From assembly GCF_002000545.1 (NCBI RefSeq), contig NZ_MLHL01000046.1, forward strand, positions 1 through 51,849: a stretch of 51,849 nt of DNA. Direction: 5' to 3'. Positions 1 through 51,849 of the stretch are shown here, piece by piece. Both the position numbers and the translations under genes were made by a program. This stretch comes from Rodentibacter trehalosifermentans (lineage in GTDB: Bacteria; Pseudomonadota; Gammaproteobacteria; Enterobacterales; Pasteurellaceae). The notes under the pieces were generated by a model. That model was not told where the DNA came from. It saw only the letters and a list, made by a program, of their open reading frames with translations, and ran no database searches. Position 1 is the first letter of the stretch, and each line of letters begins with the position of its first letter.

Positions 1-17
1 AAGGTTTTAACCCTTTT

Positions 18-1004
<987 letters not shown>

Positions 1005-1043
1005 GGTATTGAACAAAATAAATAAAATTTGCTGAGATAGGAT

Positions 1044-1079
1044 AAAAGTGCGGTCAAAATTAACCGCACTTGTTTTTTT
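1044..1079 (-). terminator. Inverted uptake-signal pair acting as terminator after proS
   Basis: AAAAGTGCGGT and ACCGCACTT face each other across about nine bases. The hairpin is followed by T-rich sequence on both strands. It lies between proS and the glycosyltransferase, both on the minus strand. Confidence 0.7.
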
Positions 1080-1090
1080 AAATGAAAAAA

Positions 1091-2806
1091 TTATGCTTTG
1101 ACATTGGCTTTCAAGAAATCAAATAGTTGATCTCTGGCAATCATCAGCTTCTCTCCGGTACGACGGTTTTTATATTCAATTTCGCCATTGGCAAGATTTT
1201 TCTCACCGATCACAATCATATGCGGCACACCGATAAGTTCCATATCCGCAAACATTACACCCGGACGTTCTTTACGGTCATCAAAAATCACGTCCACACC
1301 TTGTGTTTGTAAAGTGCGGTAGATTTCTTCTGCATATTCACGAACGCTGTCGGATTTGTGCATATTCATTGGTACGATAGCGACAGTAAACGGGGCGATT
1401 TCATCTGATGGCCAAATGATACCACGCTCATCGTGGTGTTGTTCAATCGCCGCAGCAACCACGCGGGTTACACCGATACCATAGCAACCCATTGTCATCA
1501 CAAGTGGCTTGCCGTCCTCGCCTTGCACTGTTGCTTTCATTGCCTCGGAATATTTTTTACCCAGTTGGAAAATATGACCTACCTCGATCCCACGTTTGAT
1601 TTGTAGCATGCCTTTACCATCCGGGCTTGGATCGCCTTCTACCACATTGCGAAGGTCGAATACTTCTGGTATTGCCACATCACGTTCCCAGTTGATATTG
1701 AAATAATGTTTGCCATCAATGTTTGCACCCGCCCCAAAATCCGACATTAATGACACAGAACGATCAATAATAACAGGAATATTCAAATTCACAGGGCCTA
1801 ATGAGCCTACACCTGCCCCGATTTTGGCTTTGATCTCTGCTTCGTCTGAAAACTCAAGTGGATCTGCCACTAACGGATGTTTTTGGGCTTTGATTTCGTT
1901 TAACTCGTGGTCGCCACGGATAATCAATGCCACAAGCGGTTGATTTTCATCTGCTCCTTTCACAATAAGGGTTTTCACGGTTTTCTCAATCGGTAGATTG
2001 AACTGTTCCACCAATTCAGCAATGGTTTTCGCATTTGGCGTATCGACTAATACCATTTCCGCAGTTGGGGCTTGACGTTCGCCCACAGCTACTGCTTCGG
2101 CAAGTTCAATATTCGCCGCAAAGTCGGATTCGGTTGAGAACACCACATCATCTTCACCGCTGGATGCCAACACTTGGAATTCATGGGAAGCACTTCCGCC
2201 AATTGAACCGGTATCTGCTTGCACTGCACGGAAATCCAAACCTAAACGGGTGAAAATGTTGCTGTAAACTTGATACATCACATCATAGGTTTCTTGTAAA
2301 CTTTCAGGTGTAGTGTGGAAAGAATAGGCATCTTTCATAATAAATTCACGGGAACGCATCACACCGAAACGGGGGCGTACCTCATCACGGAATTTGGTTT
2401 GAATTTGATATAAATTGAGCGGAAGCTGCTTATAAGAAGAAACCTCACGGCGGATTAAATCGGTGATCACCTCTTCGTGGGTTGGGCCTAATACAAAGTT
2501 ACGGGTGCCACGGTCTTCAAAACGAAGCAATTCAGGACCGTACTGCTCCCAACGACCGGATTCTTCCCACAATTCTGCAGGTTGTACCACGGGCATTAAT
2601 ACTTCAATTGCCCCACCTTTGTTCATCTCTTCACGAATGATGTTTTCTACTTTTTTCAACACTCGAATGCCGGTCGGTAACCAGTTATAAAGGCCGGATG
2701 CCATCGGGCGGATCATACCCGCACGTAGCATTAATTGGTGGCTCACCACTTGAGCATCGTTCGGCGTTTCTTTTAATGTAGAAAATAAATATTGACTTGT
2801 ACGCAT
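1091..2806 (-). CDS. proS: Prolyl-tRNA synthetase
   Basis: Class II aminoacyl-tRNA synthetase that charges tRNA-Pro, 571 residues, the usual length for the bacterial type with the inserted editing domain. It starts [13 protein letters not shown], as in the E. coli enzyme. Class II motif 2 is seen around [17 protein letters not shown], and the central block (about residues 220-380) corresponds to the editing insertion. The C-terminal anticodon-binding domain includes [22 protein letters not shown] chose the ATG at 2806, which has AAGG upstream, over an in-frame TTG eight codons earlier. It appears to be a single-gene unit with uptake-signal terminators on both sides. Confidence 0.97.
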
Positions 2807-2856
2807 TGGCTTAACCTTAAATTCGTTCAACTGAGAAAAATTGGTGGGAGTATAGC

Positions 2857-2886
2857 AAAAAGTGCGGTCATTTTTAACCGCACTTC
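2857..2886 (-). terminator. Inverted uptake-signal terminator after the aas-like gene
   Basis: AAAAAGTGCGGT and ACCGCACTT form a stem with a short A/T-rich loop. On the minus strand the stem is followed by a run of five T. Confidence 0.7.
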
Positions 2887-2915
2887 GTAGAAAATGATTG
2901 AATGTTCTAGGTTGG

Positions 2916-5900
2916 TTATACCGTTATCATTTCCTCCGCCAATTTTTTCGCCCCTTTGAAATCCACTTTACCACTGCCAAGAAGCGGAATTTCATCGACT
3001 AAGAATACTTGGCTTGGGAGTATAATGGGTGGAACATTGAGGGATTTAATACGGCTGTTAATTTCCTCAAGACTGAGTGGCGATTTCACCAATAACACGA
3101 CACTTTCGCCTTTTTTCTCATCATTCACCGCAATCGCAACAAATTGGTTTTCGTCATTCAACACTTGAGCGATATTTTCTTCTACACTGCCAAGGCTAAT
3201 CATTTCCCCTCCGATTTTGGCGAAACGGGAATAACGATCCACAATAGTAATAAAGCCGTTTTCATCAATATGCCCTTTATCACCCGTTTTGTAATAACGC
3301 ACATCATCAAGTTCGGCAATCACCTCATTGGTTTTCTCAGCATCGTCCAAATAGCTTTTCATCACTTGTCCACCACCAATGAGAATCAACCCGTCCTCTC
3401 CTGTTGGCAATTCTTCCAAGGTATGAGGATCGACGATTTTGATAATCGTGCCCGGCAATGGCATACCTACCGTTCCCGCTTTGTTGAAGGTGAATTCTTT
3501 TAGACTATCAGGATCTAAAATATTTGGCATATTGACACTGGCAACCGGTGCGGTTTCAGTCGCACCGTAGCCTTCGTAGATCTCCAAACCGAACTTCAAA
3601 CGGAAAGCCTCTTTCACGTCCGCTTTCAATTTTTCCGCTCCAGCGATCACCATTCGCACACTTTGCAACATTAACGGATGTAATTTTTTATTACGGGCGT
3701 ACAAACGGAAGAATGTCGAAGTGCCAAACATAATGCTCACGTTATGGCGCGCGCACATTTTTCCTACTTCTGCGCCATCAGTAGGATCGGCTACACTCAC
3801 CATTTTGATCCCTTCACACAATGGCATTAAGGTCGTGACCGTTAAACCGAAAGAATGGAAAATCGGTAGAGAATTTAAAATGACGTCATCTTCTTGGAAG
3901 TTGAGCAGTTCACTCACTTGTTTAATATTGGTGAGCAAGTTTTTATGGCTTAACTCAATACCTTTTGGCGTTCCCTCACTACCACTGCTGAATAAAATCG
4001 TTGCCGTATCATTCAAACGCACATCGGCAAAATGCATCAATTTAATCCACCAACGTGGGGCGAAAAACGCCGTTAAAAACGACCGCACTTTTTCGCTTTT
4101 TGTGATTTTTTTACCCAATTCTTCTGCAAAGATCGTTTTGCCAGCCAAAACCTCATCAAAAGCAAAACCTTTGGTATTCAGTTTATTTAAGAATTTTTCA
4201 GCGGTAATGACTTTGTTAATATTCGCTTTAGCAAGGGCTTTTTCCATTACTTCCGGGCTGAGCGTATAGTTCAAATTCACCGGTACTTTTCCCATTACCA
4301 TCAACGTCATATTCACAATGGCGCCAATCGCCGAGCTTGGTAGCAAAACACCAATATTTTTCTCATCACCCAAGGCTTTTTTGAGCTGTTTGCCAAACAT
4401 CAAGACGGCGGCAATAAATTTGAGGTTGTTCAGCTTCATACCTTGCCCATCCACCACAGATTCTTTGAACAAGTTGGATTTCGCACTGTTCAACCAATGG
4501 TGCGTGAGCGGTTTGCGTTTGGCGATCACTTTTTCCCATACAGAGAAAGAAAGTTCGAGCACTTTTTGTTTCATTGCCGTCGCATCAATAAAGCCCTGAA
4601 TCGGTTTGCCAAACGCCACTAAAATTTCACGTTTACCTTGTTTTTTAGTGAGGCTTTTATAGAAATTATCCGCACGGGAAAAACTGCTACCCCACAAACC
4701 ACGCAAATAAAACGGCACCGTTGTCACGTTATCCAAATCTTTCAATACGTGTTCAAAGCCTTTTTTAAATTCGTTGATTTGACCGTTATAACTAATATGA
4801 CCTTCAGGGAATAGTGCGACCACTTCACCACGCGCCAAATATTCACGAATGGTTTCAATAGATTCACGGCTTGAGCCTGCACCAATCGGAATCACACGGA
4901 AAATGCGCAAGAACCACGTCAAATACCACTTATTGTAAATTGGGCGGAACATGACGAATTTAATGGCTCGTGGACTTGCCGCTTGTAATACGAGCCAGTC
5001 AATCCAACTAATGTGATTACCGAGTAATAATGTGCCCCCGCTTTGTGGAAGATTTTTTAATCCTTCTACGTGAAAACGGTAATTGGTTTTCAGCAAAGGC
5101 AAGAGTAATAAGCGGACGAATAAATGTGGAAGTTGCCACATGGCATAGAGACTTCCCAATAAACAAACCACGGAAACCGTTAAGAAAATGCCGGTAGTAG
5201 AGAGGCTAAATTCCACAAATACAATGCTAAGTAGCAAAAAGCCCACCATAAAGACATTTTGGATAAAGTTATTACCTGCCATAATTTTGCCGCTGATTTT
5301 TTCAGGCGCAAAATATTGAATGGTTGCATTTAACGGCACAATAAATAATCCGCCAAAAAAACCGAATCCGAAGGAACAAAGCATCAGCGAGAAATTTGTA
5401 CTCACTATGGTTAAACCAAAGAGCGAAACAAAAATACCCAATGCACCGACCGGTACAATGCCCAATTCAATATGCAAGCGGGAAGCTCGCCCGGCAAGAT
5501 AAGACCCAACGATTAAGCCTAAACCGCTGACCGCCAGAATCGCTTGAATAATCACCGCATTATCCGCATTAAACAAAGTTTTGTAATGAGCCGGAAATGC
5601 CGCCACAATCACTTGTGATACGCCCCAGAAAAGGCTTAAACCAATCACGCTAAGCCAAATATTTTTATCACTACGCAACGTGCGAAGGTTGTCTTTCAAA
5701 TAACCGAAAGAGAAATATTTACCCGCAGAAAATTTTTCATTTTCCGTTTTTTCTTGTGGAAAGAACGGGATTTTAAAGGCGAAAAACGCCTCCAGAGAAC
5801 TAAATACCACGAGTGCCACACCGATCATCCAAACGCTTTGTAACACCTCATTCGGATTATCGGAAGGTACATAATAGCCTTCAAAGAAAATCGAAAAGGC

Positions 5901-6365
5901 AAAAGAACTAAACAAAATCGCCACAATGGTTAAGGCTTGAATCACACCATTGGCAAGCCCGATGTTTTCCGTGCCGACAATGGATTTAATGATGCTATAT
6001 TTAGCCGGAGAATAGACTGCACTTTGTGCCGCTAAAACCAGTGTTAAAGCAAAAGCAAGGTAAAATTCGCCAATCATATAACTGAGTAAAATTGCCGCTG
6101 AAATACCCACTGCTGCTAAGCTGCTCCAGCGAATCACTTTGGTGCGACAGAATTTATCGTTAATAAATGCCGAAGGCGAAAAAAGGAAAATAAAAGGCAA
6201 TAAAATCATTGCGTTGATTAACGCCGTTAGCACGACTAAAGTATTGCCATCAAAACTTTTCAATAACACATTTTGAATCGTGATTTTATGGGCTAAATCC
6301 ACGCTTGCATTCAAAAAAGCAATAGCCAAATAAGGCAAAAAACCTGCATATTTTAAGAGTTTCAT
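2916..6365 (-). CDS. aas: LplT-Aas fusion: lysophospholipid flippase, acyltransferase and acyl-ACP synthetase
   Basis: A 1149-residue inner-membrane protein with three parts. Residues 1 to about 420 are a 12-segment major facilitator domain of the LplT lysophospholipid-transporter type. Residues about 430-620 are a PlsC-like acyltransferase with the H-x4-D motif (NHISWID, H451 and D456) and FPEGHIS (E521). Residues about 640-1149 are an AMP-forming acyl-ACP synthetase with the [10 protein letters not shown] loop near residue 790 and YKTGDKG near 1027. In E. coli these are two genes, lplT and aas (Aas 719 residues), which re-acylate imported lysophosphatidylethanolamine. Here they are one polypeptide. 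Its ATG overlaps the stop of the upstream MerR-type regulator (ATGA), so the two are co-transcribed and probably co-regulated. An uptake signal lies within the synthetase part near 4084. Confidence 0.9.
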
Positions 6366-7003
6366 TTCACACTCTCCGTTTGATAAATTTTTAGCGTTTG
6401 CATATTTAACACATAAGGTTTCAGCACCAACAGTAAATCAAAAAGGTGTTTGAGTTTTTCGTCTTTTTGGTCACTATCTTTTAGTGCTGATAAGGTGAGG
6501 TTTACTTCTTGTGTGGCAAGGGTTTTCGCCGTTTGCAAATAGGTTTTCACCATTTCACGTTCTGCCGCATTACAACGACAAACAATTGCTAAAATATCCC
6601 GCTCTTTTGCAGTAAAAATACCCTCGCGCGGATTAAGCAATCCCTCATTCACCATAGCTTGCAATTCGGTTTCAGAAATGGAAAATTCTTGGCAAAGATC
6701 TGAGGGAGAAAAAGTTTCATTCTCCGCGCCCATAATAATTCCAATTAATGAAATCAAACTTTCGTAAGGATTTTGCCAGTCAAAATCAGGGTGAGAAAAA
6801 AGTTGTTTAATTTGAGAAATGCTCGCTTGGAAATTGGTTTGCAGATATTTAATAAATGCCAACAATTCCACACAGCGTTCATCATAGAGATGAAAATTCG
6901 GTTTATCTTTTAACGGTTCAGGCAGCAGCCCTTCTTTTACATAATACAATACTGTTGATTTCGGCGTTTGGCTGAGTTTCACCAAATCATTCATTTTTAG
7001 CAT
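6362..7003 (-). CDS. MerR-family transcriptional regulator
   Basis: A 213-residue protein with an N-terminal MerR winged helix (about residues 5-75: LSQTPKSTVLYYVKEGLLPEP) and a helical effector or dimerisation region after it. It lacks the cysteine pattern of metal-sensing MerR proteins, so the signal is unknown. The ATG at 7003 is preferred because GGAGGG lies seven bases upstream; a GTG five codons earlier would place that site inside the gene. Its stop overlaps the start of the LplT-Aas fusion, so control of membrane phospholipid repair is the simplest inference. A 19-base palindrome of MerR-operator shape precedes it (7059-7077), consistent with autoregulation. Confidence 0.85.
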   Translation of the reverse strand: MLKMNDLVKLSQTPKSTVLYYVKEGLLPEPLKDKPNFHLYDERCVELLAFIKYLQTNFQASISQIKQLFSHPDFDWQNPYESLISLIGIIMGAENETFSPSDLCQEFSISETELQAMVNEGLLNPREGIFTAKERDILAIVCRCNAAEREMVKTYLQTAKTLATQEVNLTLSALKDSDQKDEKLKHLFDLLLVLKPYVLNMQTLKIYQTESVK

Positions 7004-7010
7004 AAGATTT

Positions 7011-7034
7011 CCCTCCACAATAAAAAGTGGAGGG
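7011..7034 (-). promoter_or_regulatory. Perfect 8-bp inverted repeat covering the merR ribosome-binding site
   Basis: CCCTCCAC and GTGGAGGG are separated by eight bases. In the transcript the second arm contains the GGAGGG ribosome site of the MerR-type gene, so a hairpin could hide it. It could also be a second protein-binding site. Confidence 0.5.
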
Positions 7035-7050
7035 ATTCTACAATTTTAAA

Positions 7051-7081
7051 ATCAAAAAGTAAAGAGTGTAACTTTACACAA
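7051..7081 (-). promoter_or_regulatory. Putative MerR-type operator/promoter
   Basis: GTAAAG-N7-CTTTAC (7059-7077) is a 19-base palindrome directly after the asnC stop. On the minus strand TTGTGT (7081-7076) and TTTGAT (7056-7051) are 19 bases apart. That is the overlong spacer typical of MerR-activated promoters, with the palindrome filling it. The -10 match is moderate. Confidence 0.5.
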
Positions 7082-7534
7082 TTAAGGTTTAATATCCCTC
7101 AAAATAGGATTTTGCATTGAAATTAGGGTTTCAGTAGATTGAATTTCATCAATTAATTGAATTTTGGTTGCCAAAACAGCATGCAATTCGGCGATGGTGT
7201 GAGTCATCACTTTGATGAAAATGGAATAATTGCCCGTGGTGTAATAGGCTTCTACCACTTCGTCAAAGGTTTCCAATTTTTTAATCACTTTCTCGTAATC
7301 TTTCGCACTTTTTAGGATGATTCCGATAAAACAGCAGACGTCATAACCCAGTTTACGTTCGTCAATAATCACTTTTGTGCCTTCAATCACACCGGATTGA
7401 CGCATTTTTTCTACTCGAACGTGAATCGTACCGGGACTGACACCAAAACTTTTTGCCATTTCCGCATAAGGCGTGCGTGCATCTTTAGTGAGAACACGAA
7501 GAATTTGTTGGTCGAGGCTATCAATATTGTGCAT
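7082..7534 (-). CDS. asnC: AsnC, Lrp-family regulator of asparagine synthesis
   Basis: A 150-residue Lrp/AsnC-family regulator. The N-terminal helix-turn-helix (IDSLDQQILRVLTKDARTPY, then SFGVSPGTIHVRVEKM) is followed by an alpha-beta RAM effector domain. In E. coli AsnC activates the adjacent divergent asnA and responds to asparagine; the gene arrangement here is the same. Start ATG at 7534 with AGGATAA upstream. The assignment rests on length (152 residues in E. coli) and on the asnA neighbour, since Lrp paralogues are otherwise similar. Confidence 0.93.
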   Translation of the reverse strand: MHNIDSLDQQILRVLTKDARTPYAEMAKSFGVSPGTIHVRVEKMRQSGVIEGTKVIIDERKLGYDVCCFIGIILKSAKDYEKVIKKLETFDEVVEAYYTTGNYSIFIKVMTHTIAELHAVLATKIQLIDEIQSTETLISMQNPILRDIKP

Positions 7535-7613
7535 AATTTATCCTGATTTAGAAATAATTTAATAAATAATAATTTAATTAGATAATATTTAAAATTATTT
7601 TAAATGTAAATAA

Positions 7614-7633
7614 ATCACTTGAAAGAAAGTGAT
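7614..7633. promoter_or_regulatory. Inverted repeat in the asnC-asnA divergent region
   Basis: ATCACTT and AAGTGAT are separated by six bases, upstream of asnA and within a very A/T-rich interval. It is a candidate AsnC site or transcript hairpin; I could not match it to a known AsnC consensus. Confidence 0.35.
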
Positions 7634-7689
7634 GATTTGTTAAATAATGCTCAAAATTTTATTTATTCCTTTAAAAACAGGCGGAAAAT

Positions 7690-8682
7690 ATGAAAAAAAC
7701 ATTTATTTTACAGCAGCAAGAGATAAGTTTTGTTAAAAACACCTTCACTCAAAACTTAATCGAACAATTAGGCATTATTGAAGTGCAAGGCCCTATCCTA
7801 AGTGAAGTGGGCAATGGTATGCAAGATAACTTATCCGGTGTTGAGAAAGCCGTTCAAGTACATGTGAAATGTATTCCAAATGCAGTATATGAAGTTGTTC
7901 ACTCTTTATCAAAATGGAAGCGTCATACGCTTGCACGTTTTCATTTTAAAGAAGGAGAGGGGCTTTTTGTTCATATGAAAGCCTTGCGTCCCGATGAAGA
8001 TTCTTTAGATCCAACCCACTCCATTTATGTGGATCAATGGGACTGGGAAAAAGTGATTCCGGAAGGTCGCCGCAACCTTTCATATTTAAAAGAAACCGTT
8101 AATTCGATTTATCGTGCGATTCGTTTAACCGAACTTGCCGTGGAAGCCCGTTTTGATATTCCCTCCATTTTGCCAAAACAAATTACCTTTGTTCACAGCG
8201 AAGATTTGGTAAAACGCTATCCCGACCTTTCCAGTAAAGAGCGGGAAAACGCCATTTGTAAAGAATATGGTGCGGTATTTTTAATTGGTATCGGTGGTAA
8301 ATTATCCGATGGTAAACCACACGATGGGCGTGCGCCGGACTATGATGACTGGACAACTGAATCTGAAAACGGCTACAAAGGGTTAAATGGCGATATTCTC
8401 GTTTGGAACGAACAGCTCAACACTGCGTTTGAGCTGTCTTCTATGGGTATCCGTGTGGATGAAGCGGCACTTCGTTTGCAAGTAGCTTTAGCCGGTAAAG
8501 AAGATTGTTTAAAAATGGATTGGCATCAAGACTTGCTAAATGGGAAATTGCCTCTCTCGATTGGCGGTGGTATTGGTCAGTCACGTATGGCAATGTTCTT
8601 ATTGCGTAAAAAACATATCGGTGAGGTGCAATCAAGCGTGTGGCCGAAAGAAATGTTAGAAAAATATGAGCATATTTTGTAA
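7690..8682 (+). CDS. asnA: Aspartate--ammonia ligase (asparagine synthetase A)
   Basis: A 330-residue ATP-dependent, ammonia-using enzyme that makes asparagine from aspartate; it is related to class II aminoacyl-tRNA synthetases. The length matches E. coli AsnA (330). Recognisable blocks are [23 protein letters not shown] near residue 32, MKALRPDED near 97, and [23 protein letters not shown] near the C-terminus (class II motif 3). A good ribosome site (AGGCGG) precedes the ATG. It is divergent from asnC, its presumed activator. Confidence 0.97.
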
Positions 8683-8873
8683 GTATAAGATACTAATCGC
8701 ATAATCATTCAAGCATATGCCCTTAGTTTTTCTTGGAATTGAGGGCATATCTATTTGAAAAGTATTTTTCCACGGTTTTCCTTTCAAAAACGCTTCAAAA
8801 AATAACCGCACTTTTTGATACTGATCATAAAATCTATCTAAAAAAATTCAAAAGCGACATCAATTTATAAAAA

Positions 8874-8916
8874 TGAGATCTACTTAACATTTTTTTTAAT
8901 TGCCTTTCTTTAGAAT
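8874..8916 (+). promoter_or_regulatory. Class II CRP-dependent promoter of pckA
   Basis: TGAGATCTACTTAACA (8874-8889) matches the CRP consensus at four of five bases in each half, within A/T flanks. A -10 box TAGAAT lies at 8911-8916. Taking +1 at about 8923, the site centre is at -41.5, the standard class II position. CRP control fits a gluconeogenic gene. Confidence 0.65.
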
Positions 8917-8961
8917 ACCCTCAGGTTAAATTTTAGACTTTAATTTAATAAGAGGTGAGTT

Positions 8962-10578
8962 ATGACAGATGTAAACAAAGTAATCAAACAACTTGAAACA
9001 TTAGGCATTTATGATGTAAAAGACGTTGTCTATAATCCAAGCTATGAACAATTATTTGAAGAAGAAACCAAACCGGGTTTAGAGGGCTTTGAAAAAGGCA
9101 CATTAACCACAACCGGTGCGGTGGCGGTGGATACCGGCATTTTTACCGGTCGTTCCCCAAAAGATAAATACATTGTATTAGATGAAAAAACCAAAGATAC
9201 CGTTTGGTGGACATCGGATGCGGCAAAAAATGATAATAAACCGATGAATCAGGCAACCTGGCAAAGCCTGAAAGATTTAGTCACCAATCAACTTTCCCGC
9301 AAACGCTTGTTTGTAATTGACGGTTTCTGCGGAGCCAGCGAACAAGATCGCATTGCCGTGCGTATTGTGACTGAAGTGGCATGGCAAGCGCACTTTGTAA
9401 AAAATATGTTTATCCGCCCAACAGAAGAACAATTGAAAAATTTTGAACCGGATTTTGTGGTGATGAACGGTTCTAAAGTCACCAATCCAAACTGGAAAGA
9501 ACAGGGATTAAATTCTGAAAACTTTGTGGCATTTAATTTAACGGAACGTATTCAGTTAATCGGCGGGACTTGGTATGGCGGTGAGATGAAAAAAGGGATG
9601 TTCTCTATCATGAACTATTTCCTACCGCTCAAAGGTGTGGCTTCTATGCACTGTTCTGCGAATGTGGGCAAAGAAGGCGATGTTGCTGTCTTCTTCGGTT
9701 TATCCGGCACAGGTAAAACCACCCTTTCTACTGATCCGAAACGTGAATTAATTGGTGATGATGAGCATGGTTGGGATGATGTTGGTGTCTTCAACTTCGA
9801 AGGTGGGTGCTATGCGAAAACGATTCACCTTTCCGAAGAAAACGAACCGGATATTTATCGCGCCATTCGCCGTGATGCCTTGTTAGAAAACGTGGTGGTG
9901 CGTGCTGATGGTTCTGTGGATTTTGATAATGGTTCAAAAACAGAAAATACCCGTGTTTCTTACCCGATTTATCATATTGATAATATTGTGAAACCGGTTT
10001 CCCGTGCAGGCCATGCCACCAAGGTGATTTTCCTCACGGCTGACGCCTTTGGCGTGTTACCGCCGGTTTCTAAATTAACACCGGAACAAACCAAATATTA
10101 TTTCTTATCCGGTTTCACTGCAAAACTAGCGGGTACGGAGCGGGGTATTACCGAGCCAACTCCAACTTTCTCCGCTTGCTTCGGTGCGGCATTCTTAACG
10201 CTTCACCCAACACAATATGCTGAAGTATTAGTAAAACGTATGCAGGCAGCAGGGGCAGAGGCTTATTTGGTCAATACCGGTTGGAACGGTACGGGTAAAC
10301 GCATCTCAATCAAAGATACCCGTGGAATCATTGATGCGATTTTAGACGGGTCGATTGAACAAGCGGAAATGCGTGAATTACCAATTTTCAACTTAGCAAT
10401 TCCAAACGCGTTGCCGGGTGTTGATCCTGCGATCTTAGATCCTCGTGATACTTATGCAGACAAAGCCCAATGGCAGGCTAAAGCTGAAGACTTAGCCGGT
10501 CGTTTTGTGAAAAACTTTGAAAAATATGCAACCAATGCAGAAGGCAAAGCGTTAATCGCCGCAGGCCCTAAAGCATAG
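8962..10578 (+). CDS. pckA: Phosphoenolpyruvate carboxykinase (ATP)
   Basis: A 538-residue cytosolic enzyme, the usual length of the ATP-dependent family. It converts oxaloacetate and ATP to PEP, ADP and CO2; in Pasteurellaceae it can also run in the carboxylating direction during mixed-acid fermentation. The kinase P-loop [11 protein letters not shown] is at residues 246-256 and is followed by the metal-binding GDDEHGWDD. An oxaloacetate/PEP-binding region appears as [10 protein letters not shown] near residue 62. The ribosome site is AGAGGTG. The gene stands alone between its own CRP-type promoter and a strong terminator. Confidence 0.97.
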
Positions 10579-10590
10579 GTTAAGCCATGA

Positions 10591-10630
10591 AAAAGAACCC
10601 ACACATAAAAAGTGTGGGTTCTTTTTTGTT
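10591..10630. terminator. Bidirectional terminator between pckA and greB
   Basis: A 12-bp stem (AAGAACCCACAC / GTGTGGGTTCTT, 10593-10604 and 10612-10623) with a 7-base loop is flanked by A-rich and T-rich runs. It serves the convergent genes pckA and greB. Confidence 0.9.
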
Positions 10631-10716
10631 TTACTTGTAAGCAGTGGGCTGAAAAACAGCCGAGGTTTAGAGGTTAATCAATTTTCAAAAAATATCAGGT
10701 TTTAACAATGACACAT

Positions 10717-11196
10717 TTAGTCCTTTTCGTACCAGATATGATTCACATAAAGTGTAATCGGTCCTGAGGGGGTCTGAACCCGGACTTCATCATCAATGCC
10801 TTTGCCAATTAATGCTCGAGCAACAGGAGAATCAATAGAAATCCAATTTTTCGCCGGGTCAAATTCATCACAACCTACAAGGCGATATTGTTTTATTTCA
10901 CCATTGTCATCTTCCAATTCCACCCATGCCCCAAAAAACACCTTGCCTTCTTGTTTGGGGTGGTAGTCCACAATTTGTAATACTTCCAAACGTTTGGTGA
11001 GAAAACGCACTCGGCGATCAATTTCCCGCAAGCGGCGTTTGCCGTAAATATATTCCGCATTTTCACTGCGATCCCCTAATGCCGCGGCATCAGATACCGC
11101 TTGGGTGACTTTGGGGCGTTCTTCTTTCCACAAAAATTTGAGTTCTTTGTCTAAGCTGTTCCAGCCTTGACGTGTGATGTAGTTTGATTTTGCCAT
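10717..11196 (-). CDS. greB: Transcription elongation factor GreB
   Basis: A 159-residue GreA/GreB-family factor that enters the RNA polymerase secondary channel and stimulates cleavage of backtracked transcripts. The N-terminal coiled-coil carries the acidic tip block LGDRSENAEYIYGKRRLREID, in which the D and E residues position the catalytic Mg. The C-terminal FKBP-like domain contains EGKVFFGAWVELEDD. The tip sequence and the WKEERP start favour GreB over GreA. It is divergent from tex, the same pairing as in E. coli. No strong ribosome site is visible before the ATG at 11196. Confidence 0.95.
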   Translation of the reverse strand: MAKSNYITRQGWNSLDKELKFLWKEERPKVTQAVSDAAALGDRSENAEYIYGKRRLREIDRRVRFLTKRLEVLQIVDYHPKQEGKVFFGAWVELEDDNGEIKQYRLVGCDEFDPAKNWISIDSPVARALIGKGIDDEVRVQTPSGPITLYVNHIWYEKD

Positions 11197-11306
11197 TTAT
11201 TTGATAAAGCGATGAAAATTTATTGAATTATATTTGAGCCAAGGTATCAAAACCAGTATTCTATGCCCGATTTTATTCACTTTATTTTTAACAAAGATGT
11301 ATTCCA

Positions 11307-13622
11307 ATGCTCAATCAACAAATTAGTCAAATTATCGCAGCAGAACTTAATGTTGCTTCTCATCAAATTCTTGCCGCCATTCAACTGCTTGATGATGGTA
11401 ATACCATTCCATTTATTGCACGTTATCGTAAAGAAGCCACCGGTGGCTTAGATGATACCCAACTTCGCTATTTTGAAACTCGATTGGGGTATTTGCGTGA
11501 ATTGGAAGATCGTCGCCAAAGTATTTTGAAATCCATTGAAGAGCAAGGCAAACTCACCGATGAATTACGGGGGCAAATTGAAGCCACCCAAAGTAAAACC
11601 GAGCTTGAAGACCTCTATTTGCCTTATAAACCTAAACGTCGTACGAAAGGGCAAATTGCCATTGAAGCGGGGCTTGAGCCACTTGCCGACTTACTTTGGA
11701 ACGAACCGGAAAATGATCCGGAAACGACCGCACTTGCGTTTGTGGATGCAGAAAAAGGCGTTGTGGATACCAAAGCAGCATTGGAGGGGGCTCGTTATAT
11801 TTTAATGGAGCGTTTTGCCGAAGATGCACAATTATTAGCAAAAGTGCGCCAATATTTACAGCAAAATGCACAAATTAGAGCGAAAGTCGCGGAAGGGAAA
11901 GAACAAGAAGGCGCAAAATTCCAAGATTATTTTGACCATCAGGAATTATTGAAAAATGTGCCGTCACATCGTGCTTTGGCCATGTTCAGAGGACGTAATG
12001 AAGGCATTTTACAGCTGACCTTAAATGCCGACCCCGATGCGGAGGAGGGAACACGCCACAGTTATTGTGAAGAGATTATCCAAGAACATTTGGGCGTGCG
12101 TTTAAGCGCTCTGCCGGCAGATAAGTGGCGTGAGCAGGTGATTGCGTGGACGTGGAAAATTAAAGTTTCCCTGCATTTGGAAACGGAATTAATGAGTGCA
12201 TTGCGTGAAAAAGCGGAAGAAGAGGCCATTGATGTTTTCGCCCGAAATCTGACCGCACTTTTAATGGCTGCACCTGCCGGCTCAAAAAATACCATGGGGC
12301 TTGACCCGGGCTTGCGTACCGGTGTGAAGGTGGCGGTGGTGGATAACACCGGGAAATTATTGGATACCGCAACTATTTATCCTCATATCGGTCGTGAGAG
12401 TGAGGCTCAAATGACCTTATTTGGCTTAATTCGTAAACATAATGTGGAATTGATTGCCATTGGAAATGGCACCGCCTCTCGTGAAACAGAACGTTTTGCC
12501 AAAGAAGTGATTAAAGAAATCAAGGAAAATAAACCACAAACCGTGGTGGTGAGTGAGGCCGGTGCATCGGTTTATTCCGCTTCCGAATTTGCGGCCAATG
12601 AATTTCCGAATTTAGATGTTTCCCTGCGTGGTGCGGTATCTATTGCCCGCCGCCTACAAGATCCACTGGCGGAGTTGGTGAAAATCGAACCTAAAGCCAT
12701 TGGTGTGGGGCAATATCAGCACGATGTGAACCAAACCCAATTAGCCCGTAAATTAGATGCGGTGGTAGAAGATTGTGTGAATGCCGTTGGCGTGGATTTA
12801 AACACGGCTTCTGCCCCGTTATTGGCCCGTGTTGCCGGAATGACAAAAACTTTAGCGCAAAATATTGTGGCTTATCGTGATGAAAACGGCCGTTTTGATA
12901 GCCGTGAACAATTAAAAAATGTGCCCCGCCTCGGGCCAAAAGCCTTTGAGCAATGCGCCGGTTTTATGCGTATTGCCGGTGGGGAAAATCCGCTTGATGC
13001 CTCAGGCGTTCACCCCGAGGCTTATGCGTTGGTGGAAAAAATCTTGCAGGCGACCCAGCAAACCATTCAAGAATTAATGGGAAGCAATACTATTCGTCAG
13101 CTGAATGCCGCACAGTTTACCGATGACCGTTTTGGTCTACCAACTGTACAAGATATTTTCAAAGAATTGGAAAAACCGGGGCGTGACCCTCGTGGTGAAT
13201 TTAAAACGGCTACGTTTACCGAAGGTGTTGAAGAAATAGAAGATCTAAAAGCCGGTATGATTTTAGAAGGCACGATTACGAATGTGACCAATTTTGGTGC
13301 CTTCGTAGATATTGGTGTTCATCAAGACGGACTGGTGCATATTTCATCACTCAGTGATAAATTTGTCGAAGATCCGCATCAAGTGGTGAAAACCGGTGAT
13401 ATTGTCAAAGTGAAAGTGTTAGAGGTGGATATTCCCCGTAAACGTATTGCCCTGACGATGCGATTAGAAAAAAGTGCGGTGAAAAACAGCGATAAATCTG
13501 ACCGCACTTTATCAGCAAAAAACCGCTCTCACAGCAAACGACAAGATCGCAGTTCAACTTCCCCAAGCAATAGTGTAATGGGCAATGCCTTTGCCGATGC
13601 CTTAAAAAATTGGAAAAAATAA
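11307..13622 (+). CDS. tex: Tex family RNA-binding transcription accessory protein
   Basis: A 771-residue homologue of Tex/YhgF. It has an N-terminal helical Tex region ([16 protein letters not shown] near residue 40), a YqgF/RuvC-like domain ([18 protein letters not shown] near 327), a helix-hairpin-helix module ([19 protein letters not shown] onward, near 492), and a C-terminal S1 RNA-binding domain ([21 protein letters not shown] near 650). The family binds structured nucleic acid and influences transcription. The start at 11307 aligns with other family members but has a weak ribosome site. The poorly conserved C-terminal tail contains two opposed uptake signals (about 13471 and 13500) that are translated as KSAV and DRTL. 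Confidence 0.95.
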
Positions 13623-13630
13623 CCTGATAA

Positions 13631-13667
13631 ATCTTCCGTGGATTTTCCCACGGAAGATGATTTTTTC
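13631..13667. terminator. Bidirectional terminator between tex and comM
   Basis: An 11-bp perfect stem (ATCTTCCGTGG / CCACGGAAGAT) with a short loop, followed by six T. It lies just after the tex stop and serves tex directly. Confidence 0.8.
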
Positions 13668-13739
13668 CTTAAGAGAAATTATCTCAACGCCAAAGCTTCC
13701 TTCATTAGATAATATCGTTCTGTATTTTCCCAACCGTAT

Positions 13740-15269
13740 TCACATATTAACGAGTTTTTGTAATAACCGATCCATGGCTCGATAGCCTAAAGCTTCTGCT
13801 AAATGAGCTTGAGTGATGTGTTTCTCCCCATTTAAATCGGCAATGGTGCGTGAAACTTTAAGAATACGGTGGTAAGCCCGCACAGAAAGCCCGAGTTTAT
13901 TTAATGCTTTTTCAAGAAATAGCGCTTCTTTTTCCTTTAATTGGCAATCCCGTTCAATTTCTTTACCGGTTAAATAAGCATTGATTTTTCCGGCTCGGGC
14001 TAATTGGATTTCCCGTACTTTTAAGACTTTTTCCCGCACTTGTGCACTGGTTTCACCACGATCTCCTGAATGTTGCAAGCTGCCTTGGGGTAAAAGAGGC
14101 ACTTCAATGGATAAATCAAATCTATCTAAAAATGGCCCGGATAAACGATTGAGATAGCGCATAATTTGTTGTGGGGAAGTGCGATTGTGGGTGCCCGTAT
14201 AATGACCTGTCGGACTCGGGTTCATTGCGGCGACCAGTTGAAAACGTGCAGGAAATTGAATTTTTGCATTGGCTCGTGAGATCACAATTTCTCCACTTTC
14301 CAGTGGTTGACGTAGTGCATCTAATACTTTTCGCTCAAATTCCGGTAATTCGTCCAAAAAAAGCACACCATTATGTGCTAGCGAAATTTCACCCGGTTTA
14401 GGGAGCGTCCCTCCCCCCACGAGTGCTGGTAGCGAGGCACTATGGTGTGGAGAACGGAAGGGACGCTGTTTCCAGTTATAGAGGTTAAGTTCATTTTGAA
14501 CAAGGCTTGTTACTGAAGCCGTTTCAATGGCTTCTTGATCGGTCATTTCCGGTAACAGGGCGGTTAAACGGCTTGCCAACATGGTTTTTCCCGTACCGGG
14601 TGGGCCAAGAAAAAGCAAATTGTGTTGTCCGGCTGCAGCAATGGTAAGTGCTCGTTTGGCGTGTTGTTGACCAATAATATCCGTTAAATCAAGATGATTT
14701 TTAAGAGAAAAATTAACCGCACTTTCTTGTGTTAATTCAGCGGCAGTCGGCAACTTTTTCTGATTATTAAGAAATTGCACCACATCAAGGAGGGTTTGGG
14801 CAAAATAGGTATTTTGTTGAGAAACTAATGAAGCTTCGTTAGCATTTGGCTTGGCAATGATAAGCTCCCGTTTGGATTTTTGGGCTGCAATAATTGCAGG
14901 GATCACGCCGTGAACCCCTCTCAAATGTCCGGTGAGAGCAAGCTCTCCTAAAAATTCAAATTGTTTTAAACGACCGGCATCCAGCTGATCGGACGCTGCA
15001 AGAATTCCAATAGCGATGGGCAAATCAAACCGTCCCCCTTCTTTGGGGAGATCTGCGGGCGCAAGGTTCACTGTAATGCGTTTTGCAGGATATTTAAATT
15101 GTGCATTCATCAATGCACTGCGTACTCGGTCTTGTGCTTCCTTGACCGTTTTTTCAGGCAATCCCACCAGTGTAAACCCCGGTTTTCCGTTACTCAAATG
15201 AACTTCAATGGTTACAAGTGGGGCTTGAACGCCCATAGAGGCTCGGCTGTAAACAATAGCAAGGGACAT
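13740..15269 (-). CDS. comM: ComM, competence-linked AAA+ helicase (YifB family)
   Basis: A 509-residue magnesium-chelatase-like AAA+ protein. An N-terminal Lon-protease-like fold (SRASMGVQAPLVTIEVHLSNGKPGFTLVGLP) is followed by the Walker A motif GPPGTGKT near residue 219 and Walker B LFLDELPEF near 305. In Haemophilus and Vibrio, ComM promotes integration of transforming DNA by branch migration. The abundant uptake signals in this window fit a working competence system. AGGAT lies just upstream of the ATG at 15269. Its coding sequence also contains an uptake signal near 14718. Confidence 0.93.
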   Translation of the reverse strand: MSLAIVYSRASMGVQAPLVTIEVHLSNGKPGFTLVGLPEKTVKEAQDRVRSALMNAQFKYPAKRITVNLAPADLPKEGGRFDLPIAIGILAASDQLDAGRLKQFEFLGELALTGHLRGVHGVIPAIIAAQKSKRELIIAKPNANEASLVSQQNTYFAQTLLDVVQFLNNQKKLPTAAELTQESAVNFSLKNHLDLTDIIGQQHAKRALTIAAAGQHNLLFLGPPGTGKTMLASRLTALLPEMTDQEAIETASVTSLVQNELNLYNWKQRPFRSPHHSASLPALVGGGTLPKPGEISLAHNGVLFLDELPEFERKVLDALRQPLESGEIVISRANAKIQFPARFQLVAAMNPSPTGHYTGTHNRTSPQQIMRYLNRLSGPFLDRFDLSIEVPLLPQGSLQHSGDRGETSAQVREKVLKVREIQLARAGKINAYLTGKEIERDCQLKEKEALFLEKALNKLGLSVRAYHRILKVSRTIADLNGEKHITQAHLAEALGYRAMDRLLQKLVNM

Positions 15270-15313
15270 AAGATCCTAAAAGTGCGGTTAAAATTTAAAA
15301 AGTTTTCGTACTA

Positions 15314-15357
15314 TAAAAAAAGCCTACGATGAAATCACTCATCATAGGCTTTTTTTG
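15314..15357 (-). terminator. Terminator after engB
   Basis: AAAAAAAGCCTA and TAGGCTTTTTTT form a long stem closed by a GATGA/TCATC inner helix, with one mismatch. T-runs lie on both sides. Confidence 0.85.
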
Positions 15358-15382
15358 CGGATAAGATCGCAATATTCACATT

Positions 15383-16000
15383 TTATTGGACAAAAATAGG
15401 AGAAAACCAATCATCTAACTTGGCAGCCAGTTTATCAATGCCGATTTTATTTTGGGCAGAAAAGGCTTCCACTTGGATATCACCTTGGAAAGGAAGAATC
15501 GCCTCTCGCACCATTTTGAGCTGTTTGCTTCGGGCGCTTTGGCTTAATTTATCCGCTTTTGTGAGCAAGAGTAAAACCGGTAAATCGGCGGAAACCGCCC
15601 ACTCAATCATTTGTTGATCGAGATCTTTTAGTGGGTGACGAATGTCCATCAACACAACAAGTCCTGCTAAACATTCCCGTTTTTGTAAATATTCACCTAA
15701 GGATTTTTGCCACTGGATTTTCGTTTTTTCCGGTACGGCGGCATAACCGTAACCCGGCAGATCCACCAATTTGCAATGCGGTTCGACCTCAAACAAGTTG
15801 ATAAGCTGAGTACGACCGGGGGTTTTAGAGGTGCGGGCGAGATTTTTTTGATTGGTTAACGCATTAAGTGCCGTGGATTTTCCCGCATTGGAACGCCCTG
15901 CGAAAGCAATTTCAATACCGCTATCCTCCGGAATTGCACGGATATTCGGCGCACTCGTGAGAAAATGGGTTTTGTGATAATTCAATTTAATTTCAGACAT
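15383..16000 (-). CDS. engB: Ribosome-biogenesis GTPase EngB/YsxC
   Basis: A 205-residue TRAFAC GTPase needed for large ribosomal subunit assembly and cell division. The G1 loop GRSNAGKS is at residues 35-42, G3 is [11 protein letters not shown] near 94, and G4 is TKAD near 150. The size matches the family (about 200). Start ATG at 16000 with AAGGAAAAA upstream. It follows its own promoter region and ends at a strong terminator. Confidence 0.95.
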
Positions 16001-16100
16001 AATTTTTCCTTCTATCTATAGTGGCTAAGCATAACATAGATCATAATTTTGCTGAAATTGTGTAAAATAGTTCCACCTAAGAACCGATATCACAATAAAA

Positions 16101-16967
16101 ATGACAACAAAACAACAATATACTTGGATAAAAGCGAATATTATCCACCCCGACCGTCCGGGTCGATCTGATTATTTAAAACGTTTGCGTTACAACTTGC
16201 GTAGCCTTTTGCATTGGTATTGGATCAAAAAATTTGAGATTTTTATTAATCAACATCCTTCGCTTATTCCAATATTTAATGAGCGTGTAAATTACGCCTA
16301 TCCATTAGTATCCCGTTTTTTAGATAAACGCTTTAGTGCATCGCAACGCTTTCAATGTATGTGCGATAACCTTTTGTTTTTACCTGAAAAACTCACCGCA
16401 CTTTCTACGCCATTATGGGAAAAGCCGTTAAGTTTGGGCGAAGTTATTCCTGATTTTGAAATCACTCTTAGTATGACAACACATCAGCCGATGGAGGGGT
16501 ACTGGGTATTGGAACTGTGGCATAAGTCTCAAAATGAATTAGTGTATTTGCTCACTTTTGCCAAACTTAGAGATGCCTTGCTTATTGCTGTTGTGCAAGG
16601 TCCGAATTTTGAGGGTTCAAAAGAAATGGTGAAACACCTGACTAAATCTTGCCATGGCTTACGTCCGGCTTATTTGATGGTGGAAACAATGAAAGCTCTC
16701 ACTAAGATTTTAGGTTTTAAAACATTACTTGGCATTCCGCAAAAATATCAAAATAAATCTCGTTTTATTCAATCAAAAAGCTATACCGTGGATTACGATG
16801 CTATTTTTTCAGAATCAGGCGGACAGCGAAAAAATTATTGGGTTTTGCCTTTGGAAGAAAATAGAAACCTTGATGATATTCCAAGTAAAAAACGCTCAAT
16901 GTATCGAAAACGTTATGCGATGTTGGATGATTTGGCAAAATCTATGACGGAAAAATTAGGACTTTAA
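16101..16967 (+). CDS. VirK/YbjX family protein (DUF535)
   Basis: A 288-residue protein of the VirK/YbjX family, which in enterobacteria is linked to envelope stress resistance and virulence but has no known biochemical activity. The family-typical C-terminal block LGIPQKYQNKSRF and the final KKRSMYRKRYAMLDDL are present. There is no signal peptide or membrane segment. No clear ribosome site precedes the ATG at 16101. An uptake signal lies within the gene near 16393. The gene stands alone, divergent from engB. Confidence 0.8.
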   Translation: MTTKQQYTWIKANIIHPDRPGRSDYLKRLRYNLRSLLHWYWIKKFEIFINQHPSLIPIFNERVNYAYPLVSRFLDKRFSASQRFQCMCDNLLFLPEKLTALSTPLWEKPLSLGEVIPDFEITLSMTTHQPMEGYWVLELWHKSQNELVYLLTFAKLRDALLIAVVQGPNFEGSKEMVKHLTKSCHGLRPAYLMVETMKALTKILGFKTLLGIPQKYQNKSRFIQSKSYTVDYDAIFSESGGQRKNYWVLPLEENRNLDDIPSKKRSMYRKRYAMLDDLAKSMTEKLGL

Positions 16968-16975
16968 GAACAAAA

Positions 16976-17010
16976 AACGCGGTGAAATTTCACCGCACTT
17001 TTGTTTTTTT
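16976..17010 (+). terminator. Terminator after the VirK-like gene, built on an uptake signal
   Basis: A perfect palindrome GCGGTGAAATTTCACCGC (16979-16996) is followed by ACTTTTG and seven T. The right half forms an uptake signal. Confidence 0.85.
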
Positions 17011-17015
17011 AGGGT

Positions 17016-17393
17016 ACTATGTAGCAAATGCACAAAAGTCGTCATTTCAATAAAATATAGCGACATTCTGCGCATATCCGGTTGTAACATATTGCAATAA
17101 TTGAATTTTATAAAGGGGCGCGCAGTGTGTCCCTACAGATAAGCCTAAAATCAAATTTGTGCAACTGCTACATAATTTCGTTTTTTACGGCATTATGTAG
17201 CAGTTGCACAATAGATAATTTTTCGCTCCCTCCTTTTACAGGGAGCGAGGCGGCACCTTAAGGGGAATTGCAACAAAGTTGCAAAAACTCAGTAAAAAGT
17301 AACCGTTCTTTTCCCCCCCTCCGCCTGCGGCACCTCCCCCCGTAAACGGAGGGAGGGAAGATAGCCAATAGTTTTGTGCAAGTGCGACATAAC
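17016..17393. repeat. Two adjacent MITE-like units bounded by 20-bp inverted repeats
   Basis: This gene-free stretch (16968-17428) holds four copies of a 20-base arm. The two inner copies (17157-17176 and 17192-17211) are perfect inverted repeats across 15 bases. The outer copies (17016-17035 and 17374-17393) each match at 17 of 20. The order gives two units with inverted ends, of 161 and 202 bp. Unit two contains further GC-rich hairpins (CGCTCCCT / AGGGAGCG near 17224-17247, and a CCTCCG / CGGAGG region near 17320-17355). No transposase or open frame is present. Confidence 0.7.
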
Positions 17394-17428
17394 ACCGTTT
17401 TTTTACATTTTTAAGGGTTATTTAACCT

Positions 17429-18940
17429 CTATTCCGCATCTTCTTTTGCCCATTCCAGTGAGCGTTTGACGGCTTTTTTCCAGCCTTTGTAGCGGCGTTC
17501 ACGTTTTTCGTTATCGTTATCCGGTGTGAAGGTGCGTTCTACCCGTGCTTTATCACGGAGTTCGTCCAAGTCTTTCCAAAAACCGGTGGCAAGACCTGCA
17601 AGGTATGCCGCACCTAGTGCTGTGACTTCTTTTACCACAGGGCGTTCTACATTCACATCTAAGATATCTGCTTGGAATTGCATTAAGAAGTTGTTGTTTG
17701 TTGCCCCACCATCTACACGAAGATATTGTAAGCGTTCGCCTGAATCGGATTGCATGGCTTCTAATACATCACGGGTTTGATAGGCGATAGATTCAAGGGT
17801 GGCTCGCACAATGTGGTTACGATTAGCGCCTCGGGAAAGCCCGAAAATTGCACCTCGTGCATAAGGATCCCAATAAGGTGCACCTAAGCCGGTGAATGCC
17901 GGAACCACATAAACGCCATTGCTATCCGGTACTTTTTGCGCAAAATATTCGGAATCGAAACTGTCGTGAACAATTTTGAGTTCATCACGCAACCACTGGA
18001 TAGAAGCCCCCGCAATAAAGACTGAACCCTCCAACGCATATTCCGGTTCGCCTTTGGCATTACAAGCGATAGTGGTAAGCAACCCATTTTTTGAGGTAAT
18101 GGCTTTATCACCGGTGTGGAGCAACATAAAACAACCTGTACCATAGGTGTTTTTTGCTTGCCCTGCGTGTACACATAAATGCCCATAAAGTGCGGCCTGT
18201 TGGTCACCGGCAATCCCTGCTACCGGAATACGTACACCACCTTTACCGCCAATGTTGGTTTGACCGTAAATTTCAGAAGAATTACGCACTTCAGGCAACA
18301 TTGATCGAGGAATATTCAAGATTTCAAGCATCTTGTCATCCCACTGTTTGGTGTGAATATTAAATAACATTGTGCGTGAGGCATTAGTGTAATCGGTGAC
18401 GTGAACACGACCTTGAGTCAGTTTCCACACAAGCCACGTGTCTACCGTACCAAATAAGAGTTCGCCACGCTCTGCTTTTTCCCGTGCCCCTTCCACGTTG
18501 TCCAAAATCCATTTCACTTTTGTACCGGAAAAATACGGGTCCACCACTAACCCCGTGGTGTGGCGAATATACTCCTCATAGCCATCAGCTTTTAACTTAT
18601 CGGTAATATCAGCTGTGCGGCGGCATTGCCAAACAATGGCGTTATAAACCGGGGCGCCCGTTGCTTTTTCCCACACAATGGTGGTTTCACGTTGGTTAGT
18701 GATACCGATTGCGGCAATTTCATCGGAGGTAATTCCCGCTTTGGCAACAACTTCGTTAAGAGTGGAACTTTGCGTTGCCCAAATTTCCATTGGGTTATGT
18801 TCCACCCAGCCTGCACGTGGGTAGATTTGAGTAAATTCGCGTTGGGCTATTTCAACAATATTGGCATTGTGATCTAATAATACGGCTCGAGAACTGGTTG
18901 TGCCTTGATCTAAAGCGATAATGTATTTTTTGTCTGTCAT
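17429..18940 (-). CDS. glpK: Glycerol kinase
   Basis: A 503-residue FGGY-family kinase that phosphorylates glycerol to sn-glycerol-3-phosphate in the cytosol, trapping glycerol brought in by GlpF. The ATP/phosphate-binding start [13 protein letters not shown], the glycerol-binding region GITNQRETT, the GTVDTWLVW block and the C-terminal GLGAPYWDP motif are present. The E. coli enzyme has 502 residues. A consensus AAGGAG precedes the ATG at 18940. In E. coli glpF and glpK form an operon; here they are divergent around a shared control region with CRP-type and GlpR-like sites. Confidence 0.97.
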
Positions 18941-18970
18941 GGTAAACTCCTTGATGCACGTTTTTTAGTT

Positions 18971-19020
18971 ATAAACGAATATTTTGAGCTTAAACGAACA
19001 AATTGCGCTCATAAACTAAT
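18971..19020. promoter_or_regulatory. Tandem GlpR-like half-sites, about 20-bp period
   Basis: AAACGAAT (18973), AAACGAAC (18992) and AAACTAAT (19013) recur about every 20 bases just upstream of glpK. The half-site of the E. coli GlpR operator is AACGAACAT. A further AACGAACATAA lies near 19209 on the glpF side. The opposite half-sites are poor, so GlpR binding is inferred. Confidence 0.45.
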
Positions 19021-19058
19021 GGAATTCCCCTTAAAATTAAATACCTATTTTGTGATTT

Positions 19059-19074
19059 TATGACAGCGATCACA
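19059..19074. promoter_or_regulatory. CRP-type site in the glpK-glpF control region
   Basis: TATGACAGCGATCACA matches TGTGA-N6-TCACA at nine of ten positions, with an A-rich flank on the right. Confidence 0.55.
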
Positions 19075-19100
19075 AAAAAATTTTCTTTTTCGATAAATTA

Positions 19101-19116
19101 TGTGATCCGCTTCTCA
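19101..19116. promoter_or_regulatory. Second CRP-type site in the glpK-glpF control region
   Basis: TGTGATCCGCTTCTCA has a perfect left half and four of five bases in the right half. Its centre is 42 bases (four helical turns) from the first site. The rest of the 341-base gap shows no further gene. Confidence 0.55.
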
Positions 19117-19281
19117 TTTCTAAAATTTAGTTTAAATACCTGCTTGAATTGTAGGGTTTTTGCCTGATAATGAACACACTCAAATTGAGTGTCTCACCTT
19201 TGATCAAACAACGAACATAATTGCCTATCGGCACTTCTTTTTTAGAAATGCCTTCTTCAATCATCGTATGGAGATTCTCTT

Positions 19282-20025
19282 ATGAATGTTTATTTCGCAG
19301 AGTTTTTCGGCACCGCACTTATGATTCTTTTAGGGAACGGCGTGGTTGCCAATGTTTGTCTTGATAAAACAAAAGGACAAAGTTCCGGTTGGATTGTGAT
19401 TACGACCGCGTGGGCGTTTGCCGTGTATGTAGCGGTCGTCGTCGTTGGACCTTACAGTGGGGCGCATTTGAATCCGGCTGTGACCTTAGGGCTTGCTGCA
19501 AAAGGGGCGTTCGACTGGAGCCTAGTACCGGGTTATGTCATCTCTCAAGTTGTTGGTGGCATGGTGGGTGCATTGTTGGTTTATGTGATGTATCGTAGCC
19601 ATTTCCTCGCTACAGAAAATGAAGGCTCGAAACGTGCTTGTTTCTGTACAGAACCGGCAATCCGTCATTATCCAAGCAATCTTGTCAGTGAAATTATCGG
19701 TACTTTTGTATTGGTCTTTGTGATTTTCTATATCGTTGGGGCGGATATTACTTTACCGGGCAAAACAGAAGTCACACCGATTGGTTTAGGTTCTATCGGC
19801 GCATTACCTGTTGCCATTCTGGTTTGGGCGATCGGTTTGAGTTTAGGGGGGACAACCGGCTACGCTATCAACCCTGCACGGGACTTTGGACCACGTTTAA
19901 CCTTAGGACTTTTCCTTAGCCGTCAGTTAAACACTAAACCGGACTGGGGTTACAGTTGGATTCCGATTGCAGGCCCGATTATTGGAGCATTATTAGCAGC
20001 GGCAGTTTATGCAGTGGTGATGTAG
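19282..20025 (+). CDS. glpF: Glycerol facilitator (aquaglyceroporin)
   Basis: A 247-residue inner-membrane channel of the MIP family with six predicted membrane segments and both NPA boxes (GAHLNPAVT near residue 60 and AINPARDFGPR near 195). The Asp after the second NPAR is typical of glycerol-conducting channels. It lets glycerol enter for phosphorylation by the divergent glpK. GGAG precedes the ATG at 19282. It is shorter than E. coli GlpF (281). Its sequence, such as the LGNGVVANVCLDKTKGQSSG loop, looks more like facilitators of Firmicutes or Bacteroidetes than the H. influenzae protein as I recall it. An uptake signal lies near its start (19311). Confidence 0.9.
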   Translation: MNVYFAEFFGTALMILLGNGVVANVCLDKTKGQSSGWIVITTAWAFAVYVAVVVVGPYSGAHLNPAVTLGLAAKGAFDWSLVPGYVISQVVGGMVGALLVYVMYRSHFLATENEGSKRACFCTEPAIRHYPSNLVSEIIGTFVLVFVIFYIVGADITLPGKTEVTPIGLGSIGALPVAILVWAIGLSLGGTTGYAINPARDFGPRLTLGLFLSRQLNTKPDWGYSWIPIAGPIIGALLAAAVYAVVM

Positions 20026-20068
20026 CTCGAAAAATAGGCTGAAAAACAACCGCACTTTTCAAGCATAA

Positions 20069-20106
20069 AAAAGAACCCAATCTCTAAAAGGTTGGGTTCT
20101 TTCTTT
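20069..20106. terminator. Bidirectional terminator between glpF and glpQ
   Basis: AAGAACCCAA and TTGGGTTCTT form a 10-bp stem with A-rich and T-rich flanks, between convergent genes. An uptake signal lies just before it (20049). Confidence 0.85.
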
Positions 20107-20119
20107 GAGCATAGAAAAA

Positions 20120-21211
20120 TTATTTTTTACCTTTTAAAAATTCAACCCCGGTATCAGGGAAATCGGTAAATACCCCTGTTGCTCCTGCTTTATTGAGTAA
20201 TGCATCATACATTTGATTCACATCGGTAAAAAATTCCGGTAGTGCGTCTTTGCGCACCGTATAAGGATGCAATTCCACGTTATATTGTGCCAATTCTTTC
20301 ACTAACGGCGTATATTGGATATTGCCGATTTTCGATTTTTCTTTGTCGATTAACATATACCAGCCCGGTCCCACCCCGTCTGCGTATTTCACCACTTCAG
20401 CCATGGCTCCCGGTTTAAACATCCAATCGTAATCGTAATTCACCCATTTTCCTTGAGCATTTTTTTCTTCAGTTTCATGCCAATCCGTATATGCCACTAA
20501 TTGAACTAATTTCAAATCTATTCCCATTTTCGGCAGTAATTCGGTTTTGATACGTTTTAACTCGTTGAAATCAAAAGTTTGTAAATAAACCTTATCGGTT
20601 TTTTTATCATAACCGTATTTTTTCAATACCTTGAGTGTTTCAGCCGCAATATCTTTGCCGTTTTGGTGATGAAACCAAGGAGCTTTAATTTCCGGATAAA
20701 TACCCACTTTTTTACCGGTGGATTTTTCTAAACCCTGGATAAATTCAATTTCATCCTCAAAAGTATGGATTTTGAAATGGGATTTCCAAAGCGGAAAGCG
20801 GTGAGGATAAACGGCAATTTGTTTACCGTCTTTGGTTTCAAAGTTTTCTGTCATATTTAAACTTTGAATTTCTTTTAAAGTAAAGTCGATCACATAGTAG
20901 CGACCGTCTTTACGGTGGCGGTTTGGGAATTTTTTTGCCACATCCGTTAAGCCGTCTAAGAAATGATCGTGAATGACAATTAAGCGGCCATCCTTTGTCA
21001 TGGCTAAATCTTGTTCTAAATAATCGGCCTGTTGACCAAAGGCAAGGGCTTTGGATTCCAGTGTATGCTCTGGTAAATAACCACTTGCACCACGGTGGGC
21101 GATAATGATTTTTTCTGATTTCATATTACTTGCCGTCATTGAAGATTGGCTGCTGCAGCCGACTAATACACTCGTAGCCAGTAAAGAAAAGGCTAATGTT
21201 TTAAGTTTCAT
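20120..21211 (-). CDS. glpQ: Glycerophosphodiester phosphodiesterase, protein D-type lipoprotein
   Basis: A 363-residue lipoprotein with a lipobox LVGC (C19). It belongs to the GDPD family: IIAHRGASGYLPEHT supplies the catalytic HRG block and VIHDHFLDGLTDV the second His. It releases glycerol-3-phosphate from glycerophosphodiesters such as glycerophosphocholine; the product is imported by the adjacent GlpT. From memory it is very close to H. influenzae protein D (Hpd), a surface lipoprotein that allows choline capture for LOS decoration and is used as a vaccine carrier. AAGGAG precedes the ATG. It has its own upstream region, because a terminator separates it from glpT. Confidence 0.96.
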   Translation of the reverse strand: MKLKTLAFSLLATSVLVGCSSQSSMTASNMKSEKIIIAHRGASGYLPEHTLESKALAFGQQADYLEQDLAMTKDGRLIVIHDHFLDGLTDVAKKFPNRHRKDGRYYVIDFTLKEIQSLNMTENFETKDGKQIAVYPHRFPLWKSHFKIHTFEDEIEFIQGLEKSTGKKVGIYPEIKAPWFHHQNGKDIAAETLKVLKKYGYDKKTDKVYLQTFDFNELKRIKTELLPKMGIDLKLVQLVAYTDWHETEEKNAQGKWVNYDYDWMFKPGAMAEVVKYADGVGPGWYMLIDKEKSKIGNIQYTPLVKELAQYNVELHPYTVRKDALPEFFTDVNQMYDALLNKAGATGVFTDFPDTGVEFLKGKK

Positions 21212-21310
21212 AACTATTTCTCCTTGAAGAAGTGCGGTTAATTTTAAGACTGTTTTTGAGTGAATAATATTGAATCAATATAATTCATTGATGTTAAAGA
21301 TTTATTAAAT

Positions 21311-21346
21311 AAAAAAGGCGACTTTAGCTTTTGCTTGTCGCCTTAT
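21311..21346 (-). terminator. Terminator after glpT
   Basis: AAGGCGAC and GTCGCCTT (21315-21322 and 21337-21344) form a stem that is followed by six T on the minus strand. Confidence 0.8.
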
Positions 21347-21355
21347 TTATGTAAA

Positions 21356-22798
21356 TTATTTCGTACCGTAGGTATCACCTAATTTTGCTTTGTGTTTACT
21401 TTCTTCAACCATCACAATGAAAAGGAGTAATACCGCTAAGATACCACCGGCGATCATCACATAGAAACCGCCATCCCAGCCGTAGTATTCTGCTGCCCAA
21501 CCAACCACAGCAGAAGCCGATACCGTACCGCCTAAATAACCGAATAAACCGGTGAAACCTGCTGCCGTACCTGCGGCTTTTTTCGGTGCAAGCTCAAGGG
21601 CGTGTAAGCCGATTAACATCACCGGACCATAAATTAAGAAACCGATAGTCGTCATTAAAATAAAGTCGGTTAATTGATATGGGTTTTCATACCAAGCACC
21701 GTAGCTTGCGATCTCGGCTTCCGGTGTTGCCGGGTTTTTCCATAAAGCGACAACGGCGATCGTGGTTAAAATCATAAAGATGAAACCGGTTAATCCACGT
21801 TTACCTTTGAATACATGGTCAGAAACCCAACCGCATAATAATGTGCCTGGAATTGCAGCCAATTCATAAATGGTGTAGGCCCAAGCTGTTCCCTTAATGT
21901 TGAAGTGTTTTACTTCACCTAAGTAAACCGGTGACCATTTCAACACACCGTAGCGAATTAAATAAACAAAGACGTTAGCAATGGCGATGTACCATAACAA
22001 TTTGTTTTTCACCACATAAGTCATAAAGATTTCTTTCGTGGAAAGCTCATGCTCGTAGGTTTTTTCGTTATAGTCATCAGGGTAGTCATTACGCCATTTT
22101 TCAACAGACGGCAAGCCACAAGATTGTGGGGTATCTTTCATCACAAGATAAATTGGAATAGCGATGATCATCGCTGCAATACCCGGATAGTAAAGGGCTT
22201 GTTGCCATACATCTTTCGCTGTGGCTTCTACACCGTGTGTGCTGAAATAAAGCGCGCCGGCAAGAAGCACCATAGCACCCGGTACCATACCACCAAGGTT
22301 ATGTGCAGTATTCCAAATAGAAACAATGGTTCCACGTTCGGATTTAGACCACCAGTGAACCATTGTCCGTCCGCATGGAGGCCAACCCATACCTTGGAAC
22401 CAACCGTTTAAGAAGATCATAATCCACATAACAACGATGCCGGATGTTGCCCACGGGAATAACCCCATCATGGTCATACATAAACCGGACAGCAATAAAC
22501 CGAACGGTAAAAAGACTTTCGGGTTAGAACGATCCGAAAGCATTGCCATAAAGAATTTTGACAAACCGTAAGCTAAACCGGCAGCTGTACCAACAAGACC
22601 CAACTCAGCCTTGTTATACATACCGGCTTCAATTAACCCTTTTTGAGCCAAGTCAAAGTTTGCACGCACAAAATAATAAGCGGCGTAGCCAAAGAAGATC
22701 CCTGCGAAGACCTGCCAACGTAAACGCTTATAGGTAGAATCAATTTTTTCCGCTGGAAGTTCCGCAATGTGCGGTGCGGGTTTAAATGGTCCAAACAT
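21356..22798 (-). CDS. glpT: Glycerol-3-phosphate:phosphate antiporter
   Basis: A 480-residue inner-membrane transporter of the organophosphate:phosphate antiporter group of the major facilitator superfamily, with 12 membrane segments. It exchanges external glycerol-3-phosphate for internal phosphate. Family blocks are [20 protein letters not shown], the [19 protein letters not shown] signature near residue 140, and [21 protein letters not shown] chose the ATG at 22798 (GGAGAA seven bases upstream; [10 protein letters not shown] matches E. coli MLSIFKPAPH). An open frame extends 41 codons further but that part is not conserved. It is divergent from glpABC, as in E. coli. Confidence 0.96.
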
Positions 22799-22906
22799 AA
22801 TTTTTCTCCAACATTTATCGTTATGGTTTTCCTTCCCGACTAAAAGGAAAGGATAGCGCGCATAATAATGAAAAATAAAAAATAAGAAAGTTTGAGAATT
22901 GAAAAA

Positions 22907-22922
22907 TGTGAGCCTGTTCACA
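22907..22922. promoter_or_regulatory. Consensus CRP site on the glpT side
   Basis: TGTGAGCCTGTTCACA matches TGTGA-N6-TCACA at all ten positions. The centre is 116 bases upstream of the glpT start. Confidence 0.75.
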
Positions 22923-22958
22923 AAAAAGTTATATTGATATGAGTGAATGCGAAAATAT

Positions 22959-22974
22959 TGTGATCTATTTCACA
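22959..22974. promoter_or_regulatory. Consensus CRP site on the glpA side
   Basis: TGTGATCTATTTCACA is a perfect match to the CRP consensus halves. Its centre is 70.5 bases upstream of the predicted glpA start point, near the class I position. It is exactly 52 bases from the other site. Confidence 0.75.
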
Positions 22975-23001
22975 GATTTATTTTCTTTTTCGCTCAAAAT
23001 G

Positions 23002-23030
23002 TTGTTAATTTAGGCGTTATTCTCTACAAT
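23002..23030 (+). promoter_or_regulatory. Predicted sigma-70 promoter of glpABC
   Basis: TTGTTA (23002-23007) and TACAAT (23025-23030) are separated by 17 bases, giving a start point near 23037. Confidence 0.6.
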
Positions 23031-23092
23031 TTGCCAAAGGTTTTTTTAGAGGTTTTGTTTTTTTATTATTTTTGTGGGCTGTGGGGGTAAAC

Positions 23093-24784
23093 ATGGGATT
23101 ATCGCCTAATTTATATCGAGATGTTGGAGATTTTTCTTCTTTATCAACAGATGTGATTATCATCGGTGGGGGGGCAACCGGCGCGGGGATTGCCCGTGAC
23201 TGTGCATTGCGGGGGATTTCCTGCATTTTATTAGAACGCCGTGATATTGCCACCGGTGCAACGGGGCGTAATCACGGGCTTTTGCATAGTGGCGCGCGTT
23301 ATGCGGTAAATGATCAGGAATCGGCGGAAGAATGTATTAAAGAAAACCGTATTTTGCGCAAAATCGCTCGTCACTGTGTGGACGAAACAGAAGGTCTATT
23401 TATTACCCTACCTGAAGATTCCCTCGACTATCAAAAAACCTTCATTGAAAGCTGTACAAAATCCGGTATTGAAGCCGTGGCGATTGATCCTCAACTTGCC
23501 AAAATAATGGAACCTTCCGTTAATCCAAATTTAGTGGGCGCTGTGGTAGTGCCTGACGGTTCCATTGATCCTTTCCGTTTAACTGCCTCCAATATGATGG
23601 ATGCGGCAGAAAACGGTGCGAAAGTTTTCACCTACTGTGAAGTGAAAAATCTCATTCGGGAAGGGGGAAAAGTCATTGGTGTTGAGGTTTATGATCATAA
23701 AAACAAAGTGAAACGCCAATTTTTTGCACCGATAGTGGTGAATGCCAGTGGGATTTGGGGACAAGGGATTGCGGAATATGCGGATCTCAAAATAAAAATG
23801 TTCCCCGCAAAAGGCGCATTGTTGGTAATGGGACACCGTATCAATAAAATGGTGATTAACCGCTGTCGTAAACCGGCAGATGCGGATATTCTTGTGCCGG
23901 GTGATACCATTTGTGTGATTGGCACCACTTCTAGCCGTATTCCTTACGATCAAATTGACAATATGGAAATTACCCCTGAAGAGGTGGATATTCTTTTCCG
24001 TGAAGGGGAAAAATTAGCGCCAAGTTTACGTCATACCCGTGTGCTTCGTGCTTATGCAGGGGTTAGACCATTAGTGGCAACGGATGATGATCCGTCCGGT
24101 CGGAATGTGAGCCGTGGTATTGTCTTATTGGATCATGCCGAGCGTGATGGCTTAGACGGATTTATCACAATAACCGGCGGTAAATTGATGACTTATCGCT
24201 TAATGGCGGAGTGGGCTACGGATTTGGTGTGCAGAAAACTGAATAAAAATGCGTCTTGTGTGACCGCAGAGCGTCCTTTGCCGGGTTCGACAGAAAGCCG
24301 CCAAGAAACCAATCAAAAAGTCATTTCATTACCAAGCACCATTCGTTATTCCGCCGTGTATCGCCACGGTGCAAGGGCAAGCCGATTGCTTCAAACAGAT
24401 CGTTTAGATCGTTCCATGGTGTGTGAATGTGAAGCGGTGACAGCTGGTGAAGTGCGTTATGCCGTTGATGAACTTGATGTGAATAATCTGGTGGATTTAC
24501 GCCGCCGCACCCGAGTGGGTATGGGAACTTGCCAAGCAGAACTTTGCGCCTGTCGTGCTGCCGGGTTGATGAACCGTTTTGAGGTTGCCACGCCTCGCCA
24601 ATCCACCACGCAACTGAATGCTTTTATGGAAGAACGTTGGCGTGGAATTCAGCCTATCGCTTGGGGCGAGGCAATTCGTGAGGCGGAATTTACCGCTTGG
24701 ATGTATGGCAGTGTATTGGGGTTGAATGATGTGAAACCCCTTGAAGAACAAGCACAACAGGGGACGGACAGTAATGAATTTTGA
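23093..24784 (+). CDS. glpA: Anaerobic glycerol-3-phosphate dehydrogenase, subunit A
   Basis: A 563-residue FAD-binding catalytic subunit that oxidises glycerol-3-phosphate to dihydroxyacetone phosphate at the membrane during anaerobic respiration. The dinucleotide-binding motif [17 protein letters not shown] is near residue 19 and [13 protein letters not shown] follows. The C-terminal [11 protein letters not shown] and [16 protein letters not shown] cysteine pattern is the [2Fe-2S]-type BFD-like domain. I chose the ATG at 23093 (GGGGGT upstream) rather than an earlier in-frame GTG. It overlaps glpB by 11 bases, the first step of a tightly packed glpABC operon. Confidence 0.96.
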
Positions 24785-26057
24785 TGTAGCCATTATTGGT
24801 GGCGGTTTGGCAGGATTAACCTGCGGTATCGCCCTTCAACAACAGGGTAAACATTGTGTGATCATCAACAACGGACAAGCCGCTATGGATTTTGCTTCCG
24901 GTTCGTTTGATTTATTAAGCCGTTTGCCTGACGGCAGTGCGGTGGAAAATTTACCCGAAAATTTGACCGCACTTTGCAACGCATTACCGGCACATCCTTA
25001 TAGCCTATTAGGTGCAGAACAGGTGATAAGCAAAGCGCAAGCCTTTGAAGACTTGGCGCAATCGCTCAATCTTCATTTAGTCGGTTCGAGTGAAAAAAAC
25101 CACTGGCGGGTTGCGGGGCTAGGGAGTTTGCGTGGCACATGGCTTTCCCCGAATAGTGTGCCTACGGTAGAAGGGAACGAACCTTTCCCACACAAACGCA
25201 TTGCAGTGTTAGGGATTGAAGGTTATCACGATTTCCAACCGCAATTATTAGCGGCAAATTTAGTGCTTAATGCACAATTCACTCATTGCGAGGTCACCAG
25301 CGGTTTCTTGAATATTCCACAGTTAGACGAACTTCGCCAAAATGCCCGAGAGTTCCGTAGTGTCAATATCGCACAACTTTTGGAACACAAATTAGCGTTT
25401 GATGATTTAGTAAACGAAATTGTGGAGGCGGCGAAAGGGGCTGAAGCGGTCTTTTTACCGGCGTGCTTTGGGTTAGAAAATCAGGCATTTATGCGTGCGC
25501 TTCGTCAAGCCACAAAACTTGCTTTATTTGAATTGCCAACCTTGCCACCCTCATTATTGGGTATGCGTCAGTGTCTTCAATTACGCCGTCAATTTGAATC
25601 TCTCGGCGGTTTGATGATAAATGGCGACAGTGCGGTAAAGGCACATTTTGACGGCGATCGTGTGCGTTGCATTATGACGCGTTTGCATAATGATGAAGAA
25701 ATTATTGCCGATAATTTTGTGCTTGCTTCGGGGAGTTTTTTCAGCAAAGGCTTAATGTCCGAATTTGATCGAATTTTCGAACCGGTATTTTATGCCGATA
25801 TCACAGGTGTTAGCGGTTTTGATGAGAAAGATCGTTTCACTTGGACGGATAGCCGTTTTGCAAATCCGCAACCTTATCAATCGGCAGGGGTGGTGATTAA
25901 CGCCCATTGCCAAGTGCAAAAGAGCGGTCAATTTTTAACGAATTTATATGCAGTCGGGAATGTCATCGGCGGTTTTAATGCCTTAGAACTCGGCTGTGGT
26001 TCCGGGGTTGCAGTGGTGACGGCATTGACGGTTGCCGATGAAATTTTGGCGAAATAG
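24774..26057 (+). CDS. glpB: Anaerobic glycerol-3-phosphate dehydrogenase, subunit B
   Basis: A 427-residue flavoprotein subunit (419 in E. coli) that passes electrons from GlpA toward the membrane anchor GlpC. The N-terminal [21 protein letters not shown] is a classic dinucleotide-binding fold, and the C-terminal [20 protein letters not shown] closes the FAD site. I chose the ATG at 24774; the in-frame codons before it lie inside glpA and lack a better ribosome site. It contains an uptake signal near 24967. Its stop is eight bases before glpC. Confidence 0.95.
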
Positions 26058-26065
26058 GGAGCGAT

Positions 26066-27346
26066 ATGGATACCAATATTCAACGATTAATTGAGAGCGC
26101 AAAACAATCGCTTAATTCGGCCTCAAGCCATCAATATATTGATGAAAGTTTTGAAAGTTGTATTAAATGTACTGCCTGTACTGCCGTTTGCCCGGTTTCC
26201 CGTAATAACCCGCTTTATCCCGGCCCGAAACAGTCCGGCCCTGATGGGGAGCGTTTGCGTTTAAAATCCGCCGAACTTTATGACGAAGCCCTTAAATACT
26301 GCACCAACTGTAAGCGTTGTGAAGTGGCTTGTCCGTCTGATGTTAAAATTGGTGACCTCATTGTTCGGGCGCGCAATAATCATCTGGCACAACAGAAAAA
26401 ACCGTTGATGAACAAATTGCGTGATGCCATTTTGAGTAACACCGATGTGATGGGCAAACTCAACACACCTCTTGCGCCGATTGTAAATACCATCACCGGA
26501 TTAAGCGCAACAAAATTTGTGCTTGAGAAAACTCTCAATATCAGCAAAAAACGCACCTTACCAAAATATGCCTTTGGCACATTTCGTAGCTGGTATATGA
26601 AAAATGCCCTGGAAGCGCAGAAAAAGTTTGAACATAAAGTGGCGTATTTTCATGGCTGTTATGTGAACTATAACAATCCCCAACTGGGCAAAGAATTTTT
26701 GAAAGTATTCAATGCCATGGGGATTGGCGTGATGTTGTTGGAAAAAGAAAAATGCTGCGGTTTACCTTTAACGGTGAATGGTTTTCCTGAGCGTGCACGC
26801 AATATTGCTCAATTCAATACCAATTTTATCGGCAAAATAGTGGACGAAAATGGCTTGGAGGTGATTAGCGAAGCCTCAAGTTGTGCGTTAAATTTACGGG
26901 ATGAATATCATCATATTTTGGGCATCGACAATGCTAAAGTTCGCCCACATATCCATATGGTGACCCCTTTCTTATATCGGCTTTTTAAAGAGGGGAAACG
27001 CTTACCATTGAAGCCGCTGAAATTGCGGGTGGCATACCACACGGCGTGCCATGTCGAAAAAGCAGGTTGGGCACCTTACACATTGGAAGTGTTGAAACAA
27101 ATTCCGGGATTGGAAATCATTATGTTGCCATCACAATGTTGTGGCATTGCCGGTACTTATGGTTTTAAAGCGGAAAACTATGATACCGCACAAGCCATTG
27201 GGAAAAGCTTATTTGAGCATATCAACGAAGGCGGATTTGATTATGTGATTTCCGAATGCCAAACCTGTAAATGGCAAATTGATATGTCATCTAATGTAAC
27301 CTGTATTCACCCATTGACTCTGCTTTGTCAGTCGATGGAAGCTTAG
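26066..27346 (+). CDS. glpC: Anaerobic glycerol-3-phosphate dehydrogenase, iron-sulfur subunit C
   Basis: A 426-residue membrane-associated electron-transfer subunit. Two [4Fe-4S] motifs are visible: C32, C35, C38, C42 (CIKCTACTAVCP) and C79, C82, C85, C89 (CTNCKRCEVACP). Two CCG-type cysteine-rich domains follow, with CCGLPL and CCGIAGTYG, as in heterodisulfide reductase subunits. It delivers electrons from GlpAB to menaquinone, for example for fumarate or nitrate respiration. AGGGAG precedes the ATG. It is the last gene of the operon before a strong terminator. Confidence 0.96.
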   Translation: MDTNIQRLIESAKQSLNSASSHQYIDESFESCIKCTACTAVCPVSRNNPLYPGPKQSGPDGERLRLKSAELYDEALKYCTNCKRCEVACPSDVKIGDLIVRARNNHLAQQKKPLMNKLRDAILSNTDVMGKLNTPLAPIVNTITGLSATKFVLEKTLNISKKRTLPKYAFGTFRSWYMKNALEAQKKFEHKVAYFHGCYVNYNNPQLGKEFLKVFNAMGIGVMLLEKEKCCGLPLTVNGFPERARNIAQFNTNFIGKIVDENGLEVISEASSCALNLRDEYHHILGIDNAKVRPHIHMVTPFLYRLFKEGKRLPLKPLKLRVAYHTACHVEKAGWAPYTLEVLKQIPGLEIIMLPSQCCGIAGTYGFKAENYDTAQAIGKSLFEHINEGGFDYVISECQTCKWQIDMSSNVTCIHPLTLLCQSMEA

Positions 27347-27416
27347 AGAAAAAGGGATTTAGGTTTTATTTCCTCAAATCATAATGATTGACTGATTAAC
27401 CCAATTTAACTATAAA

Positions 27417-27458
27417 AAAATCTGCACCTTAGTTAATTTTTAAGGTGCAGATTCGTTT
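27417..27458. terminator. Bidirectional terminator between glpC and galU
   Basis: AATCTGCACCTTA and TAAGGTGCAGATT form a 13-bp perfect stem with a 9-base loop. A-rich and T-rich flanks serve convergent genes. Confidence 0.9.
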
Positions 27459-27479
27459 TAATCAATGTTTTCAGTATGT

Positions 27480-28367
27480 TTATAGTGTTTTCGCAAGATT
27501 TTTAATAAAGGCTTTGAAATCTTTGCCTAACTTTTCATGGCGAATACTATATTCCACAAAGGCTTCCAGGTAACCGATTTTATCACCACAATCAAAAGAT
27601 TCGCCGGTCATATGAAATGCTTCTACGGTTTCTTTTTCGATGAGCATATCAATTGCATCGGTTAATTGGATCTCATCGCCAACTCCAACCGGCGTTCTTT
27701 CCAATAAATCCCAAATTGCCGCTGAAAAAACATAGCGCCCTACAACGGCAAGGTTAGAGGGAGCATTTTCAATGGAGGGCTTCTCGACAATACTTTCTAT
27801 CTTCGCACTTTCCCCGGCTTGTAATGCCACGCCGCCACAATCAGCGATACCATAGCTACTTACATCTTCTTGATCGACCGGAGCCACCATAATTTGGCTG
27901 GCTTGGGTTTCATTGAAACGTTTAATCATTGCCGCTAAGTTCTCTTTTTGCTGATCTGCACTAAAATGAGCAAGCAAAACATCAGGGAGAACCACTGCAA
28001 AAGGCTCATTACCCACTAATGGTCGACCACATAACACGGCATGCCCCAGCCCTTTCGCATTACCCTGACGAACATGCATAATCGTCACATCTTTTGGGCA
28101 AATAGAACGCACTTCTTCAAGAAGCTGGCGTTTAACACGTTTTTCCAACATTGTTTCAAGCTCAAAAGATGTATCAAAATGGTTTTCGATAGCATTTTTT
28201 GATGAATGGGTTACAAGCACGATTTCTCTAATACCGGCAGCCACACACTCATTTACCACGTATTGAATCAGTGGTTTATCTACCAACGTGAGCATCTCTT
28301 TTGGAATTGCCTTCGTGGCAGGTAACATACGCGTGCCTAAACCGGCGACGGGAATAATTACTTTCAT
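27480..28367 (-). CDS. galU: UTP--glucose-1-phosphate uridylyltransferase
   Basis: A 295-residue cytosolic enzyme that makes UDP-glucose from glucose-1-phosphate and UTP, the donor for LOS heptose/hexose extensions and galactose metabolism. The nucleotidyltransferase signature [23 protein letters not shown] is at the N-terminus. The start at 28367 gives the length I recall for H. influenzae GalU; an ATG four codons earlier lacks any ribosome site. It lies 28 bases after csrA and is probably co-transcribed with it. Confidence 0.95.
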
Positions 28368-28395
28368 ACTAAAATCCATTAATTATTTTGAATAA

Positions 28396-28587
28396 TCAAG
28401 CTGAATCATTGGAAGATTCATCTTGAGCCTGCTTAATTCGTTGGTAAATTTCTTCTCGGTGAACGGATACTTCTTTAGGCGCTTGAACACCGAGTTTTAC
28501 TTGGTTTCCACGTACACTCAAAACCGTGATAGAAATATCGTCTCCAATAAGTACACTTTCGCCAACTTTACGAGTTAAGATTAACAT
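28396..28587 (-). CDS. csrA: Carbon storage regulator CsrA
   Basis: A 63-residue RNA-binding post-transcriptional regulator that binds GGA-containing leaders and controls glycogen, gluconeogenesis, motility or biofilm genes. The start [18 protein letters not shown] and the [10 protein letters not shown] segment are diagnostic; L4 and R44 of the RNA-binding surface are present. AAGGAG precedes the ATG. The order alaS-csrA is conserved in gamma-proteobacteria. Confidence 0.97.
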
Positions 28588-28668
28588 CTTTTATCTCCTT
28601 AGTTTGCATTTATTAGATATCCCTATCAATCAAGGAACGGTTGGCAATCCCACCAACCAAGGCTTGTA

Positions 28669-31293
28669 CTACAGATTTTCGTTTAACCAGTTCTGTGCCA
28701 CTTTTAATGCCTGTGCCACATTTTCCGGTTGGGAGCCTCCTGCCATTGCCATATCCGGGCGACCACCGCCTTTACCACCAACCTGCTGAGCCATTAAATT
28801 CACCAGCTCACCAGCTTTTACTTTAGTAGTTAAATCGCTTGTCACACCAACGACGAGGTTGACTTTTTCATCTAAAACCGATGCAAATACAATGACGCCC
28901 GAGCTAAGCTGATTTTTTAAATCATCAACCATAACACGAAGCGATTTTGTTTCAATTCCATCAAGTTGATGGATAACCACAGAAACATGATTAATTTTGA
29001 CCGCACTTTTCGCCAAATCCGAACCTGCTTGCATTGCAGCCTTTTCTTTTAAACTGTGCAGTTCTTTTTCCCCTTTCTTCGCTTTGTCTTGAAGCTGCTG
29101 GATTTTCTCCGTAAGGGTATTAACATCCGATTTCAATAATTCTGCACTTTGGTTCAAAATACGCTGTTGATTTAAAATCCAATCTATCGCATTTTCCCCT
29201 GTTACAGCTTCAATACGACGAATACCTGCGGCAACGGCAGTTTCAGCGGTAATTTTAAATAAACCGATATCGCCGGTTCGTTTTGCATGGATACCGCCGC
29301 AGAGTTCAATAGAGAAATCGCCCATGGTTAGCACACGAACCTGATCGGCGTATTTTTCACCAAAGAGAGCCATTGCACCTTTTGCTTTTGCCGATTCAAT
29401 ATCCATAATATCTGTTTGGATAGGGAAATTGGCTCGAACTTTTTGATTCACAAGACGCTCTATTTCCGCCAGCTGCGCTTTACTTATCGCTTCAGGGTGA
29501 GAAAAATCAAAACGTAATGCGTTGTCTGCTACAAGCGACCCTTTTTGAACTACATGCGTACCTAATAATTGACGTAGTGCAGCGTGCAACAAGTGCGTTG
29601 CGGAATGGTTAAGTGAGGTTTGATGGCGACGCTCAATATCTACCACCGCATTCACGGTTTGACCAACCGATAATGAGCCTTGCTCTAATTCACCAATATG
29701 CCCAAATACTTGACCATACTTTTGAGTATCTTTTACTTGGAAAACCAAGCTTTGAGCGGATAAATAGCCGCTGTCGCCAATTTGACCGCCTGATTCTGCA
29801 TAGAATGGGGTATTTTCTAATACCACTACTGCACTTTGACCTGCAGAAATTTGTTCGACTGATTTACCGTCATGGAAAAGTGCGGTCACTTTTGCCAAAG
29901 ATTCCGATTCGGTATAGCCTTCAAATTTCGTTTCACCTTCCACACGAATGACATTGTTGTAATCAACACCAAACTGGCTTGCAGCCTGTGCTCGGGTGCG
30001 TTGTGCTTCCATTTCCCGCTCAAAACCGGCTTCATCAATAATAATATTGCGCTCACGGCAGACATCAGCGGTAAGATCCAATGGGAAACCATAGGTGTCG
30101 TAAAGTTTAAATGCCACTTCACCGGAAAGCACTCCGTTTTTCACTTCGGCAAGTGCTTCATCCAAAAGTGTCAACCCACGTTCTAACGTACGGGCAAACT
30201 GTTCTTCTTCTAAACGCAATAATTTTTCAACATTCGCTTGCTTTTCTTTTACATCTTGACCGGCCTGAGCCATCACTTTAATTAAAGTCGGCACCAATTT
30301 ATAGAAAAAGGCTTCTTTTGCACCTAATAAATGACCATGACGTACAGCTCGGCGGATAATGCGGCGTAACACATAACCCCGACCTTCATTTGACGGAATC
30401 ACACCATCTGCAATTAAGTAAGCACAAGAACGAATGTGGTCTGCGATCACACGCAACGATTTATTCGCTAAATCGGTGGTTCCCACAATTTCTGCGGTTT
30501 TCGCAATTAATGTTTTAAATATATCAATATCGTAGTTTGAATTGACATGTTGCAATACGGCTGAAATCCGTTCTAATCCCATTCCGGTATCTACTGACGG
30601 ACGTGGCAATTTTTCCATTGTACCGTCAGCCAAACGGTTGTATTGCATAAATACCACGTTCCAGATTTCGATGTAACGGTCGCCATCTTCTTCTGGTGAA
30701 CCCGGTGGTCCGCCCCAAATATGATCACCGTGATCATAAAAAATTTCAGTACAAGGACCACAAGGACCGGTATCGCCCATCGCCCAGAAATTATCAGAGG
30801 CATAAGGTGCACCTTTGTTATCGCCAATGCGGATGATACGCTCTACCGGTATACCCACCTCTTTATTCCAAATATCGTAAGCTTCGTTATCCGTTTCATA
30901 AACTGTCACCCACAATTTTTCTTTTGGCAAACTAAGCCATTGCGGAGAGGTTAAAAACTCCCAAGCAAATTTAATGGCATCATGTTTGAAATAATCACCA
31001 AAACTGAAATTGCCAAGCATTTCAAAAAAAGTATGGTGACGGGCCGTGTATCCCACATTTTCTAAGTCATTATGTTTTCCACCTGCGCGCACACAGCGTT
31101 GTGCGGTGGTTGCACGGGAATACGGGCGTTTATCCAAACCAAGGAAGACATCCTTAAATTGATTCATTCCTGCATTGGTAAAAAGTAGCGTAGGATCATT
31201 TTCAGGGACAAGCGAGCTGCTTGCGATCACTTGATGTCCTTTGCTATGGAAAAAATCAAGGAAAGATTGTCTGATTTCCGCTGTTGTTTTCAT
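28669..31293 (-). CDS. alaS: Alanyl-tRNA synthetase
   Basis: An 874-residue class II synthetase, the usual length (876 in E. coli). It has the catalytic N-terminus ([41 protein letters not shown]), an editing domain with the zinc-binding [11 protein letters not shown] and [13 protein letters not shown] blocks, and a C-terminal C-Ala domain with a coiled coil and the glycine-rich [18 protein letters not shown]. It corrects Ser and Gly mischarging. Two uptake signals lie within the gene (about 29000 and 29877). Confidence 0.97.
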
Positions 31294-31485
31294 CGTAAAC
31301 CTATTGTTAAAAATAATTTAAAGTTAAAAAAACTAAAACGCACTATTCTTGCATATTTTTCAAGTTTATAAAAAGGCTTTTTAATTATACTCAGCTGCCT
31401 TTGTTGATTATTTAAGCTACTTATTGTTTTTCCGACAAAAGACAGGCTGAAAATAAATTATATTGACTAATTACTGAAAAATAAA

Positions 31486-31521
31486 AACCGCACTTCACTA
31501 CGAAATTTGAGAAGTGCGGTT
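31486..31521 (-). terminator. Inverted uptake-signal terminator after uspA
   Basis: AACCGCACTTC and GAAGTGCGGTT (31486-31496 and 31511-31521) form an 11-bp stem with a 14-base loop. The 264-base gap upstream of alaS shows no further gene. Confidence 0.6.
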
Positions 31522-31557
31522 AAAATTTATCTTAGATTGCTAATAAACAAGCGCCAC

Positions 31558-31983
31558 TTATTCGTCACGAAGTGGAACAACTAACATATCAATCTTAATG
31601 CTATTCATCACTTGACGTGTAGATGACATTAATTTACTCCAAAAATCTTGATGATGACCCGTTACCAATAAATCAACATCATACTGCTCAATTGCATCGG
31701 TAAGCACCTGACGTAAATCACCGCTACCACTCAATTTTTCCTGAATCGGATAACCTGCATTTTCAGCGAGGTCTAATAACGCCTTTTGAGTTTCACTTGA
31801 AATTCGATCTTGCATAGAAGACATATTGACATCAATCAACCCCGTGTAAAGATCCGAAAAATTCACATCAACATGGATAATTGAAAGCTTCGCATCATGG
31901 CGTTTGGCAATGCCGGCAGCTTTTTTCACTAAAAAAGCACTTTCATCGGAAAGATCCACGGCGACTAAAACATGTTTATACAT
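31558..31983 (-). CDS. uspA: Universal stress protein A
   Basis: A 141-residue small cytosolic stress protein of the UspA family (E. coli UspA 144). It starts [15 protein letters not shown], the family beta-1/loop signature, and has the [15 protein letters not shown] segment. It lacks the full G-x2-G-x9-GS ATP-binding motif, as is normal for the UspA subgroup. The ATG at 31983 with AAGGAG upstream is preferred over an earlier in-frame ATG at 32028. A CRP-like site sits about 41.5 bases before the likely start point. Confidence 0.93.
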
Positions 31984-32026
31984 AATCGACTCCTTATCTG
32001 ATTGAGTTTGTCTTTCTTTTGAATGC

Positions 32027-32069
32027 ATAGTAGCATTTCAATCATCAAAAAAACTTGCACTAGATCACA
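32027..32069 (-). promoter_or_regulatory. Possible class II CRP promoter of uspA
   Basis: On the minus strand TGTGATCTAGTGCAAG has a perfect left half and a weak right half. It is centred at 32061.5. A -10 TACTAT at 32032-32027 gives a start near 32020, so the site is at -41.5. It overlaps the last codons of pepP. Confidence 0.4.
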
Positions 32070-33378
32070 TTTTGAGAAATTCCCTACTTTTTCCCATGAG
32101 ATTTTCAATCTCTTCGATTTCTTTTGGCACGGCTGCCGTTAGGATTTTATTGCCATATTCCGTCATTAATAAGTTATCTTCAATACGCACCCCAATGCCC
32201 TTATATTGCTCTGGCACCTCTGCCTCTTCCGAAATATAAAGCCCCGGCTCAACGGTAATCACCATGCCAACGGCGAGCGTTCGGCTACGTTCCTCACCAT
32301 ATTCTCCGACATCATGTACATCTAAACCGAGCCAATGCCCTAAGCCGTGCATATAAAACTGACGATAGGCTTTTTGTTCGATCAGTTCATCGACATCGCC
32401 TTGTAAAATCCCTAATTCCACCAAACCTTGCACCTTGATACGAATGACTTCATCATTCACTTGTTTAATAGAGCTGCCCGGCACCAATAACTCAATAGCA
32501 CGTTTTTGTGCTTTTAATACCAACGAATAAATCTCACGTTGGGCTTGGCTAAATTTGCCGTTTACCGGAAAGGTTCTTGTAATATCACCGGCATACATAG
32601 CAAATTCACAACCGGCATCAACCAACACTAAATCCCCGTCTTTCAAGGGTTGGTCATTTTCGGTGTAATGTAAAATGCAAGCATTATCCCCGCCGGCAAC
32701 GATAGAATTATAAGAAGCAAAACGAGCGCCATGACGATTAAATTCATGCAAAATCTCACCTTCAATTTCATACTCAAAGCGATGAGGACGGGTTTCTTGC
32801 ATGGCTTTGATATGGGCTAATGCGCTAATTTGCCCGGCTTGTTGCATAAGGCGGATTTCATTGGGAGATTTAATCAAGCGCATTTCACTGATGATAGGAC
32901 GCCAATCTAAAATTTCCGTAAAATTAACCGCACTTTCCGAAAGTAATTTGTCCCCCCATAAATGAAGCGCCGGCACATGATAAAGTGCGGTCAGATTTTC
33001 GGTAATTTTTGGCAAATGAATAGCGAATTCATCAATAGAATAAGCCTCATTCACCTCAAGAGTTTGGGGCGCACGCTCTACCCCTAAACGGCGACCATTC
33101 CAAGTTTCAAGTAAAGGATCTCGCGGTCGAAGAAAGAGTATCGCTTTTTCCGATTGTTCGGTTTTTACAAATAGTAAAGCGGCATTCGGTTCATTAAAAC
33201 CGGTCAAATACCAAAAATAGCTGTCTTGGCGAAATGGAAACGTGCAATCATTGTTGCGACGTTTTTCAATTTCGGAAAACAGTAACAATGCCGAATTAGT
33301 CCGCATTTTTGTCAATAATTGTTTTCGACGTTCTGCAAATTCTTTTTGAGGCAATTCCGCCATATATGCAAGATCCAT
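32065..33378 (-). CDS. pepP: Xaa-Pro aminopeptidase P
   Basis: A 437-residue manganese aminopeptidase that removes N-terminal residues preceding proline. The pita-bread metal ligands are visible: VDAGCEFAMYAGDITRT (two Asp), HGLGHWLGLDVHD (His), VEPGLY (Glu) and RIEDN (Glu). An N-terminal creatinase-like domain precedes them. AGGAGAG precedes the ATG. It follows the ygfB-like gene by 28 bases, the order seen in E. coli. Two uptake signals occur within it (about 32927 and 32979). Confidence 0.96.
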   Translation of the reverse strand: MDLAYMAELPQKEFAERRKQLLTKMRTNSALLLFSEIEKRRNNDCTFPFRQDSYFWYLTGFNEPNAALLFVKTEQSEKAILFLRPRDPLLETWNGRRLGVERAPQTLEVNEAYSIDEFAIHLPKITENLTALYHVPALHLWGDKLLSESAVNFTEILDWRPIISEMRLIKSPNEIRLMQQAGQISALAHIKAMQETRPHRFEYEIEGEILHEFNRHGARFASYNSIVAGGDNACILHYTENDQPLKDGDLVLVDAGCEFAMYAGDITRTFPVNGKFSQAQREIYSLVLKAQKRAIELLVPGSSIKQVNDEVIRIKVQGLVELGILQGDVDELIEQKAYRQFYMHGLGHWLGLDVHDVGEYGEERSRTLAVGMVITVEPGLYISEEAEVPEQYKGIGVRIEDNLLMTEYGNKILTAAVPKEIEEIENLMGKSREFLKM

Positions 33379-33406
33379 TTCTCTCTCCTTTTATGCGTTT
33401 TTTAAA

Positions 33407-33952
33407 TTAATGTAATATTGGTTTTTTCGTATTTGGCGCTTGGTTAAATTGTGTGTAAAACAAGGTGGCAATGGTACGGACATATTCAATGATTTCTTCC
33501 AATGCCTCACTCATTTCTTCTTCGTCATCATCTTCCTCATAACCCAGTAGGCAAATATCATGTAAGTCATCGACTGCCTCTGCAATTTCGCCTTTTTCTT
33601 TATCTAAATGAGGTTGTGCCAAACCTAAACCAAGTAAAAAGTGATTTGCCCATTCGGATAAACTGTCTGCACGGGCAAAAACATTCTCATTTTCCGGCAA
33701 GCCCAGTTCAAAAGAAAAACCTTCCATATCCGCGAGTGCATCGGAAATACGTTGATAAAGTGCGCTCACTTGTGCGAGAAGGACACTTGGATAGGCGTGA
33801 TTGTCGTGGGTAAATTGATAAAGGAGGGGTTGCCAACTTTGATCGTTGACCCCACCACAAATGAGACCGCTTAAAAAGCCGTGAAGCTCTGTAGCATTAA
33901 TCCCAATCCCTTGAGATTTGAGTTGTTGGTTAAGTTCTTGAAGGATTGTCAT
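33407..33952 (-). CDS. ygfB: YgfB/YecA family protein (UPF0149)
   Basis: A 181-residue acidic protein of the UPF0149 family. The [13 protein letters not shown] motif near residue 23 and the acidic C-terminal stretch [25 protein letters not shown] are typical. In H. influenzae the structure of this family member is known, but its role is still vague; in Pseudomonas YgfB represses an alpA-linked system. It is the first gene of a unit with pepP. Confidence 0.9.
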
Positions 33953-33999
33953 CGTTTCTTCCTGTAGTGAAATGCTGTTCAGTGTACCCCTTTAGCAAT

Positions 34000-34025
34000 A
34001 AAAAAGCGATCGCTTTTCCCATGGA
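34000..34025 (-). terminator. Terminator after groEL
   Basis: AAAAGC-GATC-GCTTTT is a short hairpin followed on the minus strand by a T-rich run. An uptake signal lies about 13 bases away (34030). Confidence 0.55.
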
Positions 34026-34064
34026 AAAACGACCGCACTTTTTATTTCGTCATAGGAGGAAAAA

Positions 34065-35759
<1,695 letters not shown>

Positions 35760-35780
35760 TTATTTTTCACCGTCTTTTCA

Positions 35781-36071
35781 TTATTCTACAATCGCTAAAA
35801 TATCGTTTTCAGAAATGATTAACACTTCTTCGCCATCGATTTTTTCGCTTTTCACGCCATAACCTTCGTTAAAAATGACGGTATCCCCCACTTTCACATC
35901 TAAAGGTTGAACCGTGCCATTTTCCAAAATACGGCCTTTTCCTACCGCTAAAACTTTTGCACGGGTTGATTTGGTTGCTGCAGAACCGGTTAATACAATC
36001 CCGCCTGCAGATAAGGTTTCCACTTCTTCACGTTTAATAATGACACGATCATGTAACGGACGAATATTCAT
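35781..36071 (-). CDS. groES: Co-chaperonin GroES (Hsp10)
   Basis: A 96-residue co-chaperonin that caps GroEL. It starts [18 protein letters not shown]; the mobile loop [12 protein letters not shown] is near residue 22. AAGGAAAT precedes the ATG. It is first in the operon, behind a sigma-32 type promoter, with 72 bases before groEL. Confidence 0.99.
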
Positions 36072-36109
36072 TGGTTAATTTCCTTCTAAAGTTTGAAATG
36101 CGTTTACTA

Positions 36110-36137
36110 TAATAGGGTGCAAAATTCCCCTTTCAAG
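36110..36137 (-). promoter_or_regulatory. Heat-shock (sigma-32) promoter of groESL
   Basis: On the minus strand CTTGAAA (36137-36131), a 13-base spacer and CCCTATTA (36117-36110) closely match the sigma-32 consensus CTTGAAA-N13-CCCCATNT. No CIRCE element is seen. Confidence 0.8.
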
Positions 36138-36214
36138 GGGAAAAGCAAAAAAATTTTCCCTTAAAAAAACTAATGCGAAAAATGAAAATATGTCGTGATA
36201 GCCCATTTTAAAAT

Positions 36215-36256
36215 TGTGACCTAGATCAATTTTTTTCCTGTAGGAATTTTTATAAT
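36215..36256 (+). promoter_or_regulatory. FNR/CRP-type promoter of aspA
   Basis: TGTGACCTAGATCAAT (36215-36230) has a perfect CRP left half and a perfect FNR right half (ATCAA). Its centre is 36222.5. TATAAT at 36251-36256 gives a start near 36263, placing the site at about -40.5. Anaerobic activation fits aspartase. Confidence 0.6.
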
Positions 36257-36292
36257 AGCCACGAATTAACTAACCCAAAGAGGTGAATAACA

Positions 36293-37711
36293 ATGACACA
36301 ATTTAGAACAGAAGTGGATTTACTCGGTGAACGTGAAGTGCCTGCCAATGCTTACTGGGGCATTCATACATTAAGAGCGGTTGAAAATTTCAATATTTCG
36401 AATGTCACCATTTCTGATGTACCGGAATTTGTCCGTGGAATGGTCATGGTGAAAAAAGCCACTGCCCTTGCCAATGGTGAATTAGGTGCGATTCCGGCTG
36501 ACATTGCCAATGCGATTGTGGCTGCTTGCGATGAAATTTTAACCACAGGAAAATGTTTGGATCAATTCCCTTCAGATGTGTATCAAGGGGGAGCCGGCAC
36601 CTCAGTGAATATGAACACCAACGAAGTGGTAGCAAACTTGGCGCTGGAAAAAATGGGTCATCAAAAAGGGGAATATCACCTTATCAACCCAATGGATCAC
36701 GTCAATGCCAGCCAATCCACCAACGATGCCTACCCGACCGGTTTCCGTATCGCTGTTTATAACAGTATTCTGAAATTAGTTGATAAAATCCAATACTTAC
36801 AAGAAGGCTTTGAAAATAAAGCAAAAGAATTTGCCAACATCTTAAAAATGGGCCGCACCCAATTACAAGATGCCGTGCCAATGACCGTAGGTCAGGAATT
36901 TAAAGCCTTTGCCGTCTTGCTTGAAGAAGAAGTGCGTAATTTGAAACGAACTGGCGAATTATTGTTAGAAGTGAACCTTGGTGCGACCGCAATCGGCACG
37001 GGATTAAATACTCCTCAAGGCTACAGTGAATTAGCCGTAAAACACCTTGCGGAAGTGACCGGATTGCCTTGCACCCCGGCGGAAAACCTTATTGAAGCCA
37101 CTTCTGACTGCGGAGCTTATGTCATGGTTCACGGTGCATTAAAGCGCACGGCGGTGAAGCTCTCTAAAGTGTGTAATGACTTGCGTTTACTTTCTTCCGG
37201 CCCTCGTGCAGGTTTAAAAGAAATTAATCTTCCGGAATTGCAGGCTGGATCGTCTATTATGCCGGCCAAAGTCAATCCTGTTGTCCCTGAAGTGGTTAAC
37301 CAAGTATGCTTTAAAGTAATCGGTAACGACACAACCGTCACCTTTGCCGCAGAAGCCGGTCAGTTACAATTAAACGTGATGGAACCGGTTATCGGTCAAG
37401 CGATGTTCGAATCTATCGATATCTTAGCCAATGCTTGCGTAAACCTACGGGATAAATGCGTGGACGGTATCACCGTTAACAAAGAAATTTGTGAAAACTA
37501 CGTCTTCAATTCAATCGGTATCGTCACCTATCTCAACCCGTTTATCGGTCACCACAATGGTGATTTAGTGGGTAAAATCTGTGCAGAAACCGGCAAAGGC
37601 GTGCGTGAAGTCGTGCTTGAAAAAGGGTTGTTAACCGAAGAACAGTTAGATGATATTCTTTCTGTGGAAAACTTAATGAACCCAACCTACAAAGCGAAAT
37701 TAAACAAATAG
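36293..37711 (+). CDS. aspA: Aspartate ammonia-lyase (aspartase)
   Basis: A 472-residue tetrameric enzyme of the aspartase/fumarase superfamily that converts aspartate to fumarate and ammonia, feeding fumarate respiration. The signature loop [11 protein letters not shown] near residue 318 carries the catalytic Ser; [15 protein letters not shown] near 100 and [11 protein letters not shown] near 140 are further conserved blocks. E. coli AspA has 478 residues. AGAGGTG precedes the ATG. It is a single gene behind an FNR/CRP-type promoter and before a strong terminator. Confidence 0.97.
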
Positions 37712-37731
37712 TTTCATAAAATAAGTAACTG

Positions 37732-37775
37732 AAGTGCGGTTAAAATCTTTGATGATTTTAACCGCACTTTTTTAT
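37732..37775. terminator. Inverted uptake-signal terminator between aspA and potD
   Basis: A 16-bp perfect stem (37732-37747 and 37754-37769) whose arms each start with an uptake signal, with a six-base loop and a T-run. It serves convergent genes. Confidence 0.9.
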
Positions 37776-37780
37776 AAGAA

Positions 37781-38833
37781 TTAATTGGTTTTTAGTTTAT
37801 TCCAATATTTTTCGTAAATATCTACGGCATCACCCACATCGCCTTGCATAATGCCTTTTTCCACTTCTTCTGAAGGAGGGAATAAGGTTGGGTCATTCAC
37901 AAGTTCCGGGCTGAGCAAGGCTTTCACCCCTTCATTCGGCATTGAAAAGCCCATTCGTTCAATCACCACTTTGGCATTTTCAGGGCGAAGGAGGAAATCA
38001 ATAAACTGATGCGCCCCTTCCACATTTTTTGCCGTTTTCGGGATGGTATAGTTATCCATCCAAAAAATTGCGCCCTCTTTCGGGTAGATAAATTGTAGGC
38101 TTGGATTTTCTTTATGGGCGAGATAGGCAGAGCCGTTCCAAATCATCCCCAGTGCCACTTCACCTTGCACATAAGGCACTTCCGGTGAATCGGAATTAAA
38201 GGTAATCACATTCGGCAATAAGGTTACTAAACGCTCATAAGCCGCTTTGATTTCTTCTTCGTTGGTCGTATTTGGGGATTTGCCATTAAGTAACAGTGCA
38301 ATATGGAATACTTCACGGGCATCGCTTGTCATCAGCACTTTGTGTTTAAATTCGGGTTTCCATAAATCCGCCCAACTGGTGATACTTTTCGGGTCGATAT
38401 CATCAGCATTAACTTCAATCCCGGTTAAACCGTAAACATAAGGCAGGGAGAATTTGTTTTCAGGGTCAAATTCTTTGTTCAGCAAGTGTTTTGGAATTTG
38501 TTTTAAATTCGCTAATTTGCTGTGATCGAGGGGCTGTAACATATTTTCCTTGATCATTTTATTGACATAATAGCTTGATGGAAACACCACGTCATAGCCT
38601 GATCCGGTGCTTTCCGTCAATTTTAATTTGGCATACATTTCTTCGTTGCTTTCAAAGGTGGAATAAATCACTTCCACACCGGTTTCTTTGGTAAATTGTG
38701 CAACGAGTTCAGGTGGGACATAATCCGTCCAGTTATAAACATAAAGTTTGTTGTTGGCAAAAGCGGATGCTGCAAAAAGTGCGGTCACAGAAAGGAAAAG
38801 ATTTTTGAGAGTACGAACAAGGGATTTTTTCAA
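37781..38833 (-). CDS. potD: Spermidine/putrescine-binding periplasmic protein
   Basis: A 350-residue solute-binding protein of the PotD/PotF type, with a signal peptide ([20 protein letters not shown], cleaved near AFA|NN at residue 27). [15 protein letters not shown] and [12 protein letters not shown] are family blocks. No permease or ATPase genes are next to it, so it presumably serves a potABC transporter elsewhere. The start codon is TTG at 38833: AGGAGGT lies seven bases upstream, the signal peptide begins there, and there is no alternative ATG. It could carry a ligand other than spermidine. Confidence 0.9.
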
Positions 38834-38878
38834 TTTATTGACCTCCTATGGGTGATAAAATAAAAAATGATAAGTAAA

Positions 38879-38909
38879 AAATCGCTCGGTAACTTTCATT
38901 ACCGAGCGA
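38879..38909 (-). terminator. Terminator after the autotransporter gene
   Basis: TCGCTCGGTAA and TTACCGAGCGA form an 11-bp stem that is followed by six T on the minus strand. Confidence 0.85.
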
Positions 38910-38919
38910 AGTTTATCAA

Positions 38920-41388
38920 TTACCAAACATATTGTACACCTGCGCCAAGCTGATAGGTATTACGGGTTTGGCTTTTCAGTGAATGCTCCAAATGGGTATG
39001 TGCATAGAATGAAAGATTGTTTGTTGCATTCCATTGGAACTGTAATCCCACATCTAACCACGTTTGAGCATAATCTTCCCGATAATCACGGTTACCGATT
39101 TTCACCGATTTATTGTGCAGGAAATCGTGCCAAACATTTGTCGTCAGAGCAAACAAATAGGCTTCATTTCGGAAATTAAGGCTTGAACCTAATCGTCCTC
39201 GTAAGCCTGATTGGTTATGGAATTGAATATTAAGATGTTTATCGTACAGATCTTTTAAGTACAAGTGTTGATAAATTAATTGGGTTTGCGGTTCCAATGA
39301 CCAATTTTCATTAAGATGGAAAGTTTGTCCTATTTCTGTCGAAATTAAGGTGGTCATATCATCTTGACTGAGCTTACTTCCTTCTCTTGGGCGATATTCA
39401 TTACGTAAATAGCCTACTTGTCCGACAAGATCGAGATAAGATTCATTTTGCCAAAAGATTGAATGATAAAGCCCAAATAATCCGGCTTTGGTTTTTCCTT
39501 TTCCAGTGTGTTTATCACTAACGATCCGCCCATTTTCGGCACGGAATCTATCGGAAAAATTAAGGTGATTATAACCAAAAGTGGCATAAATCCCTGTTTG
39601 TTTGGTGACTGAATCTTGGGTATTGATATCTAAATCCACACCAATTTGAGCAAGGTATTGGTTTTGTCTATGATTAAGACGATTTTTACCTTCAACTTTC
39701 AGATATTTGCTGACAACCCGTCCCCAAACACCGTTTTGAGCAGATGCTTGCGGATTGACTGTGCTACCACGCCGTTTCGCTAAGGTATCAATAGCACTGT
39801 AACCCAACTCCATATTGGTATAAGGCATTTGAATATAAGTAGATGAGGCTGCTGTTCTAATCTCCTTATTAGGTTTCGGCTCAAGTGCCTCAAGTGTCCA
39901 GTAGTATTTATTACCAATTTTCACTAATTGTGCTTCGCCGGCATTCAATGTGTCTGATTTCCCAACAAATGCTAATCCATTATGATCTTTTTCAGCGATA
40001 ACAACGGGAGAGGATGTTTGTTCCTGAGCCGTTTTTTCAATATCACCAAAAATCCCTGTTTTAGTTTTGACGATGGTCGCACCGAGTGAGGTATCAATAT
40101 GACCTAGCACGTGCAAAATATCACTGCCTGATATATTTGAATCTTTATTCCAAACCGTATCTACAAGCAATGTTCCACCGGAAGTATAGTGATTAACAAT
40201 AAAATGAGTGAAATTGGGTTGATTTGAGCCATCGGCTAAATCAAGGGTGCCTTGATGAAGAAAGGTTCTTTTTACAATAAAGTTCTCATTACTCAGCCAA
40301 TTATCATTGCGATCATCTATCTCAAGATCAGATTTAATTCTTGATACATCTAGCCTATTTTCATCAAAAGGTTGCTTGTACCCAAGATGACTAAGCGAAA
40401 GCGTACCCTTTTTCAAAAGGGTTAAATCACGCAAGCTAAAACGATCAAAGGTTGATTGATCGGTCAGTGATAAAGTGCCTTGTTTAATAGAAACATTCGC
40501 ATTTTTCGCTTGCCCTTCTCGCCCAATCCCATGATTAAGCAATTCTATCTTCATATTTTCCGGGGCATTATATTCAATCGTGCATCTTGAACATTGATAC
40601 AACGGGAAAATAATCTGATCTTCTTTCAATTTATTAAAAATTAAACGGACGGGATAACTATCGCCCGGACTACTTGCTATCACACCATGTGGAAGGTTAA
40701 ATTCACCTGCATTTTTGTGATCATCACTCCCTATTTTTAGGGTTTTATGAATAGTTAGAGTGTGATTGAGCACATTTAAGTAGCCTTGGTTTTCAATATC
40801 TGTGAGCGGTTGACCGGGGAGGGTGAGTGTGCCGCCATTTAGAAGGGTGATTTTATCTGTGCGCGCAGGGGTGGCGATTCCCCCGCTATAAGTAAGTTCT
40901 GAACCTTTTCCATCAATGACAATAAGTGTTTTTTCGTTTCTATCCCCAGCTAGATTACTACTTGAGGAATAAGGATCATTTATTCCTACCTGTATCACTT
41001 TTGCACCGTTGGTGATATGAAGTTCAGCATTCCCACGACTGTCCCCAAGGAGAATCGCATTGCCTACTTTCAAAATGCTACCTTCGCCATCAACGATTAA
41101 TTTTCCATCACCGTTTTTTCCATAACCCACTGTCACACTTCCATTGGTGCGATATCTTCCTTTCCCGGGATAACCAAGTATGCTAACTTTGCTCCCCTTA
41201 TTGATAGTCAGTTCAGCTTTATCTTTTTCACCAACAATTAAATAGTTATAAAAATGAAATCCCTCCTCATCTTTTGACGGATTATCAATGAATGCTTCAA
41301 TAGCATCTATTGAACCGTTTTTTATTACATCAGCGTAGCTTAAGCAGGGAAAGATAGAGATAAGAAAAAAAGAGATTTTTTTCATCAT
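38920..41388 (-). CDS. Type V autotransporter (outer-membrane beta-barrel adhesin-like)
   Basis: An 822-residue protein with a signal peptide (MMKKISFFLISIFPCLSYA, cleaved near residue 19). A passenger of about 530 residues is rich in beta-helix-like turns (LIVGEKDKAELTINKGSKV, TLTLPGQPL). A C-terminal autotransporter barrel runs from about residue 555 (NGVWGRVVSKYLKVEG) and ends in a terminal Trp after GAGVQYV. The passenger has no protease triad that I can recognise, so adhesion or aggregation is more likely than proteolysis; this is inference. AAGGA precedes the ATG. An array of octamer repeats begins 49 bases upstream. The gene has no uptake signals and sits between potD and the OrdL-like gene. 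Confidence 0.88.
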   Translation of the reverse strand: MMKKISFFLISIFPCLSYADVIKNGSIDAIEAFIDNPSKDEEGFHFYNYLIVGEKDKAELTINKGSKVSILGYPGKGRYRTNGSVTVGYGKNGDGKLIVDGEGSILKVGNAILLGDSRGNAELHITNGAKVIQVGINDPYSSSSNLAGDRNEKTLIVIDGKGSELTYSGGIATPARTDKITLLNGGTLTLPGQPLTDIENQGYLNVLNHTLTIHKTLKIGSDDHKNAGEFNLPHGVIASSPGDSYPVRLIFNKLKEDQIIFPLYQCSRCTIEYNAPENMKIELLNHGIGREGQAKNANVSIKQGTLSLTDQSTFDRFSLRDLTLLKKGTLSLSHLGYKQPFDENRLDVSRIKSDLEIDDRNDNWLSNENFIVKRTFLHQGTLDLADGSNQPNFTHFIVNHYTSGGTLLVDTVWNKDSNISGSDILHVLGHIDTSLGATIVKTKTGIFGDIEKTAQEQTSSPVVIAEKDHNGLAFVGKSDTLNAGEAQLVKIGNKYYWTLEALEPKPNKEIRTAASSTYIQMPYTNMELGYSAIDTLAKRRGSTVNPQASAQNGVWGRVVSKYLKVEGKNRLNHRQNQYLAQIGVDLDINTQDSVTKQTGIYATFGYNHLNFSDRFRAENGRIVSDKHTGKGKTKAGLFGLYHSIFWQNESYLDLVGQVGYLRNEYRPREGSKLSQDDMTTLISTEIGQTFHLNENWSLEPQTQLIYQHLYLKDLYDKHLNIQFHNQSGLRGRLGSSLNFRNEAYLFALTTNVWHDFLHNKSVKIGNRDYREDYAQTWLDVGLQFQWNATNNLSFYAHTHLEHSLKSQTRNTYQLGAGVQYVW

Positions 41389-41436
41389 TGTGATTCCTTA
41401 ACAAAATAGACGATAGACAGTTTGTGTTTTATATTT

Positions 41437-41541
41437 GTTAAGCTGTTAAGCTGTTAAGCTGTTAAGCTGTTAAGCTGTTAAGCTGTTAAGCTGTTAAGCT
41501 GTTAAGCTGTTAAGGTTAAGCTGTTAAGCTGTTAAGCTGTT
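41437..41541. repeat. Octanucleotide repeat array GTTAAGCT (12 full units plus one 6-base unit)
   Basis: Nine perfect tandem units (41437-41508), one unit lacking its last two bases (41509-41514), three more perfect units (41515-41538), then GTT. On the minus strand each junction reads TTAACA, which resembles a -35 box. A TATAAA lies between the array and the autotransporter start. Confidence 0.95.
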
Positions 41542-41669
41542 ATAAATCACAAATTTCGGCATAATAGCTCAAAAAATATCCTAATGAAATCCGACCACTT
41601 TTCGCAAAGGATTTGACATATTTCCCCATAAGCGTAAGATTTCGCCGGTTTTTATTAACGAGAGGTTTT

Positions 41670-42965
41670 ATGCTCACTTTTGCTCATCAAGAACACGTTT
41701 CCTCCTACTATTTTGATTCCCGCAATCAAGATTTCCAACTCCCTCCTTTAACACAGCTTGAACGGGCTGATGTTTGCGTTATCGGTGCCGGCTTTTTTGG
41801 GCTATCTGCCGCATTGGAACTGGCAGAGAAAGGGAAAAAAGTCGTGGTATTGGAAGGCGCTCGGGTGGGCTTTGGCGCTTCCGGTCGAAGTGGTGGGCAA
41901 GCGATTAATGGGTTTGAAGAAGGCATTGATGAATATATTCATCAAGTCGGCTTTGAGAAAGCCCGTAAGCTTTGGGAAATGTCGTTGGAAGCCATTGATA
42001 TTATTGATGAACGCATCGCAAAATACGGTATTCAATGCGACTGGAAAAAAGGCTATGCGACCCTGGCATTGAACCATCGCCGTATGGATGATCTGATTGA
42101 AATGGAAAAAGCCAGCCACAAAAATTTTGGCTATCAAAATATGCAGCTTTGGGATAAAGCGAAACTCAAACAGCATTTAGGGAGCGATATTTATGTAGGG
42201 GGCTTATACGATAGCCATTCCGGTCATTTACATCCTTTCAATTATTGTTTGGGGCTAGCGAAAGCCTGTTTAGATCTTGGCGTGCAGATTTTTGAACAAT
42301 CACCGGTGGTGGATCTTATTGAAAAAAGTGGTTGTATTGAGGTGAAAACCGACCAAAGTGCGGTCATTTCGCAAGATGTTATTTTAGCCACCAACGCTTA
42401 TATTGATACGCTCCCTAAATCTATTCATCATGGTATTAACCGAAAAATTATGCCGGTGGAAAGTTTTATTATCGCCACCGAACCCCTCAGTCAAGCGATG
42501 GCAGACTCGGTGATTAATAATGGGATGTCTGTGTGCGACAACAATTTATTGCTTGATTATTACCGTTTAAGTACGGACAACCGCCTGCTTTTTGGTAGCG
42601 ATTCCAGCTCGGAAAAAGATATGGTCGCCATTATGCGACAAAATATGTTGCACGTTTTCCCTCAATTAGAGGGGGTGAAAATTGATTACGGCTGGGCAGG
42701 CCCCATTGATATGACGATGAATTCTACCCCCCATTTCGGGCGAATTTCTCCGCATATTTATTTTGCACAAGGTTATTCGGGGCATGGTGTCGCCTTAACT
42801 GGGTTGGCCGGTCGCATTATTGCGGAAGCCATTTTAGGCAATGACGAACGCCTGCAAATTTTTGAAGGATTAAAAGTCCCTTCTGTTTACGGTGGGAAAT
42901 GGGTGAAAAATTTAGCTACAAAAATTGGGGTGAAATACTATCAATTTTTGGATAAGTATCGTTAA
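41670..42965 (+). CDS. FAD-dependent oxidoreductase, PuuB/OrdL family
   Basis: A 431-residue D-amino-acid-oxidase-like flavoprotein. The dinucleotide-binding motif ADVCVIGAGFFGLSAALELAEKGKKVVVLEG is near residue 30, and the FAD-closing YFAQGYSGHGVALTGLAG is near the C-terminus. Relatives include gamma-glutamylputrescine oxidase. The nearby potD makes a polyamine role plausible, but no other puu gene is present. AGAGG precedes the ATG at 41670; an in-frame start 19 codons earlier is not conserved in style. An uptake signal occurs within it (42353). Confidence 0.85.
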   Translation: MLTFAHQEHVSSYYFDSRNQDFQLPPLTQLERADVCVIGAGFFGLSAALELAEKGKKVVVLEGARVGFGASGRSGGQAINGFEEGIDEYIHQVGFEKARKLWEMSLEAIDIIDERIAKYGIQCDWKKGYATLALNHRRMDDLIEMEKASHKNFGYQNMQLWDKAKLKQHLGSDIYVGGLYDSHSGHLHPFNYCLGLAKACLDLGVQIFEQSPVVDLIEKSGCIEVKTDQSAVISQDVILATNAYIDTLPKSIHHGINRKIMPVESFIIATEPLSQAMADSVINNGMSVCDNNLLLDYYRLSTDNRLLFGSDSSSEKDMVAIMRQNMLHVFPQLEGVKIDYGWAGPIDMTMNSTPHFGRISPHIYFAQGYSGHGVALTGLAGRIIAEAILGNDERLQIFEGLKVPSVYGGKWVKNLATKIGVKYYQFLDKYR

Positions 42966-42980
42966 AAACAGGGTTGAAAT

Positions 42981-43018
42981 TGACCGCACTTTAATAGATC
43001 TGATTTAATGTGCGGTCA
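42981..43018. terminator. Hairpin between the oxidoreductase and porin genes
   Basis: TGACCGCAC and GTGCGGTCA form a 9-bp stem with a 20-base loop between convergent genes. Only the left arm is a full uptake signal. The T-run is weak. Confidence 0.45.
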
Positions 43019-43094
43019 TATAAGCTTTAGTTTAATTATATATACAGCCTTGTAAATTCAGGTATGCAGCGTTGGTGTTTATTTCCTCGTTTTT

Positions 43095-44177
43095 CTAAAA
43101 ATGAACTCTTAATCCTAAACTGATGACATAATCCGAATTATTTACAAAAGGCTGTTTTGATGATTTTCCTCCGTTATAGCGATATTTTGCCCCCTCAAGA
43201 AATGCGACGACTTGGCGATGTAACTTGTAATCTACGCCTAAAATAATTCCTTTTAATTTTCGTGTAGTGAAGTTTTCTTTACCATTTTTGATTGGTGATT
43301 GTGCTTTCCCCCACAAATAGCCAGCATAAATTTTACTTTTCGGATTAAATTGATATTTGGCAGCAACGAGCCATTCTTCCACTTGACGGAATTGGACATT
43401 GCTTTGTTTGTTTTTGACCTCGACTTTTTGTCCTCGCCAACCAAAACCATATTGTTGATGATAGCGGCGGCGACCGTAATCCAAGCCCACCGAAAAATCG
43501 TGGTAGGTTAATCCTAATCCCAATCCTAATGCCCGCTCGACATTGGTTTCTGATTTCCGTTGACGACTAGCCCCCACTTTCGCATCAATTTTCCAATCTT
43601 GAAAAGTATTATTGAAAAATAGTGCTAAAACATAACCATTGGTGTTCGGTAACGTTTTTACTTGTCCACTTTTATCTACGGTTTGTTTACCGCTTTCACC
43701 AAAAATATAATCTGCTCCGACTTTAAAACCGTAGAACTCCCTTGATGTGAAATGGATGACCTGATCTGCCCGTTTAATCACTTTTTTTACATCAGTTAGG
43801 TTATAGCTGTAATCTGCAGCACTGAGTAAATCACCATTAGTAATTTGTTTACCAAAAGTGAAAGTGCCCAGTGGTTTATATTGAAAACCAGTGTAAAGAT
43901 AGCGAGTGTAGAGAGAACTCCCTGTTTTTTTATCGGTAAAACGCATTTCGACATAACCAAGTGCGGTTAAATTTTCACTCATTTTATGGTTTATCCGCAA
44001 ACGAATGCGTGAGCCATTATCGTCTAAATCGGTGCGTTCGCCTTGTTTATGGTGTAGTTGGAAGCGGAGCGAACCCCCTAAATCAATTCGAGAGCCCTCT
44101 TCTTGATAGATAGGTGCGGCAAAAGAGTAAGGGACAAGAGCTGAAGTGAATAAAAATAAGCCTAATTTTTTCATCAT
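43095..44177 (-). CDS. Outer-membrane general porin
   Basis: A 360-residue Gram-negative porin with a signal peptide (MMKKLGLFLFTSALVPYSFA, about 20 residues). Many amphipathic beta strands follow, as does a C-terminal Phe after LRVH, the barrel-assembly signal. The N-terminal SRIDLGGSLRFQLHHKQ and the GSRIRLRINHKM block are typical of the family that includes Haemophilus OmpP2. It is smaller and divergent in sequence, so it may be a specialised rather than the main porin. AAGG precedes the ATG. It is last in a run of minus-strand genes that includes a periplasmic phosphatase and a PTS, suggesting entry of their substrate. Confidence 0.85.
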   Translation of the reverse strand: MMKKLGLFLFTSALVPYSFAAPIYQEEGSRIDLGGSLRFQLHHKQGERTDLDDNGSRIRLRINHKMSENLTALGYVEMRFTDKKTGSSLYTRYLYTGFQYKPLGTFTFGKQITNGDLLSAADYSYNLTDVKKVIKRADQVIHFTSREFYGFKVGADYIFGESGKQTVDKSGQVKTLPNTNGYVLALFFNNTFQDWKIDAKVGASRQRKSETNVERALGLGLGLTYHDFSVGLDYGRRRYHQQYGFGWRGQKVEVKNKQSNVQFRQVEEWLVAAKYQFNPKSKIYAGYLWGKAQSPIKNGKENFTTRKLKGIILGVDYKLHRQVVAFLEGAKYRYNGGKSSKQPFVNNSDYVISLGLRVHF

Positions 44178-44209
44178 ATTTACCTTATAAAAAGCGTATC
44201 AAATCCCTT

Positions 44210-44231
44210 CCCCGTTTGTTTTTAAACGGGG
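44210..44231. terminator. GC-rich hairpin between the lipoprotein and porin genes
   Basis: CCCCGTTT and AAACGGGG form an 8-bp stem with a 6-base loop. There is no T-run after it on the minus strand, so it may be a weak terminator or a transcript processing or stability hairpin. Confidence 0.35.
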
Positions 44232-44262
44232 AGAGATGATTGAGAAATAGTGAATTTAATGA

Positions 44263-45369
44263 TTATTGGAAACGTTGAAAATCACTGAGCGTGAATAATC
44301 CCATTGAGCGGGCAACATTGACATAAGTATAGAGCGCTTCAATCTGTTTTTTCTCAGCACTTGGTGCGCTCCCACCGCCAACGCCATCAATTTTGAGTGG
44401 ATAGCCCACATAATCAGCGTAACCTTTTAATACGGCGGTAGCTCTTGGGATATGAAGTTGTGTTCCGATACCAAGAACGGTATGCAGGTTATGGTGTTTA
44501 AACAGTTTTACCATACCAATTGCATTTCCCTGGGTATCTCGGGCAATCGGATCAAGTAAGAAACGATTTGGATTTACGCCATTTTCTTTCAGCCATTTTG
44601 CCATCACATCGGATTCTGCATAAGGCGTTTTGACCGGCCCTCCACTTAGTACCAATTTTGCATTTGGATATTTTTCCGCCATTTCTTTGGTTTTTTCTAA
44701 GCGTTGTAATAAGCCCTTTGATGGTGAACCGTCCGGATTGGGTGATTGCCCGAATACGGCAATAGCATCAAATTTCAATTGGGTTTGAGGTTGAGTGGAA
44801 AATGGCTGTTGTAGAATTTTTTCGGTGAAACGGAAAAAATTACGCATCGCCAGTGCCGCTTGTGGTGAACGTTTTTCTAAGGCATTTAAACGTTGATTGA
44901 CTTGTTTTTCATCTTCCAAGGTTCTTGCTGCCAAAATACTGACTGCAAGGGCGTGTAGATCATCCGGTTTACGGCGTAGAATTTGATCTAACTGAGAAAG
45001 GGCTTGACGGTAGTCTTTATTGATGAGATAGGCTTCAGCTTGAAGTCGGTAGGTGTTAAGATAATCGGGTTTTTCTTTCACTTTTTGATCTAAAGAACGA
45101 TAAAGTTTTTGCCATTCCCAGTGGCGGAAAGCTTTTACATCGTCTTTCAAATAAGGATCGTTTTCATAATCTTGAGCATATTTTACAACGAGATGCTCAA
45201 TTGCCTCTCCTCGTCCAGTTTCTTTACCTTTAGGTGCTTCAACGACACTTGATAAAGTAAAACCAAGCGGTGATATATCCTGGGTATTTTGCATACATCC
45301 TGAAAGGGAAAGTGTCCCAATTCCGAATAAAAGTGCGGTAAAAAGTCGGCGGGTTTTAAACATTTTCAT
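44263..45369 (-). CDS. Lipoprotein with C-terminal DUF218 (YdcF/SanA/ElyC-like) domain
   Basis: A 368-residue protein with a lipobox LSGC (C25 after TLSLSG), so it is probably an envelope lipoprotein. Residues about 90-190 are helical and TPR-like (YLNTYRLQAEAYLINKDYRQALSQLDQILRRKPDDLHAL). Residues about 215-345 are DUF218: AVFGQSPNPDGSPS, KLVLSGG and ESDVMAKWLKENGV fit the family, whose members affect cell-envelope integrity; no reaction is established. I chose the ATG at 45369 (AAGGAG upstream). The open frame continues 42 codons further, into the end of the regulator gene, but lacks a signal sequence there. An uptake signal lies near 45332. Confidence 0.8.
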   Translation of the reverse strand: MKMFKTRRLFTALLFGIGTLSLSGCMQNTQDISPLGFTLSSVVEAPKGKETGRGEAIEHLVVKYAQDYENDPYLKDDVKAFRHWEWQKLYRSLDQKVKEKPDYLNTYRLQAEAYLINKDYRQALSQLDQILRRKPDDLHALAVSILAARTLEDEKQVNQRLNALEKRSPQAALAMRNFFRFTEKILQQPFSTQPQTQLKFDAIAVFGQSPNPDGSPSKGLLQRLEKTKEMAEKYPNAKLVLSGGPVKTPYAESDVMAKWLKENGVNPNRFLLDPIARDTQGNAIGMVKLFKHHNLHTVLGIGTQLHIPRATAVLKGYADYVGYPLKIDGVGGGSAPSAEKKQIEALYTYVNVARSMGLFTLSDFQRFQ

Positions 45370-45442
45370 TGATGTCTCCTTAACGATATCAAATTTCAGT
45401 GATAATGAAAGATTATGGTTTAATCTTCTATTAACTATCGCT

Positions 45443-47395
45443 TTAAATGTTGTAATAATCCGGCATAAAAAAGAATTGATAATTAGGATTTTCACTTAAA
45501 CAAAGTTGGCGTAAATCAAGCTGATGACCTGCAATTTGTTTAATAATATTCATCAACATTTTTAGCTTCTGAGTATTCTGGTTAATATTAAGATTAATTA
45601 CCATAAAGATAATTTCACTATGTAAAGTGAAATCTTCACTATCTGAGAAATAGTGGATATCAAACTTTTCTTCTCTCGCCGATAAATTACAGTAAATACC
45701 TATTTTCTGTTTTTTAGATAAAATATCTAAGTAGAGATAGTGTTTGCCTTTTTCTAATTGATTTTGAATAGGAAATATATTGAGTTTATATTCTTTTGGA
45801 ATAAGTTTAGGGGTGATTTTAGGTAAGGTTTTATCATATTGATAGGTATGGTAGAAAATAGTGGAAAGTGAACTCACATATTCATTTTCCTGCATATTAT
45901 CATCAGCGTAATAGATAGGAGAGTAAGGAATATCCATATTTTTTCCATAGCTATTACATAAGTAGTAATCATAATCGAGATTTTTATTTAACTCTAATTC
46001 ATAGAGCATCTTAGTATCAATTTTGAGTATTTCATTACTAAAATAGTTTTTTAAATTAAATTTGATTTGTTGTGTACTTAACCTACCATTAATTGAAATG
46101 ATCGCTAGTTTGAGCTTCTTTTTACTTAACGCTATGCGATTGAAAATACCGGAAAGTATATCGAAAATAAAGTAATTCTCTCGTTGTGAGAATTGATAGT
46201 AATATTTTTGTTTAAATACCTTGTCTAAACGTTCAACAACTTTCAGTAACAAAGGATTAGATTGAATGGTATTCGTATTGTAAAAACCAAGATCCACATC
46301 ATCCGATACGCCAAGTGAAATTTTCACTGTAATTGGAATGAGTAATTTAAACAGATCCTTGAAACCAGTGTGATCCCTTGAAATGTCTACATATAAAATA
46401 GCGGCGATCTCATTAAAAATAAACTGATGAATTTCAGTCGTTTGCTTGATGAGATTGTTGTAATTTTCTTTACTACAATCTGCATAACGATAAAGATCAT
46501 TACTCATAATGAGAACATAAGTGAGAAAACGTATAATCTCCGGAGAGAATAAAAGGGGCATTTTTTCCTGTTTTAGATTTTCACTCAGTTGAGTTAAAAA
46601 TAAATATTCTTTTGTCTTTTTATAATGGAATGGCAAAACAGGGAGATCAATATAATAATCTTTTTGCTGATCGTATTGATGATAAAAATAAATCAGATAC
46701 AACAAAAATCGCTCTGCATAGATGTCAGAAAGCAAAATTTCAGATTGAATTAATGTTTTATTTAATATAAGACGAATTTTTTCTTTTTTAGGATGATTAA
46801 AAAGTTGATTGAATTGAGGTATGAAAAAGTTTGGTTTCGTTTTATAGTTAAAATATTTATACATTCTCACCGTAAGCATGATTTTCTTAAAGGTTGCACC
46901 TTCAATTTTTATACCATAATAAGGTTTGCTCACTAATTTTAGATCATACTTTTCGAGTGTTTTTCTTACTTGATAGAGTTCTTTGCTTAACGAACTGTTA
47001 AAACTTAAAAAGAGAGCTTCTTGTAATTGCTCAATTTTAATATAGTGCTCGCTGGAAAGTAATTGGCGTAGAATATAGTTAACTCTATGTTCAAATTTAT
47101 TATTGATATTAGAAAGTTGTGAGATTTGAAAGTGGGAAAGTAGGGCGTTGGCTAATTCATCTTGTTCGATATGCAATTTATAACCATAAGCCGCTTTAGA
47201 AAAAATAGAAATTTGATATTTTTCTAATGCTTCTTTTAAATATTTAATATCATTTTTTATTGTTCGGCTACTTACTTGTATTTCACTTGATAACTTTTCA
47301 CTGTTGATATGTTGGTTATTTCTTAATAGCAGTAGAAAGATCGCTTTATACCTTTTATTTTTATCTAATATCCTTAAAATTTGACTAATATCCAT
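45443..47395 (-). CDS. Large PRD/Mga-like transcriptional regulator or antiterminator, probably PTS-controlled
   Basis: A 650-residue protein with two N-terminal helix-turn-helix modules (SSEIQVSSRTIKNDIKYLKEAL near residue 36, and a second near 110-170). A long helical central part (about 210-400) has the feel of PTS regulation domains. A region near 415-500 resembles an EIIB-like fold, and the C-terminus is reminiscent of EIIA-2. This order is that of LicR/MtlR-type regulators, whose activity is set by PTS phosphorylation. I could not assign the key PRD histidines with certainty. It sits in the same direction as a mannose-family PTS operon and is its obvious candidate regulator. It is more A/T-rich than its neighbours and has no uptake signal. 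AGGGAA precedes the ATG. Confidence 0.75.
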   Translation of the reverse strand: MDISQILRILDKNKRYKAIFLLLLRNNQHINSEKLSSEIQVSSRTIKNDIKYLKEALEKYQISIFSKAAYGYKLHIEQDELANALLSHFQISQLSNINNKFEHRVNYILRQLLSSEHYIKIEQLQEALFLSFNSSLSKELYQVRKTLEKYDLKLVSKPYYGIKIEGATFKKIMLTVRMYKYFNYKTKPNFFIPQFNQLFNHPKKEKIRLILNKTLIQSEILLSDIYAERFLLYLIYFYHQYDQQKDYYIDLPVLPFHYKKTKEYLFLTQLSENLKQEKMPLLFSPEIIRFLTYVLIMSNDLYRYADCSKENYNNLIKQTTEIHQFIFNEIAAILYVDISRDHTGFKDLFKLLIPITVKISLGVSDDVDLGFYNTNTIQSNPLLLKVVERLDKVFKQKYYYQFSQRENYFIFDILSGIFNRIALSKKKLKLAIISINGRLSTQQIKFNLKNYFSNEILKIDTKMLYELELNKNLDYDYYLCNSYGKNMDIPYSPIYYADDNMQENEYVSSLSTIFYHTYQYDKTLPKITPKLIPKEYKLNIFPIQNQLEKGKHYLYLDILSKKQKIGIYCNLSAREEKFDIHYFSDSEDFTLHSEIIFMVINLNINQNTQKLKMLMNIIKQIAGHQLDLRQLCLSENPNYQFFFMPDYYNI

Positions 47396-47419
47396 TTAAT
47401 TCCCTTTCTTTAATGTATT

Positions 47420-47446
47420 AAGGCTGTCCGAAATAACAGCCTTTAT
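47420..47446. terminator. Hairpin after the acid phosphatase gene
   Basis: AAGGCTGT and ACAGCCTT form an 8-bp stem with an 8-base loop in the 56-base gap before the regulator. T-rich flanks lie on both sides. Confidence 0.6.
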
Positions 47447-47451
47447 TTAAT

Positions 47452-48696
47452 CTAATCAAATGATTGATTTATAATTTCAGTCAATTTTGTTTCAATATCC
47501 GAATATGCACAAAATCCCAGTTCATTTTCTTTGCATTGTTCAAAATGAAGTTGAACGGACTGTGGTGGAGTGGCCAGTGTTAGTGCTTGATCTTGCTGAA
47601 TTTGTTCAATACTTTGATAAACATATTGTGTATTTACCCATTTTGTATTGTTCTTTTTATCCCGCCATATTTCAAAAAAGACTTTCCCTCCAATTGGAGT
47701 CGATTCATACTGATTTGGCAAGCGGTATGATTTTACCCCTAATGCACCGAGTAGGGTAATAATATTAGTATCATGTCCGACCAATAAACTCATTGTTCGT
47801 TGGGAATTGTTCAATTCTTGCTGCATAAATGTGGCTAAGGGTTGGGCAAGGTGGCTTGCGATGAATTTTTCGCCTCGTAACACGGTGAAATATTCATTTT
47901 TAATTTGATTGATGATTTCCCATTTTTCTGGTGTTAATTGGCTAAGCATTTTCGATGAAGTTGGGTTTGCATAGAGTTCAATTAATAAATTATCTACGAT
48001 ACTTTTCCCTAGACGTAATGTTCCCGATACCCCCACTTCTTTTTCTTTTTCCACTTTCAATTTTCCTTCTTCGGAGAAAAAAGCGCAGTCGCTTTTGCCT
48101 TTGCAATGCGGGGATTGGGCATAATCAATCACCTCACTAAGCACTTGATATGCTGTTTGTAATTTTTGATGAGTTTGTTTTAACGGAATGCGGGAAATGA
48201 CCGCTTGTTTGAAGGTTTCGCTATCATTACGCACAATTGGATTAAATACCGGATCCATTGTGCCAAGGGCTCTATTGTTTACCGGCTGAATGCCACAGCC
48301 GGGGAATAGCCCCAATGTTAATGCCTGGCCTGTTGCTAAGGTTCGTTGAAGGCTATTGGTATAAATCAACACTTGTTCAGGTGGTAAACATTGGTTGATT
48401 TTTGTTAAACCTTGTTGATTGAGGTAATCTCGAATATAACGCCCGAATTTAACTTCCAAGTCAGCGCCTTTAGACATTAATTCTCCCGGGGCTTCTTGCC
48501 AAGCCGTCCATTGATAGGGGGTAACTTGTGTGAGTTGACTATCCGATTTGATAATCGGCGTTCTGACACCGTGTCGGCTAAAAATAAAGATTTTTTCCAG
48601 CTGATAGTCGGTTGTTGGCGTAGTATATACAGCGCTTACGGCATAATTTGATAAAAAGCTCATAGCGCAGAGTAGCAAAAGACATGATTTTTTCAT
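47452..48696 (-). CDS. agp: Periplasmic histidine acid phosphatase, glucose-1-phosphatase-like
   Basis: A 414-residue secreted phosphatase with a signal peptide (cleaved near AVSA, residue 22). The catalytic RHGVRTP is at residues 41-47 (nucleophile H42), and the proton-donor HD of GHDTN is at 308-309. The central NSLQRTLATGQ and FPGC...GTMDPVFNP blocks and the C-terminal YESTPIGGKVFFEIW resemble E. coli Agp, which hydrolyses glucose-1-phosphate; the RHG-R-TP form of the active site is more like the phytase AppA. Substrate could thus be glucose-1-phosphate, another sugar phosphate or phytate. GAGG precedes the ATG. It lies directly after the PTS and tyrosine-phosphatase-like genes. Confidence 0.88.
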   Translation of the reverse strand: MKKSCLLLLCAMSFLSNYAVSAVYTTPTTDYQLEKIFIFSRHGVRTPIIKSDSQLTQVTPYQWTAWQEAPGELMSKGADLEVKFGRYIRDYLNQQGLTKINQCLPPEQVLIYTNSLQRTLATGQALTLGLFPGCGIQPVNNRALGTMDPVFNPIVRNDSETFKQAVISRIPLKQTHQKLQTAYQVLSEVIDYAQSPHCKGKSDCAFFSEEGKLKVEKEKEVGVSGTLRLGKSIVDNLLIELYANPTSSKMLSQLTPEKWEIINQIKNEYFTVLRGEKFIASHLAQPLATFMQQELNNSQRTMSLLVGHDTNIITLLGALGVKSYRLPNQYESTPIGGKVFFEIWRDKKNNTKWVNTQYVYQSIEQIQQDQALTLATPPQSVQLHFEQCKENELGFCAYSDIETKLTEIINQSFD

Positions 48697-48778
48697 GTTA
48701 GACCTCAGTTATTGAGTAGTGCGGCATAACGCAAAAATATCGGCAAAATTGACCGCACTTTGAGAAGATATGACCTGA

Positions 48779-49622
48779 TTATTCAAGATAATCTGCTTGT
48801 AATTGAAGAATTTCAGCCTTACTGATACCAAGTTGTTGTTCAGTATAGCGTTGAATTGAACCATATTTCTGTTCAATGGTATCAATCGACATTTCAATGA
48901 ATTCGGGTTTGGTATCAATGAGTGAGTAAAGATAGTTCAATACTTCTTGATCTTGAGTGAGTTGACGGTAAATTGCCATTTTTTGACGATTACGTTCCAA
49001 GCGATTGATATGGGTCAGCATATAATCATCAATAATTTGATTTTTATCGACCCCTAAAACCCCTAGCAATAACATAGCGCCAAAACCGGTGCGATCTTTT
49101 CCCCCTCGACAATGTTGTATAAAAGCCCCCCCCTTTCAGATGAGCGGCAACTTTTAACATTGAAGCAAAAGCCTGTTGACATTCTGGTTTTTCCACAAAA
49201 TTTTTGTATTGTTTCATCACAATATCATCATAATGTACCAAACAACCATTTTGTTTCTGCTCAATAATTTTATTCACCAAATTTTCATTTTCATTTTCTT
49301 TTGATGAGGTGAATTGTGCCGCCAATTCTGCTGTGTGGGCATTGGGATCAAATTGGTAAATTTTCTCTGCCCCTATCACCTTATTGGGATATTTAGCAAT
49401 TTCATTTGGACTGCGATAGTCGATCACTGCCTGAATATTCAGGGGTTTTAGCATTGCTATCCCATTTTCAGTCGCATTGTATAAATGATCGGAACGATAA
49501 AGCCGTTGCCATTTGACTTTTCGGTGATCTTGGGTGAGATAGCCCCCCATATCACGAAAGTTATTCATTCCTTCTATGGGGAGAGTTCGTAATTGGGCTT
49601 GTTGTTGTAAATTTGCCGTCAT
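48779..49622 (-). pseudogene. Tyrosine-phosphatase-like protein (Y_phosphatase3 family), frameshifted at a C8 tract
   Basis: Two overlapping reading frames, 49622 to about 49130 and about 49130 to 48779, together make one cytosolic tyrosine/phosphoinositide phosphatase-like protein of about 280 residues. The first part has the family block GMNNFRDMGGYLT and LYRSDHLYNAT. The join falls in eight C at 49126-49133. With seven, the frame reads LKGGAFIQHCRGGKDRTGFGAM, restoring the CX5R active site (HCRGGKDR). As given, translation runs past into an unrelated tail. It may be phase-variable (OFF), an inactivated gene or a sequencing error in a homopolymer. Its ATG overlaps the stop of the PTS EIID gene, so it belongs to that operon. 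Confidence 0.85.
49126..49133. repeat. Eight-C homopolymer at the phosphatase frameshift
   Basis: A run of eight C on the plus strand (G on the coding strand) sits exactly where the phosphatase reading frame breaks, just before the catalytic HCX5R codons. Confidence 0.9.
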
Positions 49623-50437
49623 TTTACTAATACTCCCAAATAGACAAGGGCAATACAGAGGAGCATTGTGCCAATAATCAGTGTGGCGGCATATTTACCA
49701 TTGGTTTTCTTCAGTATTGAATAAATACCGACCGTGACTAATAGGCTAAACAAACCTGGCATCACTTTATCAAACATTTCTTGGAGTTTGATCGTATTTT
49801 CACCCACACTAAATTCGACACCGAATTTCACCCTTACAACGGAGGCGATGAGTGCGCCGATAACCATTAGCCCCACAACGTTCGCCATATTACTGATACG
49901 TTGCAAAATATTGCTGTTACCGTTAATCATATCCATCCCTTTATGGTAACCATAATGGATACCATAATATTTGGAGGCAACATTGACAATGTTGTAGAGC
50001 AAGAACATTAAAATGGGGCCCAACAGGCTACCGTTGAGTGCGAGTGCTGCACCGATACTGCCACAGATAGGTAACCAAGTGAATTTCAAAATACTATCAC
50101 CCAATCCCGCTAGCGGGCCCATTAAACCGGTTTTTATTGCGGTGACGGTTTCTTTTTCATTTTCTTGAGTAGATTCTTCCACCGCAGCCGCAATACCTAG
50201 AATTAAGGCATCTGAATTGACGTGGCTATTAAAGAATTTTAAATGGCGTTTCATTGCCTCGACTTTCTGCTCTTTAGGTTTATCTTGATAAAGTCGTTTT
50301 AAAACAGGAATAAAACTGGATAGAAAACCGATAGCCTGCATAGATTGATAATTATTGGTGACATTGAGTAACTGCATTCGCCAAAAGACTTTGTTTAAAT
50401 CCTGTTTAGTAATTTTGTGTGAAGTTTGCTGGGTCAT
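49619..50437 (-). CDS. PTS mannose-family transporter, subunit IID
   Basis: A 272-residue membrane subunit of the mannose/fructose/sorbose PTS family (EIID). The start ITKQDLNKVFWRMQLLNVTNNYQSMQAIGFLSSFIPVL and the AIKTGLMGPLAGLGDSILKFTWLPI block are diagnostic, and membrane segments lie in the C-terminal half. With EIIC it forms the sugar channel. Its ATG overlaps the EIIC stop (ATGA), and its stop overlaps the phosphatase-like gene. Confidence 0.95.
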   Translation of the reverse strand: MTQQTSHKITKQDLNKVFWRMQLLNVTNNYQSMQAIGFLSSFIPVLKRLYQDKPKEQKVEAMKRHLKFFNSHVNSDALILGIAAAVEESTQENEKETVTAIKTGLMGPLAGLGDSILKFTWLPICGSIGAALALNGSLLGPILMFLLYNIVNVASKYYGIHYGYHKGMDMINGNSNILQRISNMANVVGLMVIGALIASVVRVKFGVEFSVGENTIKLQEMFDKVMPGLFSLLVTVGIYSILKKTNGKYAATLIIGTMLLCIALVYLGVLVK

Positions 50438-51204
50438 AGATCATAGTCCTCATCATTCGTATTTTGATTGGAAGCTACCGTTTGAGTATTTTTATGAATG
50501 GCTAAGTCATAAATTAGGGCTAACGGTAAGGCAATTAGGGTGATCGGTAAGACGGATAATTTAAGATAAACGGCAAGCGTGAAACCTGCGACTAAGAAGA
50601 GCCAGAGTTCTGCTTTTTTCAACATCATTAACATAAGTAAACCAATACCGATAGCGGGAATGATTTTGCCGGCAACATTCAAACCGGTAATCATTTTACC
50701 CGGTAATTGCGCCACGATTTGTGCGATTAAATCCGCACCGAAATAGACAGCTAAAAAGGTCGGCACAGCACGAATTAAGAAAGCGATTATCATCGGAATA
50801 TATTGGATCCGAAAAATTTTATCGAAATTTCCTTCTTCAGCCCAACGCTCTGCAATCGGGTTGAGGGCTACAATACCTGAGCGATATAAAATCAAAAGTT
50901 GCTGAGCAAGTAATGAAGTTGGAACAGCAAGGGCAATCGCCGCTTCTGTGCCTCCTGCGGCAATACCTAATGCCGTACCAATTGCAGTACCGGAAATCAT
51001 ATCCGGTGCGGAATAGGCACCAACATTCCCTACCCCCATCCACATCACTTCTAAGGTTGCGCCAATTAAAAGTGCGGTCTGTAAGTCACCCATAATTAAG
51101 CCGACAACTGTTGCGATCAAAAGTGGTCGTCTAATCATTTGCGTACCGATATCATCAATCGCACAAATGCCTGACCATAATGCAACGAAAAGTGCAGTTA
51201 TCAT
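50434..51204 (-). CDS. PTS mannose-family transporter, subunit IIC
   Basis: A 256-residue polytopic membrane subunit (EIIC-Man/Sor). MITALFVALWSGICAIDDIGTQMIRRPLL and LIGATLEVMWMGVGNVGAYSAPDMISGTAIGTALG are the family signature. It forms the translocation pathway with EIID. It overlaps both neighbours by four bases. The sugar transported cannot be told from sequence alone. An uptake signal lies within it (51069). Confidence 0.95.
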   Translation of the reverse strand: MITALFVALWSGICAIDDIGTQMIRRPLLIATVVGLIMGDLQTALLIGATLEVMWMGVGNVGAYSAPDMISGTAIGTALGIAAGGTEAAIALAVPTSLLAQQLLILYRSGIVALNPIAERWAEEGNFDKIFRIQYIPMIIAFLIRAVPTFLAVYFGADLIAQIVAQLPGKMITGLNVAGKIIPAIGIGLLMLMMLKKAELWLFLVAGFTLAVYLKLSVLPITLIALPLALIYDLAIHKNTQTVASNQNTNDEDYDL

Positions 51205-51671
51205 TTAATCACCTCCGTTAAGTTTACTTTTTCATCATTGGGTACCATTTGAATGGTCACCGTCACCCCTTTATCCAAAAGTTGTTGAAAAGCCGAACGC
51301 TCTTCGTTAGTCACAGATAAAGCTTTCGTTAATTGGGTTCTCCCCTCTTGAAAACGCATTCCGCCAACATTTAGTTCATTAATAGGAACGCCTGCATTGA
51401 CAGTTGATAACACATCAATACTGTTAGTGAAGAGCAACATTGTGCGTCTGCTGAGGCCCTTAGTTCGATAAATTTCTGCAAATTTCTCAATTGTCAGTAC
51501 AACGACTTTAATTCCCTGAGGGGCAGCCATAGCTAAAATATTTTTTTGAGTTTGATCGGTCGCTAATTTATCGTTTAGCACCACAATTTGTTCTACTTTG
51601 AATAGATTGACCCAAGTGGTAACGACTTGTCCGTGAATTAAGCGATCATCAATGCGACTAAAGCAAATCAT
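51201..51671 (-). CDS. PTS mannose-family transporter, subunit IIB
   Basis: A 156-residue cytosolic phosphocarrier (EIIB-Man/Sor). RIDDRLIHGQVVTTWV carries the phosphorylated His (H13). It takes phosphate from EIIA and gives it to the incoming sugar. The ATG at 51671 has AGGAGG eight bases upstream; an open frame nine codons longer would start inside the EIIA coding end without a ribosome site. It overlaps the EIIC start. Confidence 0.95.
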   Translation of the reverse strand: MICFSRIDDRLIHGQVVTTWVNLFKVEQIVVLNDKLATDQTQKNILAMAAPQGIKVVVLTIEKFAEIYRTKGLSRRTMLLFTNSIDVLSTVNAGVPINELNVGGMRFQEGRTQLTKALSVTNEERSAFQQLLDKGVTVTIQMVPNDEKVNLTEVIK

Positions 51672-51849
51672 CTTCGTCCTCCTTTTTTTGTAAATCATTG
51701 AAATCTCGAATAGTTAATCCGTTTTGATAGGCTGTTTGAATAAGTGATTTCATTTCACCAAATGGTAAATCACGATTCATTAGTACATCGAGTAATAGGG
51801 GTAAGTTTAATCCGCAACAGACTAAAATATTTGGGGCTGAAGTAGATTA
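51658..51849 (-). pseudogene. C-terminal part of PTS EIIA (mannose family), running off the window
   Basis: In the frame that ends at the TAG at 51660-51658, overlapping the EIIB start, the minus strand reads STSAPNILVCCGLNLPLLLD, then VLMNRDLPFGEM and so on. It matches the end of EIIA-Man proteins (compare GVNIPMLVETLMARD in ManX). The last three window bases on this strand are an in-frame TAA just before the first Ser. Either the gene is interrupted there by a stop or frameshift, or the window edge has an error; the phosphorylated His region lies beyond the window. Confidence 0.6.

Follow-up and report, generated by a model that had tools for sequence, protein, structure and literature searches.

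The enzymes encoded in PTS operons usually use up the imported sugar phosphate. In Enterococcus faecalis, the gene of the maltose-6'-phosphate phosphatase MapP follows the maltose PTS gene MalT, as outlined in PMC3737437. The locus described here resembles this pair, in which the gene after the PTS gene encodes a phosphatase that takes off the PTS-added phosphate, a function that linkage suggests for our phosphatase. According to the same outline, MapP belongs to the endonuclease/exonuclease/phosphatase family and MalT is an EIICBA protein, whereas our locus combines a PTP-fold phosphatase with a mannose-family EIIABCD (PMC3737437). Mannose-family EII genes in Gram-negative bacteria are also on record, since a manO-associated PTS of Gilliamella and other Orbales has been traced to Firmicutes by horizontal transfer (PMC5090037). 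That system differs from ours in its association with manO, and the word phosphatase is absent from its description (PMC5090037); its mannose use depends on mannose-6-phosphate isomerase. Among proteins with a DUF218 domain, SanA needs a Thr-His-Glu triad, and SanA and ElyC are described as predicted inner-membrane anchored proteins tied to peptidoglycan or ECA (summarized in PMC12176290).

The window that we analysed is the whole of contig NZ_MLHL01000046.1 of Rodentibacter trehalosifermentans (51,849 nucleotides), so the sequence upstream of the partial EIIA gene is lost. Its relevant features are these:

51658..51849, minus strand: 3' part of the EIIA gene of a mannose-family PTS; the frame matches the C-terminal part of the full EIIA ORFs of relatives
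51201..51671, minus strand: EIIB (PF03830, E 1.2e-49; likely start ATG 51671)
50434..51204, minus strand: EIIC (PF03609, E 3.1e-64)
49619..50437, minus strand: EIID (PF03613, E 1e-87)
48779..49622, minus strand: Y_phosphatase3 cytosolic phosphatase gene, frame broken (PF13350 in both pieces)
47452..48696, minus strand: secreted histidine acid phosphatase, Agp-like (His_Phos_2, PF00328; signal peptide judged by eye)
45443..47395, minus strand: regulator (Pfam HTH_11 and Mga; Mga/AtxA-like according to structure model m6e4e76097f68)
45613..45632, no strand: second candidate operator TTTCACTATGTAAAGTGAAA, within the regulator gene at its 3' end
44263..45369, minus strand: DUF218 lipoprotein (PF02698, E 2.8e-15, 56.9 bits against a cut-off of 27.6)
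43095..44177, minus strand: outer-membrane porin (Porin_4, E 1.2e-24)

Families were assigned by Pfam matches, and subfamily scores were judged by NCBIfam cut-offs. As an earlier note on this DNA had stated, every gene from 51849 to 43095 lies on one strand, here the minus strand, and 4-base overlaps join EIIB to EIIC (51204/51201), EIIC to EIID (50437/50434) and EIID to the phosphatase (49622/49619). Its reading of a mannose-family PTS is borne out by EIIB, EIIC and EIID together, all above the Pfam cut-offs, and the porin that it named is present. The partial EIIA gene, which precedes and overlaps EIIB, is truncated by the contig end; three relatives (L068, L071 and L073) have a full-length EIIA ORF. 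Against the NCBIfam substrate classes (mannose, GalNAc, galactosamine and sorbose), EIIC scores best with AgaW, at 188.3 against a cut-off of 300, and the matches of EIIB and EIID likewise fall below cut-off. We therefore dropped a substrate assignment from EIIC, since no NCBIfam cut-off was reached and no catabolic gene recurs among the neighbours. A search for a terminator fold in the gap between the phosphatase gene and agp returned a stem with z -1.46, and 18 of 200 shuffles were equally good. Direct repeats, sought at both ends of the island, gave nothing convincing.

The cytosolic phosphatase of the earlier note exists as a gene with PF13350, but its frame is not intact in this genome. 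The N-terminal ORF (49622-49044) is in one frame and the C-terminal ORF (49075-48779) in another; PF13350 is above cut-off in each, and the CX5R active site HCRGGKDRTG is encoded outside the frame of the N-terminal piece. The frame change coincides with a G run (49126-49133) that is the longest G/C run of the window, and the frame is open in seven relatives. The break is either a sequencing error or a real lesion, so in this genome the gene is either mis-sequenced or dispensable.

The block is truly inherited as a unit. It occurs in eight of 140 Pasteurellaceae genomes, seven Rodentibacter and one Mannheimia, with EIIC identity of at least 82% (own genome counted). The genes for EIIC, phosphatase, regulator and DUF218 are found in the identical eight genomes, a coincidence beyond chance, although these genomes are related and do not represent independent events. 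In six of eight Rodentibacter non-carriers, the flanking genes are adjacent at a block-free site. Conservation of the whole block, which the earlier note had proposed to check, holds for the PTS, phosphatase, regulator and DUF218 genes together but not for agp, which is intact in five of the eight. In Bacillota, the order EIIA-EIIB-EIIC-EIID-phosphatase-regulator is kept in 15 of 15 loci, and the Pasteurellaceae have the same six-gene order, usually with agp inserted. Across 18 loci (these 15 and three of Gilliamella/Zophobihabitans), the phosphatase is found in 18, cassette genes in 14-15 and other clusters in at most six, and no sugar-phosphate-using enzyme recurs among them. PTS genes adjoin the phosphatase in all 25 loci of the set that includes these 15; over 29 loci, the phosphatase is linked to PTS genes in every one and to this regulator in 22. 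Judging from the sequences compared, the constant partner of the PTS genes is the cytosolic phosphatase. In a tree of EIIB, EIIC, EIID and the phosphatase, Rodentibacter joins Mannheimia with a support of 82, and the deeper nodes with Bacillota, at 36 and 46, do not resolve donor and direction. Plasmid records with an EIIC relative (287) and phage records with a phosphatase relative (13) are all below 60% identity. We recognized no description of the cassette among the matches listed in a literature search of titles and abstract beginnings.

The motif HCRGGKDRTG is found in all 29 phosphatases of the compared PTS-linked loci. When six hand-picked records of 160 plasmid records are added as a contrast group, one of the six being PTS-linked, it is found in 30 of 30 PTS-linked phosphatases and in none of the five relatives without PTS neighbours, a pattern that may reflect kinship alone because the copies were found by mutual similarity. 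PDB 8dhi, a PTP-fold match, likewise has no such motif. Phosphatases with HCRGGKDRTG also stand beside a second PTS superfamily, PTS_EIIC (PF02378). Three Gilliamella/Zophobihabitans loci combine the phosphatase with PF02378 and lactose/cellobiose-type EIIA and EIIB (by Pfam on one locus), and in Lactobacillus ultunensis the phosphatase gene overlaps an EIIC gene of this superfamily by 4 bases. Most Bacillota phosphatases have an N-terminal extension, which is missing from the Rodentibacter copies.

With moderate confidence, we favour a self-contained, horizontally moving, inducible PTS with a dedicated phosphatase that dephosphorylates the imported sugar phosphate, and with optional additions at the surface. 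The EII proteins would bring in a sugar and phosphorylate it. The cytosolic phosphatase, by its linkage, would strip the phosphate again like MapP, and the freed sugar would enter a pathway unable to use the phosphorylated form. The regulator, through its predicted PRD/EII-like domains, might control the operon at the 20-bp palindrome that precedes EIIA. The surface-anchored DUF218 protein, where present, may release or prepare the substrate outside the cytoplasm. In addition, the Agp-like phosphatase in Pasteurellaceae and the porin in Rodentibacter would add a second, optional entry route. Two points tell against this reading: the PTP fold is better known from enzymes acting on protein or lipid phosphate, and the phosphatase frame is broken in this genome.

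The earlier note described the regulator as PRD-type. The structure model of the protein suggests PRD-like domains, but Pfam finds no PRD and recognizes the HTH/Mga part alone. The PRD-like and EIIB-like parts come from the model, whose matches have TM-scores of 0.22-0.38; it also points to another HTH, to helical domains like PRDs and to C-terminal domains resembling those of EII proteins. Foldseek returned seven matches at E<=0.001, all from the Mga/AtxA/MgaSpn/AcpB group and including 3sqn, 4r6i and 5way; with these low TM-scores (by query length) and high rmsd (9.6-16.8), the domains fit better than the whole protein. A search of the solved-structure sequences with an alignment of the regulator gave 0 matches. 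The regulator is like this group in its Foldseek matches and its Mga HTH by Pfam, and differs in being local to one PTS operon. The G+C content of its gene is about 27-32%. All 22 loci examined have a palindrome, TTNCAC-N8-GTGNAA, at 52-114 bp before the EIIA match. It keeps 8-10 of 10 core bases, the core having been defined after the sequences had been inspected. In the window, TTNCACN8GTGNAA is matched with 0 mismatches at a single site, TTTCACTATGTAAAGTGAAA. This site precedes the start of the DUF218 gene by about 250 bp and may be incidental, since it lies within coding sequence.

The earlier note placed a coupling of Agp and PTS at the centre of the locus: Agp would split a sugar phosphate in the periplasm, and the PTS would re-phosphorylate the glucose or other sugar on entry. 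In the form weighed here, the substrate is a sugar 1-phosphate that the porin would admit. The secreted protein does resemble Agp. Its best solved relatives are 6rmr and 1nt4 (381 residues aligned), the active-site motifs RHGVRTP and HD (GHDTNI) are kept, and so is the Glu that aligns with chain position 196 in E. coli Agp, used here as a mark of this enzyme. However, its score against NF007553 (395.5 bits) is under the Agp equivalog cut-off of 425. In E. coli, agp is not known to belong to a PTS operon. In Pasteurellaceae, agp usually stands between phosphatase and regulator and lies intact within the block in five of eight carriers, which together with the kept catalytic residues speaks for the coupling. 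Against it, Rodentibacter genomosp. 1 has lost agp by a clean deletion whose flanks are 100% identical, and the Mannheimia copy, although within the block, is interrupted by a stop codon. No copy was found in R. mrazii, but there the assembly breaks within the block: one contig stops behind the phosphatase gene, and the end of the regulator gene lies on a different one. In Bacillota, agp is absent from the cassette flanks in 15 of 15 loci, fetched up to 10 kb per side and shorter in L084, L096 and L101. Given its absence from these fetched flanks, feeding of the PTS by Agp cannot be the core function of the cassette, and we dropped the idea that Agp is central to it. The coupling would also leave the cytosolic phosphatase unexplained, and we consider it unlikely to be the point of the locus. 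As far as gene content tells, the Agp-like phosphatase is a local, optional and sometimes lost addition to the cassette.

The DUF218 lipoprotein of the earlier note stands, with its start moved downstream. The most likely start is ATG 45369 or 45363 and not GTG 45495, which puts an LSGC lipobox, recognized by eye, in the usual place. The model (m7b6b32af3bda) predicts a TPR-like helical region followed by a Rossmann-like DUF218 domain. The protein shares this domain with SanA, ElyC and YdcF, and YdcF (3ca8) ranks 17 among the fold matches (E 0.01). Invariant Thr, His and Glu also occur in the DUF218 proteins of the loci compared and may, by residue type, correspond to the triad reported for SanA (PMC12176290). 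Unlike SanA and ElyC as described there, these proteins have a predicted TPR-like region ahead of the domain and are anchored as a lipoprotein in Rodentibacter, by LPXTG in Streptococcus and by autotransporter fusion in Mannheimia. DUF218 had been treated as a mere extra, but in Pasteurellaceae it is steadier than Agp (8/8 carriers), and it recurs in Streptococcus, where it and EIIC occur in the same three of 247 genomes. As 12 of the 15 Bacillota loci lack it, the cassette cannot require it. The porin adjoins the cassette in Rodentibacter; as it was not found in the Mannheimia locus, we rejected it as part of the core.

Alternatively, the cytosolic phosphatase might be regulatory and reset the switch by dephosphorylating EII proteins, HPr or the local regulator on its PRD/EII-like domains. 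The PTP fold, the linkage to PTS genes throughout and to the regulator in most loci, and a sigma-54/PRD regulator next to the Gilliamella PTS are all consistent with such a role. However, PTS phosphorylation falls on His and Cys, not Tyr. In addition, three loci of a further family in the same order have no nearby homologue of this regulator, and the L. ultunensis copy adjoins a gene annotated as MurR/RpiR, a family that to our knowledge has no PRDs. We judge a regulatory phosphatase improbable. We consider it very unlikely that the locus is an ordinary mannose-family PTS operon with unrelated passengers, in which no function is common to phosphatase, DUF218, Agp and porin. Gram-negative bacteria are on record as having received such a PTS from Firmicutes (outlined in PMC5090037), and agp and DUF218 are gained and lost among the loci, but PTS genes adjoin the phosphatase in all 25 loci of the set named above, DUF218 is found in three lineages with three anchors, and the palindrome recurs with the cassette.

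Our preferred reading remains a mobile PTS that carries its own sugar-phosphate phosphatase. Since the phosphatase is the one constant enzyme partner of the PTS, the cassette suggests a reversal of the usual operon logic, for which MapP is a known precedent. More tentatively, HCRGGKDRTG could mark PTP-fold sugar-phosphate phosphatases that are dedicated to the PTS and form a class of their own, serving two unrelated PTS superfamilies, to which some lineages possibly add a sugar-releasing surface DUF218 protein with three types of anchor. If this is true, a job would be assigned to a subgroup of the so-called tyrosine phosphatases, and DUF218 would gain an extracellular role in sugar acquisition. 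The conserved palindrome is a testable candidate binding site for a Mga/AtxA-like regulator, and the DUF218 part puts a domain of unknown function within reach of a simple growth assay.

In the window, the block from the porin to EIIA (43095-51849) is truncated within EIIA, where the contig ends, and reads as follows.

51849-51658, minus strand: EIIA, terminal part, gene truncated by the contig end
Following EIIA in this order, all minus strand: EIIB, EIIC, EIID, Y_phosphatase3 gene, Agp-like secreted phosphatase, regulator, DUF218 lipoprotein, porin

The window is one entire contig of a 2.59-Mb genome in 122 contigs. The 4-base overlaps that the earlier note had described from EIIB through EIIC and EIID to the phosphatase are borne out. 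The frame of the cytosolic phosphatase (PF13350) is broken here into two pieces in two frames (49044-49622 and 48779-49075), and no G/C run in the window is longer than the one at the break. The cause would be a sequencing error or else a genuine lesion; the gene is intact in seven related genomes. The earlier note had overlooked this break and the truncation of EIIA. The G+C content of the regulator gene is 27-32% in 1-kb windows, against 37.5-43% in its surroundings. The block holds four of the 36 copies in the window of AAGTGCGGT, which we take to be the uptake signal of the Pasteurellaceae group (chance expectation for the whole window, 0.35). Because of these four copies, the block has probably been resident in hosts of this group for a time.

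EIIC relatives (E 1e-10) are common in Pasteurellaceae (119 of 140 genomes surveyed, own included), and copies of at least 82% identity occur in only eight, namely seven genomes of Rodentibacter and Mannheimia haemolytica DSM 10531. Strong DUF218 matches (E < 1e-195) pick out precisely these eight carriers, six further genomes with weak partial matches bringing the count to 14 of 140. PF13350 is full length in seven carriers and split in the window's genome, and reaches 23 of 140 genomes when weak partial matches are counted. The regulator is strong in seven of the eight, among them Rodentibacter sp. Ppn85, where it is split into two pieces on two contigs; in R. mrazii the match covers a fragment of 59 residues beside a contig end. 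Three additional genomes with weak matches raise the total to 11 of 140. The block lies between a FAD oxidase gene and asnC-asnA in R. caecimuris and R. genomosp. 1, and these flanks are adjacent in six of the eight block-less Rodentibacter genomes (apart in G129 and G130). Since the flanks enclose the block in the two carriers and meet directly in the six block-less genomes, the porin-to-EIIA stretch appears from these comparisons to have been gained or lost as one unit. Among the other five carriers, R. mrazii and Ppn85 have the two flanks on separate contigs, R. heidelbergensis the asnC side only, the window the oxidase side only and R. rarus neither. In the window, asnC and asnA (7082-8682) are not next to the block as they are in several relatives; this genome has been rearranged. 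The porin gene of R. genomosp. 1 (L073:13191-14271) matches in two overlapping pieces, which suggests a frame change.

The earlier note had looked to conservation of the whole block. What is conserved in the eight carriers is the PTS, phosphatase, regulator and DUF218 gene, which travel together, whereas agp is intact in only five. Agp relatives (E 1e-20) are found in 48 of the 140 genomes: the block's own agp in five at 89-100% identity, the Mannheimia copy (L074:7500-8800) at 46% with one internal in-frame stop 3' of the HD motif, and copies of only 33-41% in the remaining 42. A second histidine acid phosphatase of the window's genome (L077, contig C121, 740-1945) has 36% identity to the block's Agp. 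In R. genomosp. 1, agp is deleted from just past its first codons, which the scar keeps (L073:9837-9979), to just short of the regulator, and the flanks of 141 and 33 bp are 100% identical to R. caecimuris. R. mrazii has a contig break at the expected place, and no agp copy was found elsewhere in its genome.

Searching with the phosphatase alignment through two peptide patterns, active site not included, gave 25 loci: six Rodentibacter, one Mannheimia, 15 Bacillota (Listeria kieliensis, Enterococcus, Oceanobacillus, Tetragenococcus, Streptococcus, Isobaculum, Hungatella) and three Gilliamella/Zophobihabitans. The order EIIA-EIIB-EIIC-EIID-phosphatase-regulator is kept in 15/15 Bacillota loci; EIIB to EIID are 59-80% identical there and the regulator 38-44%. 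The EIIC of Tetragenococcus halophilus comes in two pieces, and additional ORFs, transposase-like by eye (L089:8468-9828), precede the phosphatase, so that this cassette looks damaged. In Streptococcus suis (L091), a fusion of a LacI-type HTH and an extracellular solute-binding-protein domain (Pfam; 5113-7143) lies immediately 5' of EIIA, and a recombinase-like ORF (by eye; 15789-17018) 3' of the cassette suggests an integrated island. No agp was found in the fetched flanks of the 15 loci (up to 10 kb per side, shortened by contig ends in L084, L096 and L101). The proposal that periplasmic Agp frees sugar for the PTS, and that this coupling is the point of the locus, is thus unlikely; Agp belongs to the Pasteurellaceae version as an accessory; the cassette does not need it, and it is plausibly a second sugar source.

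The candidate operator also spans both phyla. A palindrome with core TTNCAC-N8-GTGNAA, defined post hoc from the sequences, lies 5' of EIIA in 22/22 loci, which are non-independent in including related species (15 Bacillota, six Rodentibacter, one Mannheimia). At least 9 of 10 core bases match in 21 loci and 8 of 10 in Mannheimia; single-base shuffles of 300-bp stretches reached at least 9 of 10 in 55 of 6600. Its distance to where the EIIA match begins, at the gene start or a few codons into the gene, is 52-114 bp. Five of the six Rodentibacter genomes having the stretch carry exactly TTGCACGATATATCGTGCAA, R. rarus being one base off; the window stops short of the site. Another core match without mismatch, at 45613-45632 in the 3' end of the regulator gene, has near-identical counterparts in four other Rodentibacter loci, and because it is coding sequence we claim no function for it. 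With the regulator model (15 sequences, pLDDT 81.8, pTM 0.69), Foldseek gave seven matches at E <= 0.001, all of Mga/AtxA/AcpB type (3sqn, 4r6i, 5way, 9atx; TM 0.22-0.38 by query length), LicT PRDs ranking lower (E 0.06).

Strong DUF218 matches coincide with the cassette in 8/8 Pasteurellaceae and in 3/3 among 247 Streptococcus genomes, two of the three being nearly one strain (EIIC 770/771 bases) and hence fewer independent cases. DUF218 and the cassette are linked in L090, L091, L101 and L141; DUF218 is missing from the other 12 Bacillota loci, with genome-wide weak matches in two and none in ten. The Rodentibacter proteins carry a lipobox, those of S. suis and S. danieliae an LPXTG-like C-terminus (by eye), and Mannheimia has two tandem genes (L074:1975-5253), one fused to an Autotransporter barrel (PF03797). 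In S. danieliae the gene is divided between two overlapping frames (L101:10597-12458). The DUF218 model (six sequences, pLDDT 81.8) combines a TPR-like region and a Rossmann-like domain; its two fold matches at E <= 0.001 are O-GlcNAc-transferase-like proteins with TPRs (TM 0.37-0.39, rmsd > 9), and YdcF ranks 17. All that we conclude is that the protein is located outside the cytoplasm and is possibly an enzyme.

The phosphatase has PTS partners of more than one kind. In the three Gilliamella/Zophobihabitans loci it follows lactose/cellobiose-type PTS genes, and in a Lactobacillus ultunensis plasmid record it overlaps a PTS_EIIC gene by 4 bases. In an order-wide search (394 genomes), 20 had EIIC at E 1e-40: three Rodentibacter, 12 of family f27, perhaps Orbaceae, and five weaker. 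Three of the 12 f27 genomes were fetched and carry mannose-family EII genes and the phosphatase; the cassette's regulator is absent in these three loci. The active-site motif is HCRGGKDRTG in 30/30 PTS-linked copies read, five relatives lacking PTS neighbours have HCTGGKDRTG, HCAQGKDRTG, HCTSGKGRTG, HCTAGKDRTG and HCAVGKDRTG, and PDB 8dhi has HCTAGKDRTG. This signature is a lead to the substrate rather than proof, because the contrast set is six plasmid records hand-picked from 160, one of which is PTS-linked, and the 30 copies are closer kin to each other.

A regulatory role, in which the cytosolic phosphatase would act on PTS or regulator proteins, seems to us as unlikely as the Agp-centred proposal. 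That the same phosphatase type is found next to two PTS superfamilies favours, without proving it, the PTS product as its substrate rather than a single protein target. The PTS would import and phosphorylate a sugar, and its partner would then dephosphorylate the imported sugar phosphate. The same logic is reported for MapP, like the cassette enzyme a phosphatase partner of a PTS, as cited in PMC3737437. Because the phosphatase is the sole conserved enzyme partner of the PTS operon, our analysis suggests, with about even confidence, that these bacteria dephosphorylate the sugar phosphate that the PTS delivers.
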